Assembly (NCBI RefSeq): GCF_014836755.1
Contig: NZ_JACSQF010000006.1
Span: forward strand, 1-49,137
Direction of reading: 5' to 3'
Source: Oerskovia merdavium
GTDB lineage: Bacteria; Actinomycetota; Actinomycetes; Actinomycetales; Cellulomonadaceae
Length of the DNA: 49,137 bases
Program-made: the position numbers and the translations under genes
Part shown: piece by piece, positions 1 through 49,137 of the stretch
Layout of the letters: the number at the start of each line of letters is the position of its first letter
How positions within the stretch are numbered: the first letter of the stretch is position 1
Notes under the pieces: generated by a model
Told to the model about the DNA's origin: nothing
What the model saw: the letters and a program-made list of their open reading frames with translations, nothing else
Databases searched by the model: none

Positions 1-102
1 GACGGTGACTGGGCTGGGAGCGGGCGGCGACGCCCCGGCGGGGGGGGCGCCCGCGCCCCGGGCGGTAAGGACCCGGGGCGAGGGCGGTGTGGGCGGGTCC
101 TA

Positions 103-490
103 TCAGCGGGTCCGTTCGGGGCGCGTCGACTTGGGGATGGCGACGACACCGCGCTGGATCAACCAGCGCAGGGTCACCTGGGCGACGGACTTGCCGTGCG
201 CCGCACCCACGGCTGTCAGGGTGGGGTCTCTGAAGATGTTGTTCTCGCCTTCGGCGAGGGCCCCAGGACGCGATCTGTACGCCGCGCTCGGTCAGGAGGG
301 CTTGGTCGTCGACGCACTGAAAGAACGGATGGGTCTCGATCTGGTTCGCGGCCGGGGTGATCTCGTTGTGCTCGACGAGGTCCACGAGTCGGTCGGGGTA
401 GAAGCTCAAGACGCCGATCGCGCGGACGGCTCCCTGACGGTAGAGCTCCAGCATGGCCCGCCAGGAGCTGTAGCAGTGCCTGGGCGGCGA
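103..490 (-). pseudogene. Aldo/keto reductase fragment (decayed)
   Basis: Reading the minus strand from about 480 gives an aldo/keto reductase-like stretch: SSWRAMLELYRQGAVRAIGV, then FYPDRLVDLVEHNE, NQIETHPFFQ and IASWGP. The frame breaks near 258-262. The homology resumes in another frame with LAEGENNIF and continues through [18 protein letters not shown] to a stop at 103-105. These are the middle and C-terminal blocks of a diketogulonate-reductase-type AKR. The N-terminal third, with the catalytic Asp/Tyr/Lys, and the last ~30 residues are absent. Truncation at both ends plus a frameshift make this a dead gene remnant. It is not a copy of the intact AKR at 12.7-13.7 kb, which belongs to a different AKR subgroup. 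Confidence 0.8.
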
Positions 491-654
491 GCGTCCCCAG
501 TCCCCAGTTGCCGTTGCTGGGGGGCGGGCAAAGACTGGACGGCACGACCTCCGCGGGCGAATGCTCGGAGGCGACGTGGAAGCTCTCGGTACCGTCGCCC
601 ATTCTGTTCTCTCACGAGCGGCAGTCCGGCGAACGTCCAACGAAGGAGACAAGG

Positions 655-1536
655 ATGTCTGGAACTCGTGTCGTCGTCGGTGTCGACGGATCGACGAGCA
701 GCCGCACGGTACTGACCTGGGCCGCCCACGAAGCCCGCCTGCGTGGCGAGCCGCTTCTCGTCGTGCACTCGCGCTTCCGGCCTGCCTACGACCCGATGTT
801 CGCCGGAGGTTTCTACCTGCCACCGATGGCCTCCGAGAGCGACGAGGCCGACGAGGTGCTGCGCGTCGCCGTCGACGTAGCCCGACAGGCCGAGCCCGAG
901 CTGGAGGTGGAGACATCAGCTCGACCGGGACCGGCAGCCCTTGCTCTGCTGGACGCGGCGAGCGAAGGCGCCGGGCTCGTCGTGGTCGGCACACGCGGCC
1001 TCGGTGCCTTCGGTGCACTCTTCCTGGGCTCCGTCAGCATCCAGCTCGCAGCGCGCTCTCCGGTACCTGTGGCAGTGGTGCCGAGCGACGCGACGTTCTC
1101 GACCGCGGGCCCCGTCCTGGTAGGCGTCGACGGATCGCCTCGGAGTGACGTCGCGACCGTCGAAGCGGCCCACGAAGCGGTCCGTCGCAACGTCCCGCTC
1201 GACGTCGTCGCGGCATACACGGTCCCTGCCGACCCGCTCGTGACCTCCCTCACGCCGTCGGTCGACGATCTGCGCGCGGCATTCCGCGGCCGAGCGCACG
1301 AGGTGGCGGAGTGGGCTGCAGAGTCCGCCCGACGCGTGGGCCCGTCCCTGATCGTGCGGACGCACGTCATGGAAGGGCCGCCGGCCGACGAGATCTCGCG
1401 AGCCGCCGTGGCCGCCTCCGTCGTCGTGGTCGGTTCGCGGGGGTACGGCGAGGTCAGGGGACCGGTCCTGGGATCGGTCAGCCAGACCCTGCTGCGTCAC
1501 GCGAAGTGGCCGGTGCTGGTCACGCACGAGTCCTGA
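655..1536 (+). CDS. Universal stress protein, two tandem UspA domains
   Basis: A 293-residue cytosolic protein with two UspA domains (about residues 1-145 and 150-293). Each domain ends in the ATP-binding signature G-2x-G-9x-G-S: GTRGLGAFGALFLGS in the first and GSRGYGEVRGPVLGS in the second. The ATG at 655 is preceded by AAGGAGACAAGG, a good ribosome-binding site, and the protein opens with the usual VVVGVDGS strand. Tandem Usp proteins of this size are common in actinobacteria, where they bind ATP and respond to hypoxia, redox or starvation stress. It looks monocistronic. The AKR remnant lies upstream, and a leftward arsR ends 100 nt downstream. Confidence 0.95.
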   Translation: MSGTRVVVGVDGSTSSRTVLTWAAHEARLRGEPLLVVHSRFRPAYDPMFAGGFYLPPMASESDEADEVLRVAVDVARQAEPELEVETSARPGPAALALLDAASEGAGLVVVGTRGLGAFGALFLGSVSIQLAARSPVPVAVVPSDATFSTAGPVLVGVDGSPRSDVATVEAAHEAVRRNVPLDVVAAYTVPADPLVTSLTPSVDDLRAAFRGRAHEVAEWAAESARRVGPSLIVRTHVMEGPPADEISRAAVAASVVVVGSRGYGEVRGPVLGSVSQTLLRHAKWPVLVTHES

Positions 1537-1636
1537 CGGGCGACCGAGGCGCTGGGCCCTCGTGGGCGGGGGGGCTGGTCCGTGCAGAGGGACGTGCGGA
1601 TGCTGCGGATCGACGTGGTGTCCGCGATCGGCGGGT

Positions 1637-2029
1637 TCAGGACGGCTCTCGTCGGCCTCCCTCGGCGGTGGTCTCGGTGAGCATCGTCGCGAGCGAGGTG
1701 AGGGCGCCGGGCACGAGCGAGTAGTACGCCCAGCGTCCGCGCTGCTCTCGGGTGAGGAGGCCGGCGTCGACGAGGATCTTGAGGTGGTGGCTCACGGTCG
1801 GCTGGGACAGGCCGACAGGCTCGGTGAGGTCGCACACGCAGGCTTCGCCGCCCTCGTGAGAGGCGACGATCGAGAGCAGCTGGACCCGGGTGGGGTCGGC
1901 CAGCGCCTTGAAGGTGCGCGCGAGGGCGCGGGCGGTCTGGGGGTCCGCCGCCTGCCGGACCAGCGGCGCGCAGCAGGCGGCGCCGGCGGTGCCGGCTGGT
2001 GCGAGGGGCAGGTCCGTCGTCGTGGTCAT
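1637..2029 (-). CDS. arsR: ArsR-family arsenic-responsive repressor
   Basis: A 130-residue winged-helix repressor. The helix-turn-helix segment around residues 65-95 (LSQPTVSHHLKIL) follows ACVCDL, the CxC arsenite-binding motif of classical ArsR proteins. A second Cys pair (AACCAPL) lies near residue 20. As(III) binding to these thiols is expected to release the protein from DNA. It is divergent from the flavoprotein at 2113, and the 83-nt gap holds a 7-bp perfect inverted repeat suited to be its operator. The start at 2029 was chosen because the ATG a few bases upstream runs straight into a stop. It has no arsC directly behind it, so it probably controls the divergent gene and perhaps the acr3 operon. 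Confidence 0.93.
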   Translation of the reverse strand: MTTTTDLPLAPAGTAGAACCAPLVRQAADPQTARALARTFKALADPTRVQLLSIVASHEGGEACVCDLTEPVGLSQPTVSHHLKILVDAGLLTREQRGRWAYYSLVPGALTSLATMLTETTAEGGRREPS

Positions 2030-2043
2030 GAGCCCATCTTGCC

Positions 2044-2067
2044 ACGTATCGAAGTTTGTGGATACGT
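2044..2067. promoter_or_regulatory. Candidate ArsR operator, ACGTATC-N10-GATACGT
   Basis: A perfect 7-bp inverted repeat (ACGTATC at 2044-2050, GATACGT at 2061-2067) sits between the divergent arsR and flavoprotein starts. The strand reading ATCGAAGTTTGTGGATA resembles the site in front of acr3 near 6390-6414. Its position and symmetry suit a dimeric ArsR repressor controlling both directions. The binding itself is inferred. Confidence 0.7.
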
Positions 2068-2112
2068 TGTCGCCATGGAGTTCATTGATGGTTGTCGATG
2101 CGAGGAGTGGTG

Positions 2113-3543
2113 ATGAGCGAGGTCGTGCGTGCTGACCTGCCGGTCGTGGTGATCGGTGGGGGACCGGTGGGGCTGGCCGCGGCCGCTCACCTGCTGGAGC
2201 GGGGCCTGGAGCCGGTGGTCCTCGAGGCGGGCGAGGGGCCGGGTGCGGCGGTGGCGTCGTGGGGACACGTGCGGTTGGTCTCGCCGTGGCGCTACGACAT
2301 CGACGAGGCCGCGTGCCGACTGCTCGAGCCCACCGGATGGAGGGCCCCGGACCTGAACGAGCTGCCCACGGGTCGCGAGCTCGTGGACGAGTACCTGGTG
2401 CCGCTGGCCGCGACCCCGGCGATCGCCTCGCGGTTGCGGACCAGGACACGGGTGCTGGCCGTGGCCCGCGACGGCGCGGACAAGACCCGGTCCTTGGGCC
2501 GGGAGCGGCGCGCGTACCGGGTGCGGACCGTGGGTGCGGACGGGCAGGTCGAGGACGTGCTGGCCCGTGCGGTGATCGACGCGTCCGGGACGTTCACGAC
2601 GTCCAACCCGCTGGGGACCAGCGGCCTTCCGGCCGTCGGCGAGGACCGGGCGCAGGGCTTCGTCACCGGCCCCCTGCCTGATGTCCTGGGCTCGCAGCGG
2701 GAGCGGTTCGCCGGCCGGCACGCGCTCGTCGTCGGGATGGGCCACTCGGCAGCGAACACGCTCCTGTCCCTGGTCGAGCTCGCGGAGTCCGCGCTTGGCA
2801 CCACGGTCACCTGGGCGATCCGCGGCGGGTCGGCGCGGCGCCTGTTCGGCGGCGGGACCGACGACGAGCTGCCCGCGCGCGGGCTCCTGGGCACCCGCCT
2901 GCAGGCCGCGGTGGAGGCCGGCCGGTTGACGGTGGTGAAGTGGATCTCGATCGAACAGCTCGTGCCCGGCCAGGACACGGTGCGGGTCCTGGGCCGTTCG
3001 CGCGACGAGGCGCTGGACCTGCAGGTCCATGCGATCGTGAACGCGACCGGGTTCCGCCCGGACCTGGACATGCTGCGCGAGGTGCGCCTGGACCTGGACC
3101 CGGTGGTGGAGTCCCCGAGCCGGCTGGCCGAGCTCATCGACCCCAACTTCCACTCGTGCGGCACGGTGCCCCCGCACGGGGAGAAGCTGCTCCGGCACCC
3201 CGACGACGGGTTCTACCTCGCCGGGATGAAGTCCTACGGGCGGGCGCCGACGTTCCTGCTCGCCACGGGCTACGAGCAGGTCCGCTCGATCGCCGCCGCC
3301 CTGGCAGGCGACCGGGCCGCAGCCGACCTCGTCCAGCTGAACCTGCCCGCCACCGGTGTGTGCTCGACGGACCTGGCGCTGGAGGCCGACGACGAGTCCG
3401 ACGTCTCGTGCTGCGGCACAGCGCCCACCGAGCCGCAGCTCGTCACGCTCGGGGTCGGTGCGCCGTCCGGGTCCGGGTTCGCTACCGGCGTCGTCCACGG
3501 GCGCTCCGGCGACGAACCGACGCCGGCGAGCGCCTGCGAGTAA
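2113..3543 (+). CDS. ArsO-like FAD/NAD(P)-binding flavoprotein
   Basis: A 476-residue flavin-dependent oxidoreductase of the monooxygenase/ArsO type. The N-terminal FAD Rossmann motif is VVVIGGGPVGLAAAAHLLERG (shown here in part: GGGPVG), with the acidic residue LE at the end of the second strand. A second nucleotide-binding motif (VVGMGHSAANT) lies near residue 215. The C terminus carries a vicinal cysteine pair (SCCGTAP) that could bind arsenite. The start at 2113 follows GAGGAGTGGTG. It is divergent from arsR and ends in two strong hairpins. ArsO-type flavoproteins are recurrent in ars operons, but their substrate is not settled. Oxidation of an arsenical or antimonial is an inference from context. 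Confidence 0.8.
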   Translation: MSEVVRADLPVVVIGGGPVGLAAAAHLLERGLEPVVLEAGEGPGAAVASWGHVRLVSPWRYDIDEAACRLLEPTGWRAPDLNELPTGRELVDEYLVPLAATPAIASRLRTRTRVLAVARDGADKTRSLGRERRAYRVRTVGADGQVEDVLARAVIDASGTFTTSNPLGTSGLPAVGEDRAQGFVTGPLPDVLGSQRERFAGRHALVVGMGHSAANTLLSLVELAESALGTTVTWAIRGGSARRLFGGGTDDELPARGLLGTRLQAAVEAGRLTVVKWISIEQLVPGQDTVRVLGRSRDEALDLQVHAIVNATGFRPDLDMLREVRLDLDPVVESPSRLAELIDPNFHSCGTVPPHGEKLLRHPDDGFYLAGMKSYGRAPTFLLATGYEQVRSIAAALAGDRAAADLVQLNLPATGVCSTDLALEADDESDVSCCGTAPTEPQLVTLGVGAPSGSGFATGVVHGRSGDEPTPASACE

Positions 3544-3560
3544 GGCTGGGCCTGCGTGCA

Positions 3561-3592
3561 GCGAACCCCGCCCGGAGGGGCGGGGGCTTCGC
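3561..3592 (+). terminator. Hairpin terminator after the flavoprotein gene
   Basis: GCGAACCCCGCCC pairs with GGGCGGGGGCTTCGC across a GGAG loop, with one bulge, 18 nt after the flavoprotein stop. There is no T-tract, as is usual in GC-rich actinobacteria. Confidence 0.65.
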
Positions 3593-3597
3593 CTGGA

Positions 3598-3637
3598 CGA
3601 CGAAGGGCCGGACGCGCACGTGTCCGGCCCTTCGTCG
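3598..3637. terminator. Bidirectional hairpin between convergent ars genes
   Basis: A perfect 16-bp stem, CGACGAAGGGCCGGAC (3598-3613) with its complement at 3622-3637, around an 8-nt loop. It lies between the rightward flavoprotein and the leftward arsC stop at 3647, so it can terminate both. Confidence 0.85.
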
Positions 3638-3646
3638 CGTCCGGGG

Positions 3647-4093
3647 TCAGGCGGTGGCAGGGACCTCGACGGCGTCGACGCCGAGCTCGGTGAGCAGGGT
3701 CAGGACGCGGGTGCGGATCTCGTCGCGGATGGGGCGCACGGACTCGATGCCCTGCCCGGCGGGGTCCTCGAGCTGCCAGTCCTCGTAGCGCTTGCCGGGG
3801 AAGATGGGGCACACGTCGCCGCAGCCCATGGTGATCACGACGTCGGAGGCCTGGACGGCCTCGGTGGTCAGGACCTTGGGGGTCTCGGTGCGGATGTCGA
3901 TCCCGGCTTCGAGCATGGCCTCGACCGCGACCGGGTTGATCTGGTCGGCGGGCGTGGACCCGGCGGAGCGGACCTCGACGGCGCCACCGGACAGGGCGCG
4001 CAGGAACCCGGCGGCCATCTGGGAGCGGCCCGCGTTGTGGACGCAGACGAACAGGGCGGACGGCTTCTCGGTGGGGGCGTGCTGGGCGTTCAT
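3647..4093 (-). CDS. arsC: Arsenate reductase, LMW-phosphatase fold
   Basis: A 148-residue arsenate reductase of the low-molecular-weight tyrosine phosphatase superfamily. The catalytic P-loop is FVCVHNAGRSQMA (C-x5-R) near residue 16. The segment MGCGDVCPIFPGKRYEDW supplies the Asp loop and further cysteines (C-x3-C), as in actinobacterial ArsC proteins, some of which use mycothiol and mycoredoxin; use of mycothiol here is inferred. The ATG at 4093 follows GGAGAG. It is the last gene of the leftward acr3 / arsR-arsC fusion / arsC operon, starting 28 nt after the fusion gene stops. The fusion provides a second reductase domain in the same operon. Confidence 0.93.
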   Translation of the reverse strand: MNAQHAPTEKPSALFVCVHNAGRSQMAAGFLRALSGGAVEVRSAGSTPADQINPVAVEAMLEAGIDIRTETPKVLTTEAVQASDVVITMGCGDVCPIFPGKRYEDWQLEDPAGQGIESVRPIRDEIRTRVLTLLTELGVDAVEVPATA

Positions 4094-4121
4094 GAGGTCT
4101 CTCCAGGCTGGTGCGTGCGGG

Positions 4122-5132
4122 TCAGGTGGGCAGGGTGAGGTCGGGCAGGAGGTCGGCGAGCAGGGCACGGACCCGGGTGTCGAGCTCGTCGCGGATCGCG
4201 GCGACACCCGCGGGGGAGGCCAGGGCGGGGTCTCCGACGAGCCAGTCCTCGTAGCGCTTGCCGGGGAGGACCGGGCACACGTCGCCGCAGCCCATGGTGA
4301 TCACGACGTCGGCTGCGCGGACCGCGTCGTCGGTCAACGGCTTGGGGAACGCGTCGTGGGCGGTGCCCAGGTCGTCGAGGGCTTCGCGGACCCCGGCGTG
4401 GATCTCGGCAGCGGGGGTGGAGCCTGCGGAACGGACCGTGACGCGGTCGCCCGCGTAGCGGCGTACCAGCGCCGCGGCGAGCTGGGAGCGGCCGGCGTTC
4501 GCGACGCACACGAACAGCACCTGGGGGCCGCTCGTCGGGTCGCGGGTGATGTCGGTCAGGCGTTGGCGGGCGAAGCGTTCGGTAAGGGTGACCAGGTGTG
4601 CGGAGACCTTCGCCGAGCGTGCCAGGTCGGTGTAGGACTCGCGCACGACCCGCTGGACGGCGTCGAAGCGCACGCCGGGGAACGTGGTCGCGAGCTCGGT
4701 GGCCAGGTGGTCCAGGGCCGGGTCGACGTCCTCGAGCCCGCGCAGCACCTCCTGGGTGACCGATGCCTCGAGGGCTGCCGGGGCGAAGGAGTCCAGCAGG
4801 GTGGTCACGGCCGCCTTGTAGCCAGGAGTGATGCGGTACCAGACCCAGGTGCCGCGCCGCTCGGAGGCGAGGACCCCGACGTCGCGCAGCACCTTGAGGT
4901 GGTGCGAGACGGTCGGCTGGGACACGTCGGTCAGGGCGGCCAGGTCGCACACGCAGGCCTCGCCGGCCGGGGCGGTGGCGATGAAGGACAGCATGCGCAG
5001 GCGCAGCGGTTCGGCCAGGGCCTTGAGCGCGGTCGCGACGACGGTGGCGATGCCGGCGCCGATGGCGTGGGACTCGATCTGCGGTCCGCAGTCCGCGTCG
5101 CGCACCGTCAGAGGCGGGGGAGTGGTGGTCAT
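4122..5132 (-). CDS. ArsR-ArsC fusion: arsenic repressor joined to arsenate reductase
   Basis: A 336-residue bifunctional protein. Residues ~25-115 are an ArsR winged helix with ACVCDL and a VSQPTVSHHLKVL recognition segment. Residues ~125-200 form a helical linker (LDHLATELATTFPGVRFD, then YTDLARS). Residues ~205-336 are an LMW-phosphatase-type ArsC with P-loop FVCVANAGRSQLA and MGCGDVCPVLPGKRYEDW. Both halves keep their key cysteines, so it could both sense As(III) and reduce As(V). The start at 5132 overlaps the acr3 stop (ATGA), so translation is coupled. The fusion architecture occurs in some actinobacterial ars operons. Whether the ArsC half is active here is not known. Confidence 0.92.
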   Translation of the reverse strand: MTTTPPPLTVRDADCGPQIESHAIGAGIATVVATALKALAEPLRLRMLSFIATAPAGEACVCDLAALTDVSQPTVSHHLKVLRDVGVLASERRGTWVWYRITPGYKAAVTTLLDSFAPAALEASVTQEVLRGLEDVDPALDHLATELATTFPGVRFDAVQRVVRESYTDLARSAKVSAHLVTLTERFARQRLTDITRDPTSGPQVLFVCVANAGRSQLAAALVRRYAGDRVTVRSAGSTPAAEIHAGVREALDDLGTAHDAFPKPLTDDAVRAADVVITMGCGDVCPVLPGKRYEDWLVGDPALASPAGVAAIRDELDTRVRALLADLLPDLTLPT

Positions 5133-6253
5133 GGGGTCACCTTCGCGGGTTCGGCCACCTGGGTGGCGTAGGGGTCGACGGCGAACCAGCGGCGGGCGAT
5201 CCACAAGGAGACGTAGACCAGGCCCACCAGGACCGGGACCTCGATGAGCGGCCCGACGACACCGGCCAGGGCCTGGCCCGAGGCTGCGCCGAACGTCGCG
5301 ATGGCCACCGCGATCGCGAGCTCGAAGTTGTTGCCGGCCGCGGTGAAGGCCAAGGTCGTGGACTTGGCGTACCCCAGGCCCAGAGTCTTCCCGGTGACGA
5401 TGCCCACGCCCCACATCACGGCGAAGTACACCAGCAGCGGCAGGGCGATGCGGGCCACGTCGAGCGGGTCGGAGGTCACGGCCTCGCCCTGCAGCGCGAA
5501 GAGCAGCACGATCGTGAACAGCAGCCCGTACAGGGCCCAGGGGCCGATCACGGGCAGGAACTTGTCCTCGTACCAGGTCCGGCCCTTGGTGCGTTCCCCG
5601 ACCAGGCGCGAGGCGAACCCGGCCACGAGCGGGATCCCGAGGAAGACCAGGACGTTGAGCGCGATCTGTCCCATGGAGATGTCGAGGCCGGCGGTGTCCA
5701 GGCCGAGCCATCCGGGCAGGATCGTGAGGTAGAAGTAGCCCAGGAGCGAGAACGCGAGGACCTGGAAGACGGAGTTGATCGCGATCAGGACCGCCGCGGC
5801 CTCCCGGTCCCCGCAGGCCAGGTCGTTCCAGATGACGACCATCGCGATGCAGCGGGCCAGGCCCACGATGATCAATCCGGTGCGGAACTCGGGCAGGTCG
5901 GGCAGGAAGATCCACGCCAGCGCGAACATCAGCGCGGGCCCCACGAGCCAGTTCAGCACCAGGGAGGAGACCAGGAGCTTCTTGTCCCCCGTGACCGAGG
6001 CGACCTTGTCGTAGCGGACCTTGGCCAGGACCGGGTACATCATCACGAGCAGGCCGATCGCGATGGGCACCGAGATCCCCCCGACCTCCATCGAGGCCAG
6101 CACGTCCGACAGGGCCGGGACGAACCGGCCCAGCAGCAGTCCGGCGACCATCGCGAGCCCGATCCACACCGGCAGCCACCGGTCGAGCGTCGACAACCGT
6201 CCTGCGCCCTGGGTGATCACGGGGGTGGTGGCTGGTGCCACGGTGCGGCTCAC
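5129..6253 (-). CDS. acr3: Arsenite efflux permease, ACR3 family
   Basis: A 374-residue integral membrane protein with about ten hydrophobic helices that exports arsenite using the proton gradient. The conserved ACR3 cysteine is visible in GLARCIAMVVIWNDLACGD, and the later helix has the conserved GNNFELAIAVAIA with its glutamate. The GTG at 6253 was chosen because AGGAGG lies 8 nt upstream; the longer reading frame has no such site. It is the first recognised gene of the leftward operon and overlaps the fusion gene by ATGA. Arsenate reduced by ArsC is the source of its substrate. Confidence 0.95.
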   Translation of the reverse strand: MSRTVAPATTPVITQGAGRLSTLDRWLPVWIGLAMVAGLLLGRFVPALSDVLASMEVGGISVPIAIGLLVMMYPVLAKVRYDKVASVTGDKKLLVSSLVLNWLVGPALMFALAWIFLPDLPEFRTGLIIVGLARCIAMVVIWNDLACGDREAAAVLIAINSVFQVLAFSLLGYFYLTILPGWLGLDTAGLDISMGQIALNVLVFLGIPLVAGFASRLVGERTKGRTWYEDKFLPVIGPWALYGLLFTIVLLFALQGEAVTSDPLDVARIALPLLVYFAVMWGVGIVTGKTLGLGYAKSTTLAFTAAGNNFELAIAVAIATFGAASGQALAGVVGPLIEVPVLVGLVYVSLWIARRWFAVDPYATQVAEPAKVTP

Positions 6254-6390
6254 GCCAGGGCCTCCTCGATCTCGGCGACCAGCACCCACGGAGGGCGCCT
6301 GCCCACGATCGACGTCATGGCTCGCCCCAGGAGGTGGCGGTCACGGTCGGGCATGAGAGGGCAGCGGCGGCCAGGATGGTGCATCGACAT
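6250..6390 (-). CDS. Possible 46-codon leader ORF coupled to acr3
   Basis: An ORF that ends VLVAEIEEALA with its TGA overlapping the acr3 GTG start (GTGA). The segment encoding EIEEAL also contains the acr3 ribosome-binding site. The first ATG (6390) lies inside the candidate operator, so an internal ATG at 6318 (MTSIVG) giving 22 residues is more plausible. No family is recognised. It could be a translated leader that couples acr3 translation, or merely the UTR read in frame. Confidence 0.3.
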   Translation of the reverse strand: MSMHHPGRRCPLMPDRDRHLLGRAMTSIVGRRPPWVLVAEIEEALA

Positions 6391-6414
6391 GCGTCTATGT
6401 TGACACATTTCGAT
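6383..6414. promoter_or_regulatory. Candidate ArsR operator upstream of acr3
   Basis: ATCGACATG (6383-6391) and CATTTCGAT (6406-6414) form a 9-bp inverted repeat with one mismatch. The minus strand reads ATATCGAAATGTGTCAACATA, similar to ATCGAAGTTTGTGGATA at the arsR intergenic site. A TTGACA lies at 6400-6405 on the plus strand, which could serve the rightward DUF1254 gene. The role is inferred. Confidence 0.55.
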
Positions 6415-6540
6415 ATAGCGAGACAAGGCGATACCGCGCTGCCGACGTCGGACCTGAGCCGAGTTGCGGAAGGCAGCGGACCGTGGAGCATGGGGTGGGC
6501 GCTCCACCTGGACGCCGGTGATCGAGTGAGGGTGTGGGGC

Positions 6541-7863
6541 ATGGCGACGGAGCTGACGGACCGGGCGGGGTTGGCCAAGGACGCGTACGTGTACGGGTAT
6601 CCGTTGGTCTTCAACGTCGACCAGGTGCGGCGCTACGTGAACGAGGGGGTCGGTGCGAACCCGGCGGCGGCGTTCAACACGTTCTCGCACGCACGGCACC
6701 TCGCGGGCCCCGCAGACACGTTCGTGACGATCAACAACGACACCCTGTACTCGATGGCACAGCTGGACCTGTCCGTCGGTCCGCTCGTGCTGGACGTGCC
6801 GGCGACCGGGGAGCGCTACTACGTGCTCCAGTTCGTCGACGCCTGGACGAACAACATCGCGTACGTCGGGACGCGGGCCACCGGCAACGAGGCGGGCCGG
6901 TTCGTCGTCGTCCCGCCCGGCTGGTCGGGCGACCTGCCCGCCGACGCCGTCGTGGTGCAGGCGTCGACCCGGATCGTGAGCATCGTCGGGCGGATCGCGT
7001 GCGCAGGACCGGACGACGTCGGCGCGGCGAACTCCGTCCAGGACCAGTTCCTGCTCCGGCCTCTCGACCTCACCGCGAAGCCTGCCGGCCTGCCCGACAA
7101 GGCGGCGTCCGGGGAGGAGGGGCTGGACTTCTTCGAGGACCTGCGACGGCTGTCCCAGGAGCTCCCGCCCTCACCGGCCGACGTCGAGTACGCGACCCGG
7201 TTCGACCCGCTCGGGCTCGCCGGGACCGCACCGATCCAGGACCCCGACGGCGAGCTCGCCGAGCAGTATCTGGCCGGGCGAGACCTGGTGGAGCACGCCT
7301 CTCACCACGGTTCCGCGCCCGTCAACAACGGGTGGACCGTCGGACTGCACATGTTCGACTACAACGTCGCCGCGCTCGGGCTGGGCACGATCGACGCGCC
7401 CGAGTGGAAGATCGCCGACCCGGCCGAGAGATTCCTCGATCGAGCCCAGGCGGCGCGCCTCGGCCTGTGGGGCAACCACGCCTATGAGGCCGTGTACGCC
7501 CAAGCCTTCACCGACGTCGACGGCGCACCTCTGCACGGTGAGTCGACCTACGAGGTGCACTTCGACACTGAGCCGCCCGTCGGGGCGTTCTGGTCGATCA
7601 CCCTCTACGACGTCCCCCGGTACTTCCTGGTCGACAACCCGATCGACCGGTACTCGATCGGCGACCGCACGCCTGGCACGCGGCGCGCCGACGACGGCAC
7701 CTTGACCGTGACGATCTCCCACGCAGAACCCGCTGACCCGCTCGCGCGCGCGAACTGGCTCCCAGCCCCCGACGCGGCGTTCCGCCTGGTCCTGCGGCTC
7801 TACATCCCGGGGCCGACGGTGCTCGACGGCACCTACGGCTTCCCGCCCATCACCCAGGTCTGA
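6541..7863 (+). CDS. DUF1254/DUF1214 domain protein
   Basis: A 440-residue protein with the DUF1254 N-terminal domain (YVYGYPLVFN, then FVTINNDTLYSMAQLDLS, residues ~10-150) and the DUF1214 C-terminal domain (GAFWSITLYDVPRYFLVDNPIDRYSIGDRT, shown in part: FWSITLYD). The family is widespread and its biochemical role is unknown. There is no obvious signal peptide from this start. The ATG at 6541 has only a weak GTGGGG upstream. It sits alone between the ars island and the convergent histidine kinase gene. A link to arsenic is not supported beyond proximity. Confidence 0.88.
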   Translation: MATELTDRAGLAKDAYVYGYPLVFNVDQVRRYVNEGVGANPAAAFNTFSHARHLAGPADTFVTINNDTLYSMAQLDLSVGPLVLDVPATGERYYVLQFVDAWTNNIAYVGTRATGNEAGRFVVVPPGWSGDLPADAVVVQASTRIVSIVGRIACAGPDDVGAANSVQDQFLLRPLDLTAKPAGLPDKAASGEEGLDFFEDLRRLSQELPPSPADVEYATRFDPLGLAGTAPIQDPDGELAEQYLAGRDLVEHASHHGSAPVNNGWTVGLHMFDYNVAALGLGTIDAPEWKIADPAERFLDRAQAARLGLWGNHAYEAVYAQAFTDVDGAPLHGESTYEVHFDTEPPVGAFWSITLYDVPRYFLVDNPIDRYSIGDRTPGTRRADDGTLTVTISHAEPADPLARANWLPAPDAAFRLVLRLYIPGPTVLDGTYGFPPITQV

Positions 7864-7939
7864 CCGCGCGCGTGCTGGCTCTCTGACGCCGCAGAGACCG
7901 CGTCTGCGGACGTCGGAGAGTCGGCCGGTCGGGCCGTCC

Positions 7940-10229
7940 TCAACGTCCTCGACGATGCCGACGTCCTTCGGCAGCACCGGTCTGCGTGGTGTGATCTCGC
8001 GTGCCACGAAGCTCGTGCCGCACGACCTGCCGGCCGTCGTCGAGCACCACGGTCAGCTCGGCACCTCGGCCCGGAGGTAGTGCACGCACGGTGACCTGAC
8101 CCGCGAGCGCACCCCGGACGTGACCGGCTGCCTCCGCAACCGTCGTGGGGTCGACCAGGGGCTGCCCGCGGTCGTCGAGCAGACGCACGTCGACGCCTCT
8201 GGAGCGCGCCTGTGCGCACGCCTCCACCATGTCGGCCGTGGCGAGGCCCGGAGCGCGGAGCCGGTCCCGCAGCCCGGCCTCGATCAGTGTCGCGTCGGCG
8301 CGCTGGACGTCGGTGAGGCTTCGGCCGCGCGCGAGAACCTGGAGGGTGGGCCCGACGATCTCTGCGACCTCCTCGAGGCGTTGCCGCCCGGCCTCGACGG
8401 CAGCGTTCATGGCGTTCGCCTGCGAGGTCGCCCGTGCTCCGGCGGCCCGGTGCGCCGTGACCGATGCGACGAGCCCGACGAGCATGCGTCGCCACATCGT
8501 GCCGACGATGATCGCGGCCGTCGGTTTGAGCAGGAGCTCGAGCACCTCGGGCGCGTCCAGCCGTTGCCCCACGGCCCACGCGGTCAGGACGAGAAGCAGG
8601 GCGGAGCCCGCACCGCACGCGCCGCGGACCCGTCCCCGCACGGCCGCCAGCCCCACCTGGTAGCCCGCCAGGTACACCAGCGCGGTCCAGACCCCCGACG
8701 AGTCGGCTGCCAGGGTCAGGACGATCACCGCTGCGAGCGGAGCAAGCAGCGCGAGAGCCGCCCTGCGCGACGAGAGGTGGTCGGGCCCGTGCGACGTCAG
8801 TGCGAGCAGGGAGGAGAACAGCGCGAGGAGTGCGACCGCGAGCGCGAGCGGGCCAGGGGAGTCCTCCCGGCCCAGGAGCACGTGCGCCGCCACCGTGCAC
8901 CACACGTAGGCGAGCGCGAGCCGCGCGCCCCTGGTGCCGAGCCCGGAGGGCACCAGGTCGGGCCACGGCGTACGACCGGTCGACAGGTTTCCGGTGCCCC
9001 GCTCGTCCGGGAGCGCCTGCCCGCCGTCGGCGCGGCCGGTCGGGGTGAGGGCTTCGCTCAGGTGGCGGTTCCAGGAGAGCGTCACGCACGTGCCGCGCCC
9101 GCGCTCAGAGGTGATGACGGCGTCCCCGCCGGGGACCGCGGTCATGCGGCCGACGATGCTCGTCCTGATGCCGACGGAGTCCGTCCCTGCCCGGTGAGGG
9201 TCGAACCCGACGCCGTCGTCGATGACTTCCACGGTCAGCCCGGAAGAGTCCGACACGAGGGTCACGTGGACGCTGACCTGCTCCTGGGTGCCGCTCCTGG
9301 CATGGATCAGGCTGTTGCGCAGCGCTTCAGCCATGGCCGACACGACAGCATCCACGACAGGGGGCGGCACCGTGACCGCCTCGCACCGGCTCGTCACCCG
9401 GGCCGTGGGGTGGACCTGTGCGACACGGGCCTGGACGAGCGTCACGATCGAGTCGACCTGACCGACCGGGTCGCCGCCCCCCCGCGCCCAGGAACCCCAG
9501 CGCGCGTCGCGCCGGGGCGACGAGCGTGGAGCCGACCCCCTCGGCCGCTCGGCCGGCGAACACGAGAGTCGAGAGGATCTCGTCGTGGACGATGCTGACG
9601 AAGCGCTGCTGCTCGGCCGCTGCGGCCTCGGCCTCGAGGCGCCCGTGCTCACGCCGCTCCGCATCGCGCTCCGAGCGGGCGAGCTGCTGGAGCTGGCGGC
9701 GGAGCGCGACGAAGACGGCGACGAACGCCATGTTGCCCAGGTGGATCGGCGTCTGGAGGACGACGTCCAGAGGCACGGAACCCTGGACCGCCCAGATCGC
9801 GACAGGAACGGCCAGGGCGAAGGCCTGGGACAGCACGAGAGCCCACTGCCAGCGCACGAGCAGGACGAGGAGCGAGACCGCCACCGGCTCGAGCTCCCAC
9901 ACCCACGGGACGGAGGACGCGCCGGACGTCTCCGCGAGAGGCCATGTCAGCGCGAGGGCGAGGCTCAGTGCAGGGATCGTCGCCCAGAACGCGCGCAGCG
10001 CGCGCGCCGGGACCGTTCGGGCGAGTGCTACGAGCACCAGGATCAGCGCCGCCAGGACGACTGCGGCGACGTTCCACCACCCGGCAGCGTCCCCCCACCG
10101 CTCGATCGCGACCGGGACGGTGATCAGGACGAGCGCGGAGCCGCCGAGCGCGATGAGCAGGCCGACCCGACGATCGGCGGTGATCGACGAGGAGGCCCCC
10201 GCGACCCGAGGTGCTGCGAAGCCGGTCAC
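7940..10229 (-). pseudogene. Sensor histidine kinase with frameshift; two membrane/kinase-like halves
   Basis: Two minus-strand frames make one gene of about 762 codons. The first (10229 to ~9484) has six hydrophobic helices and the dimerisation/phosphoacceptor helix FVSIVHDEILSTLVFAGR. The second (~9476 to 7940) starts with GGDPVGQVDSIVTL, then a HATPase domain (MAEALRNSLIHA as N-box, VIDDGVGFDP as G1-box). It continues into a second set of membrane helices (AYVWCTVAAHVLL onward) and a helical, kinase-like but motif-poor C terminus. The frames join at a G7 tract (C7 on the plus strand, 9477-9483). Removing one G restores LGAGGGDPVGQ. This may be a sequencing error or a true lesion. The GTG start overlaps the response regulator stop (GTGA), so the pair is translationally coupled. 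Confidence 0.85.
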
Positions 10230-10900
10230 CGAGGTGGCGCCAGCATCCCGTCCTCGACCGCGCGGCGGTAGAGGTCGACCTTGGTGTGGGCCTGCCGATC
10301 GACGGCCGCGTACTTGGTCCGGATCCGTCGGACGTGATCCAGGACGGTCTCTCGGGTGATCCCGAGCATCCGAGCGACACGGTCCGCCTTCTCGCCTGAG
10401 GCGTACAGCTCGAGCACCTGGCTCTCGCGAGCGGTCAGGCCCGCGTCCTGCACGGCTGCGTCGGCGTCGATCGCCGCTGCCCAGTCGACGCTGGCCACGA
10501 TCTCTCCTCGCGCCGCGGCCCGGAGCGCGTCGACCAGCGTCGCAGGCGACTCTGACTTGCGGATCATCCCGGCCACCCCGGACCTTGCTGCCTGCCGGAC
10601 CAAGGCCGGGTCGTCACCGGAGGTGTACGCCACGACGGTCACCCCGAGCCGGCGAAGCCGTTCCAGGTTCTGCGCGGGGGTCGTGCGGTCCGCCAGCCGG
10701 AGATCGAGAAGGACGAGGTCCAGGTCCGGCGCGGCGTCGACGAGCTCGCTGACCGTCGCCGCGCGCGCGACCAGGGCGAGGTCGTCGTGCTGATCAAGGA
10801 TGGCTTCGACTCCCAGCCCGACCGCTGCGTGGTCGTCGACGATCCCGACGCGACGCCGAGGACCTGGATCGGGCGGCGGGGCGTGGGGCGTGCGGTTCAT
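10226..10900 (-). CDS. LuxR/NarL-family response regulator
   Basis: A 224-residue response regulator. The receiver domain (~residues 15-130) has the acidic pair VGIVDDH, the phosphoacceptor in LVLLDLRLAD, Thr/Ser in AYTSGD and the Lys in IRKSE. The C-terminal LuxR helix-turn-helix is LTARESQVLELYASG, then MLGITRETVLDHVRRIRTKY. The ATG at 10900 begins MNRTPHAP; longer frames run into low-complexity sequence. It is coupled to the kinase gene by a GTGA overlap and is divergent from the four-gene SHOCT/LapA operon at 11077, a likely target by position. Confidence 0.93.
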   Translation of the reverse strand: MNRTPHAPPPDPGPRRRVGIVDDHAAVGLGVEAILDQHDDLALVARAATVSELVDAAPDLDLVLLDLRLADRTTPAQNLERLRRLGVTVVAYTSGDDPALVRQAARSGVAGMIRKSESPATLVDALRAAARGEIVASVDWAAAIDADAAVQDAGLTARESQVLELYASGEKADRVARMLGITRETVLDHVRRIRTKYAAVDRQAHTKVDLYRRAVEDGMLAPPR

Positions 10901-10989
10901 CGGTGCCGTCCTCGCAGCCGGGTCGTGGTCGCGTCGATCGTAGCCCCGTGCCCCGTCACGGCCGGACCCGCCGAGCACCTCATCACCCA

Positions 10990-11034
10990 CCCCCACAACT
11001 GGGGGATACCCCGGGATCGAACGCTCGCCCGGGG
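10990..11034. promoter_or_regulatory. Paired dyads in the response-regulator / SHOCT-operon intergenic region
   Basis: CCCCC-acaact-GGGGG (10990-11005) is followed by CCCCGGG-N12-CCCGGGG (11009-11034), 43 nt before the ATG at 11077. They are possible binding sites or UTR hairpins for the rightward operon. No consensus is recognised. Confidence 0.3.
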
Positions 11035-11076
11035 CTACGTTCCCTAGGAAACCCCTCTCGACCGAACGGAACCTCG

Positions 11077-11457
11077 ATGACCTTCTGGCAGTCCGCCCTC
11101 CTCGTCGTGGAGATCTTCTTCTTCATGGCCTACCTCGTGATCCTGTTCCACGTCCTCTCCGACCTCTTCCGTGACCGGGGGCTCGGCGGTGTCGCCAAGG
11201 CGGCCTGGATCCTGTTCCTCGTGCTCGTCCCGGTCCTGACGGCCCTCGTCTACGTGATCGCCCGCGGCCGTGGCATGGCACAGCGCCAGAACGCCGCCGT
11301 CGACGCCGCGCGCCAGCGCACCGACGACTACATCCGTCAGGTGGCCGCGACGTCTCCGGCCCAGGACGTCGCAGCCGCCAAGGCGCTGCTGGACTCCGGT
11401 GCGATCACCTCCGACGAGTTCGACCGCCTCAAGGCAGTGGCCCTGGCCGCGGCATGA
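11077..11457 (+). CDS. SHOCT/PLDc_N-type membrane protein
   Basis: A 126-residue protein with two N-terminal membrane helices (LLVVEIFFFMAYLVILFHVL and WILFLVLVPVLTALVYVIA), in the arrangement of PLDc_N domains. A cytosolic stretch follows, ending in a SHOCT motif (AKALLDSGAITSDEFDRLKA). SHOCT motifs are short oligomerisation helices found at the ends of many bacterial membrane proteins. It is the first gene of a four-gene operon and overlaps the next gene by ATGA. Its function is unknown; envelope stress is a guess from family company. Confidence 0.88.
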   Translation: MTFWQSALLVVEIFFFMAYLVILFHVLSDLFRDRGLGGVAKAAWILFLVLVPVLTALVYVIARGRGMAQRQNAAVDAARQRTDDYIRQVAATSPAQDVAAAKALLDSGAITSDEFDRLKAVALAAA

Positions 11458-11711
11458 CGAACCAGGCACCGCAGGCGAGCACGGGACGCTGGACGACCTT
11501 CCTGGCCAAGCGCTGGCTGAGCATCGTCCTGGTCGCACTGACCGTGGTCTTCGTCGCGCAGAACCAGCAGGAGGTCTCGTTCAGCCTGCTGTGGGCCACC
11601 TTCTTCGCGCCGCTGTGGGTCGTGCTCGCGATCGTCCTGGTCGTCGGGTTGCTCGCCGGCGGTCTGCGCGTCAGGTCCAAGCACAAGGCGGCCGCTCGTG
11701 GCCGCCGGTAG
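11454..11711 (+). CDS. LapA/DUF1049-like small membrane protein
   Basis: An 85-residue protein with two hydrophobic helices. The first is RWLSIVLVALTVVFVAQN followed by QQEVSFSLLW, the hallmark QN...V.F.LL pattern of LapA/DUF1049 proteins. A basic tail (SKHKAAARGRR) is predicted to be cytosolic. Family members in Gram-negatives work with lipopolysaccharide assembly. The actinobacterial role is unknown. The start overlaps the previous stop (ATGA). Confidence 0.87.
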   Translation: MTNQAPQASTGRWTTFLAKRWLSIVLVALTVVFVAQNQQEVSFSLLWATFFAPLWVVLAIVLVVGLLAGGLRVRSKHKAAARGRR

Positions 11712-11763
11712 CCCGACGGGGTGCGTGGAGCACGGGAATCCGTCCACCGACCAAGGAAGTGTC

Positions 11764-12225
11764 ATGCGTGACCAGAACGAAGCGTCAGATGAGGTCTGGG
11801 GTCCCGTCTCGTGCCTCCTCCTCGAAGTGCCACCGGGCGCGAACGTCGGCCCGGGCGTCGTCGAGCTCCTGCACCTGGTCGACTCGCGAGCGGTCCGCCT
11901 GCTCGACATCGAGGTCGTCGAGCACACCCGGACCGGCCTGCGAAAGGTCGACGACGCCGACTGGTTCTGGAGGCTTGCGCCACCCGTCATCGAGCTGGTC
12001 GGGTCCTCGTCGGACCTGCTCGACGACGAAGACCTCCGGGTCGTCGCGGACCGGCTCGCACTCGGGTCCGTCGGCATCGTCGTGGTCTACGAGTCCTTGG
12101 TCATGCGCGACGTCGTCGACAGGTTCGCGAGCCACGGAGTCGAGGCCGTCCACTCCTTCGCCCTCCTGCCCGGCGACCTCGAGCTGGCGCTCGACCAGAG
12201 CGAGCCCGTGAGGAGCGGCACATGA
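11764..12225 (+). CDS. DUF6325-like protein
   Basis: A 153-residue soluble protein with the pattern PGVVELLHLVDSRAVRLLDIEVVE, typical of DUF6325-type proteins that accompany SHOCT proteins in actinobacteria. The family has no assigned activity. The ATG at 11764 follows AAGGAAGTGTC. The last base of its stop overlaps the next ATG (ATGA), placing it in the same operon. Confidence 0.8.
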   Translation: MRDQNEASDEVWGPVSCLLLEVPPGANVGPGVVELLHLVDSRAVRLLDIEVVEHTRTGLRKVDDADWFWRLAPPVIELVGSSSDLLDDEDLRVVADRLALGSVGIVVVYESLVMRDVVDRFASHGVEAVHSFALLPGDLELALDQSEPVRSGT

Positions 12226-12521
12226 GCCTCTTCCGGACAGCGAGCAAGGTCGCGGTCGCGAGCTCGGTCCACGGGCGGGTCCAGCAACGCCAGCGAGCGC
12301 GATGGGCCGCCGAGGACCAGGGCGCGAGCGCGGGGGTGGCGGCAGCTCGTCCGGCAGCCGGATCGAACCCGGCCGGCGGCTCGGCGCTGACACCCGTGCT
12401 CGACGCCATCCCGGACGTCGAGCGCCGGATCCAGCTCCTCCAGCAGCTCGTCGAGCTCCGCGACGCCGGGGTGCTCACCGATGCCGAGCTGGCGACCCAG
12501 AAGGTCCGGGTGCTGGGTTGA
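12222..12521 (+). CDS. Small SHOCT-domain protein
   Basis: A 99-residue protein. A basic N-terminal helix and an Ala/Gly/Pro-rich linker lead to a C-terminal SHOCT motif (IQLLQQLVELRDAGVLTDAELATQK). It has no membrane helix, so it probably associates with the SHOCT membrane protein encoded first in the operon. The start has AGGAGC upstream and overlaps the DUF6325 stop. A strong terminator follows. Confidence 0.85.
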   Translation: MSLFRTASKVAVASSVHGRVQQRQRARWAAEDQGASAGVAAARPAAGSNPAGGSALTPVLDAIPDVERRIQLLQQLVELRDAGVLTDAELATQKVRVLG

Positions 12522-12525
12522 TGCC

Positions 12526-12579
12526 GGCGAAGGACCGGCCGCGCGTGCACAGGTTGCGCGCTGTGGCCGGTCCTTCGCC
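12526..12579. terminator. Hairpin terminator after the SHOCT operon
   Basis: A perfect 15-bp stem, GGCGAAGGACCGGCC (12526-12540) with its complement at 12565-12579, around a 24-nt loop. It starts 5 nt after the stop codon. It also faces the convergent AKR gene ending at 12694. Confidence 0.8.
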
Positions 12580-12693
12580 CGGGCGCGACATCGAGCCCGA
12601 GCGGGTGGCGCCGATGCCCGGTGGGTCCGGCTGTACCGTCCAGCCAGCGCGGGACGAGACGAGGACGTGCGGCTCCGGCCCGACGGGTCTCCC

Positions 12694-14431
<1,738 letters not shown>

Positions 14432-14873
14432 CTCGGAGCGGGGCGTCAAGCCCGTCGCGCGCAGGTCGCTGACTGCGTGTCCTGCGCGGAGACGGGCCCA
14501 GGCTGCGCGTGGACAGCGGGTGCTCGGCGAGCGCGCGGCCGCGACCTGCCCGTGTTCGACGCGCTGGGATCGGTCGGTGTCGACCAGTCGGACTCACCTC
14601 CGCAGGGTGTTGACACGGCATGTGTGAGCGCTAACATGGCATTCACTGTCACGTGCGGCAAAGTCTGACGCACGCTCGCCGGTCGCCGAGCACCCGCTCG
14701 GGGAGGCGCGGTCGACAGTTCCGCTCGATGGCGAGCGGGCACCCTTCGTCGGGTGTCCTGGGCCTCACGGCTGAGTCCCTTGCTGGCCTCGTCGACGGTG
14801 ACGGCCCGATCTTCGGGGGAGAGCCCCGGATCGACCGGTCTGGCAGGAAGTACGTCCCGACAAAGGAGTTGAC
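14432..14873. other. Intergenic region with the GH43 promoter and long leader
   Basis: 442 nt without a recognised gene. The right part holds a promoter with an overlapping LacI-type operator (14610-14637), followed by a leader of about 230 nt before the GH43 start. No tRNA, riboswitch or conserved ORF was recognised in the rest. Confidence 0.6.
14610..14637 (+). promoter_or_regulatory. Promoter with LacI-type operator, GH43 cluster
   Basis: TTGACA (14610-14615) and TAACAT (14632-14637), spaced 16 bp, form a good sigma-70-type promoter. The operator TGTGAGCGCTAACA (14623-14636), a LacI/GalR-type dyad centred on GC, overlaps the spacer and -10. A bound repressor would exclude RNA polymerase. 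The same 17 bases (TGTGTGAGCGCTAACAT) recur at 44554-44570 before the GH127 gene. Confidence 0.85.
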
Positions 14874-17762
14874 GTGACAGGAGCAAGACGACGCCGGGTG
14901 CACACGATGGTCGGAGGGACCCTCCTCGTGGGGCTGCTGGTCCCCACCGCCGTCGCCGCGGAGGTGTCGCCGCCGCCGTCGGGCCTGACCTCGACGGACA
15001 ACGGCGACGGGACGTACGGGGTTCCCCTGCTGAACAGCGACGTGCCGGACATCAGCGTGGCGCGGGTGCCCGCTGCGGAGAGCACGGAAGGGCGTGACGT
15101 CTACTACATGATCAGCACGACCATGCACCTGAGTCCGGGCGCACCGATCATGAAGTCGTACGACCTGGTGAACTGGGAGACGGTCAACTACGTCTACGAC
15201 CGGCTGGGCATCGGTGACGCTCCCTCCCTGCGCAACGGCCAGAACTCCTACGGCGAAGGGCAGTGGGCCTCGTCGTTGCGCTACCACGACGGCAGGTTCT
15301 ACGTGGCGTTCAACACCAACAACCTCGGTGGTGCCTACGTCTACAGCACGGACGACATCGAGGACGGAACCTGGGAGAAGGTTGCGCTCGGCCGAGGGTT
15401 CCACGACCTGTCGCTCTTCTTCGACGAGGCCGGCGGGGGGACTCCCTACATCTTCCACGGGTCGGGCAGCACGAGCGCCGTGCAGCTCAGCGACGACCTC
15501 ACGACGATCGTCGCCGAGTACCCCGACATCTTCGGGTCGAAGGACTTCCCCGACTTCCCGATCCTCGCCAGCGGCATGCACTACGAAGGGACCCAGGTCT
15601 CCTACCGCGACGGCTACTACTACATGACGACGATCACCTGGCCGGCCGGCGGCAACCGGCAGGTCGTGCTCTTCCGCTCCAAGGAGCTGCTCGGTCGGTA
15701 CACGGCGGTCGACGGGACGAACACCTACGAGGTGCGCAGCGGCCTGGACTCCGACGGGTTCGCGCAGGGCGGCCTCGTCGACATCGCCTCGGCCGACGGC
15801 GGGACCGACTGGTACGGCATGTTCTTCCGGGACACCTATCCGCTCGGGCGGATCCCCGCCCTGATCCCCGCGACGTGGGAGGACGGGTGGCCGACCTTCG
15901 GTGACGACGGCGTCGTCCACGCAGGAGACACGTTCACCAAGCCGATCACGCTCACGCCCGAGCAGGACCGGGTCGAGCGACTCAAGTCCGTCGTGGCGTC
16001 CGACGACTTCGCCAACGACGCCGAGCACAAGACCTTCCGCGACACCCGCTGGGAGATTCCTGAGGCGCCCGAGTACGACGAGTCCCTGCTCGGGGTCGAG
16101 CTCGTCGACAACCCTGGCTTCGAGGACGCAGGCATCGAGCCCTGGGGGTCTCAGTTCGGCGCGATCATCTCGCGCGACCCGAGCACGGCATCGTCCGGGA
16201 CCGCGGCCCTGCGGGTCACCCACCGGACCGTCAACGGCTCTGCCCCCTACCAACAGCTCGACGGCAGGATCCAGGCAGGCATCACCTACGAGATCTCCGC
16301 ACGCGTGCGCTACACCGAAGGACCCGACACCGTGCGGTTCGACGTCGTGGGTGACTGGGGCACGGGCGTCAAGGTACTCGCCGGCGTCGATGCCGCGAAG
16401 GGGCGGTGGGCGACGATCACCGGTACCTACACGATCCCGGCCGACGCCGACGTGCGTTCCTTCAAGCTCGCCGTCGAGACACCGTGGGCGAACCCGCAGC
16501 CGCCGTCGTCGAGCGTCGGGTACGTGCTCGACGACGTCTCGGTGACGGGCAATGCTCCGCAGCTCGAGCACGTCCACGCCGACGAGGTGGCCTACAACGG
16601 GTCCGACCTGGACCTGGCATGGGAGTGGAACCACAACCCGGACAACCGCTACTGGTCGCTCACCGAGCGCGAAGGATGGTTGCGCCTCACGAACGGGCAC
16701 GTCGTGACGGGCGAGGCCGAGTACAGCAAGTCTCCCGGACGCGACCTGACCTACCTCGAGGAGGCGCGCAACACGCTGTCCCAGCGCACCTTCGGTCCCA
16801 CCGGTTCTGCTGAGACGCGACTGGACGTGTCAGCCATGCTCGACGGCGACGTGGCCGGCCTTGCGGTCTACGGCCGCAGCTTCACCTATGCGGGGATCAA
16901 GCAGGTCGACGGCGCTCGCACCCTGGGTCTCGTGACCCGCCTGCAGCCCTTCGACGAGTCGATCGAGGCCGCCGCGGTCGAGAGCTTCGTCCCTGGGACC
17001 ACGATCGACCTCGGGTCACGCACCGACGTCCGGCTCAAGGCGGACGCCGACTTCTCCTCCACCCCGGGGCAGCTGCGGGTCCAGTTCTCCTACAGCCTCG
17101 ACGGCCGGACCTGGCAGCCGCTCGGCCCCTCGCAGGGGCCCATCGTCATGGACTGGAGCCTGTCGCACTTCATGGCCAACAGGTTCGGTCTCTTCAGCTA
17201 CGCCACCGAGCAGACCGGCGGAACCGTCGACTTCGACTACTACTACCTCAGTGACGTGCTCGATGCGGACGGAGGCGCGGACCGGACGGCGCTCGACGCA
17301 GCGGTCGACGAGGCGCGAGGGCTCGACGAGCAGCGCTACACCCCGGAGTCCTGGACCGTCGTCGAGAAGGCGCTCGGCTGGGCGTTGGCCACCACGTCCC
17401 CGTCCACGCAGAACCAGGTCGATGCCCCGGCTCACGCCCTCTCCGTCTCGCTCGCATCGCTCGTCAGGAGGGACGCCAGCGAGGTCGCGTTCACGGCGGA
17501 GGCCGTCGTCCGACCGGTCGCAGGCAAGGACGTCGTCACGGTCCGGGTGATCAACGGCGAGGACGCCCCCGTGGACGTGACCGTCGCGACGTCGTACGGG
17601 ACCAAGACGTTCACGGCCGTCGCACCCGGCAAGAGCGCCCAGCAGTCGTTCGCCACCCGGCTCGCAGCCGTTCCCGCAGGAGAAGCGACCGTCACGGTCA
17701 CCCGGACGGTCGACGACCTGACGACCTCGCGCGTCGTCGCCTACGGCCGGACCGGGTCGTAG
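14874..17762 (+). CDS. Secreted GH43 beta-xylosidase/arabinofuranosidase with internal CBM
   Basis: A 962-residue exported enzyme. An RRRR signal peptide (residues 1-29, cut near AVAA-EV) is followed by a five-blade GH43 catalytic domain (~35-365; putative base Asp59 in SDVPDISV; GQWASSLRYHDGRFYVAF). Next come a CBM4/9-like jelly-roll (~405-558, NPGFEDAGIEPWG), a GH43 C-terminal concanavalin-like domain (~575-790), a short helical FIVAR-like segment and a ~90-residue tail shared with two other enzymes here. The CBM sits between the catalytic and C-terminal domains, which are usually adjacent. The GTG start follows AAAGGAG. Expression is probably controlled by the LacI-type operator upstream. 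Exact substrate (xylo- or arabino-oligosaccharides) is not decided by sequence alone. Confidence 0.92.
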   Translation: MTGARRRRVHTMVGGTLLVGLLVPTAVAAEVSPPPSGLTSTDNGDGTYGVPLLNSDVPDISVARVPAAESTEGRDVYYMISTTMHLSPGAPIMKSYDLVNWETVNYVYDRLGIGDAPSLRNGQNSYGEGQWASSLRYHDGRFYVAFNTNNLGGAYVYSTDDIEDGTWEKVALGRGFHDLSLFFDEAGGGTPYIFHGSGSTSAVQLSDDLTTIVAEYPDIFGSKDFPDFPILASGMHYEGTQVSYRDGYYYMTTITWPAGGNRQVVLFRSKELLGRYTAVDGTNTYEVRSGLDSDGFAQGGLVDIASADGGTDWYGMFFRDTYPLGRIPALIPATWEDGWPTFGDDGVVHAGDTFTKPITLTPEQDRVERLKSVVASDDFANDAEHKTFRDTRWEIPEAPEYDESLLGVELVDNPGFEDAGIEPWGSQFGAIISRDPSTASSGTAALRVTHRTVNGSAPYQQLDGRIQAGITYEISARVRYTEGPDTVRFDVVGDWGTGVKVLAGVDAAKGRWATITGTYTIPADADVRSFKLAVETPWANPQPPSSSVGYVLDDVSVTGNAPQLEHVHADEVAYNGSDLDLAWEWNHNPDNRYWSLTEREGWLRLTNGHVVTGEAEYSKSPGRDLTYLEEARNTLSQRTFGPTGSAETRLDVSAMLDGDVAGLAVYGRSFTYAGIKQVDGARTLGLVTRLQPFDESIEAAAVESFVPGTTIDLGSRTDVRLKADADFSSTPGQLRVQFSYSLDGRTWQPLGPSQGPIVMDWSLSHFMANRFGLFSYATEQTGGTVDFDYYYLSDVLDADGGADRTALDAAVDEARGLDEQRYTPESWTVVEKALGWALATTSPSTQNQVDAPAHALSVSLASLVRRDASEVAFTAEAVVRPVAGKDVVTVRVINGEDAPVDVTVATSYGTKTFTAVAPGKSAQQSFATRLAAVPAGEATVTVTRTVDDLTTSRVVAYGRTGS

Positions 17763-17771
17763 ATGGCGCGC

Positions 17772-17795
17772 GGCCCCGCCCTCACGGGCGGGGCC
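17772..17795 (+). terminator. Intercistronic hairpin between the two GH43 genes
   Basis: A perfect 10-bp GC stem, GGCCCCGCCC-tcac-GGGCGGGGCC, begins 9 nt after the first GH43 stop. It may end the first transcript, or stabilise it while the second gene is read through. The second gene has no obvious promoter of its own in the remaining 90 nt. Confidence 0.65.
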
Positions 17796-17885
17796 AGGTC
17801 CCCGGAGGCCACCACTCGTGCCGCGGCCCGACGTCGCGGCGGCACAGCACCACCCATGGAAGACCGACAGAGCAAGGAGGCTCTT

Positions 17886-20288
17886 GTGACACATCGTCAC
17901 GGACGACTGAAGGAACGCACCACCGCAATGATCCTGGCCGGTTCGCTGGGGGTCGTCGGACTGGCCGCGGTCGCGGTGCCCAGCTCCGCGGCGCCCGGCG
18001 CCGCCCACGCCCGGTCTGCGGACACCGCCTCGACGAACGTCGTCGCCAACCCGGGGTTCGAGGACGGTGTCGTCGCGCCCTGGGTGATCCGCAACGGGGG
18101 AGACCTCGAGCTCTCGGACGATGCGTACTCGGGAGCGTCCTCCGTCCTCGTCACCGAGCGCCAGACCACGCAGTCCGGCCCGTGGCAGGACCTCACCGGC
18201 AAGGTCGAGGCAGGAGGGTCCTATGCCGTGTCGGCCAAGGTGCGCTACGACACGGGCCCTGCGACCAAGCAGTTCTTCGTGACCGCGTTCACCGGGGGCT
18301 CCAGCTACACGAACATCGCGACCGGGACGCTGAACCGGGGTGAGTGGGGAACGCTCGAGGGCACCTGGCTCCTGCCCGCCGGGACGACACCGGCCGAGGC
18401 GCACGTCTTCGTCGAGACGCCCTGGGTGCCCGACCCCGCGGCGGACCCGGCACAGCACCTCATGGACTTCCGGGTCGACGACGTGTCGGTGACTCTCACG
18501 AGCCCGGGCGGTGGCGGGTTCGACGCCGTCGGCAAGGTCCCGGGAAACACCAACCCGCTCGTCTCCCACGCGTTCGGTGCCGACCCGTACGCGTTCGCCC
18601 ACGATGGCCGGGTCTACGTCTACACGACCAACGACACCCAGGAGTGGGCCCCCGACGAGAACAACATCAGCACGCCCAACACCTACGGGAAGATCAACCA
18701 GATCAACGTGATCAGCTCGGCCGATCTCGTGAACTGGACCGACCACGGTCCCATCCAGGTCGCGGGCCCCACCGGCGCGGCGACCTGGGCCAACAACTCG
18801 TGGGCTCCGGCGTTCGCCAGCAAGACGATCGCCGGCAAGGAGAAGTTCTTCCTCTACTTCGCGAACAACGCGGCCAGCGTCGGCGTCCTGGAAGCGGATT
18901 CTCCTCTCGGCCCCTGGACGGACCCCCTCGGCAAGCCCCTGATCAGCCCTGAGACGCCCGGAGCGGCGAGCAACGGCAACTGGCTGTTCGACCCCGCGGT
19001 GGTCGTCGACGACTCGGGGCAGGGCTACCTGTACTTCGGTGGCGGCGAAGGGAACCCGCCCGAGACGCCCAACAACCCCAGGACCACCCGCTGGATCAAG
19101 CTCGGCGACGACATGGTCTCCACCGTCGGGACCGCCCAGGTCGTCGACGCCCCCCGCATGTTCGAGGCGAGCCATGTCTTCGAGCGCGAGGGGAAGTACT
19201 ACTACTCCTACTCGACCAACTTCAGCAGCGTCGCTCCGTCGCCGGGCTACCCGGCCAACGGCGTGATCGCCTACATGATGGCGGACTCGCCAGAGGGACC
19301 CTGGACCCCCGAGCAGTTCGAGGGCACCGTCCTCGACGGCATGTACCAGGAGTTCGGTGTCGGGGGGAACAACCACCAGTCGTTCTTCGAGCTCGACGGT
19401 ACCTACTACATGGCCTACCACGCCCAGACCCTCAACCTCGCACTCGTCGGTGGAGACGCGAGCAAGGTCAGGGGATTCCGCAGCACCCACATCAACGAGG
19501 TGACGTTCCAGCCCGACGGCACCATGAACAAGGTCGATGCCGACTACGTCGGTGTCTCGCAGATCGCGCCTCTCGACCCGTACTCGATCATCGAGGCCGA
19601 GACGATCGGCTACCAGAAGGGGATCACGACCGCGCTGCTCACGAGCCCGACGTCGACGCCCGCTCTCAAGCTGACGGACATCGACTCCGGCGACTGGGTG
19701 GCTCTGGCCGGTGTCGACTTCGGTCAGGACGGGGCGACCGAGTTCGGCACCACGATCGCACCCCTCGCCGGCGGCCGCGTCGAGGTTCGGCTCGACAGCC
19801 CCGACACGTCCACGAGCGAGAACCTGGTCGGCACGATCGACGTGCCCGCAGGTGACGGAACCTGGACCGACCTCGCGACCACGATCGACCGCACGACCGG
19901 TGTCCACGACGTCTACCTGACGTTCGCCGGCGACCAGGAGGGCGACCTGTTCGACGTCGACACCTGGCGATTCGGGGTCGCCGGCGCCGAGGTCGAGCCC
20001 GTGGATCTCGCGGTCGTGGCCAGGACGCAGTGCGTCGCGGGCCGGGCGAACCTCACGGTGCGTGCGGTCAACGGTGAGGACGTGGCCGTGAGCGTGGCGC
20101 TCACGACGCCGTTCGGCACCAAGACGTTCGCGTCGGTGGCGCCGGGCAAGAGCGCGTCGCAGTCGTTCAACAGCCGTGCGGCTGCGGTCCCCGCGGGGAC
20201 CGCGACGGTCGTGGGCACGATCGGCACGGGGGCCGGGGCCCGCTCGACGACGTTCGACGTCGAGTACCCGGCCACGACCTGCGGCTGA
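17886..20288 (+). CDS. Secreted GH43 arabinoxylan arabinofuranohydrolase-like enzyme
   Basis: An 800-residue exported enzyme. The GTG at 17886 follows AAGGAGGCTCTT; earlier in-frame starts lack such a site. Signal peptide residues 1-~36. An N-terminal CBM4/9-like module (~52-205, NPGFEDGVVAPW) precedes the GH43 domain (~219-558; FGADPYAFAHDG with Asp233 as putative base, WAPAFASK, then FEASHVFEREGKYYYSYS with the putative acid Glu). A CBM6-like module (~566-700, YSIIEAETIGYQKG) and the shared C-terminal tail (~709-800) with CVAGR near its start and TTCG at its end follow. The GH43 plus CBM6 order matches arabinoxylan-debranching enzymes. It is probably co-expressed with the preceding GH43. 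Confidence 0.92.
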   Translation: MTHRHGRLKERTTAMILAGSLGVVGLAAVAVPSSAAPGAAHARSADTASTNVVANPGFEDGVVAPWVIRNGGDLELSDDAYSGASSVLVTERQTTQSGPWQDLTGKVEAGGSYAVSAKVRYDTGPATKQFFVTAFTGGSSYTNIATGTLNRGEWGTLEGTWLLPAGTTPAEAHVFVETPWVPDPAADPAQHLMDFRVDDVSVTLTSPGGGGFDAVGKVPGNTNPLVSHAFGADPYAFAHDGRVYVYTTNDTQEWAPDENNISTPNTYGKINQINVISSADLVNWTDHGPIQVAGPTGAATWANNSWAPAFASKTIAGKEKFFLYFANNAASVGVLEADSPLGPWTDPLGKPLISPETPGAASNGNWLFDPAVVVDDSGQGYLYFGGGEGNPPETPNNPRTTRWIKLGDDMVSTVGTAQVVDAPRMFEASHVFEREGKYYYSYSTNFSSVAPSPGYPANGVIAYMMADSPEGPWTPEQFEGTVLDGMYQEFGVGGNNHQSFFELDGTYYMAYHAQTLNLALVGGDASKVRGFRSTHINEVTFQPDGTMNKVDADYVGVSQIAPLDPYSIIEAETIGYQKGITTALLTSPTSTPALKLTDIDSGDWVALAGVDFGQDGATEFGTTIAPLAGGRVEVRLDSPDTSTSENLVGTIDVPAGDGTWTDLATTIDRTTGVHDVYLTFAGDQEGDLFDVDTWRFGVAGAEVEPVDLAVVARTQCVAGRANLTVRAVNGEDVAVSVALTTPFGTKTFASVAPGKSASQSFNSRAAAVPAGTATVVGTIGTGAGARSTTFDVEYPATTCG

Positions 20289-20304
20289 CGACCGCACCAG
20301 CTCC

Positions 20305-20337
20305 GCCGGGGTCGCGAGGTCCTCTCGCGGCCCCGGC
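20305..20337 (+). terminator. Hairpin terminator after the GH43 pair
   Basis: GCCGGGGTCGCGAG (20305-20318) pairs with CTCGCGGCCCCGGC (20324-20337) with one G-U pair and a 5-nt loop, 17 nt after the stop. Confidence 0.8.
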
Positions 20338-20463
20338 GTGAACCCTCCGGTCCAGACGGGCCGGTGACAGGACCAGCACGACCAGCACCAGGCGCTCGGC
20401 GCCTGCTCCTCGGCCGCCTCTCTCCGGCACCAAGAGCGCAGTGCATGCCGAAGGTGGCAGCGA

Positions 20464-20489
20464 GTGACACACATGTCACGGGGCTATCG
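20464..20489 (+). promoter_or_regulatory. TetR autoregulatory dyad and -10 of a leaderless promoter
   Basis: GTGACA-caca-TGTCAC (20464-20479) is a perfect 6-bp inverted repeat just upstream of a -10-like TATCGT (20484-20489). The GTG start is 7 nt after it, so the mRNA is probably leaderless and the dyad overlaps the promoter, as expected for TetR autorepression. Confidence 0.6.
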
Positions 20490-20495
20490 TGCCCC

Positions 20496-21110
20496 GTGAC
20501 GGATACATCCAGCGCGACCGGTGGGCTGCGCGCGCTCGCTCGGGCGAGCGTGCGTACCGCGATCGCGGACCGTGCCCTCCAGCTGTTCGACGAGCAGGGG
20601 TACGACGAGACGACGGTCGACGACATCGCCGCAGCCATGGGGATCTCGGGTCGCACCTTCTTCCGCTACTTCGCGACCAAGGAGGACGTCGTGATCGGCG
20701 ACCTGATCATCGGGGGCGCTGCCCTGAGGGACAGGGTGGCCGCGCTGATCGTGGAGCAGGCTCCGTGGCACGCGTTGCACGGTGCGATGCGCGAGGGAGC
20801 TGAGGAGATCGACGCGAACCCCGTCCGCTGGCGGCGGACCATGCGCGTCATCAACAGCACGGCGTCGTTGAGAGCGCGCAACATCGAGAAGCACCTGACG
20901 TCGTCCGCCTTGCTGACCCCCGTCATGTCCGGGCACGTCGCGCCTGACCCGAGACTCGGGGACCTGCCGGCTCGTGTCGTCGTGTCCTCTGCTTTCGCCT
21001 GCCTCGACTCCGCGCTGACGAGCTGGACCACCGCTGACGGCTCCGTCTCGCTCGTCGACACGCTCGACATCGCCTTCGCCGCCAGGCTCGACCAGACCGC
21101 CGTGCGCTAG
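20496..21110 (+). CDS. TetR-family regulator
   Basis: A 204-residue regulator. Its N-terminal helix-turn-helix (IADRALQLFDEQGYDETTV, then IAAAMGISGRTFFRYFATKED) is the type found in MftR/AcrR-like TetR proteins. The C-terminal ligand domain contains an acidic/aromatic helix pattern without recognised specificity. The GTG at 20496 was chosen because it begins the conserved region, and a -10 element directly precedes it. It lies between the GH43 pair and the LacI-MATE chimera and seems to form a unit by itself. Its targets are unknown. Confidence 0.9.
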   Translation: MTDTSSATGGLRALARASVRTAIADRALQLFDEQGYDETTVDDIAAAMGISGRTFFRYFATKEDVVIGDLIIGGAALRDRVAALIVEQAPWHALHGAMREGAEEIDANPVRWRRTMRVINSTASLRARNIEKHLTSSALLTPVMSGHVAPDPRLGDLPARVVVSSAFACLDSALTSWTTADGSVSLVDTLDIAFAARLDQTAVR

Positions 21111-21350
21111 GGAGCTCTGCCCAGTCCTTGCACGGCGGCGACCGTCCGCCTGTGCGGCGTTCGAGGTGTGTCCAGACGCGTCCGACGCCGCCCCCGTGCC
21201 GCGACCGGGTTGCCCGGTGCGACGCGCGAAAGTCCCCGCCGCCGTCGGGTCCCCGACGCGCTGTCGCGGCCTCCAGTCGTGGTGAGCCGACCGCACCGCG
21301 CGGTGTGGTTGCGCTTCCATGATCCACTGGGCGCACGAGAGGGGTGAACG

Positions 21351-22649
21351 ATGAAGTCACGTGTCGCGACGATCCAGGACGTCGCACGGAGCGCGGAGGT
21401 CTCGACGACGACGGTGTCGAGGGTCGTCAACCGCAAGGGGTTCGTGAGCGACGGCGCGCGGCTCGCGGTGCTCGAGGCGATCGACGACCTCGGCTACGTG
21501 CCGTCGGCCGCTGCACGAGGGCTCGCTTCCCGGCAGAGCGGGATGATCGGGCTGTGCCTGCCCGACACGGGGAAGCCCGACGACCTGGCCGGTCGTGCGC
21601 ACGACGGCTCCGGGGTGCGCGTGCTCCTGGACCCGCGGCCGGCCGGTGAGATCGGGTGGGGAGGCCTGTACTTCGGTGAGGTGCTGCGCGGAGCCGAGTA
21701 CGCGGCCTGGGAAGCGGGCCTGGCCCTCACCGTCGCGACGGCGCGCGAGCCCGATCTCGAGGCCCGCGTCCTGGCCATGGCGGGTCGTGTCGACGGGCTC
21801 GTCGTGGTGGCCCAGTCCCTCCCGGACGACCTGCTCGATCACGTCGCCCGACGCGTCCCGCTCGTGGTGCTCGCGGGCCCGATGGTCACCGACCGTTACG
21901 ACCACGTGACGGTCGACAACGCCGCGGGCATGACCCGGCTCGTGGAGCACCTCGTCGTGGACCACGGGATCCGCGACCTCGCCTACGTGGCAGGGCGAGC
22001 CGGTACCCCCGACGACGCGATCCTCGGCGTCGGCGCGCCCTCGTTCCTCGCGGGTCTCGGCACGACGCTGCTCGTCGTGCTCGTCAACCTCTCGCTGGTT
22101 CGAACGGGTGGTGCGACCGTCCTCGCGGCGTTCGCCGTCTGCGCCCGGCTGCAGACCTTCGCGACCATGCCCCAGACCGGCATCAGCCAGGGCCTTCAAC
22201 CCGTCGTGGGGTACAACGCGGGGGCGCGGCTCGTGGACCGCGTCAGGAGGGCACGCACTCTCGCGCTCCGGGCGACGACGCTCTACAGCGTGCTCGCCGC
22301 GACCGCGCTCGCGGTCCTGGCGGAACCTCTCGTGACCTTCTTCGTCGACGAGCCCGACGTCGTCCGCACCGGGTCCGTGGCGCTTCGCGTCCTCGCCGTC
22401 GGCCTCGCGGTCTCCGAGGTCGCCCCGCTCGTCTCGGCGTACTTCCAGGCGCTGGGACGCGCTCGCCCGTCCTACCTGATCTCCCTCGGGACGCTCGTCG
22501 GGATCAAGGTGCCCCTCGTCCTCGTCCTGGGACCCACCGGATCCAGCGGCACCTGGATCGCGCTCGCCGCGGGCGAGGTGCTGGCCGCCCTGGCCGCGCT
22601 CCTGGTCCTCCTCGCCGTCCAGCGTCGAGACCGTCGCGGCGCTCCCTAG
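21351..22649 (+). CDS. LacI repressor front fused in frame to MATE transporter C-terminal half
   Basis: One 432-codon frame joins two unrelated families. Residues 1-~220 are a LacI/GalR regulator: helix-turn-helix TIQDVARSAEVSTTTVSRVVN, hinge YVPSAAARGLASRQS, then the N-subdomain and start of the sugar-binding fold through LAYVAGRAGTPDD. From residue ~222 (AILGVGAPSFLAGLG) the protein is the second half of a MATE multidrug exporter with about six membrane helices (GISQGLQPVVGYNAGAR, AYFQALGRARPSYLIS). The junction is at about 22011-22020. The repressor lacks its C-subdomain and the transporter its first six helices, so neither should work normally. It looks like a deletion or rearrangement scar, or an assembly joint. 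ATG 21351 has GAGAGGGG upstream. Confidence 0.88.
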   Translation: MKSRVATIQDVARSAEVSTTTVSRVVNRKGFVSDGARLAVLEAIDDLGYVPSAAARGLASRQSGMIGLCLPDTGKPDDLAGRAHDGSGVRVLLDPRPAGEIGWGGLYFGEVLRGAEYAAWEAGLALTVATAREPDLEARVLAMAGRVDGLVVVAQSLPDDLLDHVARRVPLVVLAGPMVTDRYDHVTVDNAAGMTRLVEHLVVDHGIRDLAYVAGRAGTPDDAILGVGAPSFLAGLGTTLLVVLVNLSLVRTGGATVLAAFAVCARLQTFATMPQTGISQGLQPVVGYNAGARLVDRVRRARTLALRATTLYSVLAATALAVLAEPLVTFFVDEPDVVRTGSVALRVLAVGLAVSEVAPLVSAYFQALGRARPSYLISLGTLVGIKVPLVLVLGPTGSSGTWIALAAGEVLAALAALLVLLAVQRRDRRGAP

Positions 22650-22676
22650 GGACGCCCTGGCGGGTGCTCCGATCGT

Positions 22677-22698
22677 CCCGCCCTCCGGCGAGGGCGGG
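22677..22698. terminator. Hairpin between convergent genes
   Basis: CCCGCCCT-ccggcg-AGGGCGGG, an 8-bp perfect stem. It lies between the chimera stop (22649) and the leftward hydrolase stop (22719) and may serve both. Confidence 0.65.
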
Positions 22699-22718
22699 CC
22701 GACCTGACGTGCCCGGCC

Positions 22719-23669
22719 TCAGCCCGTCGTCAGCTCGCGGGCCGCCGCCCACTCCCGGAACCCGGCCGCGATCTGCGGCGCGTGCGTGTGGTGGAGGTAG
22801 TGCTCGCCGGGCACAGGAACCACGGTGCCGTCCTCGACGGTCGCGGCCTGCTCCTCGTGCAGCGCCAGCCAGTCCGGGTTGTTCGCGTTGTCGGCCTCGA
22901 CGAACAGCAGCAGCGGCAGGTCCGCCGGGAACGTCGTCCCGAGCGCACGCTCGAAGTTCGTGCTGATGTGCGACATCTCGTCGAGGTACGTGGGGCGCAG
23001 CGAGTTCCGGTGGGTGAACATCGTCATCTGCTCGCGTGCGTGGTCGGAGTACACGGAGCCGTCGAGCCCGCCGCTCCCGAACGCGGTGAGGACGCGGACC
23101 AGGCCGAGGTTCTTCGCCGCGGCCATGAGGCCCGTCGGGAACGCCGTGTCGGTGTGCGGTTGCCCGGGGACGCTCGTGTCGACCCCGACGAACGCCATCA
23201 CCTCGTCGGGGTAGCGTGCGGCGTACTCGATGCCGTAGATGCCCGCGATCGAGTGCCCCATGAGGACGTAGCGGTCGAGGTCGAGCGCCTGGAGCGCCTC
23301 GTGCACCTCGGTCACGACGTTCTCCGTGGTCCGCTCCACGTCGGTGCCGTCGCTCAGTCCGTAGCCGAAGGGTTCGACGACGACGACCCGGTGGTCGTGG
23401 GCCAGGTCCGTGACCAGCGGCTCGAAGTCGAGGACGGGAGAAGGCGTCCCGAACCCGGGCAGGAGGACCACGTCGACCGGGCCGGCCCCGGTGACGAGCA
23501 CGTTCATCTGGCGCCCGTCGACCGTCACCGTCTGGCCGTAGGACTCGATCCGGTCGCTCTCGCGCGCGGTCGCGACGGCGTTCACGACGGTCGTCGTGGC
23601 CAGGGCCACCGCGACCACGGCGCCGGTCGCGGCCACGGCCACGAGCACTCTCTTCACAGGCTTCTTCAC
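22719..23669 (-). CDS. Membrane-anchored alpha/beta hydrolase
   Basis: A 316-residue alpha/beta-fold hydrolase. The N-terminal hydrophobic segment (VLVAVAATGAVVAVALATT) is a signal anchor, so the catalytic domain faces outside. The nucleophile elbow is GHSIAG (Ser), the oxyanion segment is LLPGFGTPSP, and the catalytic His is likely in VPGEHYLHH near the C terminus. The GTG at 23669 has GAGAGGA just upstream. It is divergent from a two-component system at 23840, which may regulate it. The substrate cannot be told from the sequence. Confidence 0.88.
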   Translation of the reverse strand: MKKPVKRVLVAVAATGAVVAVALATTTVVNAVATARESDRIESYGQTVTVDGRQMNVLVTGAGPVDVVLLPGFGTPSPVLDFEPLVTDLAHDHRVVVVEPFGYGLSDGTDVERTTENVVTEVHEALQALDLDRYVLMGHSIAGIYGIEYAARYPDEVMAFVGVDTSVPGQPHTDTAFPTGLMAAAKNLGLVRVLTAFGSGGLDGSVYSDHAREQMTMFTHRNSLRPTYLDEMSHISTNFERALGTTFPADLPLLLFVEADNANNPDWLALHEEQAATVEDGTVVPVPGEHYLHHTHAPQIAAGFREWAAARELTTG

Positions 23670-23839
23670 GCGTTCCTCTCTACGCGGCACACGGTGTGCC
23701 CCGCCTTCCGGTCCAGCATCGTGTGCCGGCAGAACGCGCGCATCAGCCCTGCGCGGTCACCTCGGTACAGCGATCGCAGTACGCGCGCGTCACCTTGCGG
23801 GGCGATCCGCCGGCGCGGGTCGACCGGGATACTGGGGGA

Positions 23840-25015
23840 GTGACGTCACCTCGCTCCGCCGCAGCAGCGGTCCCCGTCGGCGACGTCGTCGCGATCGCCA
23901 CCGTCGTGCTCTTCGGAGTCCTGCCGTTCCCCGACGAGGACTTCCGCACGCGGGGCCTGCCGATGGTGATCGCGCTCGTCCCGGTCGCGGTGATGCCGCT
24001 GCGCCGACGACGGCCGATCACCGCGCTGGCGGTGAGCGTCGTCTGCGTCGTCGCCGTCGCGCTCGCGGGCACCCTCGCACCGGCTGCACTGGTCGCCGTC
24101 ATGATCACGGCCTTCGCGGTCACGAACCGGACGCGCCGCACGGTCGGGCTCGCGTGCGTGGGCGCGGCCGCCCTCGTCGTGTTCCTCGTGAGCGCCGTCC
24201 CGCTCGGCGGTGAGCTCTTCCACCCCGGGGCGACGCAGTTTGTGACGCTCGTCGTCCTCGCCGGAGCCATGGGCGACGCCACCAGGTCACGTCGCGAGGC
24301 GCTCGCGGCCGTGACGGAGCGGGCCGAACGCGCCGAGCAGGGGCGGGACGAGGAGGCGCGGCGGCGCGTGGTCGAGGAGCGCGTGCGTATCGCCCGTGAC
24401 CTGCACGACGTCGTCGCCCACCAGATCTCGGTGATCAGCCTGAGCGCGGGGGTCGCGTCGTCGTCGCTCGAGTCCCGGCCCGAGCGGGCCCGCGAGGCCC
24501 TCACCACCATCCGCAGCGCCTCGCGGACCGTCCTCGCCGACATCGGCGGCCTCTTGGCCATGCTGCGCGCGCAGGACGACGTCGAGCACCGCGACCTGCA
24601 CCCGCAGGCGGGGCTGGCGCAGCTCGACGCGCTCGTCGAACGCTTCGCGGGCGTGAGCCTCGACGTCGTGCTGCGGAGAGAGTCGGGCCTCGTCGCCCTC
24701 TCGCCGGCCTGTGACCACGTCGCCTACCTCGCTCTCCAGGAGGGACTCACGAACGCGCACAAGCACGGCGCCGGTGACCGGGCCGTCGTCGACGTCCGCA
24801 CGCGTGGCGGTGCGCTCGCGCTGAAGGTCACCAACCCGGTGCGGCAGGGCGGTGCCGATGCACCCCCGAGCGGCCACGGGTTGCGTGGGCTGCGCGAGCG
24901 GGTCGCGTCGGTGCGGGGTCGTGTGGAGGCGTCGACCGTGGACGGCGAGTTCCGGCTCGATGTCACCGTGCCCGCCGACAGGACCGTGCCCGCCGAACCA
25001 GGGGAGGGGCGATGA
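23840..25015 (+). CDS. Sensor histidine kinase, NarL-partner type
   Basis: A 391-residue membrane kinase. About six N-terminal hydrophobic helices (residues ~8-150) lead to a coiled linker (ERAERAEQGRDEEARRR), the HisKA_3 phosphoacceptor helix IARDLHDVVAHQISV and a HATPase domain with N-box LQEGLTNAHKHG and GHGLRGLRERV. The extracellular loops are short, so it probably senses through the membrane. The GTG at 23840 lies 6 nt after GATACT, a possible -10, suggesting a leaderless mRNA. The stop overlaps the response regulator ATG (ATGA). Confidence 0.93.
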   Translation: MTSPRSAAAAVPVGDVVAIATVVLFGVLPFPDEDFRTRGLPMVIALVPVAVMPLRRRRPITALAVSVVCVVAVALAGTLAPAALVAVMITAFAVTNRTRRTVGLACVGAAALVVFLVSAVPLGGELFHPGATQFVTLVVLAGAMGDATRSRREALAAVTERAERAEQGRDEEARRRVVEERVRIARDLHDVVAHQISVISLSAGVASSSLESRPERAREALTTIRSASRTVLADIGGLLAMLRAQDDVEHRDLHPQAGLAQLDALVERFAGVSLDVVLRRESGLVALSPACDHVAYLALQEGLTNAHKHGAGDRAVVDVRTRGGALALKVTNPVRQGGADAPPSGHGLRGLRERVASVRGRVEASTVDGEFRLDVTVPADRTVPAEPGEGR

Positions 25016-25680
25016 TCACCGTCCTCGTGGTCGACGACCAGCCGCTGGTGCGCCAGGCGGTGCGCGACATCCTGACCGACAGCGGCGGTGTCCACGTCGT
25101 GGGCGAGGCGTCGAACGGTCGCGAGGCCGTGCGCGCGGCCGCGGCACTGGCTCCCGACGTCGTCCTGATGGACATCCGGATGCCCGAGCTCGACGGGATC
25201 TCCGCGACCGAGCAGATCTGCGCCGGACCGGCGGGCGACGCGACGCGCGTGCTCGTCCTCACGACCTTCGAGGAGGACGAGTACGTCGTCGCGGCCCTCC
25301 GTGCGGGCGCGAGCGGTTTCATCGGGAAGGGGGCCGAGCCCGAGGACATCGTTCGTGCGGTGCACACGGTTCATCTGGGCGAGTCGCTCCTGTCCTCCGC
25401 GGCGACGCGGGCGCTCATCCAGCGCTTCGTGCGCCGACAGTCGCCGCAGGAGAGCGCTTGGGAGGACGAGGGGCTCGACCGCCTCACCGAGCGCGAGCGC
25501 GAGGTGTTCCTGCTCGTCGCGGGAGGGCTGACGAACCAGGAGATCGCGGTCGAGCTCGTGATCTCCGCGCACACCGCCAAGACGCACGTCAACCGGATCA
25601 TGGCGAAGGTGTACGCCCGTGACCGGGCGCACCTGGTGATCCTGGCCTACGAGTCGGGGCTCGTCACGGCGCGTCCGTGA
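25012..25680 (+). CDS. LuxR/NarL-family response regulator
   Basis: A 222-residue regulator with a receiver domain (VVDDQPLVRQ, phosphoacceptor in VVLMDIRMPELDG, Thr in VLTTFEEDE, Lys in IGKGA) and a C-terminal LuxR helix-turn-helix (LTEREREVFLLVAGGLTNQEIA, then HTAKTHVNRIMAK; shown in parts). It is coupled to the upstream kinase by a 4-nt overlap. The pair resembles actinobacterial DesR/LiaR-type systems that react to membrane stress. It converges on the glycosyltransferase gene with only 7 nt between the stops. Confidence 0.95.
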   Translation: MITVLVVDDQPLVRQAVRDILTDSGGVHVVGEASNGREAVRAAAALAPDVVLMDIRMPELDGISATEQICAGPAGDATRVLVLTTFEEDEYVVAALRAGASGFIGKGAEPEDIVRAVHTVHLGESLLSSAATRALIQRFVRRQSPQESAWEDEGLDRLTEREREVFLLVAGGLTNQEIAVELVISAHTAKTHVNRIMAKVYARDRAHLVILAYESGLVTARP

Positions 25681-25687
25681 CGTCCGC

Positions 25688-26512
25688 TCAGCCGCGTGGA
25701 GGGCGACGAGGTGGCCGTGGCCGCCGAACCACACCCCGGGACCGGGCCCGACGGCGGCGCAACCCGGACGCGATCCGCACCGACCACCTCTCCCAGGGCG
25801 GGCTGTCGGCCCAGTTCACGGCAAGCGTGTGCCACGCCAGCCGGAAGCGGCGGCGCACGGCGGCCACGGACTCGAAGGTGCGCCCGGAGACGCCGACGAC
25901 GAGCCGGGGGTCGTAGCGGACGCGGGCGGTGCTGCCGAGCTGGAAGCTGAGGTCGGTGTCGTCGTGCACGAGCGCGTCGTGCCGGTGGACGTGGCGACGG
26001 ACCTCGCGCCAGGCATCGACGCGCATCGCCATGTTGGATCCCCACAGGGGGACGTTGCCGACGGCGGCACGCATCCCCCCGTAGTAGCCCCACAGGTAGA
26101 AGATCCGGGCGAGGCGACCACGGACCGCCGGCAGGTCGTAGAAGAAGCCCGAACCGGTGAGGGCGGCCAGCCCTGGGTCGTCGGCGAAGGCTCGGTGCAC
26201 CCGTTCGAGCCAGTCCTCGGGAGGAAGGGTGTCGGCGTCGCAGCGCACGATGATGCCGGTCAGGACGGCGTCGTACCCGGTGGACGCGGCCGCAGCGATG
26301 CCGGGCCGGGTCTCGCTGATCACGTGCGCGCCCGCGCGGCGCGCCACTGCCGCGCTGTCGTCAGAGGACGCGTTGTCGACCACGATCACCTCGTGCGGAG
26401 GCCGGGTCTGTCGACCGATCGCGGACAGGCAGCTCTCGAGGAGCAAGGCGTCGTCCTTGACGGGGACGACGACCGTCATCGGGGTGGCGCAGGCCGAGGC
26501 CGCCTGGCTCAC
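25688..26512 (-). CDS. Family 2 glycosyltransferase
   Basis: A 274-residue GT-A fold transferase. The nucleotide-sugar site is VVVPVKDDALLLESCLSAI with VVDNASSDDS, and the metal-binding DxD is RCDADTLPPEDW. The acceptor-side motif HDDTDLSFQL is near residue 190. There is no membrane helix. The GTG at 26512 overlaps the stop of the upstream membrane protein gene (GTGA), so the two are an operon. The C terminus is basic and arginine-rich. Donor and acceptor are unknown; a glycolipid or carotenoid-type acceptor is possible for a membrane-protein partner. Confidence 0.88.
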   Translation of the reverse strand: MSQAASACATPMTVVVPVKDDALLLESCLSAIGRQTRPPHEVIVVDNASSDDSAAVARRAGAHVISETRPGIAAAASTGYDAVLTGIIVRCDADTLPPEDWLERVHRAFADDPGLAALTGSGFFYDLPAVRGRLARIFYLWGYYGGMRAAVGNVPLWGSNMAMRVDAWREVRRHVHRHDALVHDDTDLSFQLGSTARVRYDPRLVVGVSGRTFESVAAVRRRFRLAWHTLAVNWADSPPWERWSVRIASGLRRRRARSRGVVRRPRPPRRPPRG

Positions 26513-27117
26513 GGACGCCTCACCAGGAAGAGCCCGGCGAGGAGGGCGCCGACCCCGCCTGCGGCGAGGTCGCCGAGCGTGTCCCGGTAGCCGACGTTGA
26601 TCGACTCGTCGACGAAGGCGGCGCCGGCCCACTCGCCCACCTCCCACAGCAGCGAGAGGAGGACACCGAGCGCCGTCGCCGTCACCACCGCACCCAGACG
26701 TGGGCGGGAGAGGCCGGAGCCGTCGTGGCGAGCGCCTGCCCCGGTCGAGCGGGCGAGCATCGCACCCGGCACGGCAAGGGCTCCCACGAACACGAGGAGG
26801 GCATACGCGAGGACCGTGAGGACGGCAGTCGCCACCAGGTGCACGACGAGATCGAGCCAAGAGGCCAGGGCATAGAGGTCCAGCAGGCTGATCCAGGCCG
26901 CGGCCGACAGGGTCAGGCCGATGGCAGGGTCGACGGGTCCGTCGAGCCCGATCGCGCGGGGGAGCACGGTGCCGAGCAGCACGAGCGAGAGCAGGGCGAT
27001 CCCGACCGGGCCGTAGAGCAGGCCACCCACGGGGACCGCGATCCCTGCGAGGACCCGCACGAGGTCACCCGCAGCGGTCCACGTTGTGCTGCGTCCGTGG
27101 ATCTTGCCGGTGGTCAT
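26509..27117 (-). CDS. Multi-pass membrane protein, DUF2238/YjdF-like
   Basis: A 202-residue protein with five or six hydrophobic helices. The motif LLWEVGEWAGAAFVDESINVGYRDTLGDL (key part WEVGEW then DTLGDLAAGGVGALL) resembles the WExxEW and DTxxDLxxNxxGA pattern of the YjdF/DUF2238 family. The function of the family is unknown. The ATG at 27117 begins the frame. It overlaps the glycosyltransferase gene and may provide or position its membrane substrate. Confidence 0.75.
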   Translation of the reverse strand: MTTGKIHGRSTTWTAAGDLVRVLAGIAVPVGGLLYGPVGIALLSLVLLGTVLPRAIGLDGPVDPAIGLTLSAAAWISLLDLYALASWLDLVVHLVATAVLTVLAYALLVFVGALAVPGAMLARSTGAGARHDGSGLSRPRLGAVVTATALGVLLSLLWEVGEWAGAAFVDESINVGYRDTLGDLAAGGVGALLAGLFLVRRP

Positions 27118-27213
27118 CGAGCAAACCTAGCGACGCTCACGGCGACTCGCGCGGGAACGGGGCAGCGAGGGTCGTCCGGCGGCAGCGAGACCCACGGCGC
27201 CGGTCCTGGCGCG

Positions 27214-27672
27214 CTAGAGCTCTCGCGGGTCGTCCGTGACGTCGGTGATGGCGACGTGGACGGCGACAGCGCCGGCCAGGGGCGCGAGGTCGCCGAGCAG
27301 GGTCCGCAGGCACGAGGTCGCGGCGCGGCGGACGGCGGCGGCGAGCGGGAGCAGTGGCTCGTCGAACGCGGCGACGATCTCGATCGTGACGGCCACGAGC
27401 CGGTCGTGGTCGTCGGTCGAGCAGGTGATCGTGAGCGGCGCGGCGCCCGGCACCGCAGAGACGCCCTCGCGGAGGGCCGCGACCACGACGTCGGCCGCGA
27501 CGAAGTAGCCCGCAGCACCGGCAGGGGTGGCCGTACGACCGCGGACCGGGGCAGAGGGCCGGAAGGCCGACAGCGCTCTGAGGAGCGCATTCTCCCGCAC
27601 GACGGTCCACCCTCGGTCGGTGTGCCGCCGCAGTGCCTGCGTGGCACGGTCGAGGACGGCTTCGTCGCTCAT
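27214..27672 (-). CDS. Asp23/Gls24-like protein paired with the ECF sigma factor
   Basis: A 152-residue soluble protein with the alternating strand/helix pattern of Asp23/Gls24 proteins (LTITCSTDDHDRLVAVTIEI, then LRTLLGDLAPLAGAVAVHVAITDV in parts). The ATG at 27672 overlaps the sigma factor stop (ATGA) and has GGAGGG 7 nt upstream; the ATG 6 nt earlier is too close to that site. Asp23-type proteins gather at the membrane through AmaP, which is encoded in the divergent operon. It could act on the sigma factor or with the divergent Gls24 proteins. Confidence 0.8.
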   Translation of the reverse strand: MSDEAVLDRATQALRRHTDRGWTVVRENALLRALSAFRPSAPVRGRTATPAGAAGYFVAADVVVAALREGVSAVPGAAPLTITCSTDDHDRLVAVTIEIVAAFDEPLLPLAAAVRRAATSCLRTLLGDLAPLAGAVAVHVAITDVTDDPREL

Positions 27673-28235
27673 CGCCATCCCTCCATCGTCTCGGCCAGCG
27701 TGGAGCGGGCCCGGTGGAGGAGCCCGCGTACGGCGTCGTGGGTCGTTCCGAGGATCAACGCGATCTCGGCATAGTGCAGTCCTTCGATCTCGCGCAGCAG
27801 CCAGCACGACCTCTGCAACGGTGGCAGACCGAGCAGGGCGATGTCGAGGGCCTCGACGAGCGCGCTGTCCACGGCGTCCTGGTCGGGTCGGTGCGACGTG
27901 GTCTCGACGAGATCGTCGGGAAGGGGACCGGGCTGCAGCGCGACCCGGCTGCGGTGCCGATAGGCCTGACGGGTGGCGATCCCGAAGAGCCAGGTGCGCG
28001 GGGTGGACTCGCCGCGGAAGTCGGCGAACCCGGTCCACGCGGCGACCAGGGTGTCCTGGAGGCAGTCGGCGGCGACCTCGGGATCGTGGACCATCCGCAG
28101 GACGTAGCGGTAGAGCGCGGGGCCGTGCCGGTCGACGAGCTGGGAGAACGCGTCCCGATCGCGGAGGGCAGCCCGGCGTGCGAGCGACAGGTCCGAGACC
28201 GCCCCCGAGACGCCACCCGCATCGAGGGGTTCCAT
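27669..28235 (-). CDS. ECF sigma factor next to the Asp23/Gls24 locus
   Basis: A 188-residue extracytoplasmic-function sigma factor. Region 2 (DAFSQLVDRHGPALYRYVLR, then ADCLQDTLVAAW) and region 4 (LQRSCWLLREIEGLHYAEIA, then THDAVRGLLHRARSTL) are both complete. The ATG at 28235 was chosen because the longer frame runs through the intergenic promoter region. It is divergent from the seven-gene Asp23 operon and probably directs it, or its own operon. No classical zinc anti-sigma factor is present; the coupled Gls24-like protein may take that place. Confidence 0.92.
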   Translation of the reverse strand: MEPLDAGGVSGAVSDLSLARRAALRDRDAFSQLVDRHGPALYRYVLRMVHDPEVAADCLQDTLVAAWTGFADFRGESTPRTWLFGIATRQAYRHRSRVALQPGPLPDDLVETTSHRPDQDAVDSALVEALDIALLGLPPLQRSCWLLREIEGLHYAEIALILGTTHDAVRGLLHRARSTLAETMEGWR

Positions 28236-28283
28236 CCGTCCGACGATATCGATCCTCGACGGACTCGCCAGCGGCGCGGCATG

Positions 28284-28299
28284 TGTGATGTAGATCACA
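28284..28299. promoter_or_regulatory. CRP/GlxR-type binding site
   Basis: TGTGATGTAGATCACA matches the consensus TGTGA-N6-TCACA exactly and has the central TA preferred by actinobacterial GlxR/Crp proteins. It lies between the divergent sigma factor (start 28235) and the Asp23 operon (start 28400). cAMP-dependent control of one or both is inferred. Confidence 0.85.
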
Positions 28300-28399
28300 C
28301 TGACGAGTGCGTGACGTATGACCCGTAGGTCGGCACTCACTGGGGAACGTCCCAGACCGCCCGGCACGGGCGGACCAGCCTGAGCACGAGGAGCCGACG

Positions 28400-28960
28400 A
28401 TGAGCGAGCAGAGCACCCCCACCACGGGAACCGCGGCTGCGGGGTCCGCGGCGCGACCACGGGACAACGGTCCGGCACGTGCCCCACGAGAGAGCTCGGA
28501 GCACGTGTCGGCCCTTGCCTCGGAGCACGGCACCACGACGATCGCGGACCAGGTCGTCGCCAAGATCGCGGGTATCGCGACCCGCAACGTCCAGGGCGTC
28601 TATGCCGTGGGCGGGGGAGCGGCTCGGGCGTTCGGCGCCATCCGCGAGTACATCCCCGGGAGCGGCAGCGACACCACCTCCGGCGTCCACGTCGAGGTCG
28701 GCGAGCGGCAGGCCGCAGTCGACCTGGACCTGGTCGCGGACTACGGGGTCTCGATCGCCGACCTGGCGCAGGCGGTCCGGCGGAGCGTCATCACCTCGAT
28801 CGAACGCATGACCGGGCTCGAGGTCACCGAGGTCAACATCGACGTCAACGACGTCCATCTGCCCGACGACGACGCCGACTCGAGCTCAGGGCGGTCCTCG
28901 TCGCGGGAGGAGGCCTCAGGCAGCGGTGAGGGCGAGGAGGGTGGCGGGCGAGTGCGATGA
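28400..28960 (+). CDS. Asp23/Gls24 family protein
   Basis: A 186-residue soluble protein. The Asp23/Gls24 core (~residues 40-155) has TTIADQVVAKIAGIATRNVQGVYAV at its start and the family's VEVGERQAAVDLDLVADYG and TGLEVTEVNIDVNDVH strands. Both ends are disordered (Thr/Ala-rich N terminus; Asp/Ser/Glu-rich C terminus). It is the most canonical family member in this operon and its first gene. The next start overlaps its stop (ATGA). Asp23 proteins form membrane-associated clusters through AmaP and are linked to envelope stress. Confidence 0.93.
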   Translation: MSEQSTPTTGTAAAGSAARPRDNGPARAPRESSEHVSALASEHGTTTIADQVVAKIAGIATRNVQGVYAVGGGAARAFGAIREYIPGSGSDTTSGVHVEVGERQAAVDLDLVADYGVSIADLAQAVRRSVITSIERMTGLEVTEVNIDVNDVHLPDDDADSSSGRSSSREEASGSGEGEEGGGRVR

Positions 28961-29412
28961 CCACCTCGTCACCGCAGTCCTCCGGGTCTCCGACGTCCGG
29001 CCGGGACGCGGAGCCTGCCGCCCCGACACCCCTGGACGTCGCGGCCGCGTTCGATGCCTCGCCCGTGGGGCGGGACCTCGAGGCCGCCCCCCTTCGTTCG
29101 TCTCGTGCGTCTGCGGGTGACGAGGAGGACCTGGCGGACCGGGTGGTGGCGGCGGTGCTCGCTGTCCCGGGAGTCGTGCGTCTGCACGCCGGGGCGTTCG
29201 GGGAGGTCGCCACATACCTCCCAGGTCGCGCCGTCACCGGGGTGCGGCTCCGGCCCGACGAGGCCGAGGTGCACCTGGTGGTCTCCGCCGGGCGCCCCAT
29301 CCCGGAGGTTGCCAGCAACGTCCACGAGGCCGTGCGCGCCCTGGTCTCGGGGCCGGTCCACCTCTTCGTCGAGGACGTCGAGTCCCCGCCGACAAGATCG
29401 CCCGCGCCCTGA
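28957..29412 (+). CDS. Divergent Asp23/Gls24-like protein
   Basis: A 151-residue protein whose second half (DLADRVVAAVLAVPGVVRLH, then VRLRPDEAEVHLVVSAGRPI and VHEAVRALVSG) follows the Asp23 strand/helix order. The N-terminal ~50 residues are low-complexity. It is coupled to the first gene by an ATGA overlap. It is probably an additional subunit of the Asp23 assembly. Confidence 0.8.
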   Translation: MTTSSPQSSGSPTSGRDAEPAAPTPLDVAAAFDASPVGRDLEAAPLRSSRASAGDEEDLADRVVAAVLAVPGVVRLHAGAFGEVATYLPGRAVTGVRLRPDEAEVHLVVSAGRPIPEVASNVHEAVRALVSGPVHLFVEDVESPPTRSPAP

Positions 29413-29436
29413 CCGGGCGCCGTCCAAGGAGTACAC

Positions 29437-29616
29437 ATGTCCGTGTCCACGACCGGTCTTCTCACCGGCCTCCTGCTCGCCATCGCCGCGATCCTCGGGG
29501 GCTTCTGGGGGTTCCTCCTCGCCGTCGTCCTCGGCGGCGTCGGCTGGGTCGTCGCGGCCCAGATCGAGGGGCGGATAGACCTCGGCGCCGTCTTCCACAG
29601 CCGACGCCATGTCTGA
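29437..29616 (+). CDS. Small DUF2273-like membrane protein
   Basis: A 59-residue protein. The ATG at 29437 has AAGGAG 6 nt upstream. One long hydrophobic hairpin or pair of helices runs from GLLTGLLLAIAAILGGFWGF to VLGGVGWVVAAQ, followed by a short charged tail (IEGRIDLGAVFHSRRHV). It resembles DUF2273 proteins, small membrane proteins that occur in Asp23 operons. The end overlaps the next gene start by 8 nt, confirming the frame. Its shortness makes it easy to miss. Confidence 0.85.
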   Translation: MSVSTTGLLTGLLLAIAAILGGFWGFLLAVVLGGVGWVVAAQIEGRIDLGAVFHSRRHV

Positions 29617-30049
29617 TCAGGCCTGGGCCGGCGACGTCCTCCTCGACGCCCCGCGGCCCGACGTCCGTGCCGAGCCGGTCGACGCCGCGGACCGGGGCGT
29701 GCTGCGGGTCGCTGACCGTGTGGTCGACAAGGTCGCCCGCGCGGCGGTGCTCGGCGTCGCCGGCGTCGCGCCCGCTGCCGCCACGGCCGGGACGGTGGGG
29801 AGAGCCCTGGGCAGGAGCTATCCCCAGGTCGTGTGCTCACGAGCCGGCGACCGTGCCCGTGTCCTCCTCGAGATCGCCCTGGTGTGGCCCTACCCGGCCG
29901 CCCGGGTCGCTCGCGAGGTGTGCGAAGCCGTGACCGACCAGCTCCTCGCTCTCGCGGGGGTGCACGTGGACGAGGTCCGTACGACCGTCGCTCGCATCGT
30001 CGACCCGTCCGACGTCGCCGGAACACCCAAGGAGCAGCGAGTCCGATGA
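29609..30049 (+). CDS. Asp23/Gls24-like protein
   Basis: A 146-residue soluble protein with the family pattern: VLRVADRVVDKVARAAVLGVAGV, a strand region ARVLLEIALVWPYPAARVA and the final helix/strand VTDQLLALAGVHVDEVRTTV. It lacks the acidic tail of the first member. It overlaps the small membrane protein upstream by 8 nt and the following gene by 4 nt (ATGA). Confidence 0.8.
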   Translation: MSDQAWAGDVLLDAPRPDVRAEPVDAADRGVLRVADRVVDKVARAAVLGVAGVAPAAATAGTVGRALGRSYPQVVCSRAGDRARVLLEIALVWPYPAARVAREVCEAVTDQLLALAGVHVDEVRTTVARIVDPSDVAGTPKEQRVR

Positions 30050-30606
30050 GCACACCCACGGCACCGTCCACGCAGACCGTCCCCGCCCCTGCCAGGTCGC
30101 CCCGGGCCGGGCTCGCGCTGACCTCGTGGGCCTTCTTCCTGGCGATCGTCCTGCTCGCCGTCGCGGTGCTCGCCGGGCAGGCGTCGTTCGTGGCGGTGCA
30201 GGGGGCCGGCACCAGCTGGATCGCCTCGCTCGCGGACTCCCTGGACGGCCTGCAGCCCGAGACGTGGGTGGGGGCGGCAGGGGTGGTGGTCGCACTGCTC
30301 GGCCTCTGGTTGGTCTGGCAGGCGGTGCGTCCCCGTCCGCGGACCACCCGGCGGATCTCCGCCGGCAGCGGGATCCACGTGCGCTCTGCCGACGTCGCCC
30401 GCTGGGTGAACGCGACGGCCCGAGACGTGCCCGGGGTGCTGGACACCAGCACCTCTGTCTCTCGTACCGCGGTCCGGGTCACGGTCCGCTCGACCGGCTC
30501 CCCGGACATCCTCGACGACGTCCGCGCCGAGGTCTCCCACCAGCTCTCGGCGTTCGAGCAGCCGCCGCGCCTGACCGTGCGCTCGGGCGAAGGGCAACGA
30601 TCATGA
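30046..30606 (+). CDS. DUF6286-like membrane protein of the Asp23 locus
   Basis: A 186-residue protein with two membrane helices (WAFFLAIVLLAVAVLAG at ~28-45 and WVGAAGVVVALLGLWLVW at ~75-92), followed by a cytosolic domain (residues ~105-180) of alternating strands and helices like those of AmaP proteins. The arrangement matches DUF6286 proteins found next to AmaP in actinobacteria. It overlaps both neighbours by ATGA. Confidence 0.78.
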   Translation: MSTPTAPSTQTVPAPARSPRAGLALTSWAFFLAIVLLAVAVLAGQASFVAVQGAGTSWIASLADSLDGLQPETWVGAAGVVVALLGLWLVWQAVRPRPRTTRRISAGSGIHVRSADVARWVNATARDVPGVLDTSTSVSRTAVRVTVRSTGSPDILDDVRAEVSHQLSAFEQPPRLTVRSGEGQRS

Positions 30607-31232
30607 ACCGCACCGTCCTGCGACTGGACCGCGCCCTGCTCGCCCTCGCCGGCCTCGTGCTCGTCGTCGTCGGCGTCGCTGCCCTGCTGTGGACGACGGG
30701 AACCCTGGCCGAGATCCTCGACGGCGTCCCCGACGCGATCGACACGGGCGCCGCCCAGGACGCCGTGTCCCAGCCGTGGTGGCCCTACGCGACCGGTGCG
30801 GTCGCAGTTCTCCTCGCGGTCGTCTCGCTGTGGTGGATGCTTGCCCACCTGCCGGCCCGCTCCGTCCCCGAGCAGGACCTGCCCGGATCCACCCGCACCA
30901 TGCGCCTGCGGATCTCCCGAGACGCCGTGGCGAACGCGACGGCCCGTGCGGCCCAGCAGATCCCTGCCGTCCACCGAGCGACCGCCTCCTTGCACGACGA
31001 GGGCCCCGAGCTCGTCCTGAGCCTGGTCGTCACCGTCGACCCGGCGACCGACCTGCCCGCCCTCGCCGCCCGGCTGGACCGACTCCTCGCCGACGCCGCG
31101 ACCGTCCTGCCCGACGACCGGCTCCGCTCGCGCACGACCCTGCGGATCAGGAGCAGCCGCCGACGCGACCGCACGGCACGGGTCGCCTGGGCGCCACGGC
31201 GCCGCGGGCCTCCACGGTACGTCGCGGCCTGA
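30603..31232 (+). CDS. AmaP-like alkaline shock membrane anchor
   Basis: A 209-residue protein. Two membrane helices (ALLALAGLVLVVVGVAALLW and YATGAVAVLLAVVSLWWML) flank an external loop of about 45 residues, and a cytosolic domain (~95-190) follows. This is the AmaP design, in which the cytosolic part tethers Asp23 to the membrane. The C terminus is strongly basic. It is the last gene of the operon, with its ATG overlapping the previous stop. The pseudogene for an acetyltransferase begins about 50 nt later. Confidence 0.85.
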   Translation: MNRTVLRLDRALLALAGLVLVVVGVAALLWTTGTLAEILDGVPDAIDTGAAQDAVSQPWWPYATGAVAVLLAVVSLWWMLAHLPARSVPEQDLPGSTRTMRLRISRDAVANATARAAQQIPAVHRATASLHDEGPELVLSLVVTVDPATDLPALAARLDRLLADAATVLPDDRLRSRTTLRIRSSRRRDRTARVAWAPRRRGPPRYVAA

Positions 31233-31282
31233 GGGTGCACGGCAGACGACGGCCCGTCGTGACACCACTACCCTTGACGCTC

Positions 31283-31879
31283 GTGAAGGTCACCATCACG
31301 ACGCTCCAGATGCACCGCCCGTCGTCGCGGGCGCCGCGCGCGCTGCCCGACGAGGTGCGCCTCGAGCGGACCGTCGCCGTCGATCCCGAGTACGCCCGAT
31401 TCCTCTACGGCCTGGTCGGCGGGCCGTGGTTCTGAACCGACAGGCTCGGCTGGACGCGTGAGCAGTGGGTCGAGGAGCTCGAGGTGCCGGGGACGGAGTT
31501 CTGGGTCCTCTATGGGGAGGGCGGCCCGTGGGGCTACGTCCACCTGCATCCTCTCGTCGCTGCTGACGGGACCCACGTCGAGATCCGGTACTTCGGCCTG
31601 GCCGAGCGGGCGATCGGTCGTGGCCTGGGCGGCCCGCTCCTCGAGCACGGCATCGCGGCCGCCTGGTCGCTCGCCGAGCGCGCCGACGTCCCGCCGACCG
31701 CCCGCGTCTGGGTCCATACCTGCACGCTCGACGGTCCCGCGGCGCTCGCGAACTACCAGGCGCGGGGTCTGGTGGTCTGCGGGACCGAGGAGGCCGACGA
31801 GGACATGCCTGGCGAACCCCTCGGCTCCTGGGTCTCCACGGGCGGCCCGGCCTCGGCCGTCGCTCGGCCGATCGGGTAG
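31283..31879 (+). pseudogene. GNAT acetyltransferase interrupted by one stop codon
   Basis: A single frame encodes a GNAT-like protein of about 198 codons broken only by TGA at 31433-31435. Before the stop it reads ARFLYGLVGGPWF. After it the same frame goes on TDRLGWTREQWVEEL, WVLYGEGGPWGYVHL, and an acetyl-CoA region FGLAERAIGRGLGGPLLEHGI. Relatives have Trp at this place (PWxWTDRL), so a TGG-to-TGA change is the simplest explanation. The rest shows no decay, which suggests a recent mutation or a sequencing error. The first start is uncertain; GTG 31283 is used. Confidence 0.85.
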
Positions 31880-31907
31880 TGCGCCCGTCGGGGTCGAGGC
31901 CGGACTG

Positions 31908-32987
31908 TCAGCCGGACCTGTCCGAGGAGGCAAGCTCCGCCTGGTGTGCGTACCAGTCCGTGGCACTGAGCAAGCACTGGAGGAGGCGATCGTCAGCGGT
32001 CCTCTCGGTCCCGGTGGCGCGGTCGAGGTCCTCGCGGACGTCCACGCAGACCTCGCGGGGTGTGGGTCGGGACTCCCCGGCGAGGTCCGCCGCGGCAGCG
32101 GCGTCCTCGATCGCGCTCTCGACCGTCAGACGCTGCGCCTGCGCGACACCCCGGGGGCCGTCGTTCGGGAAGGACGTCGGAGTCTCGTACCCGAAGATGG
32201 CAGGGCAGTCGCCCAGGCAGCCGTCCTGGCCGTACCCGTTGCGGTAGGCGTTGATCGTGAAGAAGCCACCGAACGCGGGAATCTCGCCATCGACCTTGCT
32301 GAGCGAGATGACGTCGAGGGGCAGGCCGGCCGCGTCCTTCATCAGCGAGCCGGGCAGGACCACCGAGGAGACGAGGGTGCCGTCCGCGGCGGGGAACAGG
32401 TCCCAGGAGATCAGACGCCGCTCGTTCCGGCCGGGCGGCCCGCCGGCGGAGGCCTCCGGGGGGACTCCCAGGCCGATCACGACCTGGCGGTCACCGTCGG
32501 GAGAGGTCGCCGAGGCCGCGGTGGCGTCCGAGCTCAGCAGCATCGTGCCGGCGGCGTTCCCGGCCCGGAGCTCTCGGAGGTCGGCGTCGTCCCCCTCGTA
32601 CACGGCGTTGACGGCTCGATCCTGGGCGCTGAGTCTGCTGACGACGAAGAGTCGCGTGCCCGCCGTCCAGCCGGGCATTCTGGTGTCGATGACCAGCCCC
32701 CCGCCGGTGCGCGCAGACGTCGTCGGGTCGGTGGGGATCTCGATCCCGGGCGCGAGCCGAGTCGAGGAAGCCGGCGCCACGGTGGCGATCCCGACGCGTG
32801 GAAGGGCCACCGCGGCCAGAGCGACCAGCGCCATGCAAGCAGCGGACAGCAGGGCTACCCGCGCCGTGCGTCTGCGGACGCGGCGCTTGACCAGGGCGAG
32901 AGCCGGAGTGCCCGGCACGTGCTCTACAGGGATCGCCTCGTCGGCGAGAGCGCGGAGCTCCGCTGCGAAGTCGTCGTGCTCAGACAT
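31908..32987 (-). CDS. Membrane protein partner of SigE-type sigma factor
   Basis: A 359-residue protein with one membrane helix (LLSAACMALVALAAVALP, residues ~46-64), a ~45-residue cytosolic N terminus (EHDDFAAELRALADEA) and a large external domain of about 290 residues containing a Cys pair (DGCLGDCP). The ATG at 32987 overlaps the end of the sigma factor gene by 8 nt. The topology is that of a transmembrane anti-sigma factor, but no zinc-binding motif is present and the family is not recognised. Confidence 0.8.
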   Translation of the reverse strand: MSEHDDFAAELRALADEAIPVEHVPGTPALALVKRRVRRRTARVALLSAACMALVALAAVALPRVGIATVAPASSTRLAPGIEIPTDPTTSARTGGGLVIDTRMPGWTAGTRLFVVSRLSAQDRAVNAVYEGDDADLRELRAGNAAGTMLLSSDATAASATSPDGDRQVVIGLGVPPEASAGGPPGRNERRLISWDLFPAADGTLVSSVVLPGSLMKDAAGLPLDVISLSKVDGEIPAFGGFFTINAYRNGYGQDGCLGDCPAIFGYETPTSFPNDGPRGVAQAQRLTVESAIEDAAAAADLAGESRPTPREVCVDVREDLDRATGTERTADDRLLQCLLSATDWYAHQAELASSDRSG

Positions 32988-33579
32988 GGCTCGCTCCCGC
33001 CGTCGGGGTGGTCGTGCCGGTCAGCTCTGCGCGGAGCCGGGCGAGCCCCCGCGAGGCGTTGGACTTCACCGTTCCGTGCGGCATGCCCAGCTCGCGGGCG
33101 ACCTCGGCCTCGGAGAGGTCGAGCAGGTGGCGCAGGACGACCACGCGCCTCTGCCGGACCGGCAGGAGCAGCAGGGCGCGCACGAGCTCGTCACGCACCG
33201 CGATCTCGGCCGTACGATCCGGGGCCGCACCCGTCAGGTGGTCCTCGGGCTCGATCAGGACCTCACGTCGGGTACGCCGCCACGTGTCGATCTTGAGGTT
33301 CGTCAGGATCCTCCGCGCGTAGACGAAGGGGTCGCCGTCCCGGGCGCGCGCCCAGGACCGAAAGGTCCGTTCGAGCGTGGCCTGGCACAGCTCCTCGGCC
33401 CGGTGGTGGTCGCCGCTGATCAGGAACGCGATCCGTCTCAGGCGACCGCCGTGCGTCTCCACGAAGTCGACGAACTCCGCGTCGCGGTTCACCGTCCCGG
33501 CAGCCAGGTACCGGACCGAGACGGTGCCGTCCGCCCACAGGGTCTCGTCCTTCGTCACGCCTGCCTCAGTGCTCGTCAT
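32980..33579 (-). CDS. SigE-type ECF sigma factor
   Basis: A 199-residue sigma factor of the SigE/ECF type frequent in actinobacteria. Region 2 is AEFVDFVETHGGRLRRIAFLISGDHHRAEELCQATLERTF (parts), and region 4 is LPVRQRRVVVLRHLLDLSEAEVARELG followed by HGTVKSNASRGLARLR (parts). The ATG at 33579 was chosen over earlier in-frame codons because nothing upstream is conserved; a weak GGGTCAG precedes it. It is translationally coupled to the membrane protein, its likely regulator. Confidence 0.92.
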   Translation of the reverse strand: MTSTEAGVTKDETLWADGTVSVRYLAAGTVNRDAEFVDFVETHGGRLRRIAFLISGDHHRAEELCQATLERTFRSWARARDGDPFVYARRILTNLKIDTWRRTRREVLIEPEDHLTGAAPDRTAEIAVRDELVRALLLLPVRQRRVVVLRHLLDLSEAEVARELGMPHGTVKSNASRGLARLRAELTGTTTPTAGASHV

Positions 33580-33825
33580 CTGACCCACGACATCCCTGCA
33601 TATCCTCCACCACGCACGAGCCCGCCGATCGGTTCCCTCTGGGCCGGGATCGGTCTCAGGGCGCTCTTCGGGGCCGTTCTGACCGCACCGGCCCGCGGCC
33701 GTGGGCCACGTGTGGTGCCCGGGCAGGAGGTGCGCGGACCACAGGATGCTCAGGACCGGTTGGGCGAGCTGCACCCGGCGGACGAGCGCTGGCCGCCACC
33801 CGCTGGCAGCCGGACGCCGGAGCGC

Positions 33826-35433
33826 TCACCCCGCCAGCGTGCTGCGCTCGTGCAGCCGGCCCGCGGCGTCGAGCTCGAGGACGGTGTCGATCCCGAGCCG
33901 TTCGAGGAACGCATGGTCGTGGCTGACCACGAGCAGGGCGCCGCGGTAGCCGTCGAGCGCCTGCGCGAGCTGCTCGACGCTCGCGATGTCGAGGTTGTTG
34001 GTGGGTTCGTCGAGCACGAGGAGCTGTGCGGGCGGGTCCGCGAGGAGCAGCGTGGCGAGGGACACACGAAAGCGCTCCCCTCCTGAGAGCGAGGCGACAG
34101 GACGGTCGGCACCGGCGCCTCGGAGGAGGAGGCGGGCGAGCTGGTTGCGGATCGCCCCGGTCTCCATGCCCGGCGCGACGGCCTGGACGTTGTCGACGGC
34201 GCTCGCGTCCTCGAGGAGACCGTCCAGGCGCTGCGGGAGGTAGCCGACCCGGTCCGTCAGGAGCGTCCCGTGCGCGCGTCCCTCGACGGGGGCGCTCCCG
34301 CTCACGAGCTGCTGGAGGAGCGTCGACTTCCCCGACCCGTTCGGCCCGACCAGCGCGACCCGCTCCGGGCCCCGGACGACGACGTCGCGTCCCTGGCCGT
34401 GCAGCTCGGCGAGGCGGCGGCCACGCGGTACGTCGGGATCGGGCAGGACGAGGTGGATGTGCTCCTCCTCGCGGACGCGCGCGTCGGCCGCGTCGACGGC
34501 AGCCTGCGCGGTCCGGACCTTGTCGTCGGCCGTCGACCGCATCGCCCCGGCGGACCCTTGCGCCTTGCTCGCGCGTGCACCCGCGAGGATCTTGGGGATA
34601 CCGCCGTCCTTCTGGGTCTTCCTGGCAGTGCGCTCACGGCGGGCGAGCTTGGTCTCGGCCTCGACCCGCTGGCGCTTCTCGACCTTCAGGGCCTGCTGCG
34701 CCCCGCGGGCCGCCTGCAGCGCGGCGGCCTGCTCCTGCTCCTGGTGGGCTGCCCAGGCGCTGTAGGGGCCGCCGTACATCCCGAGCGAACCGGCGTGGAG
34801 CTCGGCGGTGTGGTCCATGTGCTCGAGCAGCTCGAGGTCGTGGCTCACGACGACGAGCGTCCCGGGCCAGGTGTCGACGAACCCTGCGAGTGTGGCTCGC
34901 GTCGCGCGGTCGAGGTTGTTGGTCGGTTCGTCGAGCAGCGTGATCGCGGTGCGCCGGATGCGGAGACCCGTGATGGCGATGAGCATCGCCTCGCCGCCCG
35001 AGACCTCGGCGACGCGCCGGTCGAGGTCGGCTGCGCCGAAACCGATCTCGTGGAGGGCCTCGTCCGCGCGGGACTCGATGTCCCAGTCGTCACCGATCGC
35101 TTCGAAGTGGCGTTCGTCGACGTCGCCCGACTCGATCGCACGCAGTGCCGCGAGGACCGTGTCGATCCCGAGGAGCTCGGCCACGGTGGTCGAGCCGGTG
35201 AGGGTGAGGGTCTGCGGGAGGTAGCCGACGTCGCCCGCGAGGTCGACACGACCCGAGGTGGGGGTGAGCCGCCCGGCGATCAGGCGCAGCAGGGTGGACT
35301 TCCCCGTGCCGTTGCGGCCCACGAGCCCTGTGCGCCCCGTGGTGAACGTGCCGTCGAGCCGGTCCAGCGCGACGCTGCCGTCGGGCCACTCGAACGAGAG
35401 CTGGTGGAGGGTGACGGCTGATCGGATGGCCAT
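33826..35433 (-). CDS. ABC-F family ATPase (ribosome protection or translation factor)
   Basis: A 535-residue protein with two ABC ATPase domains and no membrane helix. Walker A motifs are GLVGRNGTGKST (~36) and VGPNGSGKST (~355); signatures are VSGGEA and LSGGERFR; Walker B motifs are LLDEPTNNLD in both. The interdomain linker (~245-330) is rich in charged helices (KVEKRQRVEAETKLARRERT), as in ABC-F proteins that enter the ribosomal E site. The ATG at 35433 has AAGGAG upstream. Resistance to macrolides, lincosamides or similar drugs is likely for such actinobacterial members but not shown. The 5' region is unusually long. Confidence 0.92.
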   Translation of the reverse strand: MAIRSAVTLHQLSFEWPDGSVALDRLDGTFTTGRTGLVGRNGTGKSTLLRLIAGRLTPTSGRVDLAGDVGYLPQTLTLTGSTTVAELLGIDTVLAALRAIESGDVDERHFEAIGDDWDIESRADEALHEIGFGAADLDRRVAEVSGGEAMLIAITGLRIRRTAITLLDEPTNNLDRATRATLAGFVDTWPGTLVVVSHDLELLEHMDHTAELHAGSLGMYGGPYSAWAAHQEQEQAAALQAARGAQQALKVEKRQRVEAETKLARRERTARKTQKDGGIPKILAGARASKAQGSAGAMRSTADDKVRTAQAAVDAADARVREEEHIHLVLPDPDVPRGRRLAELHGQGRDVVVRGPERVALVGPNGSGKSTLLQQLVSGSAPVEGRAHGTLLTDRVGYLPQRLDGLLEDASAVDNVQAVAPGMETGAIRNQLARLLLRGAGADRPVASLSGGERFRVSLATLLLADPPAQLLVLDEPTNNLDIASVEQLAQALDGYRGALLVVSHDHAFLERLGIDTVLELDAAGRLHERSTLAG

Positions 35434-36123
35434 GGAACGTGCTCCTTCGGCCCAGGTGAGGGCGGGCGGTAGGTCTGAGGAGGGGACGAGCCGGTGCGGT
35501 CCGCGGACGATGTCCTCGGTGCCCCTCGTCATGGCGGCGTCCTCGTCGCGACCCCGGGCGCGCGAGGGCGCGTCCAGGCGAGAGGCTGCCGCGCAGGTCG
35601 AGGGAGCTCCCCGGGGAGCGGTGCGCGGACCGGCGGGCGAGGGACACGACCGACCAGGGTCCGGGGCGAGGGAAGGGCTCGTGAGGATGGCCGTCAGCAC
35701 AGGGTCCAGCCCAGGTCGACGACGGGAGTCGCTCGATCAGGGAGGGCGGGGCGTCACGGGGCGGGGTCCACGAGGGTCCACCGGTGGTCGGTGCGTCACG
35801 AACGTGCCGGTACGGCTCCTGCTGGGCTCAGCAGCGAAGCGTCTCCTCGGACGCCGGCGTCGGCGACGAGGGGAAGGGGTCATTCACCCAGGGTGCGAGG
35901 CACGCCTGACGAACAGTGATGGCCACCGGCAGCTCGGTGGCTAGATTCTGTCGACCTCGATATCCATGCCAGCGAGCATACCTGCTGCGCGAAGCGGCCC
36001 CGTGCGGCCCCGTGCGGCACGTGCCGCGCCCTGCGGCCGCCGACGGTGTCGAGAACCGGCCGCCGGTTCCGACCACGGGGTGAGCGTGCCACGCTGGGCA
36101 CGACGGGACGAGAGGAGAGACCC
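35434..36123. other. Long intergenic region and ABC-F leader
   Basis: 690 nt between the leftward ABC-F gene and the rightward YCII gene. The part upstream of ABC-F carries an arginine-rich mini-ORF (35737-35883) and a 14-nt palindrome GCTCCCCGGGGAGC near 35610-35625. No conserved protein or RNA gene is recognised. It probably contains the ABC-F promoter and a regulatory leader. Confidence 0.55.
35737..35883 (-). CDS. Arginine-rich upstream ORF, possible attenuation leader of ABC-F
   Basis: A 48-codon frame beginning MTPSPRRRRRRPRRRFAA. Ten of codons 6-15 are Arg or Pro, including six consecutive Arg and an AGG-AGA tandem, which are rare codons in such genomes. It ends about 300 nt upstream of the ABC-F start. 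A second, overlapping 19-codon frame from GTG 35887 also exists. There is no strong ribosome-binding site. Leader peptides with stalling tracts control many antibiotic-resistance ABC-F genes; that role here is inference. Confidence 0.35.
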   Translation of the reverse strand: MTPSPRRRRRRPRRRFAAEPSRSRTGTFVTHRPPVDPRGPRPVTPRPP

Positions 36124-36564
36124 ATGGCCAGGTACCTGGTGGGTGTGGACTTCCGGGCGGGGCTCGACGAGACCCCGATGGACGAGTGGGCACCCGAGGA
36201 GGTGACGGCGCACCTCGAGTACTACGGGGAGCTCAACGCCGAGCTGGTCGCGAGCGGGGAGCTCGTCGAGACCGTGGTCCTCACGGGCCCCGACCTCGCC
36301 AAGGTGGTGCGTTCGGACGGCACCGCACCGGTCGTCACCGACGGGCCGTTCGCCGAGTTCAAGGAGTGGCTCGCCGGCTACCAGATCGTCGACGTGGAGT
36401 CCGAGGCGCGGGCGCTCGAGATCGCCGCGCGTGTCTCGGCGGTGCCCGGGCGCGGAGGCAGGCCCACGCAGCAGCCGATCCAGGTGCGCCGCCTCATGGA
36501 CGACTCGCCGTCGGACGCTGCCGAGATGGCCGCGTTCCTCGACACGGCCAAGGGAGCGGGCTGA
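36124..36564 (+). CDS. YCII-related protein
   Basis: A 146-residue alpha/beta ferredoxin-like protein of the YCII (PhnB/DGPF-related) family. MARYLVGVDFRAG forms the first strand, and DGPFAEFKEWLAGYQIVDV is the family's DGPF region (~80). The ATG at 36124 follows GAGAGGAGAGA. YCII-type genes very often precede a sigma factor of the type found directly downstream here, and its stop codon overlaps that gene. It may bind a ligand that modulates the sigma factor; the biochemical role is unknown. Confidence 0.93.
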   Translation: MARYLVGVDFRAGLDETPMDEWAPEEVTAHLEYYGELNAELVASGELVETVVLTGPDLAKVVRSDGTAPVVTDGPFAEFKEWLAGYQIVDVESEARALEIAARVSAVPGRGGRPTQQPIQVRRLMDDSPSDAAEMAAFLDTAKGAG

Positions 36565-37781
36565 TCGCTGCCACGGCCGTCGAGGACCTGCTGCGCGATC
36601 TCGCGCCGCAGGTCCTCGGCACGCTCGCGCGCCGCTCGGGCGACTTCGTGGGGGCCGAGGACGCCGTCCAGGAGGCGCTCCTCGTGGCCGTGACGACGTG
36701 GGGTGCCGACGGCGTCCCGGAGCACCCCCGCGCCTGGTTGCAGCGGGTGGCCTCACGGCGTCTGGTCGACGCCCAGCGCAGCGAGATCGCCCGACGGCGC
36801 CGCGCGCGGGCGCTCGCGGCGAGCCAGGTGCCAGGGGCCGAGCCGTCTGCGCACGACGACTCGCTCGCGCTCCTGTTCGGCTGCTGCCACCCGGACCTGA
36901 CGCCGCCGTCGGCCGTCGCGCTCACGCTGAGGGCGGTCGCCGGCCTGACCACCGCCGAGGTGGCGCGTGCCTACGGCGTGCCCGAGCCGACCATGGCGCA
37001 GCGCATCAGCCGTGCCAAGCAGACGGTCGCGGCGTCGGACCGCCCGCTGGTGGTGCCGGGACCAGGGGAGTGGCCGGCGCGGCTCCGGCCGGTCCTGCAC
37101 GTGCTGTACGTCCTGTTCACCGAGGGTCACACGGCGTCGGCCGGCCCCTCGCTGCGGCGAGTGGACCTGACCGACGAGGCGATCCGGCTGACCCGGTGGC
37201 TGCACCGCGCGGTCCCGGGCGACCCCGAGGTGAGCGGTCTGCTGGCCCTGATGCTGCTTGCCGACGCCCGGCAGCCCGCCCGGACGGACGCCGCCGGTGA
37301 CGTCGTGCCCCTCGCTCGGCAGGACCGCGCGCGCTGGGACCGCGTCCTGATCGCCGAGGGCCTGTCGCTGCTCGACAGGACGCTCGTCCGGGGGGACGTC
37401 GGCGAGTACCAGCTCCAGGCCGCGATCGCCGCGGTGCACGCCCGGGCGCGGACGGCCGAGGACACCGACTGGCCGCGGGTCGTCGACCTCTACGAGCTGC
37501 TCGAGCGGATGACGGGCAGCCCCGTCGTCACGCTCAACCGGGCGGTCGCGGTCGCCATGGTCGAGGGGCCGGACGCCGGGCTCGCGGTCCTCGAGGGCAT
37601 CGGCCCGGTCCCGGGCGACCCGCACCGGGTCGACGTCGTGCGCGCACACCTCCTGGAACGAGCAGGGCGCCCGACGGCGGCGCTCGAGCACTACCGTCGG
37701 GCGGCGGCCCGCGCGACGAGCCTTCCGGAGCAGCGGCACCTGGCCGCCCAGGTCGCGCGCCTGGCAGGGGGCGCGGGCTGA
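36561..37781 (+). CDS. Sigma-70-like factor with DUF6596 C-terminal domain, CTG start
   Basis: A 406-residue RNA polymerase sigma factor of the YCII-associated type. Region 2 (~residues 10-70: VEDLLRDLAPQVLGTLARRSGDFVGAEDAVQEALL in parts) and region 4 (~110-150: LTLRAVAGLTTAEVARAYGVPEPTMAQRISRAK in parts) are followed by a long helical repeat-like C-terminal domain (LRPVLHVLYVLFTEGH; LYELLERMTGSPVVTLNRAVAVAM). No ATG, GTG or TTG occurs in frame near the expected start. CTG 36561 overlaps the upstream stop as CTGA and has AGGGAG 5 nt before it, so translation most likely starts there. Confidence 0.88.
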   Translation: MIAATAVEDLLRDLAPQVLGTLARRSGDFVGAEDAVQEALLVAVTTWGADGVPEHPRAWLQRVASRRLVDAQRSEIARRRRARALAASQVPGAEPSAHDDSLALLFGCCHPDLTPPSAVALTLRAVAGLTTAEVARAYGVPEPTMAQRISRAKQTVAASDRPLVVPGPGEWPARLRPVLHVLYVLFTEGHTASAGPSLRRVDLTDEAIRLTRWLHRAVPGDPEVSGLLALMLLADARQPARTDAAGDVVPLARQDRARWDRVLIAEGLSLLDRTLVRGDVGEYQLQAAIAAVHARARTAEDTDWPRVVDLYELLERMTGSPVVTLNRAVAVAMVEGPDAGLAVLEGIGPVPGDPHRVDVVRAHLLERAGRPTAALEHYRRAAARATSLPEQRHLAAQVARLAGGAG

Positions 37782-37892
37782 CTCCGCCGCGCACGACTCC
37801 GCCGAGGTCCCTAGGCTGGTCCCAGCGATCCGGCGACGGTCACCGGAGGTCGCCCGCTCGAGCGGACGAGGCACCCGAGCCGAGGTGGGCAC

Positions 37893-39488
37893 ATGGGCAC
37901 CGCACCGGAGGAGAAGGCTCCCGCAGCGACGGGGAACAGGCGGCTCATGCTCCTGCTCGCGGCCGCGATGTTCGTCCTGGTCGTCGACACGTCGCTCATG
38001 AACGTCTCGATCTCGGCCGTGGTCGAGGACCTCGACACCACGGCGAGCGGCGTGCAGTCGGCCATCGCGCTCGAGGCTCTGGTCTCTGCCGCCTTCATCC
38101 TCATCAACAGCAAGGTCGGCGACCTGATCGGGCGCAAGCGGGCCTACGTCCTGGGGCTGCTCGCGTACGCGACGGGCGCCCTGGCCATGACGCTCGCGCA
38201 GAGCCTCACGGCGATCGTCGTGTTCTGGGCGATCATCGGCGGGCTGGGAGCGTCGTTGCTGCTGCCCGCGATGCAGTCGCTGATCCACGGCAACTTCTCG
38301 GGCGCCGACCAGAAGAAGGCATACGCGCTGGTCGGGGCCTCCGCCGCGATCGCCGCGGCGGTGGGCCCGCTCCTCGGCGGGTTCGTCACGACCTACCTGT
38401 CCTGGCGGGTCGGGTTCGCGCTCGAGGTGGTCATCATCGCCGTCGTCCTGAGCCAGATCGGCCTGGTGCGGGACGTGCCGTTCACGGGCTCTCGCCAGGT
38501 CGACCTCGTGGGCGCGGTCCTGTCCGTGATCGGCATGGGCGGGGTGGTGCTCGGCATCCTCGTCTGGCAGGAGGGCGGCGAGCTCGTCGGTGTGCTCCTG
38601 GCCGTCGGGGTCGTCGCGCTCGTGCTCCTCGCCCGATGGCTGGTCCGGCGCCAGCGCGCGCACCGGGTGCCGCTGCTCGACCCGGACCTCTTCCGCCATC
38701 CGCACTTCACCACGGGTGTCACCGGGCAGATGCTGCAGCAGATCATGCTGGGCGGCGCGATGATCGCGCTCCCGCTCTTCTTCCAGATGACCCTCGAGTA
38801 CGACGCCCTCCAGGCCGGGCTCTCGCTCGCCCCCTTGTCGCTCACCATGTTCGCGGCAGCGGTCGTGGCGGGCCGGCGGTCCGGGTCTCGCCGCCCCGCC
38901 GCGATCATCCGCACCGGCTTCGTGCTGGCGAGCGTCGGGATCGCGCTCGTCATCCCGTTCGTCCCGCGCGTGGACAGCGGCTGGTACCTCGTCCTCCCGC
39001 TCGCGATCACCGGGTGCGGCCTGGGCCTGCTGGTGTCCCAGCTCAACAACTACACGCTCGCCCCGGTCGAGGAGGAGCGCGTCAGCGAGGCGGCGGGCGT
39101 CAACTCGGCCGCTGGATCGTTCGGCCTGTCGTTCGGGCTCGCCATGGCCGGGGGCCTCATGCTCGCCTCGCTCTCGCTCGGGTTCACCCAGATGACGCAG
39201 AGCAGCGCGGTCATCCCCGCCGCCGAGCAGCAGCAGATCGCCGCTGCGCTCGAGGAGGACGCGGAGGTTATGAGCACGTCCCGGCTCGCCGAGCAGATCA
39301 CGGGTCAGCCCCCGGCCGTGGAGGCCGAGGTGCTGGCGATCAACGACCGGGCGCGCAACCGGTCGCTGCAGGTCGCGCTGCTCGTCCCGCTCCTGGCCGG
39401 ACTGCTCGGGCTGGGAAACTCGTTCCGTATGCTGCGCCTGCCGGACCAGAAGCCGAGGTCGTCGCTCGACGGCCTGGACCTGGGCTGA
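37893..39488 (+). CDS. MFS drug exporter, DHA2 family
   Basis: A 531-residue transporter with about 14 membrane helices. The A-motif between helices 2 and 3 reads GDLIGRKRAYVLG, and the helix 5 antiporter region is GPLLGGFVTTYLSWRVGF. DHA2 proteins export drugs or toxic compounds in exchange for protons. The ATG at 37893 has GAGGTGGGC upstream. The preceding sigma factor ends 111 nt earlier on the same strand, so co-expression is possible. It converges on the histidine phosphatase gene, 22 nt away. Confidence 0.93.
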   Translation: MGTAPEEKAPAATGNRRLMLLLAAAMFVLVVDTSLMNVSISAVVEDLDTTASGVQSAIALEALVSAAFILINSKVGDLIGRKRAYVLGLLAYATGALAMTLAQSLTAIVVFWAIIGGLGASLLLPAMQSLIHGNFSGADQKKAYALVGASAAIAAAVGPLLGGFVTTYLSWRVGFALEVVIIAVVLSQIGLVRDVPFTGSRQVDLVGAVLSVIGMGGVVLGILVWQEGGELVGVLLAVGVVALVLLARWLVRRQRAHRVPLLDPDLFRHPHFTTGVTGQMLQQIMLGGAMIALPLFFQMTLEYDALQAGLSLAPLSLTMFAAAVVAGRRSGSRRPAAIIRTGFVLASVGIALVIPFVPRVDSGWYLVLPLAITGCGLGLLVSQLNNYTLAPVEEERVSEAAGVNSAAGSFGLSFGLAMAGGLMLASLSLGFTQMTQSSAVIPAAEQQQIAAALEEDAEVMSTSRLAEQITGQPPAVEAEVLAINDRARNRSLQVALLVPLLAGLLGLGNSFRMLRLPDQKPRSSLDGLDLG

Positions 39489-39510
39489 CCGGCCGGTCCT
39501 CCCCGCGTCG

Positions 39511-40122
39511 TCACGGCCGTGCCGGCCCGGGGAACCCCGTCCAGCGCAGCTCGACCGGCAGGTGGGCCATGTCGTTGAACTGCACGAGCGTCGGCGGCAG
39601 GCTCGTCCGGTACTCGATGACCGTCAGCGCGGCGTTGGCGCTGCTCAGGCCGAGCCACCGGGCCTCCGGCGCGTCCATCGCATGCCGCACGAGCCACGCG
39701 ACCGGGTAGTCGTGCGTGACCAGGACCTCGTGGACGTCGGCGGTGCCATGGACCACCGGGTCGGGCGCCGACGCGAAGCGCGCGACCAGCGCGTCGGCGG
39801 TCCGGCGCCCCGCGCTCGCCTCGGCGTCGTCGTACCCGTCGAAGAACCCGACCCACGGCGCGGGCGTCTCGGCCGGCGCGGGGACGTGGGGGACGTGGTC
39901 GACGAGCTCGGGAGCCTCGGCCAGGACCGCGTGCGGCACGTGGCGCGCCAGCTCGTGCGCGGACGCGACGGCCCGGGGGAGCGGGGAGTGCCAGACGGCC
40001 GTCACGGGCACCCGTGCGAGGCGCTCGCCCAGCAGGTTCGCCTGCCGCCTCCCCGCGGCCGTGAGCTCCCCGAACGCGTCGGCCGCCCCGTGCCGAGCGA
40101 GGTACAGATGTCTGGTCCCCAT
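39511..40122 (-). CDS. Histidine phosphatase family protein
   Basis: A 203-residue member of the phosphoglycerate mutase-like superfamily. The phosphohistidine motif is LARHGAAD at residue ~10. WHSPLPRAVASA supplies the second arginine, and LVTHDYPVAW the second catalytic His. The ATG at 40122 has GAGGGG upstream. It starts 16 nt after the stop of the PEP-dikinase-like gene, so the two are one transcription unit. A phosphatase next to a phosphotransferase suggests a shared substrate, but that is inference. Confidence 0.92.
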   Translation of the reverse strand: MGTRHLYLARHGAADAFGELTAAGRRQANLLGERLARVPVTAVWHSPLPRAVASAHELARHVPHAVLAEAPELVDHVPHVPAPAETPAPWVGFFDGYDDAEASAGRRTADALVARFASAPDPVVHGTADVHEVLVTHDYPVAWLVRHAMDAPEARWLGLSSANAALTVIEYRTSLPPTLVQFNDMAHLPVELRWTGFPGPARP

Positions 40123-40138
40123 GGATCGTCCCCTCGGG

Positions 40139-41446
40139 TCAGGTGCTCGTCGTGACCGTGCCGGCGGTGCCGTCGATCGTGACCGGGCTGCCGTCCAGGA
40201 TCAGGACGGTCGCCCCCGCGATCCCGAGGACCGCGGGGATGTGGCGCTCGCGGGCGATGATCGCCGCGTGGGACAGGACCCCGCCGGTCTCGGTGACGAC
40301 GCCCGCGGCGATCCGCAGCAAGGGGGTCCACGCGGGATCCGTGAAAGGGCAGACGAGGACGTCGCCGGGACGGACGCGGGAGAAGTCGGACGGGCCGCGG
40401 ACGACCCGCGCGGTGCCCGTGGCGACGCCGGTGCTGCCCGCCGTGCCCGTCAGGCGGTTCGCCCGAGGCGCAGGTGGCCCGGCCGGGGAGGGGCGGGCCG
40501 GGTGGGAGGGATGGGCCGACGGCGAGGGCGCCCCCTGGGTCGCGGACGGCATCGGCGGCATCGGCGGCATCGGTGGCAGTGCGGCGGTGACGGGCCGGGC
40601 CTGCACCACCCAGGTCCGGCCGCGGGCGATCGCCCACTCGATGTCCTGCGCTCCGCCGAGAAGCTCCACGACCCTCCGTCCGAGGCGAGCGAGCCGCCTC
40701 GCGGTCTCGTCGTCGAGCGTGGGCCGGATCCGTCCGTCGGCGGGCACGTCGCTCAGGGTGAGCCCGGTGCCGCGCCGGTCGAGGCGGGTGCGCTTGTCGG
40801 CGACGGTGCGCCCGACGCTGCCGTCCGCCGCGACGCGGTAGGAGTCCGGGGTCACCGTGCCCCCGACGACGCTCGGGCCGAGGCCCCACGAGGCCTCGAT
40901 GACGGTCACGCCGTCCGGTGCGGCGGGCGCGAACACGACCCCCGAGAGCTCGGCGTCGACGAGCCGCTGGACCAGCACGGCCATGGACCCGGCGTCGACC
41001 GGCTGGTCGTGCGCGGCGCCGCGGCGGTACGCGGTGGCACGCGGTGAGTGCAGCGAGGCCCAGCAGGCGCGCACGGCCTGCGCGACGCCGTCGACCCCCT
41101 GCACCGCCAGGACGCTCTCGTGCTGACCCGCGGCGGACGCCTCGCCCGTGTCCTCGGACGAGGCCGACGAGCGCACGGCGACCGGCGGGTCGCCGAGGGC
41201 GGCGAGCCCGTGGGCCAGCCCGTCGAGCAAGGCCGCGGGCAGCGGCGCGGCCGGCCCGGCGCGGGAGGGGCCCTCCGGTCCGTCGACCGCGACGTCGGGA
41301 CGCTCGTTCCCGAGGGTGTCGTGATGCGCGTCGAGCGGCACGACGAACCCGTCAGGCACGGCGAACCCGGCGCGCAGGAGCATGCCGAGCGTTCCCGCCT
41401 TGCCTCCGCAGGTCTCCTGCGTCGCCTCCGAGAGAGGGATGAGCAT
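40139..41446 (-). CDS. Minimal PEP synthase/dikinase-like protein
   Basis: A 435-residue protein with only two of the usual dikinase parts. The ATP-grasp nucleotide domain (PPDK_N, residues ~1-290) has GGKAGTLGMLLRAG, VAVRSSASSEDT and IEWAIARGRTWVVQARP. A proline-rich linker (PPMPPMPPMP) leads to the swivelling phosphohistidine domain (~345-435) with TETGGVLSHAAIIARE, whose His carries phosphate. The PEP/pyruvate TIM barrel of PEP synthase and the substrate domain of rifampin phosphotransferase are both missing. The phosphate acceptor must therefore be a small molecule bound at the interface or another protein. Divergent from two helix-turn-helix genes and co-transcribed with a histidine phosphatase. 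Confidence 0.88.
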   Translation of the reverse strand: MLIPLSEATQETCGGKAGTLGMLLRAGFAVPDGFVVPLDAHHDTLGNERPDVAVDGPEGPSRAGPAAPLPAALLDGLAHGLAALGDPPVAVRSSASSEDTGEASAAGQHESVLAVQGVDGVAQAVRACWASLHSPRATAYRRGAAHDQPVDAGSMAVLVQRLVDAELSGVVFAPAAPDGVTVIEASWGLGPSVVGGTVTPDSYRVAADGSVGRTVADKRTRLDRRGTGLTLSDVPADGRIRPTLDDETARRLARLGRRVVELLGGAQDIEWAIARGRTWVVQARPVTAALPPMPPMPPMPSATQGAPSPSAHPSHPARPSPAGPPAPRANRLTGTAGSTGVATGTARVVRGPSDFSRVRPGDVLVCPFTDPAWTPLLRIAAGVVTETGGVLSHAAIIARERHIPAVLGIAGATVLILDGSPVTIDGTAGTVTTST

Positions 41447-41458
41447 CCCCGGCCACCT

Positions 41459-41498
41459 TCAACAGAGTGTTGACAACAATTCGTTGATTCTGCAGGAT
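41459..41498. promoter_or_regulatory. Operator/promoter region of the dikinase / HTH divergent pair
   Basis: TCAACA-gag-TGTTGA (41459-41473) is a perfect dyad, followed by CAAC-N5-GTTG. TTGACA (41470-41475) with CAGGAT (41493-41498), 17 bp apart, forms a rightward promoter. The ATG at 41505 is 6 nt after the -10, so the rightward mRNA is probably leaderless. The dyad overlaps the -35 and lies just upstream of the dikinase gene. Confidence 0.6.
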
Positions 41499-41504
41499 CC
41501 TCGT

Positions 41505-41915
41505 ATGGCACGCAAGGACGACCCCGCACCGGCACGCACCGCGGGCGCTGCGCGCGCCGACCACGACCAGGCGCGCCGCGAGCACGTGGCGCGCGAGCAC
41601 CTGCTGAGCCTCGGGGCGGACGCGCTCGCGAACCGCCCATGGCAGCCCGCGCCGGTCCCGCCGTCGGCCGTGGACCTTGCTCGCTTCGCGCTCTGGCGCT
41701 CCACGGACCTGGCTCCGGGCGACCTGCTCAGCGCGCTCGCGCTCCTGCCGGCGGCTCGGGCCGAGGTCGACGGGCTCGAGGACGGCCTGCTGTTCACGGC
41801 CCGCAGCGCGGGCCTGACCTGGGCCCAGATCGCCGACGCGATGGGGTTCAACTCCCCGCAGGCCTGTCAGCAGCACTACCACCGGCTCGCGGCCAGGCAG
41901 GGAGACCGCTCGTGA
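41505..41915 (+). CDS. Helix-turn-helix protein next to the dikinase gene
   Basis: A 136-residue protein. The C-terminal third has a helix-turn-helix (GLTWAQIADAMGFNSPQACQQHYHRLAARQ; key parts TWAQIADAMG and SPQACQQHY). The preceding region (DLLSALALLPAARAEVDGLEDGLLFTAR) is helical and leucine-rich. No sensory domain is recognised. It is divergent from the dikinase gene and coupled by GTGA to the next gene. Probably a local regulator. Confidence 0.78.
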   Translation: MARKDDPAPARTAGAARADHDQARREHVAREHLLSLGADALANRPWQPAPVPPSAVDLARFALWRSTDLAPGDLLSALALLPAARAEVDGLEDGLLFTARSAGLTWAQIADAMGFNSPQACQQHYHRLAARQGDRS

Positions 41916-42547
41916 CGCAGGACTCCCCGGTCGACCTGCTCGTGCTGCACGCGGTCCGCATCACCGGGTTCGCCGACGTCCCGGCTCTCGCTCGCCGGTT
42001 CGGGACCGGCCTGGACGAGACGACCGACCTGCTCGAGGACGCCGAGGCGCGCGGCTGGGTCCAGCGGTCCGCCTTCGCGGGGCTCGGCGGCTGGTCGCTC
42101 ACGGTCGCGGGGCGCACCGAGAACGAGCGGCAGCTCGCGAGCGAGCTCGCGGGCACGGGGCGCGCCGAGGAGGTGAGGGAGGTCCACCGCGACTTCCTCC
42201 CGCTCAACGCACGACTGCAGCGGGCCTGTACCGACTGGCAGCTGCGACCCGCGCCCGGCGACCGCCTCGCCTCCAACGACCACTCCGACCCCGCCTGGGA
42301 GGACGGGGTGCTGGACGAGCTTGCCGCGATCGACCGCGCCATCGCGCCGCTCGTGCGACGGCTGAGCGACGTTCTCGCCCGGTTCCGGGGCTACGACGAG
42401 CGGTTCGCCGCGGCGCTCCGCCGGGTGCAGGCGGGCGACGGCGGCTGGGTCGACCGCACCGACGTCGACTCGTGCCACCGGGTCTGGTTCGAGCTCCACG
42501 AGGACCTCGTCGCGACGCTCGGCATCGACCGGGCTCGGGGAGTCTGA
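41912..42547 (+). CDS. Winged-helix protein with helical C-terminal domain
   Basis: A 211-residue protein. The N-terminal ~70 residues look like a winged helix (FADVPALARRFGTGLDETTDLLEDAEARGWVQR in parts, then LTVAGRTENERQLASELA). The C-terminal ~130 residues are helical and rich in Asp/Arg/Trp (AWEDGVLDELAAIDRAIAPLVRRLSDVLARF in parts). The GTG start overlaps the preceding stop. It could be a regulator or a protein that binds the dikinase. No ligand-binding family is recognised. Confidence 0.78.
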   Translation: MTQDSPVDLLVLHAVRITGFADVPALARRFGTGLDETTDLLEDAEARGWVQRSAFAGLGGWSLTVAGRTENERQLASELAGTGRAEEVREVHRDFLPLNARLQRACTDWQLRPAPGDRLASNDHSDPAWEDGVLDELAAIDRAIAPLVRRLSDVLARFRGYDERFAAALRRVQAGDGGWVDRTDVDSCHRVWFELHEDLVATLGIDRARGV

Positions 42548-42786
42548 CGCGGCCCTGTGCCCCGCATGCCCGACCAGGTCGCCCGACGCGATCAGTCGCG
42601 CGAGCGGCGCCCGGCCGGGAGGACCGCGGTGCGCACCGCGTCCGTGACAGGACGGTCCTCCGGCAACCCTAGGTGGCGGTCTGGCGGCTCGCAGTCCGGA
42701 AGACCTCGACGGCGCCCCAGAGGCCGGCAGTGCACGAGGAGCGCACGGTGGACGGATCCACATCGGTTTCACCGAGGAGGCTCGAG

Positions 42787-43746
42787 ATGTATCTGCACGT
42801 GCAGCGACTGATCAACGACATCGTGGCGGACGAACCCGACCCGGCGGCCGCGAACGCCCTCCAGGAAGGCCTGGGCGGCCAGTTCGGCGAGATGCGGACG
42901 ATGATGCAGTACCTGTTCCAGAGCATCAACTTCCGCGGCCCGACGGGCAAGCCGTACCGGGACCTGCTCCAGGGGATCGGGACCGAGGAGATCAGCCACG
43001 TCGAGCTGATCGGCACGACGATCGCTCGACTCCTCGACGGTTCACCGCGCTACAACGGGAAGAAGACCGACCCTCTCGACACACCCGGAGGCGGCGGGAA
43101 GACGCCGCTCGACCTGGCCCTGGGGGAGGGCAACATCCATCACTACCTGGTCGCGGCTCAAGGTGCCCTGCCCGTCGACGCAGCCGGCAACCCGTGGAGC
43201 GGCAGCTACGTCTACAACTCGGGAAACCTCGTCCTGGACCTGCTCTACAACCTGATGCTCGAGTCCACGGGACGTCTGCAGAAGTGCCGGATCTACGAGA
43301 TGACCGACAACAAGACCGCTCGGTCGACGATCTCCTACCTGATCGTCAGGGACCAGGCGCACGAGAACGCCTACGCCCGGGCCCTCGAGACGCTGGGCGT
43401 CGACTGGGGCAAGCTGCTGCCCGTACCCAAGACGAACGCGGAGAAGTTCCCCGAGGTCAAGAAGCTCGTCGACCTGGGGCTCCAGTCCAAGCAGTACACG
43501 TTCGACCTCGAGGGCGCCTCGGAGGCCGGGCGCATCTTCCAGGGGATGTCGCCCGCGAACGACGGGACCGAGCTCGACGCGACCGAACAGGCCCCGCCCG
43601 GTATGCCGTCGACCATCGCCCGGGAACGGTACGAGGAGTTCTCTCCCGGTCTCGATCCCGAGCTCCTCGCGCTCATCCAGGCGACGGCCGACCTCGAGAT
43701 GGCCACGGCCGCCGAACCGCTGTTCGCACCGACGAGCAGAGGCTAG
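42787..43746 (+). CDS. Manganese (non-haem) catalase
   Basis: A 319-residue dimanganese catalase that converts hydrogen peroxide to water and oxygen in the cytosol. The four-helix ferritin-like core carries metal ligands in GEMRTMMQYLFQS, IGTEEISHVELIG and VRDQAHENAYARALE (Glu and His). The C-terminal extension (YTFDLEGASEAGRIFQG) is as in actinobacterial members. The ATG at 42787 has GAGGAGG 8 nt upstream; the longer frame starts in poorly conserved sequence. It lies 121 nt upstream of dps with no strong terminator between, so the two may be co-expressed. Confidence 0.94.
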   Translation: MYLHVQRLINDIVADEPDPAAANALQEGLGGQFGEMRTMMQYLFQSINFRGPTGKPYRDLLQGIGTEEISHVELIGTTIARLLDGSPRYNGKKTDPLDTPGGGGKTPLDLALGEGNIHHYLVAAQGALPVDAAGNPWSGSYVYNSGNLVLDLLYNLMLESTGRLQKCRIYEMTDNKTARSTISYLIVRDQAHENAYARALETLGVDWGKLLPVPKTNAEKFPEVKKLVDLGLQSKQYTFDLEGASEAGRIFQGMSPANDGTELDATEQAPPGMPSTIARERYEEFSPGLDPELLALIQATADLEMATAAEPLFAPTSRG

Positions 43747-43867
43747 CGCGGTGTGACGTGGCGCGTCTCACCACGGCTCACGCTGCGAGGCCTCTGCCAC
43801 GCGGCCACGATGGAGGAAGCGCACTGCGCTGAAGGAAGCTGAAGGAACGAGCATCGAGGAGGAATAC

Positions 43868-44446
43868 ATGGCTGTCCGCAAGGAGCTGCCCGAGTACACC
43901 GTTCCGTCGCTGACCCTGGAGGACGGGGGGAAGGTCGCCGCGATCCTGCAGGGGCGTCTCCACGCGCTCAACGATCTGGCGCTGACGCTCAAGCACATCC
44001 ACTGGAACGTGGTGGGACCGCACTTCATCGCGGTCCACGAGATGATCGACCCGCAGGTCGATGCCGTCCGCGGGATGGTGGACAGCACGGCCGAGCGCAT
44101 CGCCACGCTCGGCGTCCCGCCGCGCGGCACGCCGGGCGCGATCGTCGCCGAGCGCACCTGGGAGGACTACAGCCTGGGCCGTGCCTCGACGATCGCCCAT
44201 CTCGGTGCCCTCGACGAGGTCTACCAGGGCGTCATCGCCGACCACCGCCAGGCCGCCGCCGACACCGAGGACCTCGACACCGTGACCAACGACCTCCTGG
44301 TCGGTCACCTGCGCGACCTCGAGCTGTTCCACTGGTTCGTCCGCGCGCACCTCGAGTCCTCGGGCGGCGAGCTCTCGACCTCGGGTGCGACGACCGAGAC
44401 CGGTGCCGCTCGCAAGGCGGAGGCCGCAGCCAAGAAGGAAGCCTGA
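43868..44446 (+). CDS. dps: Dps family DNA-protecting ferritin
   Basis: A 192-residue Dps protein (usual size 150-200). The ferroxidase site residues are visible in HIHWNVVGPHFIAVHEMID (His) and VDAVRGMVDSTAERIATLG (Asp and Glu). The lysine/alanine-rich C-terminal tail (RKAEAAAKKEA) resembles the DNA-binding tail of mycobacterial Dps. The ATG at 43868 has GAGGAGG upstream. It stores iron using peroxide and protects DNA, complementing the neighbouring Mn-catalase. Confidence 0.95.
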   Translation: MAVRKELPEYTVPSLTLEDGGKVAAILQGRLHALNDLALTLKHIHWNVVGPHFIAVHEMIDPQVDAVRGMVDSTAERIATLGVPPRGTPGAIVAERTWEDYSLGRASTIAHLGALDEVYQGVIADHRQAAADTEDLDTVTNDLLVGHLRDLELFHWFVRAHLESSGGELSTSGATTETGAARKAEAAAKKEA

Positions 44447-44458
44447 CCGACGACTACC

Positions 44459-44492
44459 CGTCCCCCTGCTCGCAGCCGCGGGCAGGGGGACG
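44459..44492 (+). terminator. Hairpin terminator after dps
   Basis: CGTCCCCCTGC (44459-44469) pairs perfectly with GCAGGGGGACG (44482-44492) around a 12-nt loop, 13 nt after the dps stop. Confidence 0.8.
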
Positions 44493-44539
44493 CGTCGTTC
44501 CGGGATCCGAGCGGCGGCGACACGCGGCTCTGGAGAGGG

Positions 44540-44570
44540 TTGACGGATAGCGGTGTGTGAGCGCTAACAT
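44540..44570 (+). promoter_or_regulatory. Promoter with LacI-type operator, GH127 gene
   Basis: The operator TGTGAGCGCTAACA (44556-44569) overlaps a -10-like TAACAT (44565-44570). A TTGACG at 44540-44545 could be the -35, although its 19-bp spacing is long. The 17-nt core is identical to that at 14621-14637 upstream of the GH43 genes, so one LacI-family repressor probably controls both. Confidence 0.8.
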
Positions 44571-44671
44571 TCAGATCGAACCGGAGGGAGTCGACGTCGG
44601 CCGGGCCGGAGCGGGGATCAGTGCCCACCGAGCCAGGAGGCGAACCGAGCCTTTCGCCCGGGCAGCGCTTC

Positions 44672-44722
44672 CGCACGTCCGCGCCGACCGCACACCCGCA
44701 CGTCCGCGCCGACCGCACACCC
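44672..44722 (+). repeat. 25-bp tandem duplication in the GH127 leader
   Basis: CGCACGTCCGCGCCGACCGC plus ACACC is repeated twice head to tail (period 25; 44672-44696 and 44697-44721). Two copies only, without the spacers of a CRISPR array. It appears to be a slippage or local duplication in the untranslated leader. Confidence 0.85.
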
Positions 44723-44899
44723 CACGGGTTGCACCATCCCGCTCGCGGGACCCGAACCATGTGCACGACCACTCCGTGCCACGGGGACGAGACCTCGTCT
44801 CACCCACCCCCGTGCGAGAGCGGTTGCCCCGCAACGTCCGGCCCGTCAGCTGTCGACGGGCCGGTTCCGAACACTGTCGTTCGAACGGAAGAGAGCACG

Positions 44900-47800
44900 A
44901 TGAGCACGCACAGAGAAGCGGTCGTCACGCGCCGACCGAGACCGCACCCGGGAGCACGCGCCGTCGCGGCGCTCCTCGGGGCCGCACTGGTCCTCACGGG
45001 CTGGGCGCCCGTCGCCGCAGCCGCCGACGCGGGCCTGCCCGCCCCGGTCCTGGACCTGCGCTTCGAGGGTGACCTGGCCGACGCCTCGTCGGCGGCGCAC
45101 CCGGTCACGGTCAAGGGGCACGCGGGATCGACGACGACCAACCTGGGCTGGGTCCCGGGGGTCGCCGAGGGTTCGCAGGCCGTCGAGCTGGGAGGCAGCA
45201 CGTTCCTCGACCTGGGCGCGTCGACCGACCTGCAGCCCGAGGACCTGACGCTGTCGTTCTGGCTGCGCCCCAGCGGGAAGATGACCGGTGAGCAGGTCGT
45301 GAGCTGGAACAAGGGCGCGTACAACTCGGACGGCTGGTACCTGTCCTCCGAGTCGGACACGTCGCCGCTCGCGCTGTCGGTCGGCCCGGCGTCGGGCCAG
45401 CCCTACAAGGTCCGGGTGGCCTCGGCGGACCGTGCGTCGTTCCTCCCCGCGGACGAGTGGACGCACCTCGTGGTCACGTACGACGCGGCGACCAAGGACG
45501 TGGCCTTCTACCGCAACGGTGAGCAGGTCCCGGCGACCGTCGCGAGCCCGATCGGCTCGGGTGGCGCAACCGGCGTCCTGGGCTCGTCGCCCACGCTGCC
45601 CAAGACCATCGGGTTCAACGGCCCGTCCTACAACGGCTCCTACCTGCGGGCGGGGCTCGACGAGTACCGCCTGTACGACGGCGTCGCGTCGCTCGCCGAC
45701 GTCGTCGGGCTCTACGAGGAGTCCGGCCGGGTGATCGACCGCGAGGCCGTCGCGCAGGCGGACGCCGACGGGCTCACGCTGCCCGAGCGGGTCACGGTCG
45801 CGCTGATCCTGTCGGCCAAGGGCTCGCGCGGCTCGGCCGTCACCTGGGCGTCGTCGGCCCCGGACGTCGTCGCGACCGACGGCACCGTGAACCGGCCCGC
45901 CGAGGGTGAGGACGACGCCGAGGTCACGCTCACCGCGACCGCACGCTACCTCGACGGCAAGCCGGTCACGCGCGAGTTCCACGTGGTCGTCCCGGCGCTG
46001 GTGTCGATGGACCCGCTCGAGAACAGCGGCCTGCCCACGGTCCTGCTGTCGGACGACTTCCTGAACAACGCCGCGTCCAAGGAGCAGGACTACCTCCTGA
46101 GCCTGAGCTCGGAGAAGTTCCTCTACGAGTTCTACAAGGTCGCCGGCCTGGAGCCCACGACCCCGCAGGGTTACGGCGGCTGGGAGCGCAGCGACGCGGT
46201 GAACTTCCGCGGCCACGCTTTCGGGCACTACATGTCGGCCCTCGCGATGTCGTACTCGGGCACGCCCGACGGTGCGACCAGGGACGCGCTGTCGGCCGAG
46301 ATCGTCGCGGCCGTCGACGGCCTTGAGCGGGTGCAGGACGCCTACGGGGCGGCCCACCCGGGCAGCGCGGGCTACGTCTCCGCCTTCCGTGAGAGCGTCC
46401 TGGACCAGGTCCAGGGCACCGGGCCCTCCGACGAGAACGTGATCGTGCCCTGGTACAACCTGCACAAGGTGCTCGCGGGCCTGCTGGACGTCGCGGAGTA
46501 CGTCGACGGGCCCACGGGGGACAAGGCGCGCGAGGTCGCGACCGGGTTCGGCCTGTACGTGTCCGGCCGGGTCGCGAAGCTCCCGAGCACCGACGTGCTG
46601 CTGCGCACCGAGTACGGCGGCATGAACGAGGCGCTCTACGAGCTGTTCGACCTCACCGGCGACGTCCGCATCAAGGACGCCGCCGAGGCCTTCGACGAGG
46701 TGACCCTCTTCCGGCAGCTCGCGTCGGGCCAGGACGTCCTGGCGGGCAAGCACGCCAACACGACGATCCCCAAGCTCATCGGTGCGCTCAAGCGCTACAC
46801 GGTGTTCACGCAGAACCCCGAGTACTACGACCTGCTGACCCCGCAGGAGAAGGAGGAACTGCCGATGTACCTCGCGGCGGCCGAGAACTTCTTCGACATC
46901 GTGGTCGAGCACCACACGTACGTGACCGGTGCCAACAGCCAGTCGGAGCACTTCCACGCGGCCGACTCGTTGTTCGACCGGGCTGCGAACCAGGGGACGC
47001 ACGCCAACGCGGAGACGTCCGAGACCTGCAACGAGTACAACATGCTCAAGCTGTCGCGCGAGCTCTTCCGGCTGAGCAAGGACGTGCGGTACGCGGACTA
47101 CTACGAGAACACGTTCATCAACACGATCCTCGCCTCGCAGAACCCCGAGACGGGCACCACGACGTACTTCAACCCCATGGCGCCCGGGTACCACAAGGTG
47201 TTCAACCTGCCCTTCACCGAGTTCTGGTGCTGCACCGGGACCGGCATGGAGAACTTCTCCAAGCTGGGCGACTCGATCTACTTCACGGGGCAGGGATCGG
47301 TCTACGTCAACATGTTCTTCAGCTCGACGTTCGAGCACGCGGAGCAGAACCTGGTGCTGACCCAGTCCGCGAACCTCCCCAACGAGGACACGGTCCGGTT
47401 CACGGTCGGTGCGCTCGACGGCGGAGCGGTCGCCGAGAGCACCACGCTGCGCCTGCGCGTGCCCGACTGGATCGCGGGCGAGCCGGCCGTGACCGTCAAC
47501 GGCGCCACGGTCACCCCGACCGTCTCGCGCGGCTACGTGGTCCTGGCCGACGTCCGGGCGGGTGACGAGATCGCGTACACGATGCCGCTCGACGTCACGC
47601 TGCACAGCACGGCCGACAACGAGAGCTTCGTGGCCTTCAAGTACGGTCCCGTGGTGCTCAGCGCGGGGCTCGGCACCCGGGACCAGGGCGGCTCGGTGGG
47701 CACCGGGATCCTGGTGCGCATCTCGACGTTCGACCCGGACGCGCAGACGACCATCACCACGGAGGGCATGGACGCGGCCACGTGGAAGGAGCATCTCGCG

Positions 47801-49099
47801 GAGAACGTCGTGCGCATCGAGGACTCGGCCGCGGGCGACGTGCAGTTCGTGCTGAAGAACACCTCGGACGCGGGCGACCTGGTGTACGCCCCGCACACCT
47901 CGCGCTGGAACGAGCGCTACGGCATCTACATGAACCTCGAGGAGCCCGACGGCCAGGCCGCGCAGGACCGGATCCTGCGGGCCAAGCAGGAGGAACGTGC
48001 GAAGGACCTGACGATCGACAGCCTCACGAGCTTCGACAACAACAACTTCGAGAACGCGAAGAACCTGCGCTCGAGCTCGTCGGGCGTCGGGGTGTTCGCG
48101 GGACGCCAGTACCGTGACGCCCAGGCGGGCGGGTGGTTCAGCTACGACCTGGAGATCGACCCGGGCTCGGACAAGAACTACCTGGGTGCGACGTTCTACT
48201 CGGGCGACCGCGGGCGCAGCTTTGACGTGTACGTCGACGACGTGCGGCTCAAGACCGTCACCGTGACCGACAAGGCGGAGAACAAGGACGAGCAGGGCTT
48301 CTACGTCGACTCGACCGAGATCCCGGCCCGGTTCCTCGAGCTCGGCCCGGACACCCGCTACAAGAAGGACAGCAGCGGGAACCTCGTCCTGGACGAGGAC
48401 GGTCAGAAGATCCCCGTCGTCACGGTCCGCTTCCAGTCGACGGGCGGGCTCGTGGGCGGGTTGTTCGGGGTCAGGACGGACCGCTCGGCGGTGTTCGACA
48501 GCATCCCGGAGCTCTCGGGACTCTCGTTCGACACGGGCGTCCTCGCCCCGGAGTTCTCGCCCGCGCACGCGGGCTACGAGCTCCGGGTCGCGCCGGGGAC
48601 GACCGCGGTCACGCTCGACGCCGACCCGCACGTGGCGAGCGGCCTGGTCAGGGTCGACGGGATCCTGGTCGACGACACGATCGGGCGCCGGGTCGCGCTC
48701 GCCCCTGACGGCGGTCCGACGACGGTCGAGATCACGGCGGTCGCGCAGGACCACACGACGTCGACGACCTACACCGTGACGATCGTCGCGGCCGACGCCC
48801 CGGCCGAGACCGTCGAGATCGCCGTCGACGTCACGCCCCGCTGCGTCGCGGGCAAGGTCCAGCTCGCGGTGCGGGCCGTCAACGGTGAGGCCGTGCCGGT
48901 CGACGTGAAGATCACGACGGCGTCGGGCGTGAAGTCCTTCACCGGGGTGGCGCCGGGCAAGAGCGCGTCCCAGACGTTCGCCGTGCGGGCCTCGAGCCTG
49001 GCCGCGGGCAGCGTGACGGTGTCCGCGAGCGCGGTCCTCGACGGTGCTCCGGTGACGAGCGTGGTCGAGGTCGAGCACGACTCGCTCACCTGCGGCTGA
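44900..49099 (+). CDS. Secreted GH127 beta-L-arabinofuranosidase, multidomain
   Basis: A 1,399-residue exported enzyme. Signal peptide ~1-43; LamG/concanavalin-like carbohydrate-binding domain ~46-278; an atrophied bacterial Ig domain ~280-370; GH127 (DUF1680) catalytic domain ~371-1000; a DUF6805-like beta domain ~1034-1190; a cadherin-like Ig domain ~1200-1300; and the C-terminal tail shared with both GH43 enzymes (~1304-1399, with CVAGK and LTCG). The zinc/nucleophile set is present: Glu708 and Cys710 in SETCNEYNML, and Cys777-Cys778 in WCCTGTGMENF, matching the Glu/Cys/Cys/Cys ligands of HypBA1. The ATG follows GGAAGAGAG. It should release arabinose from beta-L-arabinofuranosides of plant glycoproteins or arabinans. 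Confidence 0.93.
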   Translation: MSTHREAVVTRRPRPHPGARAVAALLGAALVLTGWAPVAAAADAGLPAPVLDLRFEGDLADASSAAHPVTVKGHAGSTTTNLGWVPGVAEGSQAVELGGSTFLDLGASTDLQPEDLTLSFWLRPSGKMTGEQVVSWNKGAYNSDGWYLSSESDTSPLALSVGPASGQPYKVRVASADRASFLPADEWTHLVVTYDAATKDVAFYRNGEQVPATVASPIGSGGATGVLGSSPTLPKTIGFNGPSYNGSYLRAGLDEYRLYDGVASLADVVGLYEESGRVIDREAVAQADADGLTLPERVTVALILSAKGSRGSAVTWASSAPDVVATDGTVNRPAEGEDDAEVTLTATARYLDGKPVTREFHVVVPALVSMDPLENSGLPTVLLSDDFLNNAASKEQDYLLSLSSEKFLYEFYKVAGLEPTTPQGYGGWERSDAVNFRGHAFGHYMSALAMSYSGTPDGATRDALSAEIVAAVDGLERVQDAYGAAHPGSAGYVSAFRESVLDQVQGTGPSDENVIVPWYNLHKVLAGLLDVAEYVDGPTGDKAREVATGFGLYVSGRVAKLPSTDVLLRTEYGGMNEALYELFDLTGDVRIKDAAEAFDEVTLFRQLASGQDVLAGKHANTTIPKLIGALKRYTVFTQNPEYYDLLTPQEKEELPMYLAAAENFFDIVVEHHTYVTGANSQSEHFHAADSLFDRAANQGTHANAETSETCNEYNMLKLSRELFRLSKDVRYADYYENTFINTILASQNPETGTTTYFNPMAPGYHKVFNLPFTEFWCCTGTGMENFSKLGDSIYFTGQGSVYVNMFFSSTFEHAEQNLVLTQSANLPNEDTVRFTVGALDGGAVAESTTLRLRVPDWIAGEPAVTVNGATVTPTVSRGYVVLADVRAGDEIAYTMPLDVTLHSTADNESFVAFKYGPVVLSAGLGTRDQGGSVGTGILVRISTFDPDAQTTITTEGMDAATWKEHLAENVVRIEDSAAGDVQFVLKNTSDAGDLVYAPHTSRWNERYGIYMNLEEPDGQAAQDRILRAKQEERAKDLTIDSLTSFDNNNFENAKNLRSSSSGVGVFAGRQYRDAQAGGWFSYDLEIDPGSDKNYLGATFYSGDRGRSFDVYVDDVRLKTVTVTDKAENKDEQGFYVDSTEIPARFLELGPDTRYKKDSSGNLVLDEDGQKIPVVTVRFQSTGGLVGGLFGVRTDRSAVFDSIPELSGLSFDTGVLAPEFSPAHAGYELRVAPGTTAVTLDADPHVASGLVRVDGILVDDTIGRRVALAPDGGPTTVEITAVAQDHTTSTTYTVTIVAADAPAETVEIAVDVTPRCVAGKVQLAVRAVNGEAVPVDVKITTASGVKSFTGVAPGKSASQTFAVRASSLAAGSVTVSASAVLDGAPVTSVVEVEHDSLTCG

Positions 49100-49106
49100 C
49101 AGGTCG

Positions 49107-49137
<31 letters not shown>

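Follow-up and report, generated by a model that had tools for sequence, protein, structure and literature searches.

A LacI–MATE fusion frame in Oerskovia merdavium: a probable deletion remnant of a lacI–APH–MATE operon

Results

A single frame joins the front of a LacI repressor to the back of a MATE exporter

The DNA analysed here, referred to as the window, spans 49137 bases at the start of an Oerskovia merdavium contig that is 207740 bases long. It contains a chimeric frame that, judged from comparative sequence analysis, is very probably the deletion-made remnant of a lacI–APH–MATE operon kept by relatives, as an expressed or a silent pseudogene. Most likely the frame is dead and does not represent a new kind of protein.

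In the ORF list of the window the frame is a single ORF on the + strand (21351-22649, 432 aa, ATG start) with zero internal stops. Pfam places a LacI HTH domain (PF00356) at residues 7-52 (E 1e-15; 57.7 bits, above the curated cut-off of 27) and a MatE domain at residues 230-389 (E 3.2e-18, also above the curated cut-off). The initial annotation had described an in-frame LacI–MATE chimera, and the uninterrupted frame with a LacI HTH in front and MatE behind agrees with that description. Its residue borders held in outline, LacI in front and MATE at the back, but not in detail: instead of residues 1-220 and 222-432, alignment to Oerskovia enterophila assigns residues 1-222 to LacI and 223-432 to MATE, with the joint at 22017. 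The lacI 5′ part (21351-22016, + strand) retains 222 codons of an originally ~374-codon repressor, covering HTH 7-52 and part of the effector-binding core, and the MATE 3′ part (22017-22649, + strand) retains the last 210 codons of an originally ~452-codon exporter, corresponding to the second MatE repeat, plus the stop. By itself the open frame is weak evidence, since this DNA is GC-rich and another frame stays open for 315 codons downstream of the joint, compared with 209 codons for the MATE frame and 105 for the third.

Neither parental domain is complete. With LacI/GalR repressors such as PurR and CcpA (PF00356 plus Peripla_BP), the fusion shares the N-terminal HTH and the first part of the core, but it lacks residues 223-374 and hence most of the region matched by Peripla_BP_3 in the relative's LacI (200-361); a complete effector-binding and dimerisation core is absent. 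Pfam detected no Peripla_BP domain in the fusion even at E values up to 1, while the intact O. enterophila LacI has Peripla_BP matches between 107 and 361. On the LacI side, the top matches in NCBIfam and PDB are PurR and CcpA-type proteins, including the ‘glucose-resistance amylase regulator’, which we take to be CcpA. With MATE exporters (PF01554) the fusion shares the second MatE repeat, residues 224-420 aligning to 239-436 of BH2163 (PDB 4lz6) at E 2.3e-23, but the first 242 residues, or N-lobe, are missing. A MATE exporter has two MatE repeats (12 helices); Pfam finds one MatE stretch in the fusion versus two in the intact O. enterophila protein, and about six membrane helices in the MATE part would agree with both the hydropathy and the structure model. 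NCBIfam agrees, with PurR/CcpA-like matches over the front part and MATE matches over the back, all of them below their cut-offs.

The joint is accounted for by one deletion

Seven genomes of the genus, the window's own included, were compared. In O. enterophila DSM 43852 (NZ_MAQA01000021.1) the two halves of the fusion match separate places on one contig, with protein identities of 93% for fusion residues 1-223 (LacI) and 88% for residues 222-431 (MATE). At the DNA level, window positions 21223-22017 match the lacI side and 22017-31885 match from within the MATE gene onward, at 89-90% identity and with the same downstream genes. The window thus equals the O. enterophila sequence minus 2177 bp, with both flanks colinear and a single gap. 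The junction lies at 22017, where one base (G) is common to both parental flanks. Missing relative to O. enterophila are LacI residues 223-374, the entire kinase gene and MATE residues 1-242, counted from the GTG at L037:3507. The parental genes are close together and co-oriented in the relative, and this comparison shows the fusion to have originated by simple deletion relative to an intact lacI–APH–MATE arrangement.

A large deletion with in-frame joining had been proposed in the initial annotation, and the colinear flanks and single 2177-bp gap bear this out. It had also suggested that sugar-uptake genes might have lain between the halves. Comparison with the closest genome did find genes between lacI and MATE, but of another kind, as the gap in O. 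enterophila holds the end of lacI, an APH-family kinase gene and the start of the MATE gene. A repeat-mediated deletion was considered and rejected, since in the parental break regions of O. enterophila no common word of at least 7 bases was found within 30 bases of both breaks. The left break in O. enterophila is spanned by a weak overlapping palindrome (L037:2047-2064).

Alternatively, the deletion could be an artefact of an assembly joint, the genome carrying a complete operon. The source assembly is a draft of 46 contigs, and a second change in synteny occurs close by, at ~21223. Yet there is no direct repeat in window positions 21900-22150, and the lack of a shared word in the parental break regions leaves nothing obvious to cause a collapse. 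Moreover, the joint connects parts of one operon in the correct order and orientation, with synteny continuing ~9.9 kb further downstream, and the missing DNA is not found on other contigs of an assembly that is 99.93% complete. A search of the window's genome with the deleted DNA gave only six short matches, the best at 68% over 170 bp and the other five spanning 32-53 bp at 79-91%, and the best match to the O. enterophila kinase was 31% identical. With colinear flanks, no collapse-prone repeat and no good match to the missing DNA in the genome, an assembly joint, which the initial annotation had offered as its alternative, is disfavoured and appears very unlikely.

On the preferred reading, a remnant left by a genuine deletion, one event of ~2.18 kb, its ends sharing no more than 1 bp of homology, would have taken LacI 223-374, the kinase and MATE 1-242, and the two ends would have been left in the same frame by chance, at odds of about one in three. 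Transcription of the fused frame may still be driven by the retained upstream region. With much of the LacI core and the MATE N-lobe missing, the product would be expected neither to respond to an effector nor to transport, and the locus would have lost its kinase and exporter functions. As a pseudogene, the frame would be a clean case of one deletion giving rise to an in-frame chimera, which could pass for a new domain architecture in annotation.

An intact lacI–APH–MATE set is present in relatives

In O. enterophila the genes lie in the order lacI (374 aa), APH-family kinase (328 aa) and MATE (452 aa), with almost no spacing; the MATE length is counted from the GTG at L037:3507, and GTGs at 3501 and 3456 are possible alternative starts. 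Eighteen loci were examined, namely 17 that match the fusion protein, O. enterophila among them, and one stretch from a further genome (G004). The three-gene set is intact in 3 of the 18, belonging to O. enterophila, Sanguibacter gelidistatuariae and Streptomyces sp. CB02058, and thus occurs in several actinobacterial genera (L039:8001-11473, L040:8001-11491 and L049:8001-11550). Six loci have APH–MATE without a lacI orthologue within the fetched stretch, two have MATE without APH, and seven have LacI relatives alone. We infer that the complete three-gene state is ancestral, given its spread among relatives and the incompleteness of both domains in the window.

The position of an APH-family kinase next to an exporter suggests that the set may handle a phosphorylated compound. 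Matches of the kinase in PDB were weak, at best a hygromycin-B 4-O-kinase over ~50 residues (E 7e-4). In a literature search, no paper on the lacI–APH–MATE set came up. The intact set of the relatives is a more useful lead than the fusion itself.

The region upstream of lacI is retained and contains a putative operator

Homology to O. enterophila begins at ~21223, so that a retained lacI upstream region (21223-21350, + strand) precedes the fused frame and may contain its promoter. Within it, the block TGTGGTTGCGCTTCCATGAT, located 47 bases before the start, agrees at 19 of 20 positions with a block that lies 50 bases ahead of lacI in Sanguibacter; among 200 single-base shuffles, the highest count was 16. 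This block includes TGGTTGCGCTTCCA (21306-21319, + strand), in which 5 of 7 arm pairs match and which is plausible as a LacI operator. The operator reading rests on conservation in Sanguibacter and not on the pattern. The window has a single exact copy of TGGNNGCGCNNCCA, which precedes lacI; allowing one mismatch raises the number of matches to 5, the exact one included, versus 5.31 expected, which is no enrichment. Across the genome the pattern is found at 17 places versus 36 for the reversed control, and by itself it therefore carries no weight.

Against an operator at this position, the site misses 2 of 7 arm pairs and failed a palindrome scan that allowed at most one mismatch. Other palindromes near the lacI start in the window passed the same scan, for example one of 20 bases at 21290-21309; the scan found none such in O. 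enterophila, and no palindrome in the Streptomyces lacI upstream region passed it.

Constraint, predicted structure and spread of the fusion

Relative to O. enterophila, dN/dS is 0.16 for the LacI half and 0.25 for the MATE half. Among neighbouring genes the corresponding values are 0.26 for a hydrolase and 0.38 for a sensor-kinase ORF, the latter with 90 gap positions and an unverified start; the regulator gene of this two-component pair was also located in O. enterophila. With Sanguibacter as outgroup, amino-acid changes in the LacI half were polarised as 3 in the window and 1 in O. enterophila (11 ambiguous), and those in the MATE half as 7 and 7 (11 ambiguous). Over the sites with at least 80% conservation, the window shows one departure in LacI and two in MATE, compared with 0 and 3 in O. 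enterophila, so there is no general excess on the window side. One of the changes in the MATE half replaces Gly with Glu at a position where all 17 other MATE rows have the glycine. Both parental domains are incomplete, yet dN/dS is low and the changes show no general excess. Decay is thus barely visible in the sequence, which would fit a recent deletion and, equally, retained function or constraint.

AlphaFold2 modelling of the fusion (24 rows) gave a mean pLDDT of 69.7 and a pTM of 0.52. The HTH helices (8-47) and the helices from residue 300 on were modelled confidently, and the region of the first MATE helix (230-290) moderately. Confidence fell below 50 at residues 53-62, 75-107, 176-198 and 205-232, the last two of which fall where the LacI remnant ends and at the joint.

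The low dN/dS of the LacI half would also suit partial function: the truncated LacI half might retain some repressor activity or disturb other LacI proteins, or there might be separate translation of the MATE half. Other LacI-type matches are present in the genome. The dimer interface, however, is largely lost, and we regard partial function as very unlikely.

We searched 396 genomes of the order at E 1e-35, with four candidates scored in each and no further strains of the species among them. Matches to the fusion came from 48 of these genomes, and apart from the window's own row none covers most of both halves. Some LacI rows continue beyond the joint, by as many as 66 residues, and there are rows in frames far longer than one LacI or MATE gene. 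The architecture of a membrane-tethered factor was found nowhere else among these genomes at the same settings, and titles and abstract openings in the literature yielded nothing on a LacI–MATE fusion.

These results bear on whether the frame might encode a functional membrane-tethered regulator, with the LacI HTH anchored by the MATE C-lobe and acting on the site upstream of lacI. The frame is open, the upstream region with its operator-like site is retained, the HTH is conserved and confidently modelled, and dN/dS is low in both halves, none of which is specific to such a function. MATE helix 7 starts on the cytoplasmic side, and given this topology the HTH would be cytoplasmic. LacI proteins, on the other hand, bind as dimers via the core, which is cut in the fusion. 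The low model confidence at the core end and the joint, the Gly-to-Glu change and the absence of any other row covering most of both halves in the 396-genome search also argue against a tethered regulator, which we consider most improbable. CadC and ToxR each consist of a winged-HTH domain, a single membrane helix and a sensor domain. As membrane-bound one-component regulators they join a DNA-binding domain to a membrane part (PMC5430869). The fusion resembles them in this respect but differs in consisting of two cut domains joined by deletion. There is only a small chance that it represents a newly born membrane-anchored LacI-type protein, still acting from the membrane on its own conserved putative operator.

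The left-hand neighbourhood and the GH43 genes

The window also carries two GH43 ORFs (14874-20288), whose end is ~1 kb from the start of the fusion. A TetR-type gene lies in the interval, and another TetR-type ORF precedes the GH43 pair. The initial annotation had raised the possibility that the deletion leaves an arabinoside regulon derepressed. This is not borne out: lacI's shared neighbours are the kinase and MATE genes, and no exact operator-like site occurs in the window other than the one before lacI itself. Derepression would find little to act on in cis, because lacI's partners lay in the deleted stretch. Nor do other sites support an arabinoside regulon under LacI: no exact site occurs near the GH43 genes, and one-mismatch sites are present at chance frequency; two of these lie at 15273, inside the first GH43 ORF, and at 14147, ~0.7 kb before it and inside a TetR-type ORF. 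Window positions 1-21222, GH43 genes included, gave no blastn match in 40 kb of O. enterophila sequence around lacI. A further genome of the genus has an 85% match to 14850-20198 on a contig (G001, C35) for which no fusion-protein match is listed. Nothing beyond closeness in the window's genome links LacI to GH43.

Synteny with O. enterophila breaks directly before lacI (window 21110-21223), the left side departing at ~21223. This break is a second change at the locus, separate from the joint. The MFS gene that adjoins lacI in O. enterophila lies on another contig of the window's genome (C19) in other surroundings, where no further match to the O. enterophila stretch extends on either side beyond ~2.2 kb. 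A conserved MFS–lacI adjacency was rejected, since the O. enterophila MFS had no tblastn match at the Sanguibacter, Streptomyces and Promicromonospora loci or at one Demequina locus.

Window 19980-20388, which takes in the 3′ end of the second GH43 ORF together with ~100 bases beyond it, matches G000:C4:67368-67776 at 98% identity. Pieces of this stretch recur at ~66-99% identity in many places in all seven genus genomes searched, and also in the window at 48791-49020; the stretch is probably a repeated C-terminal module.
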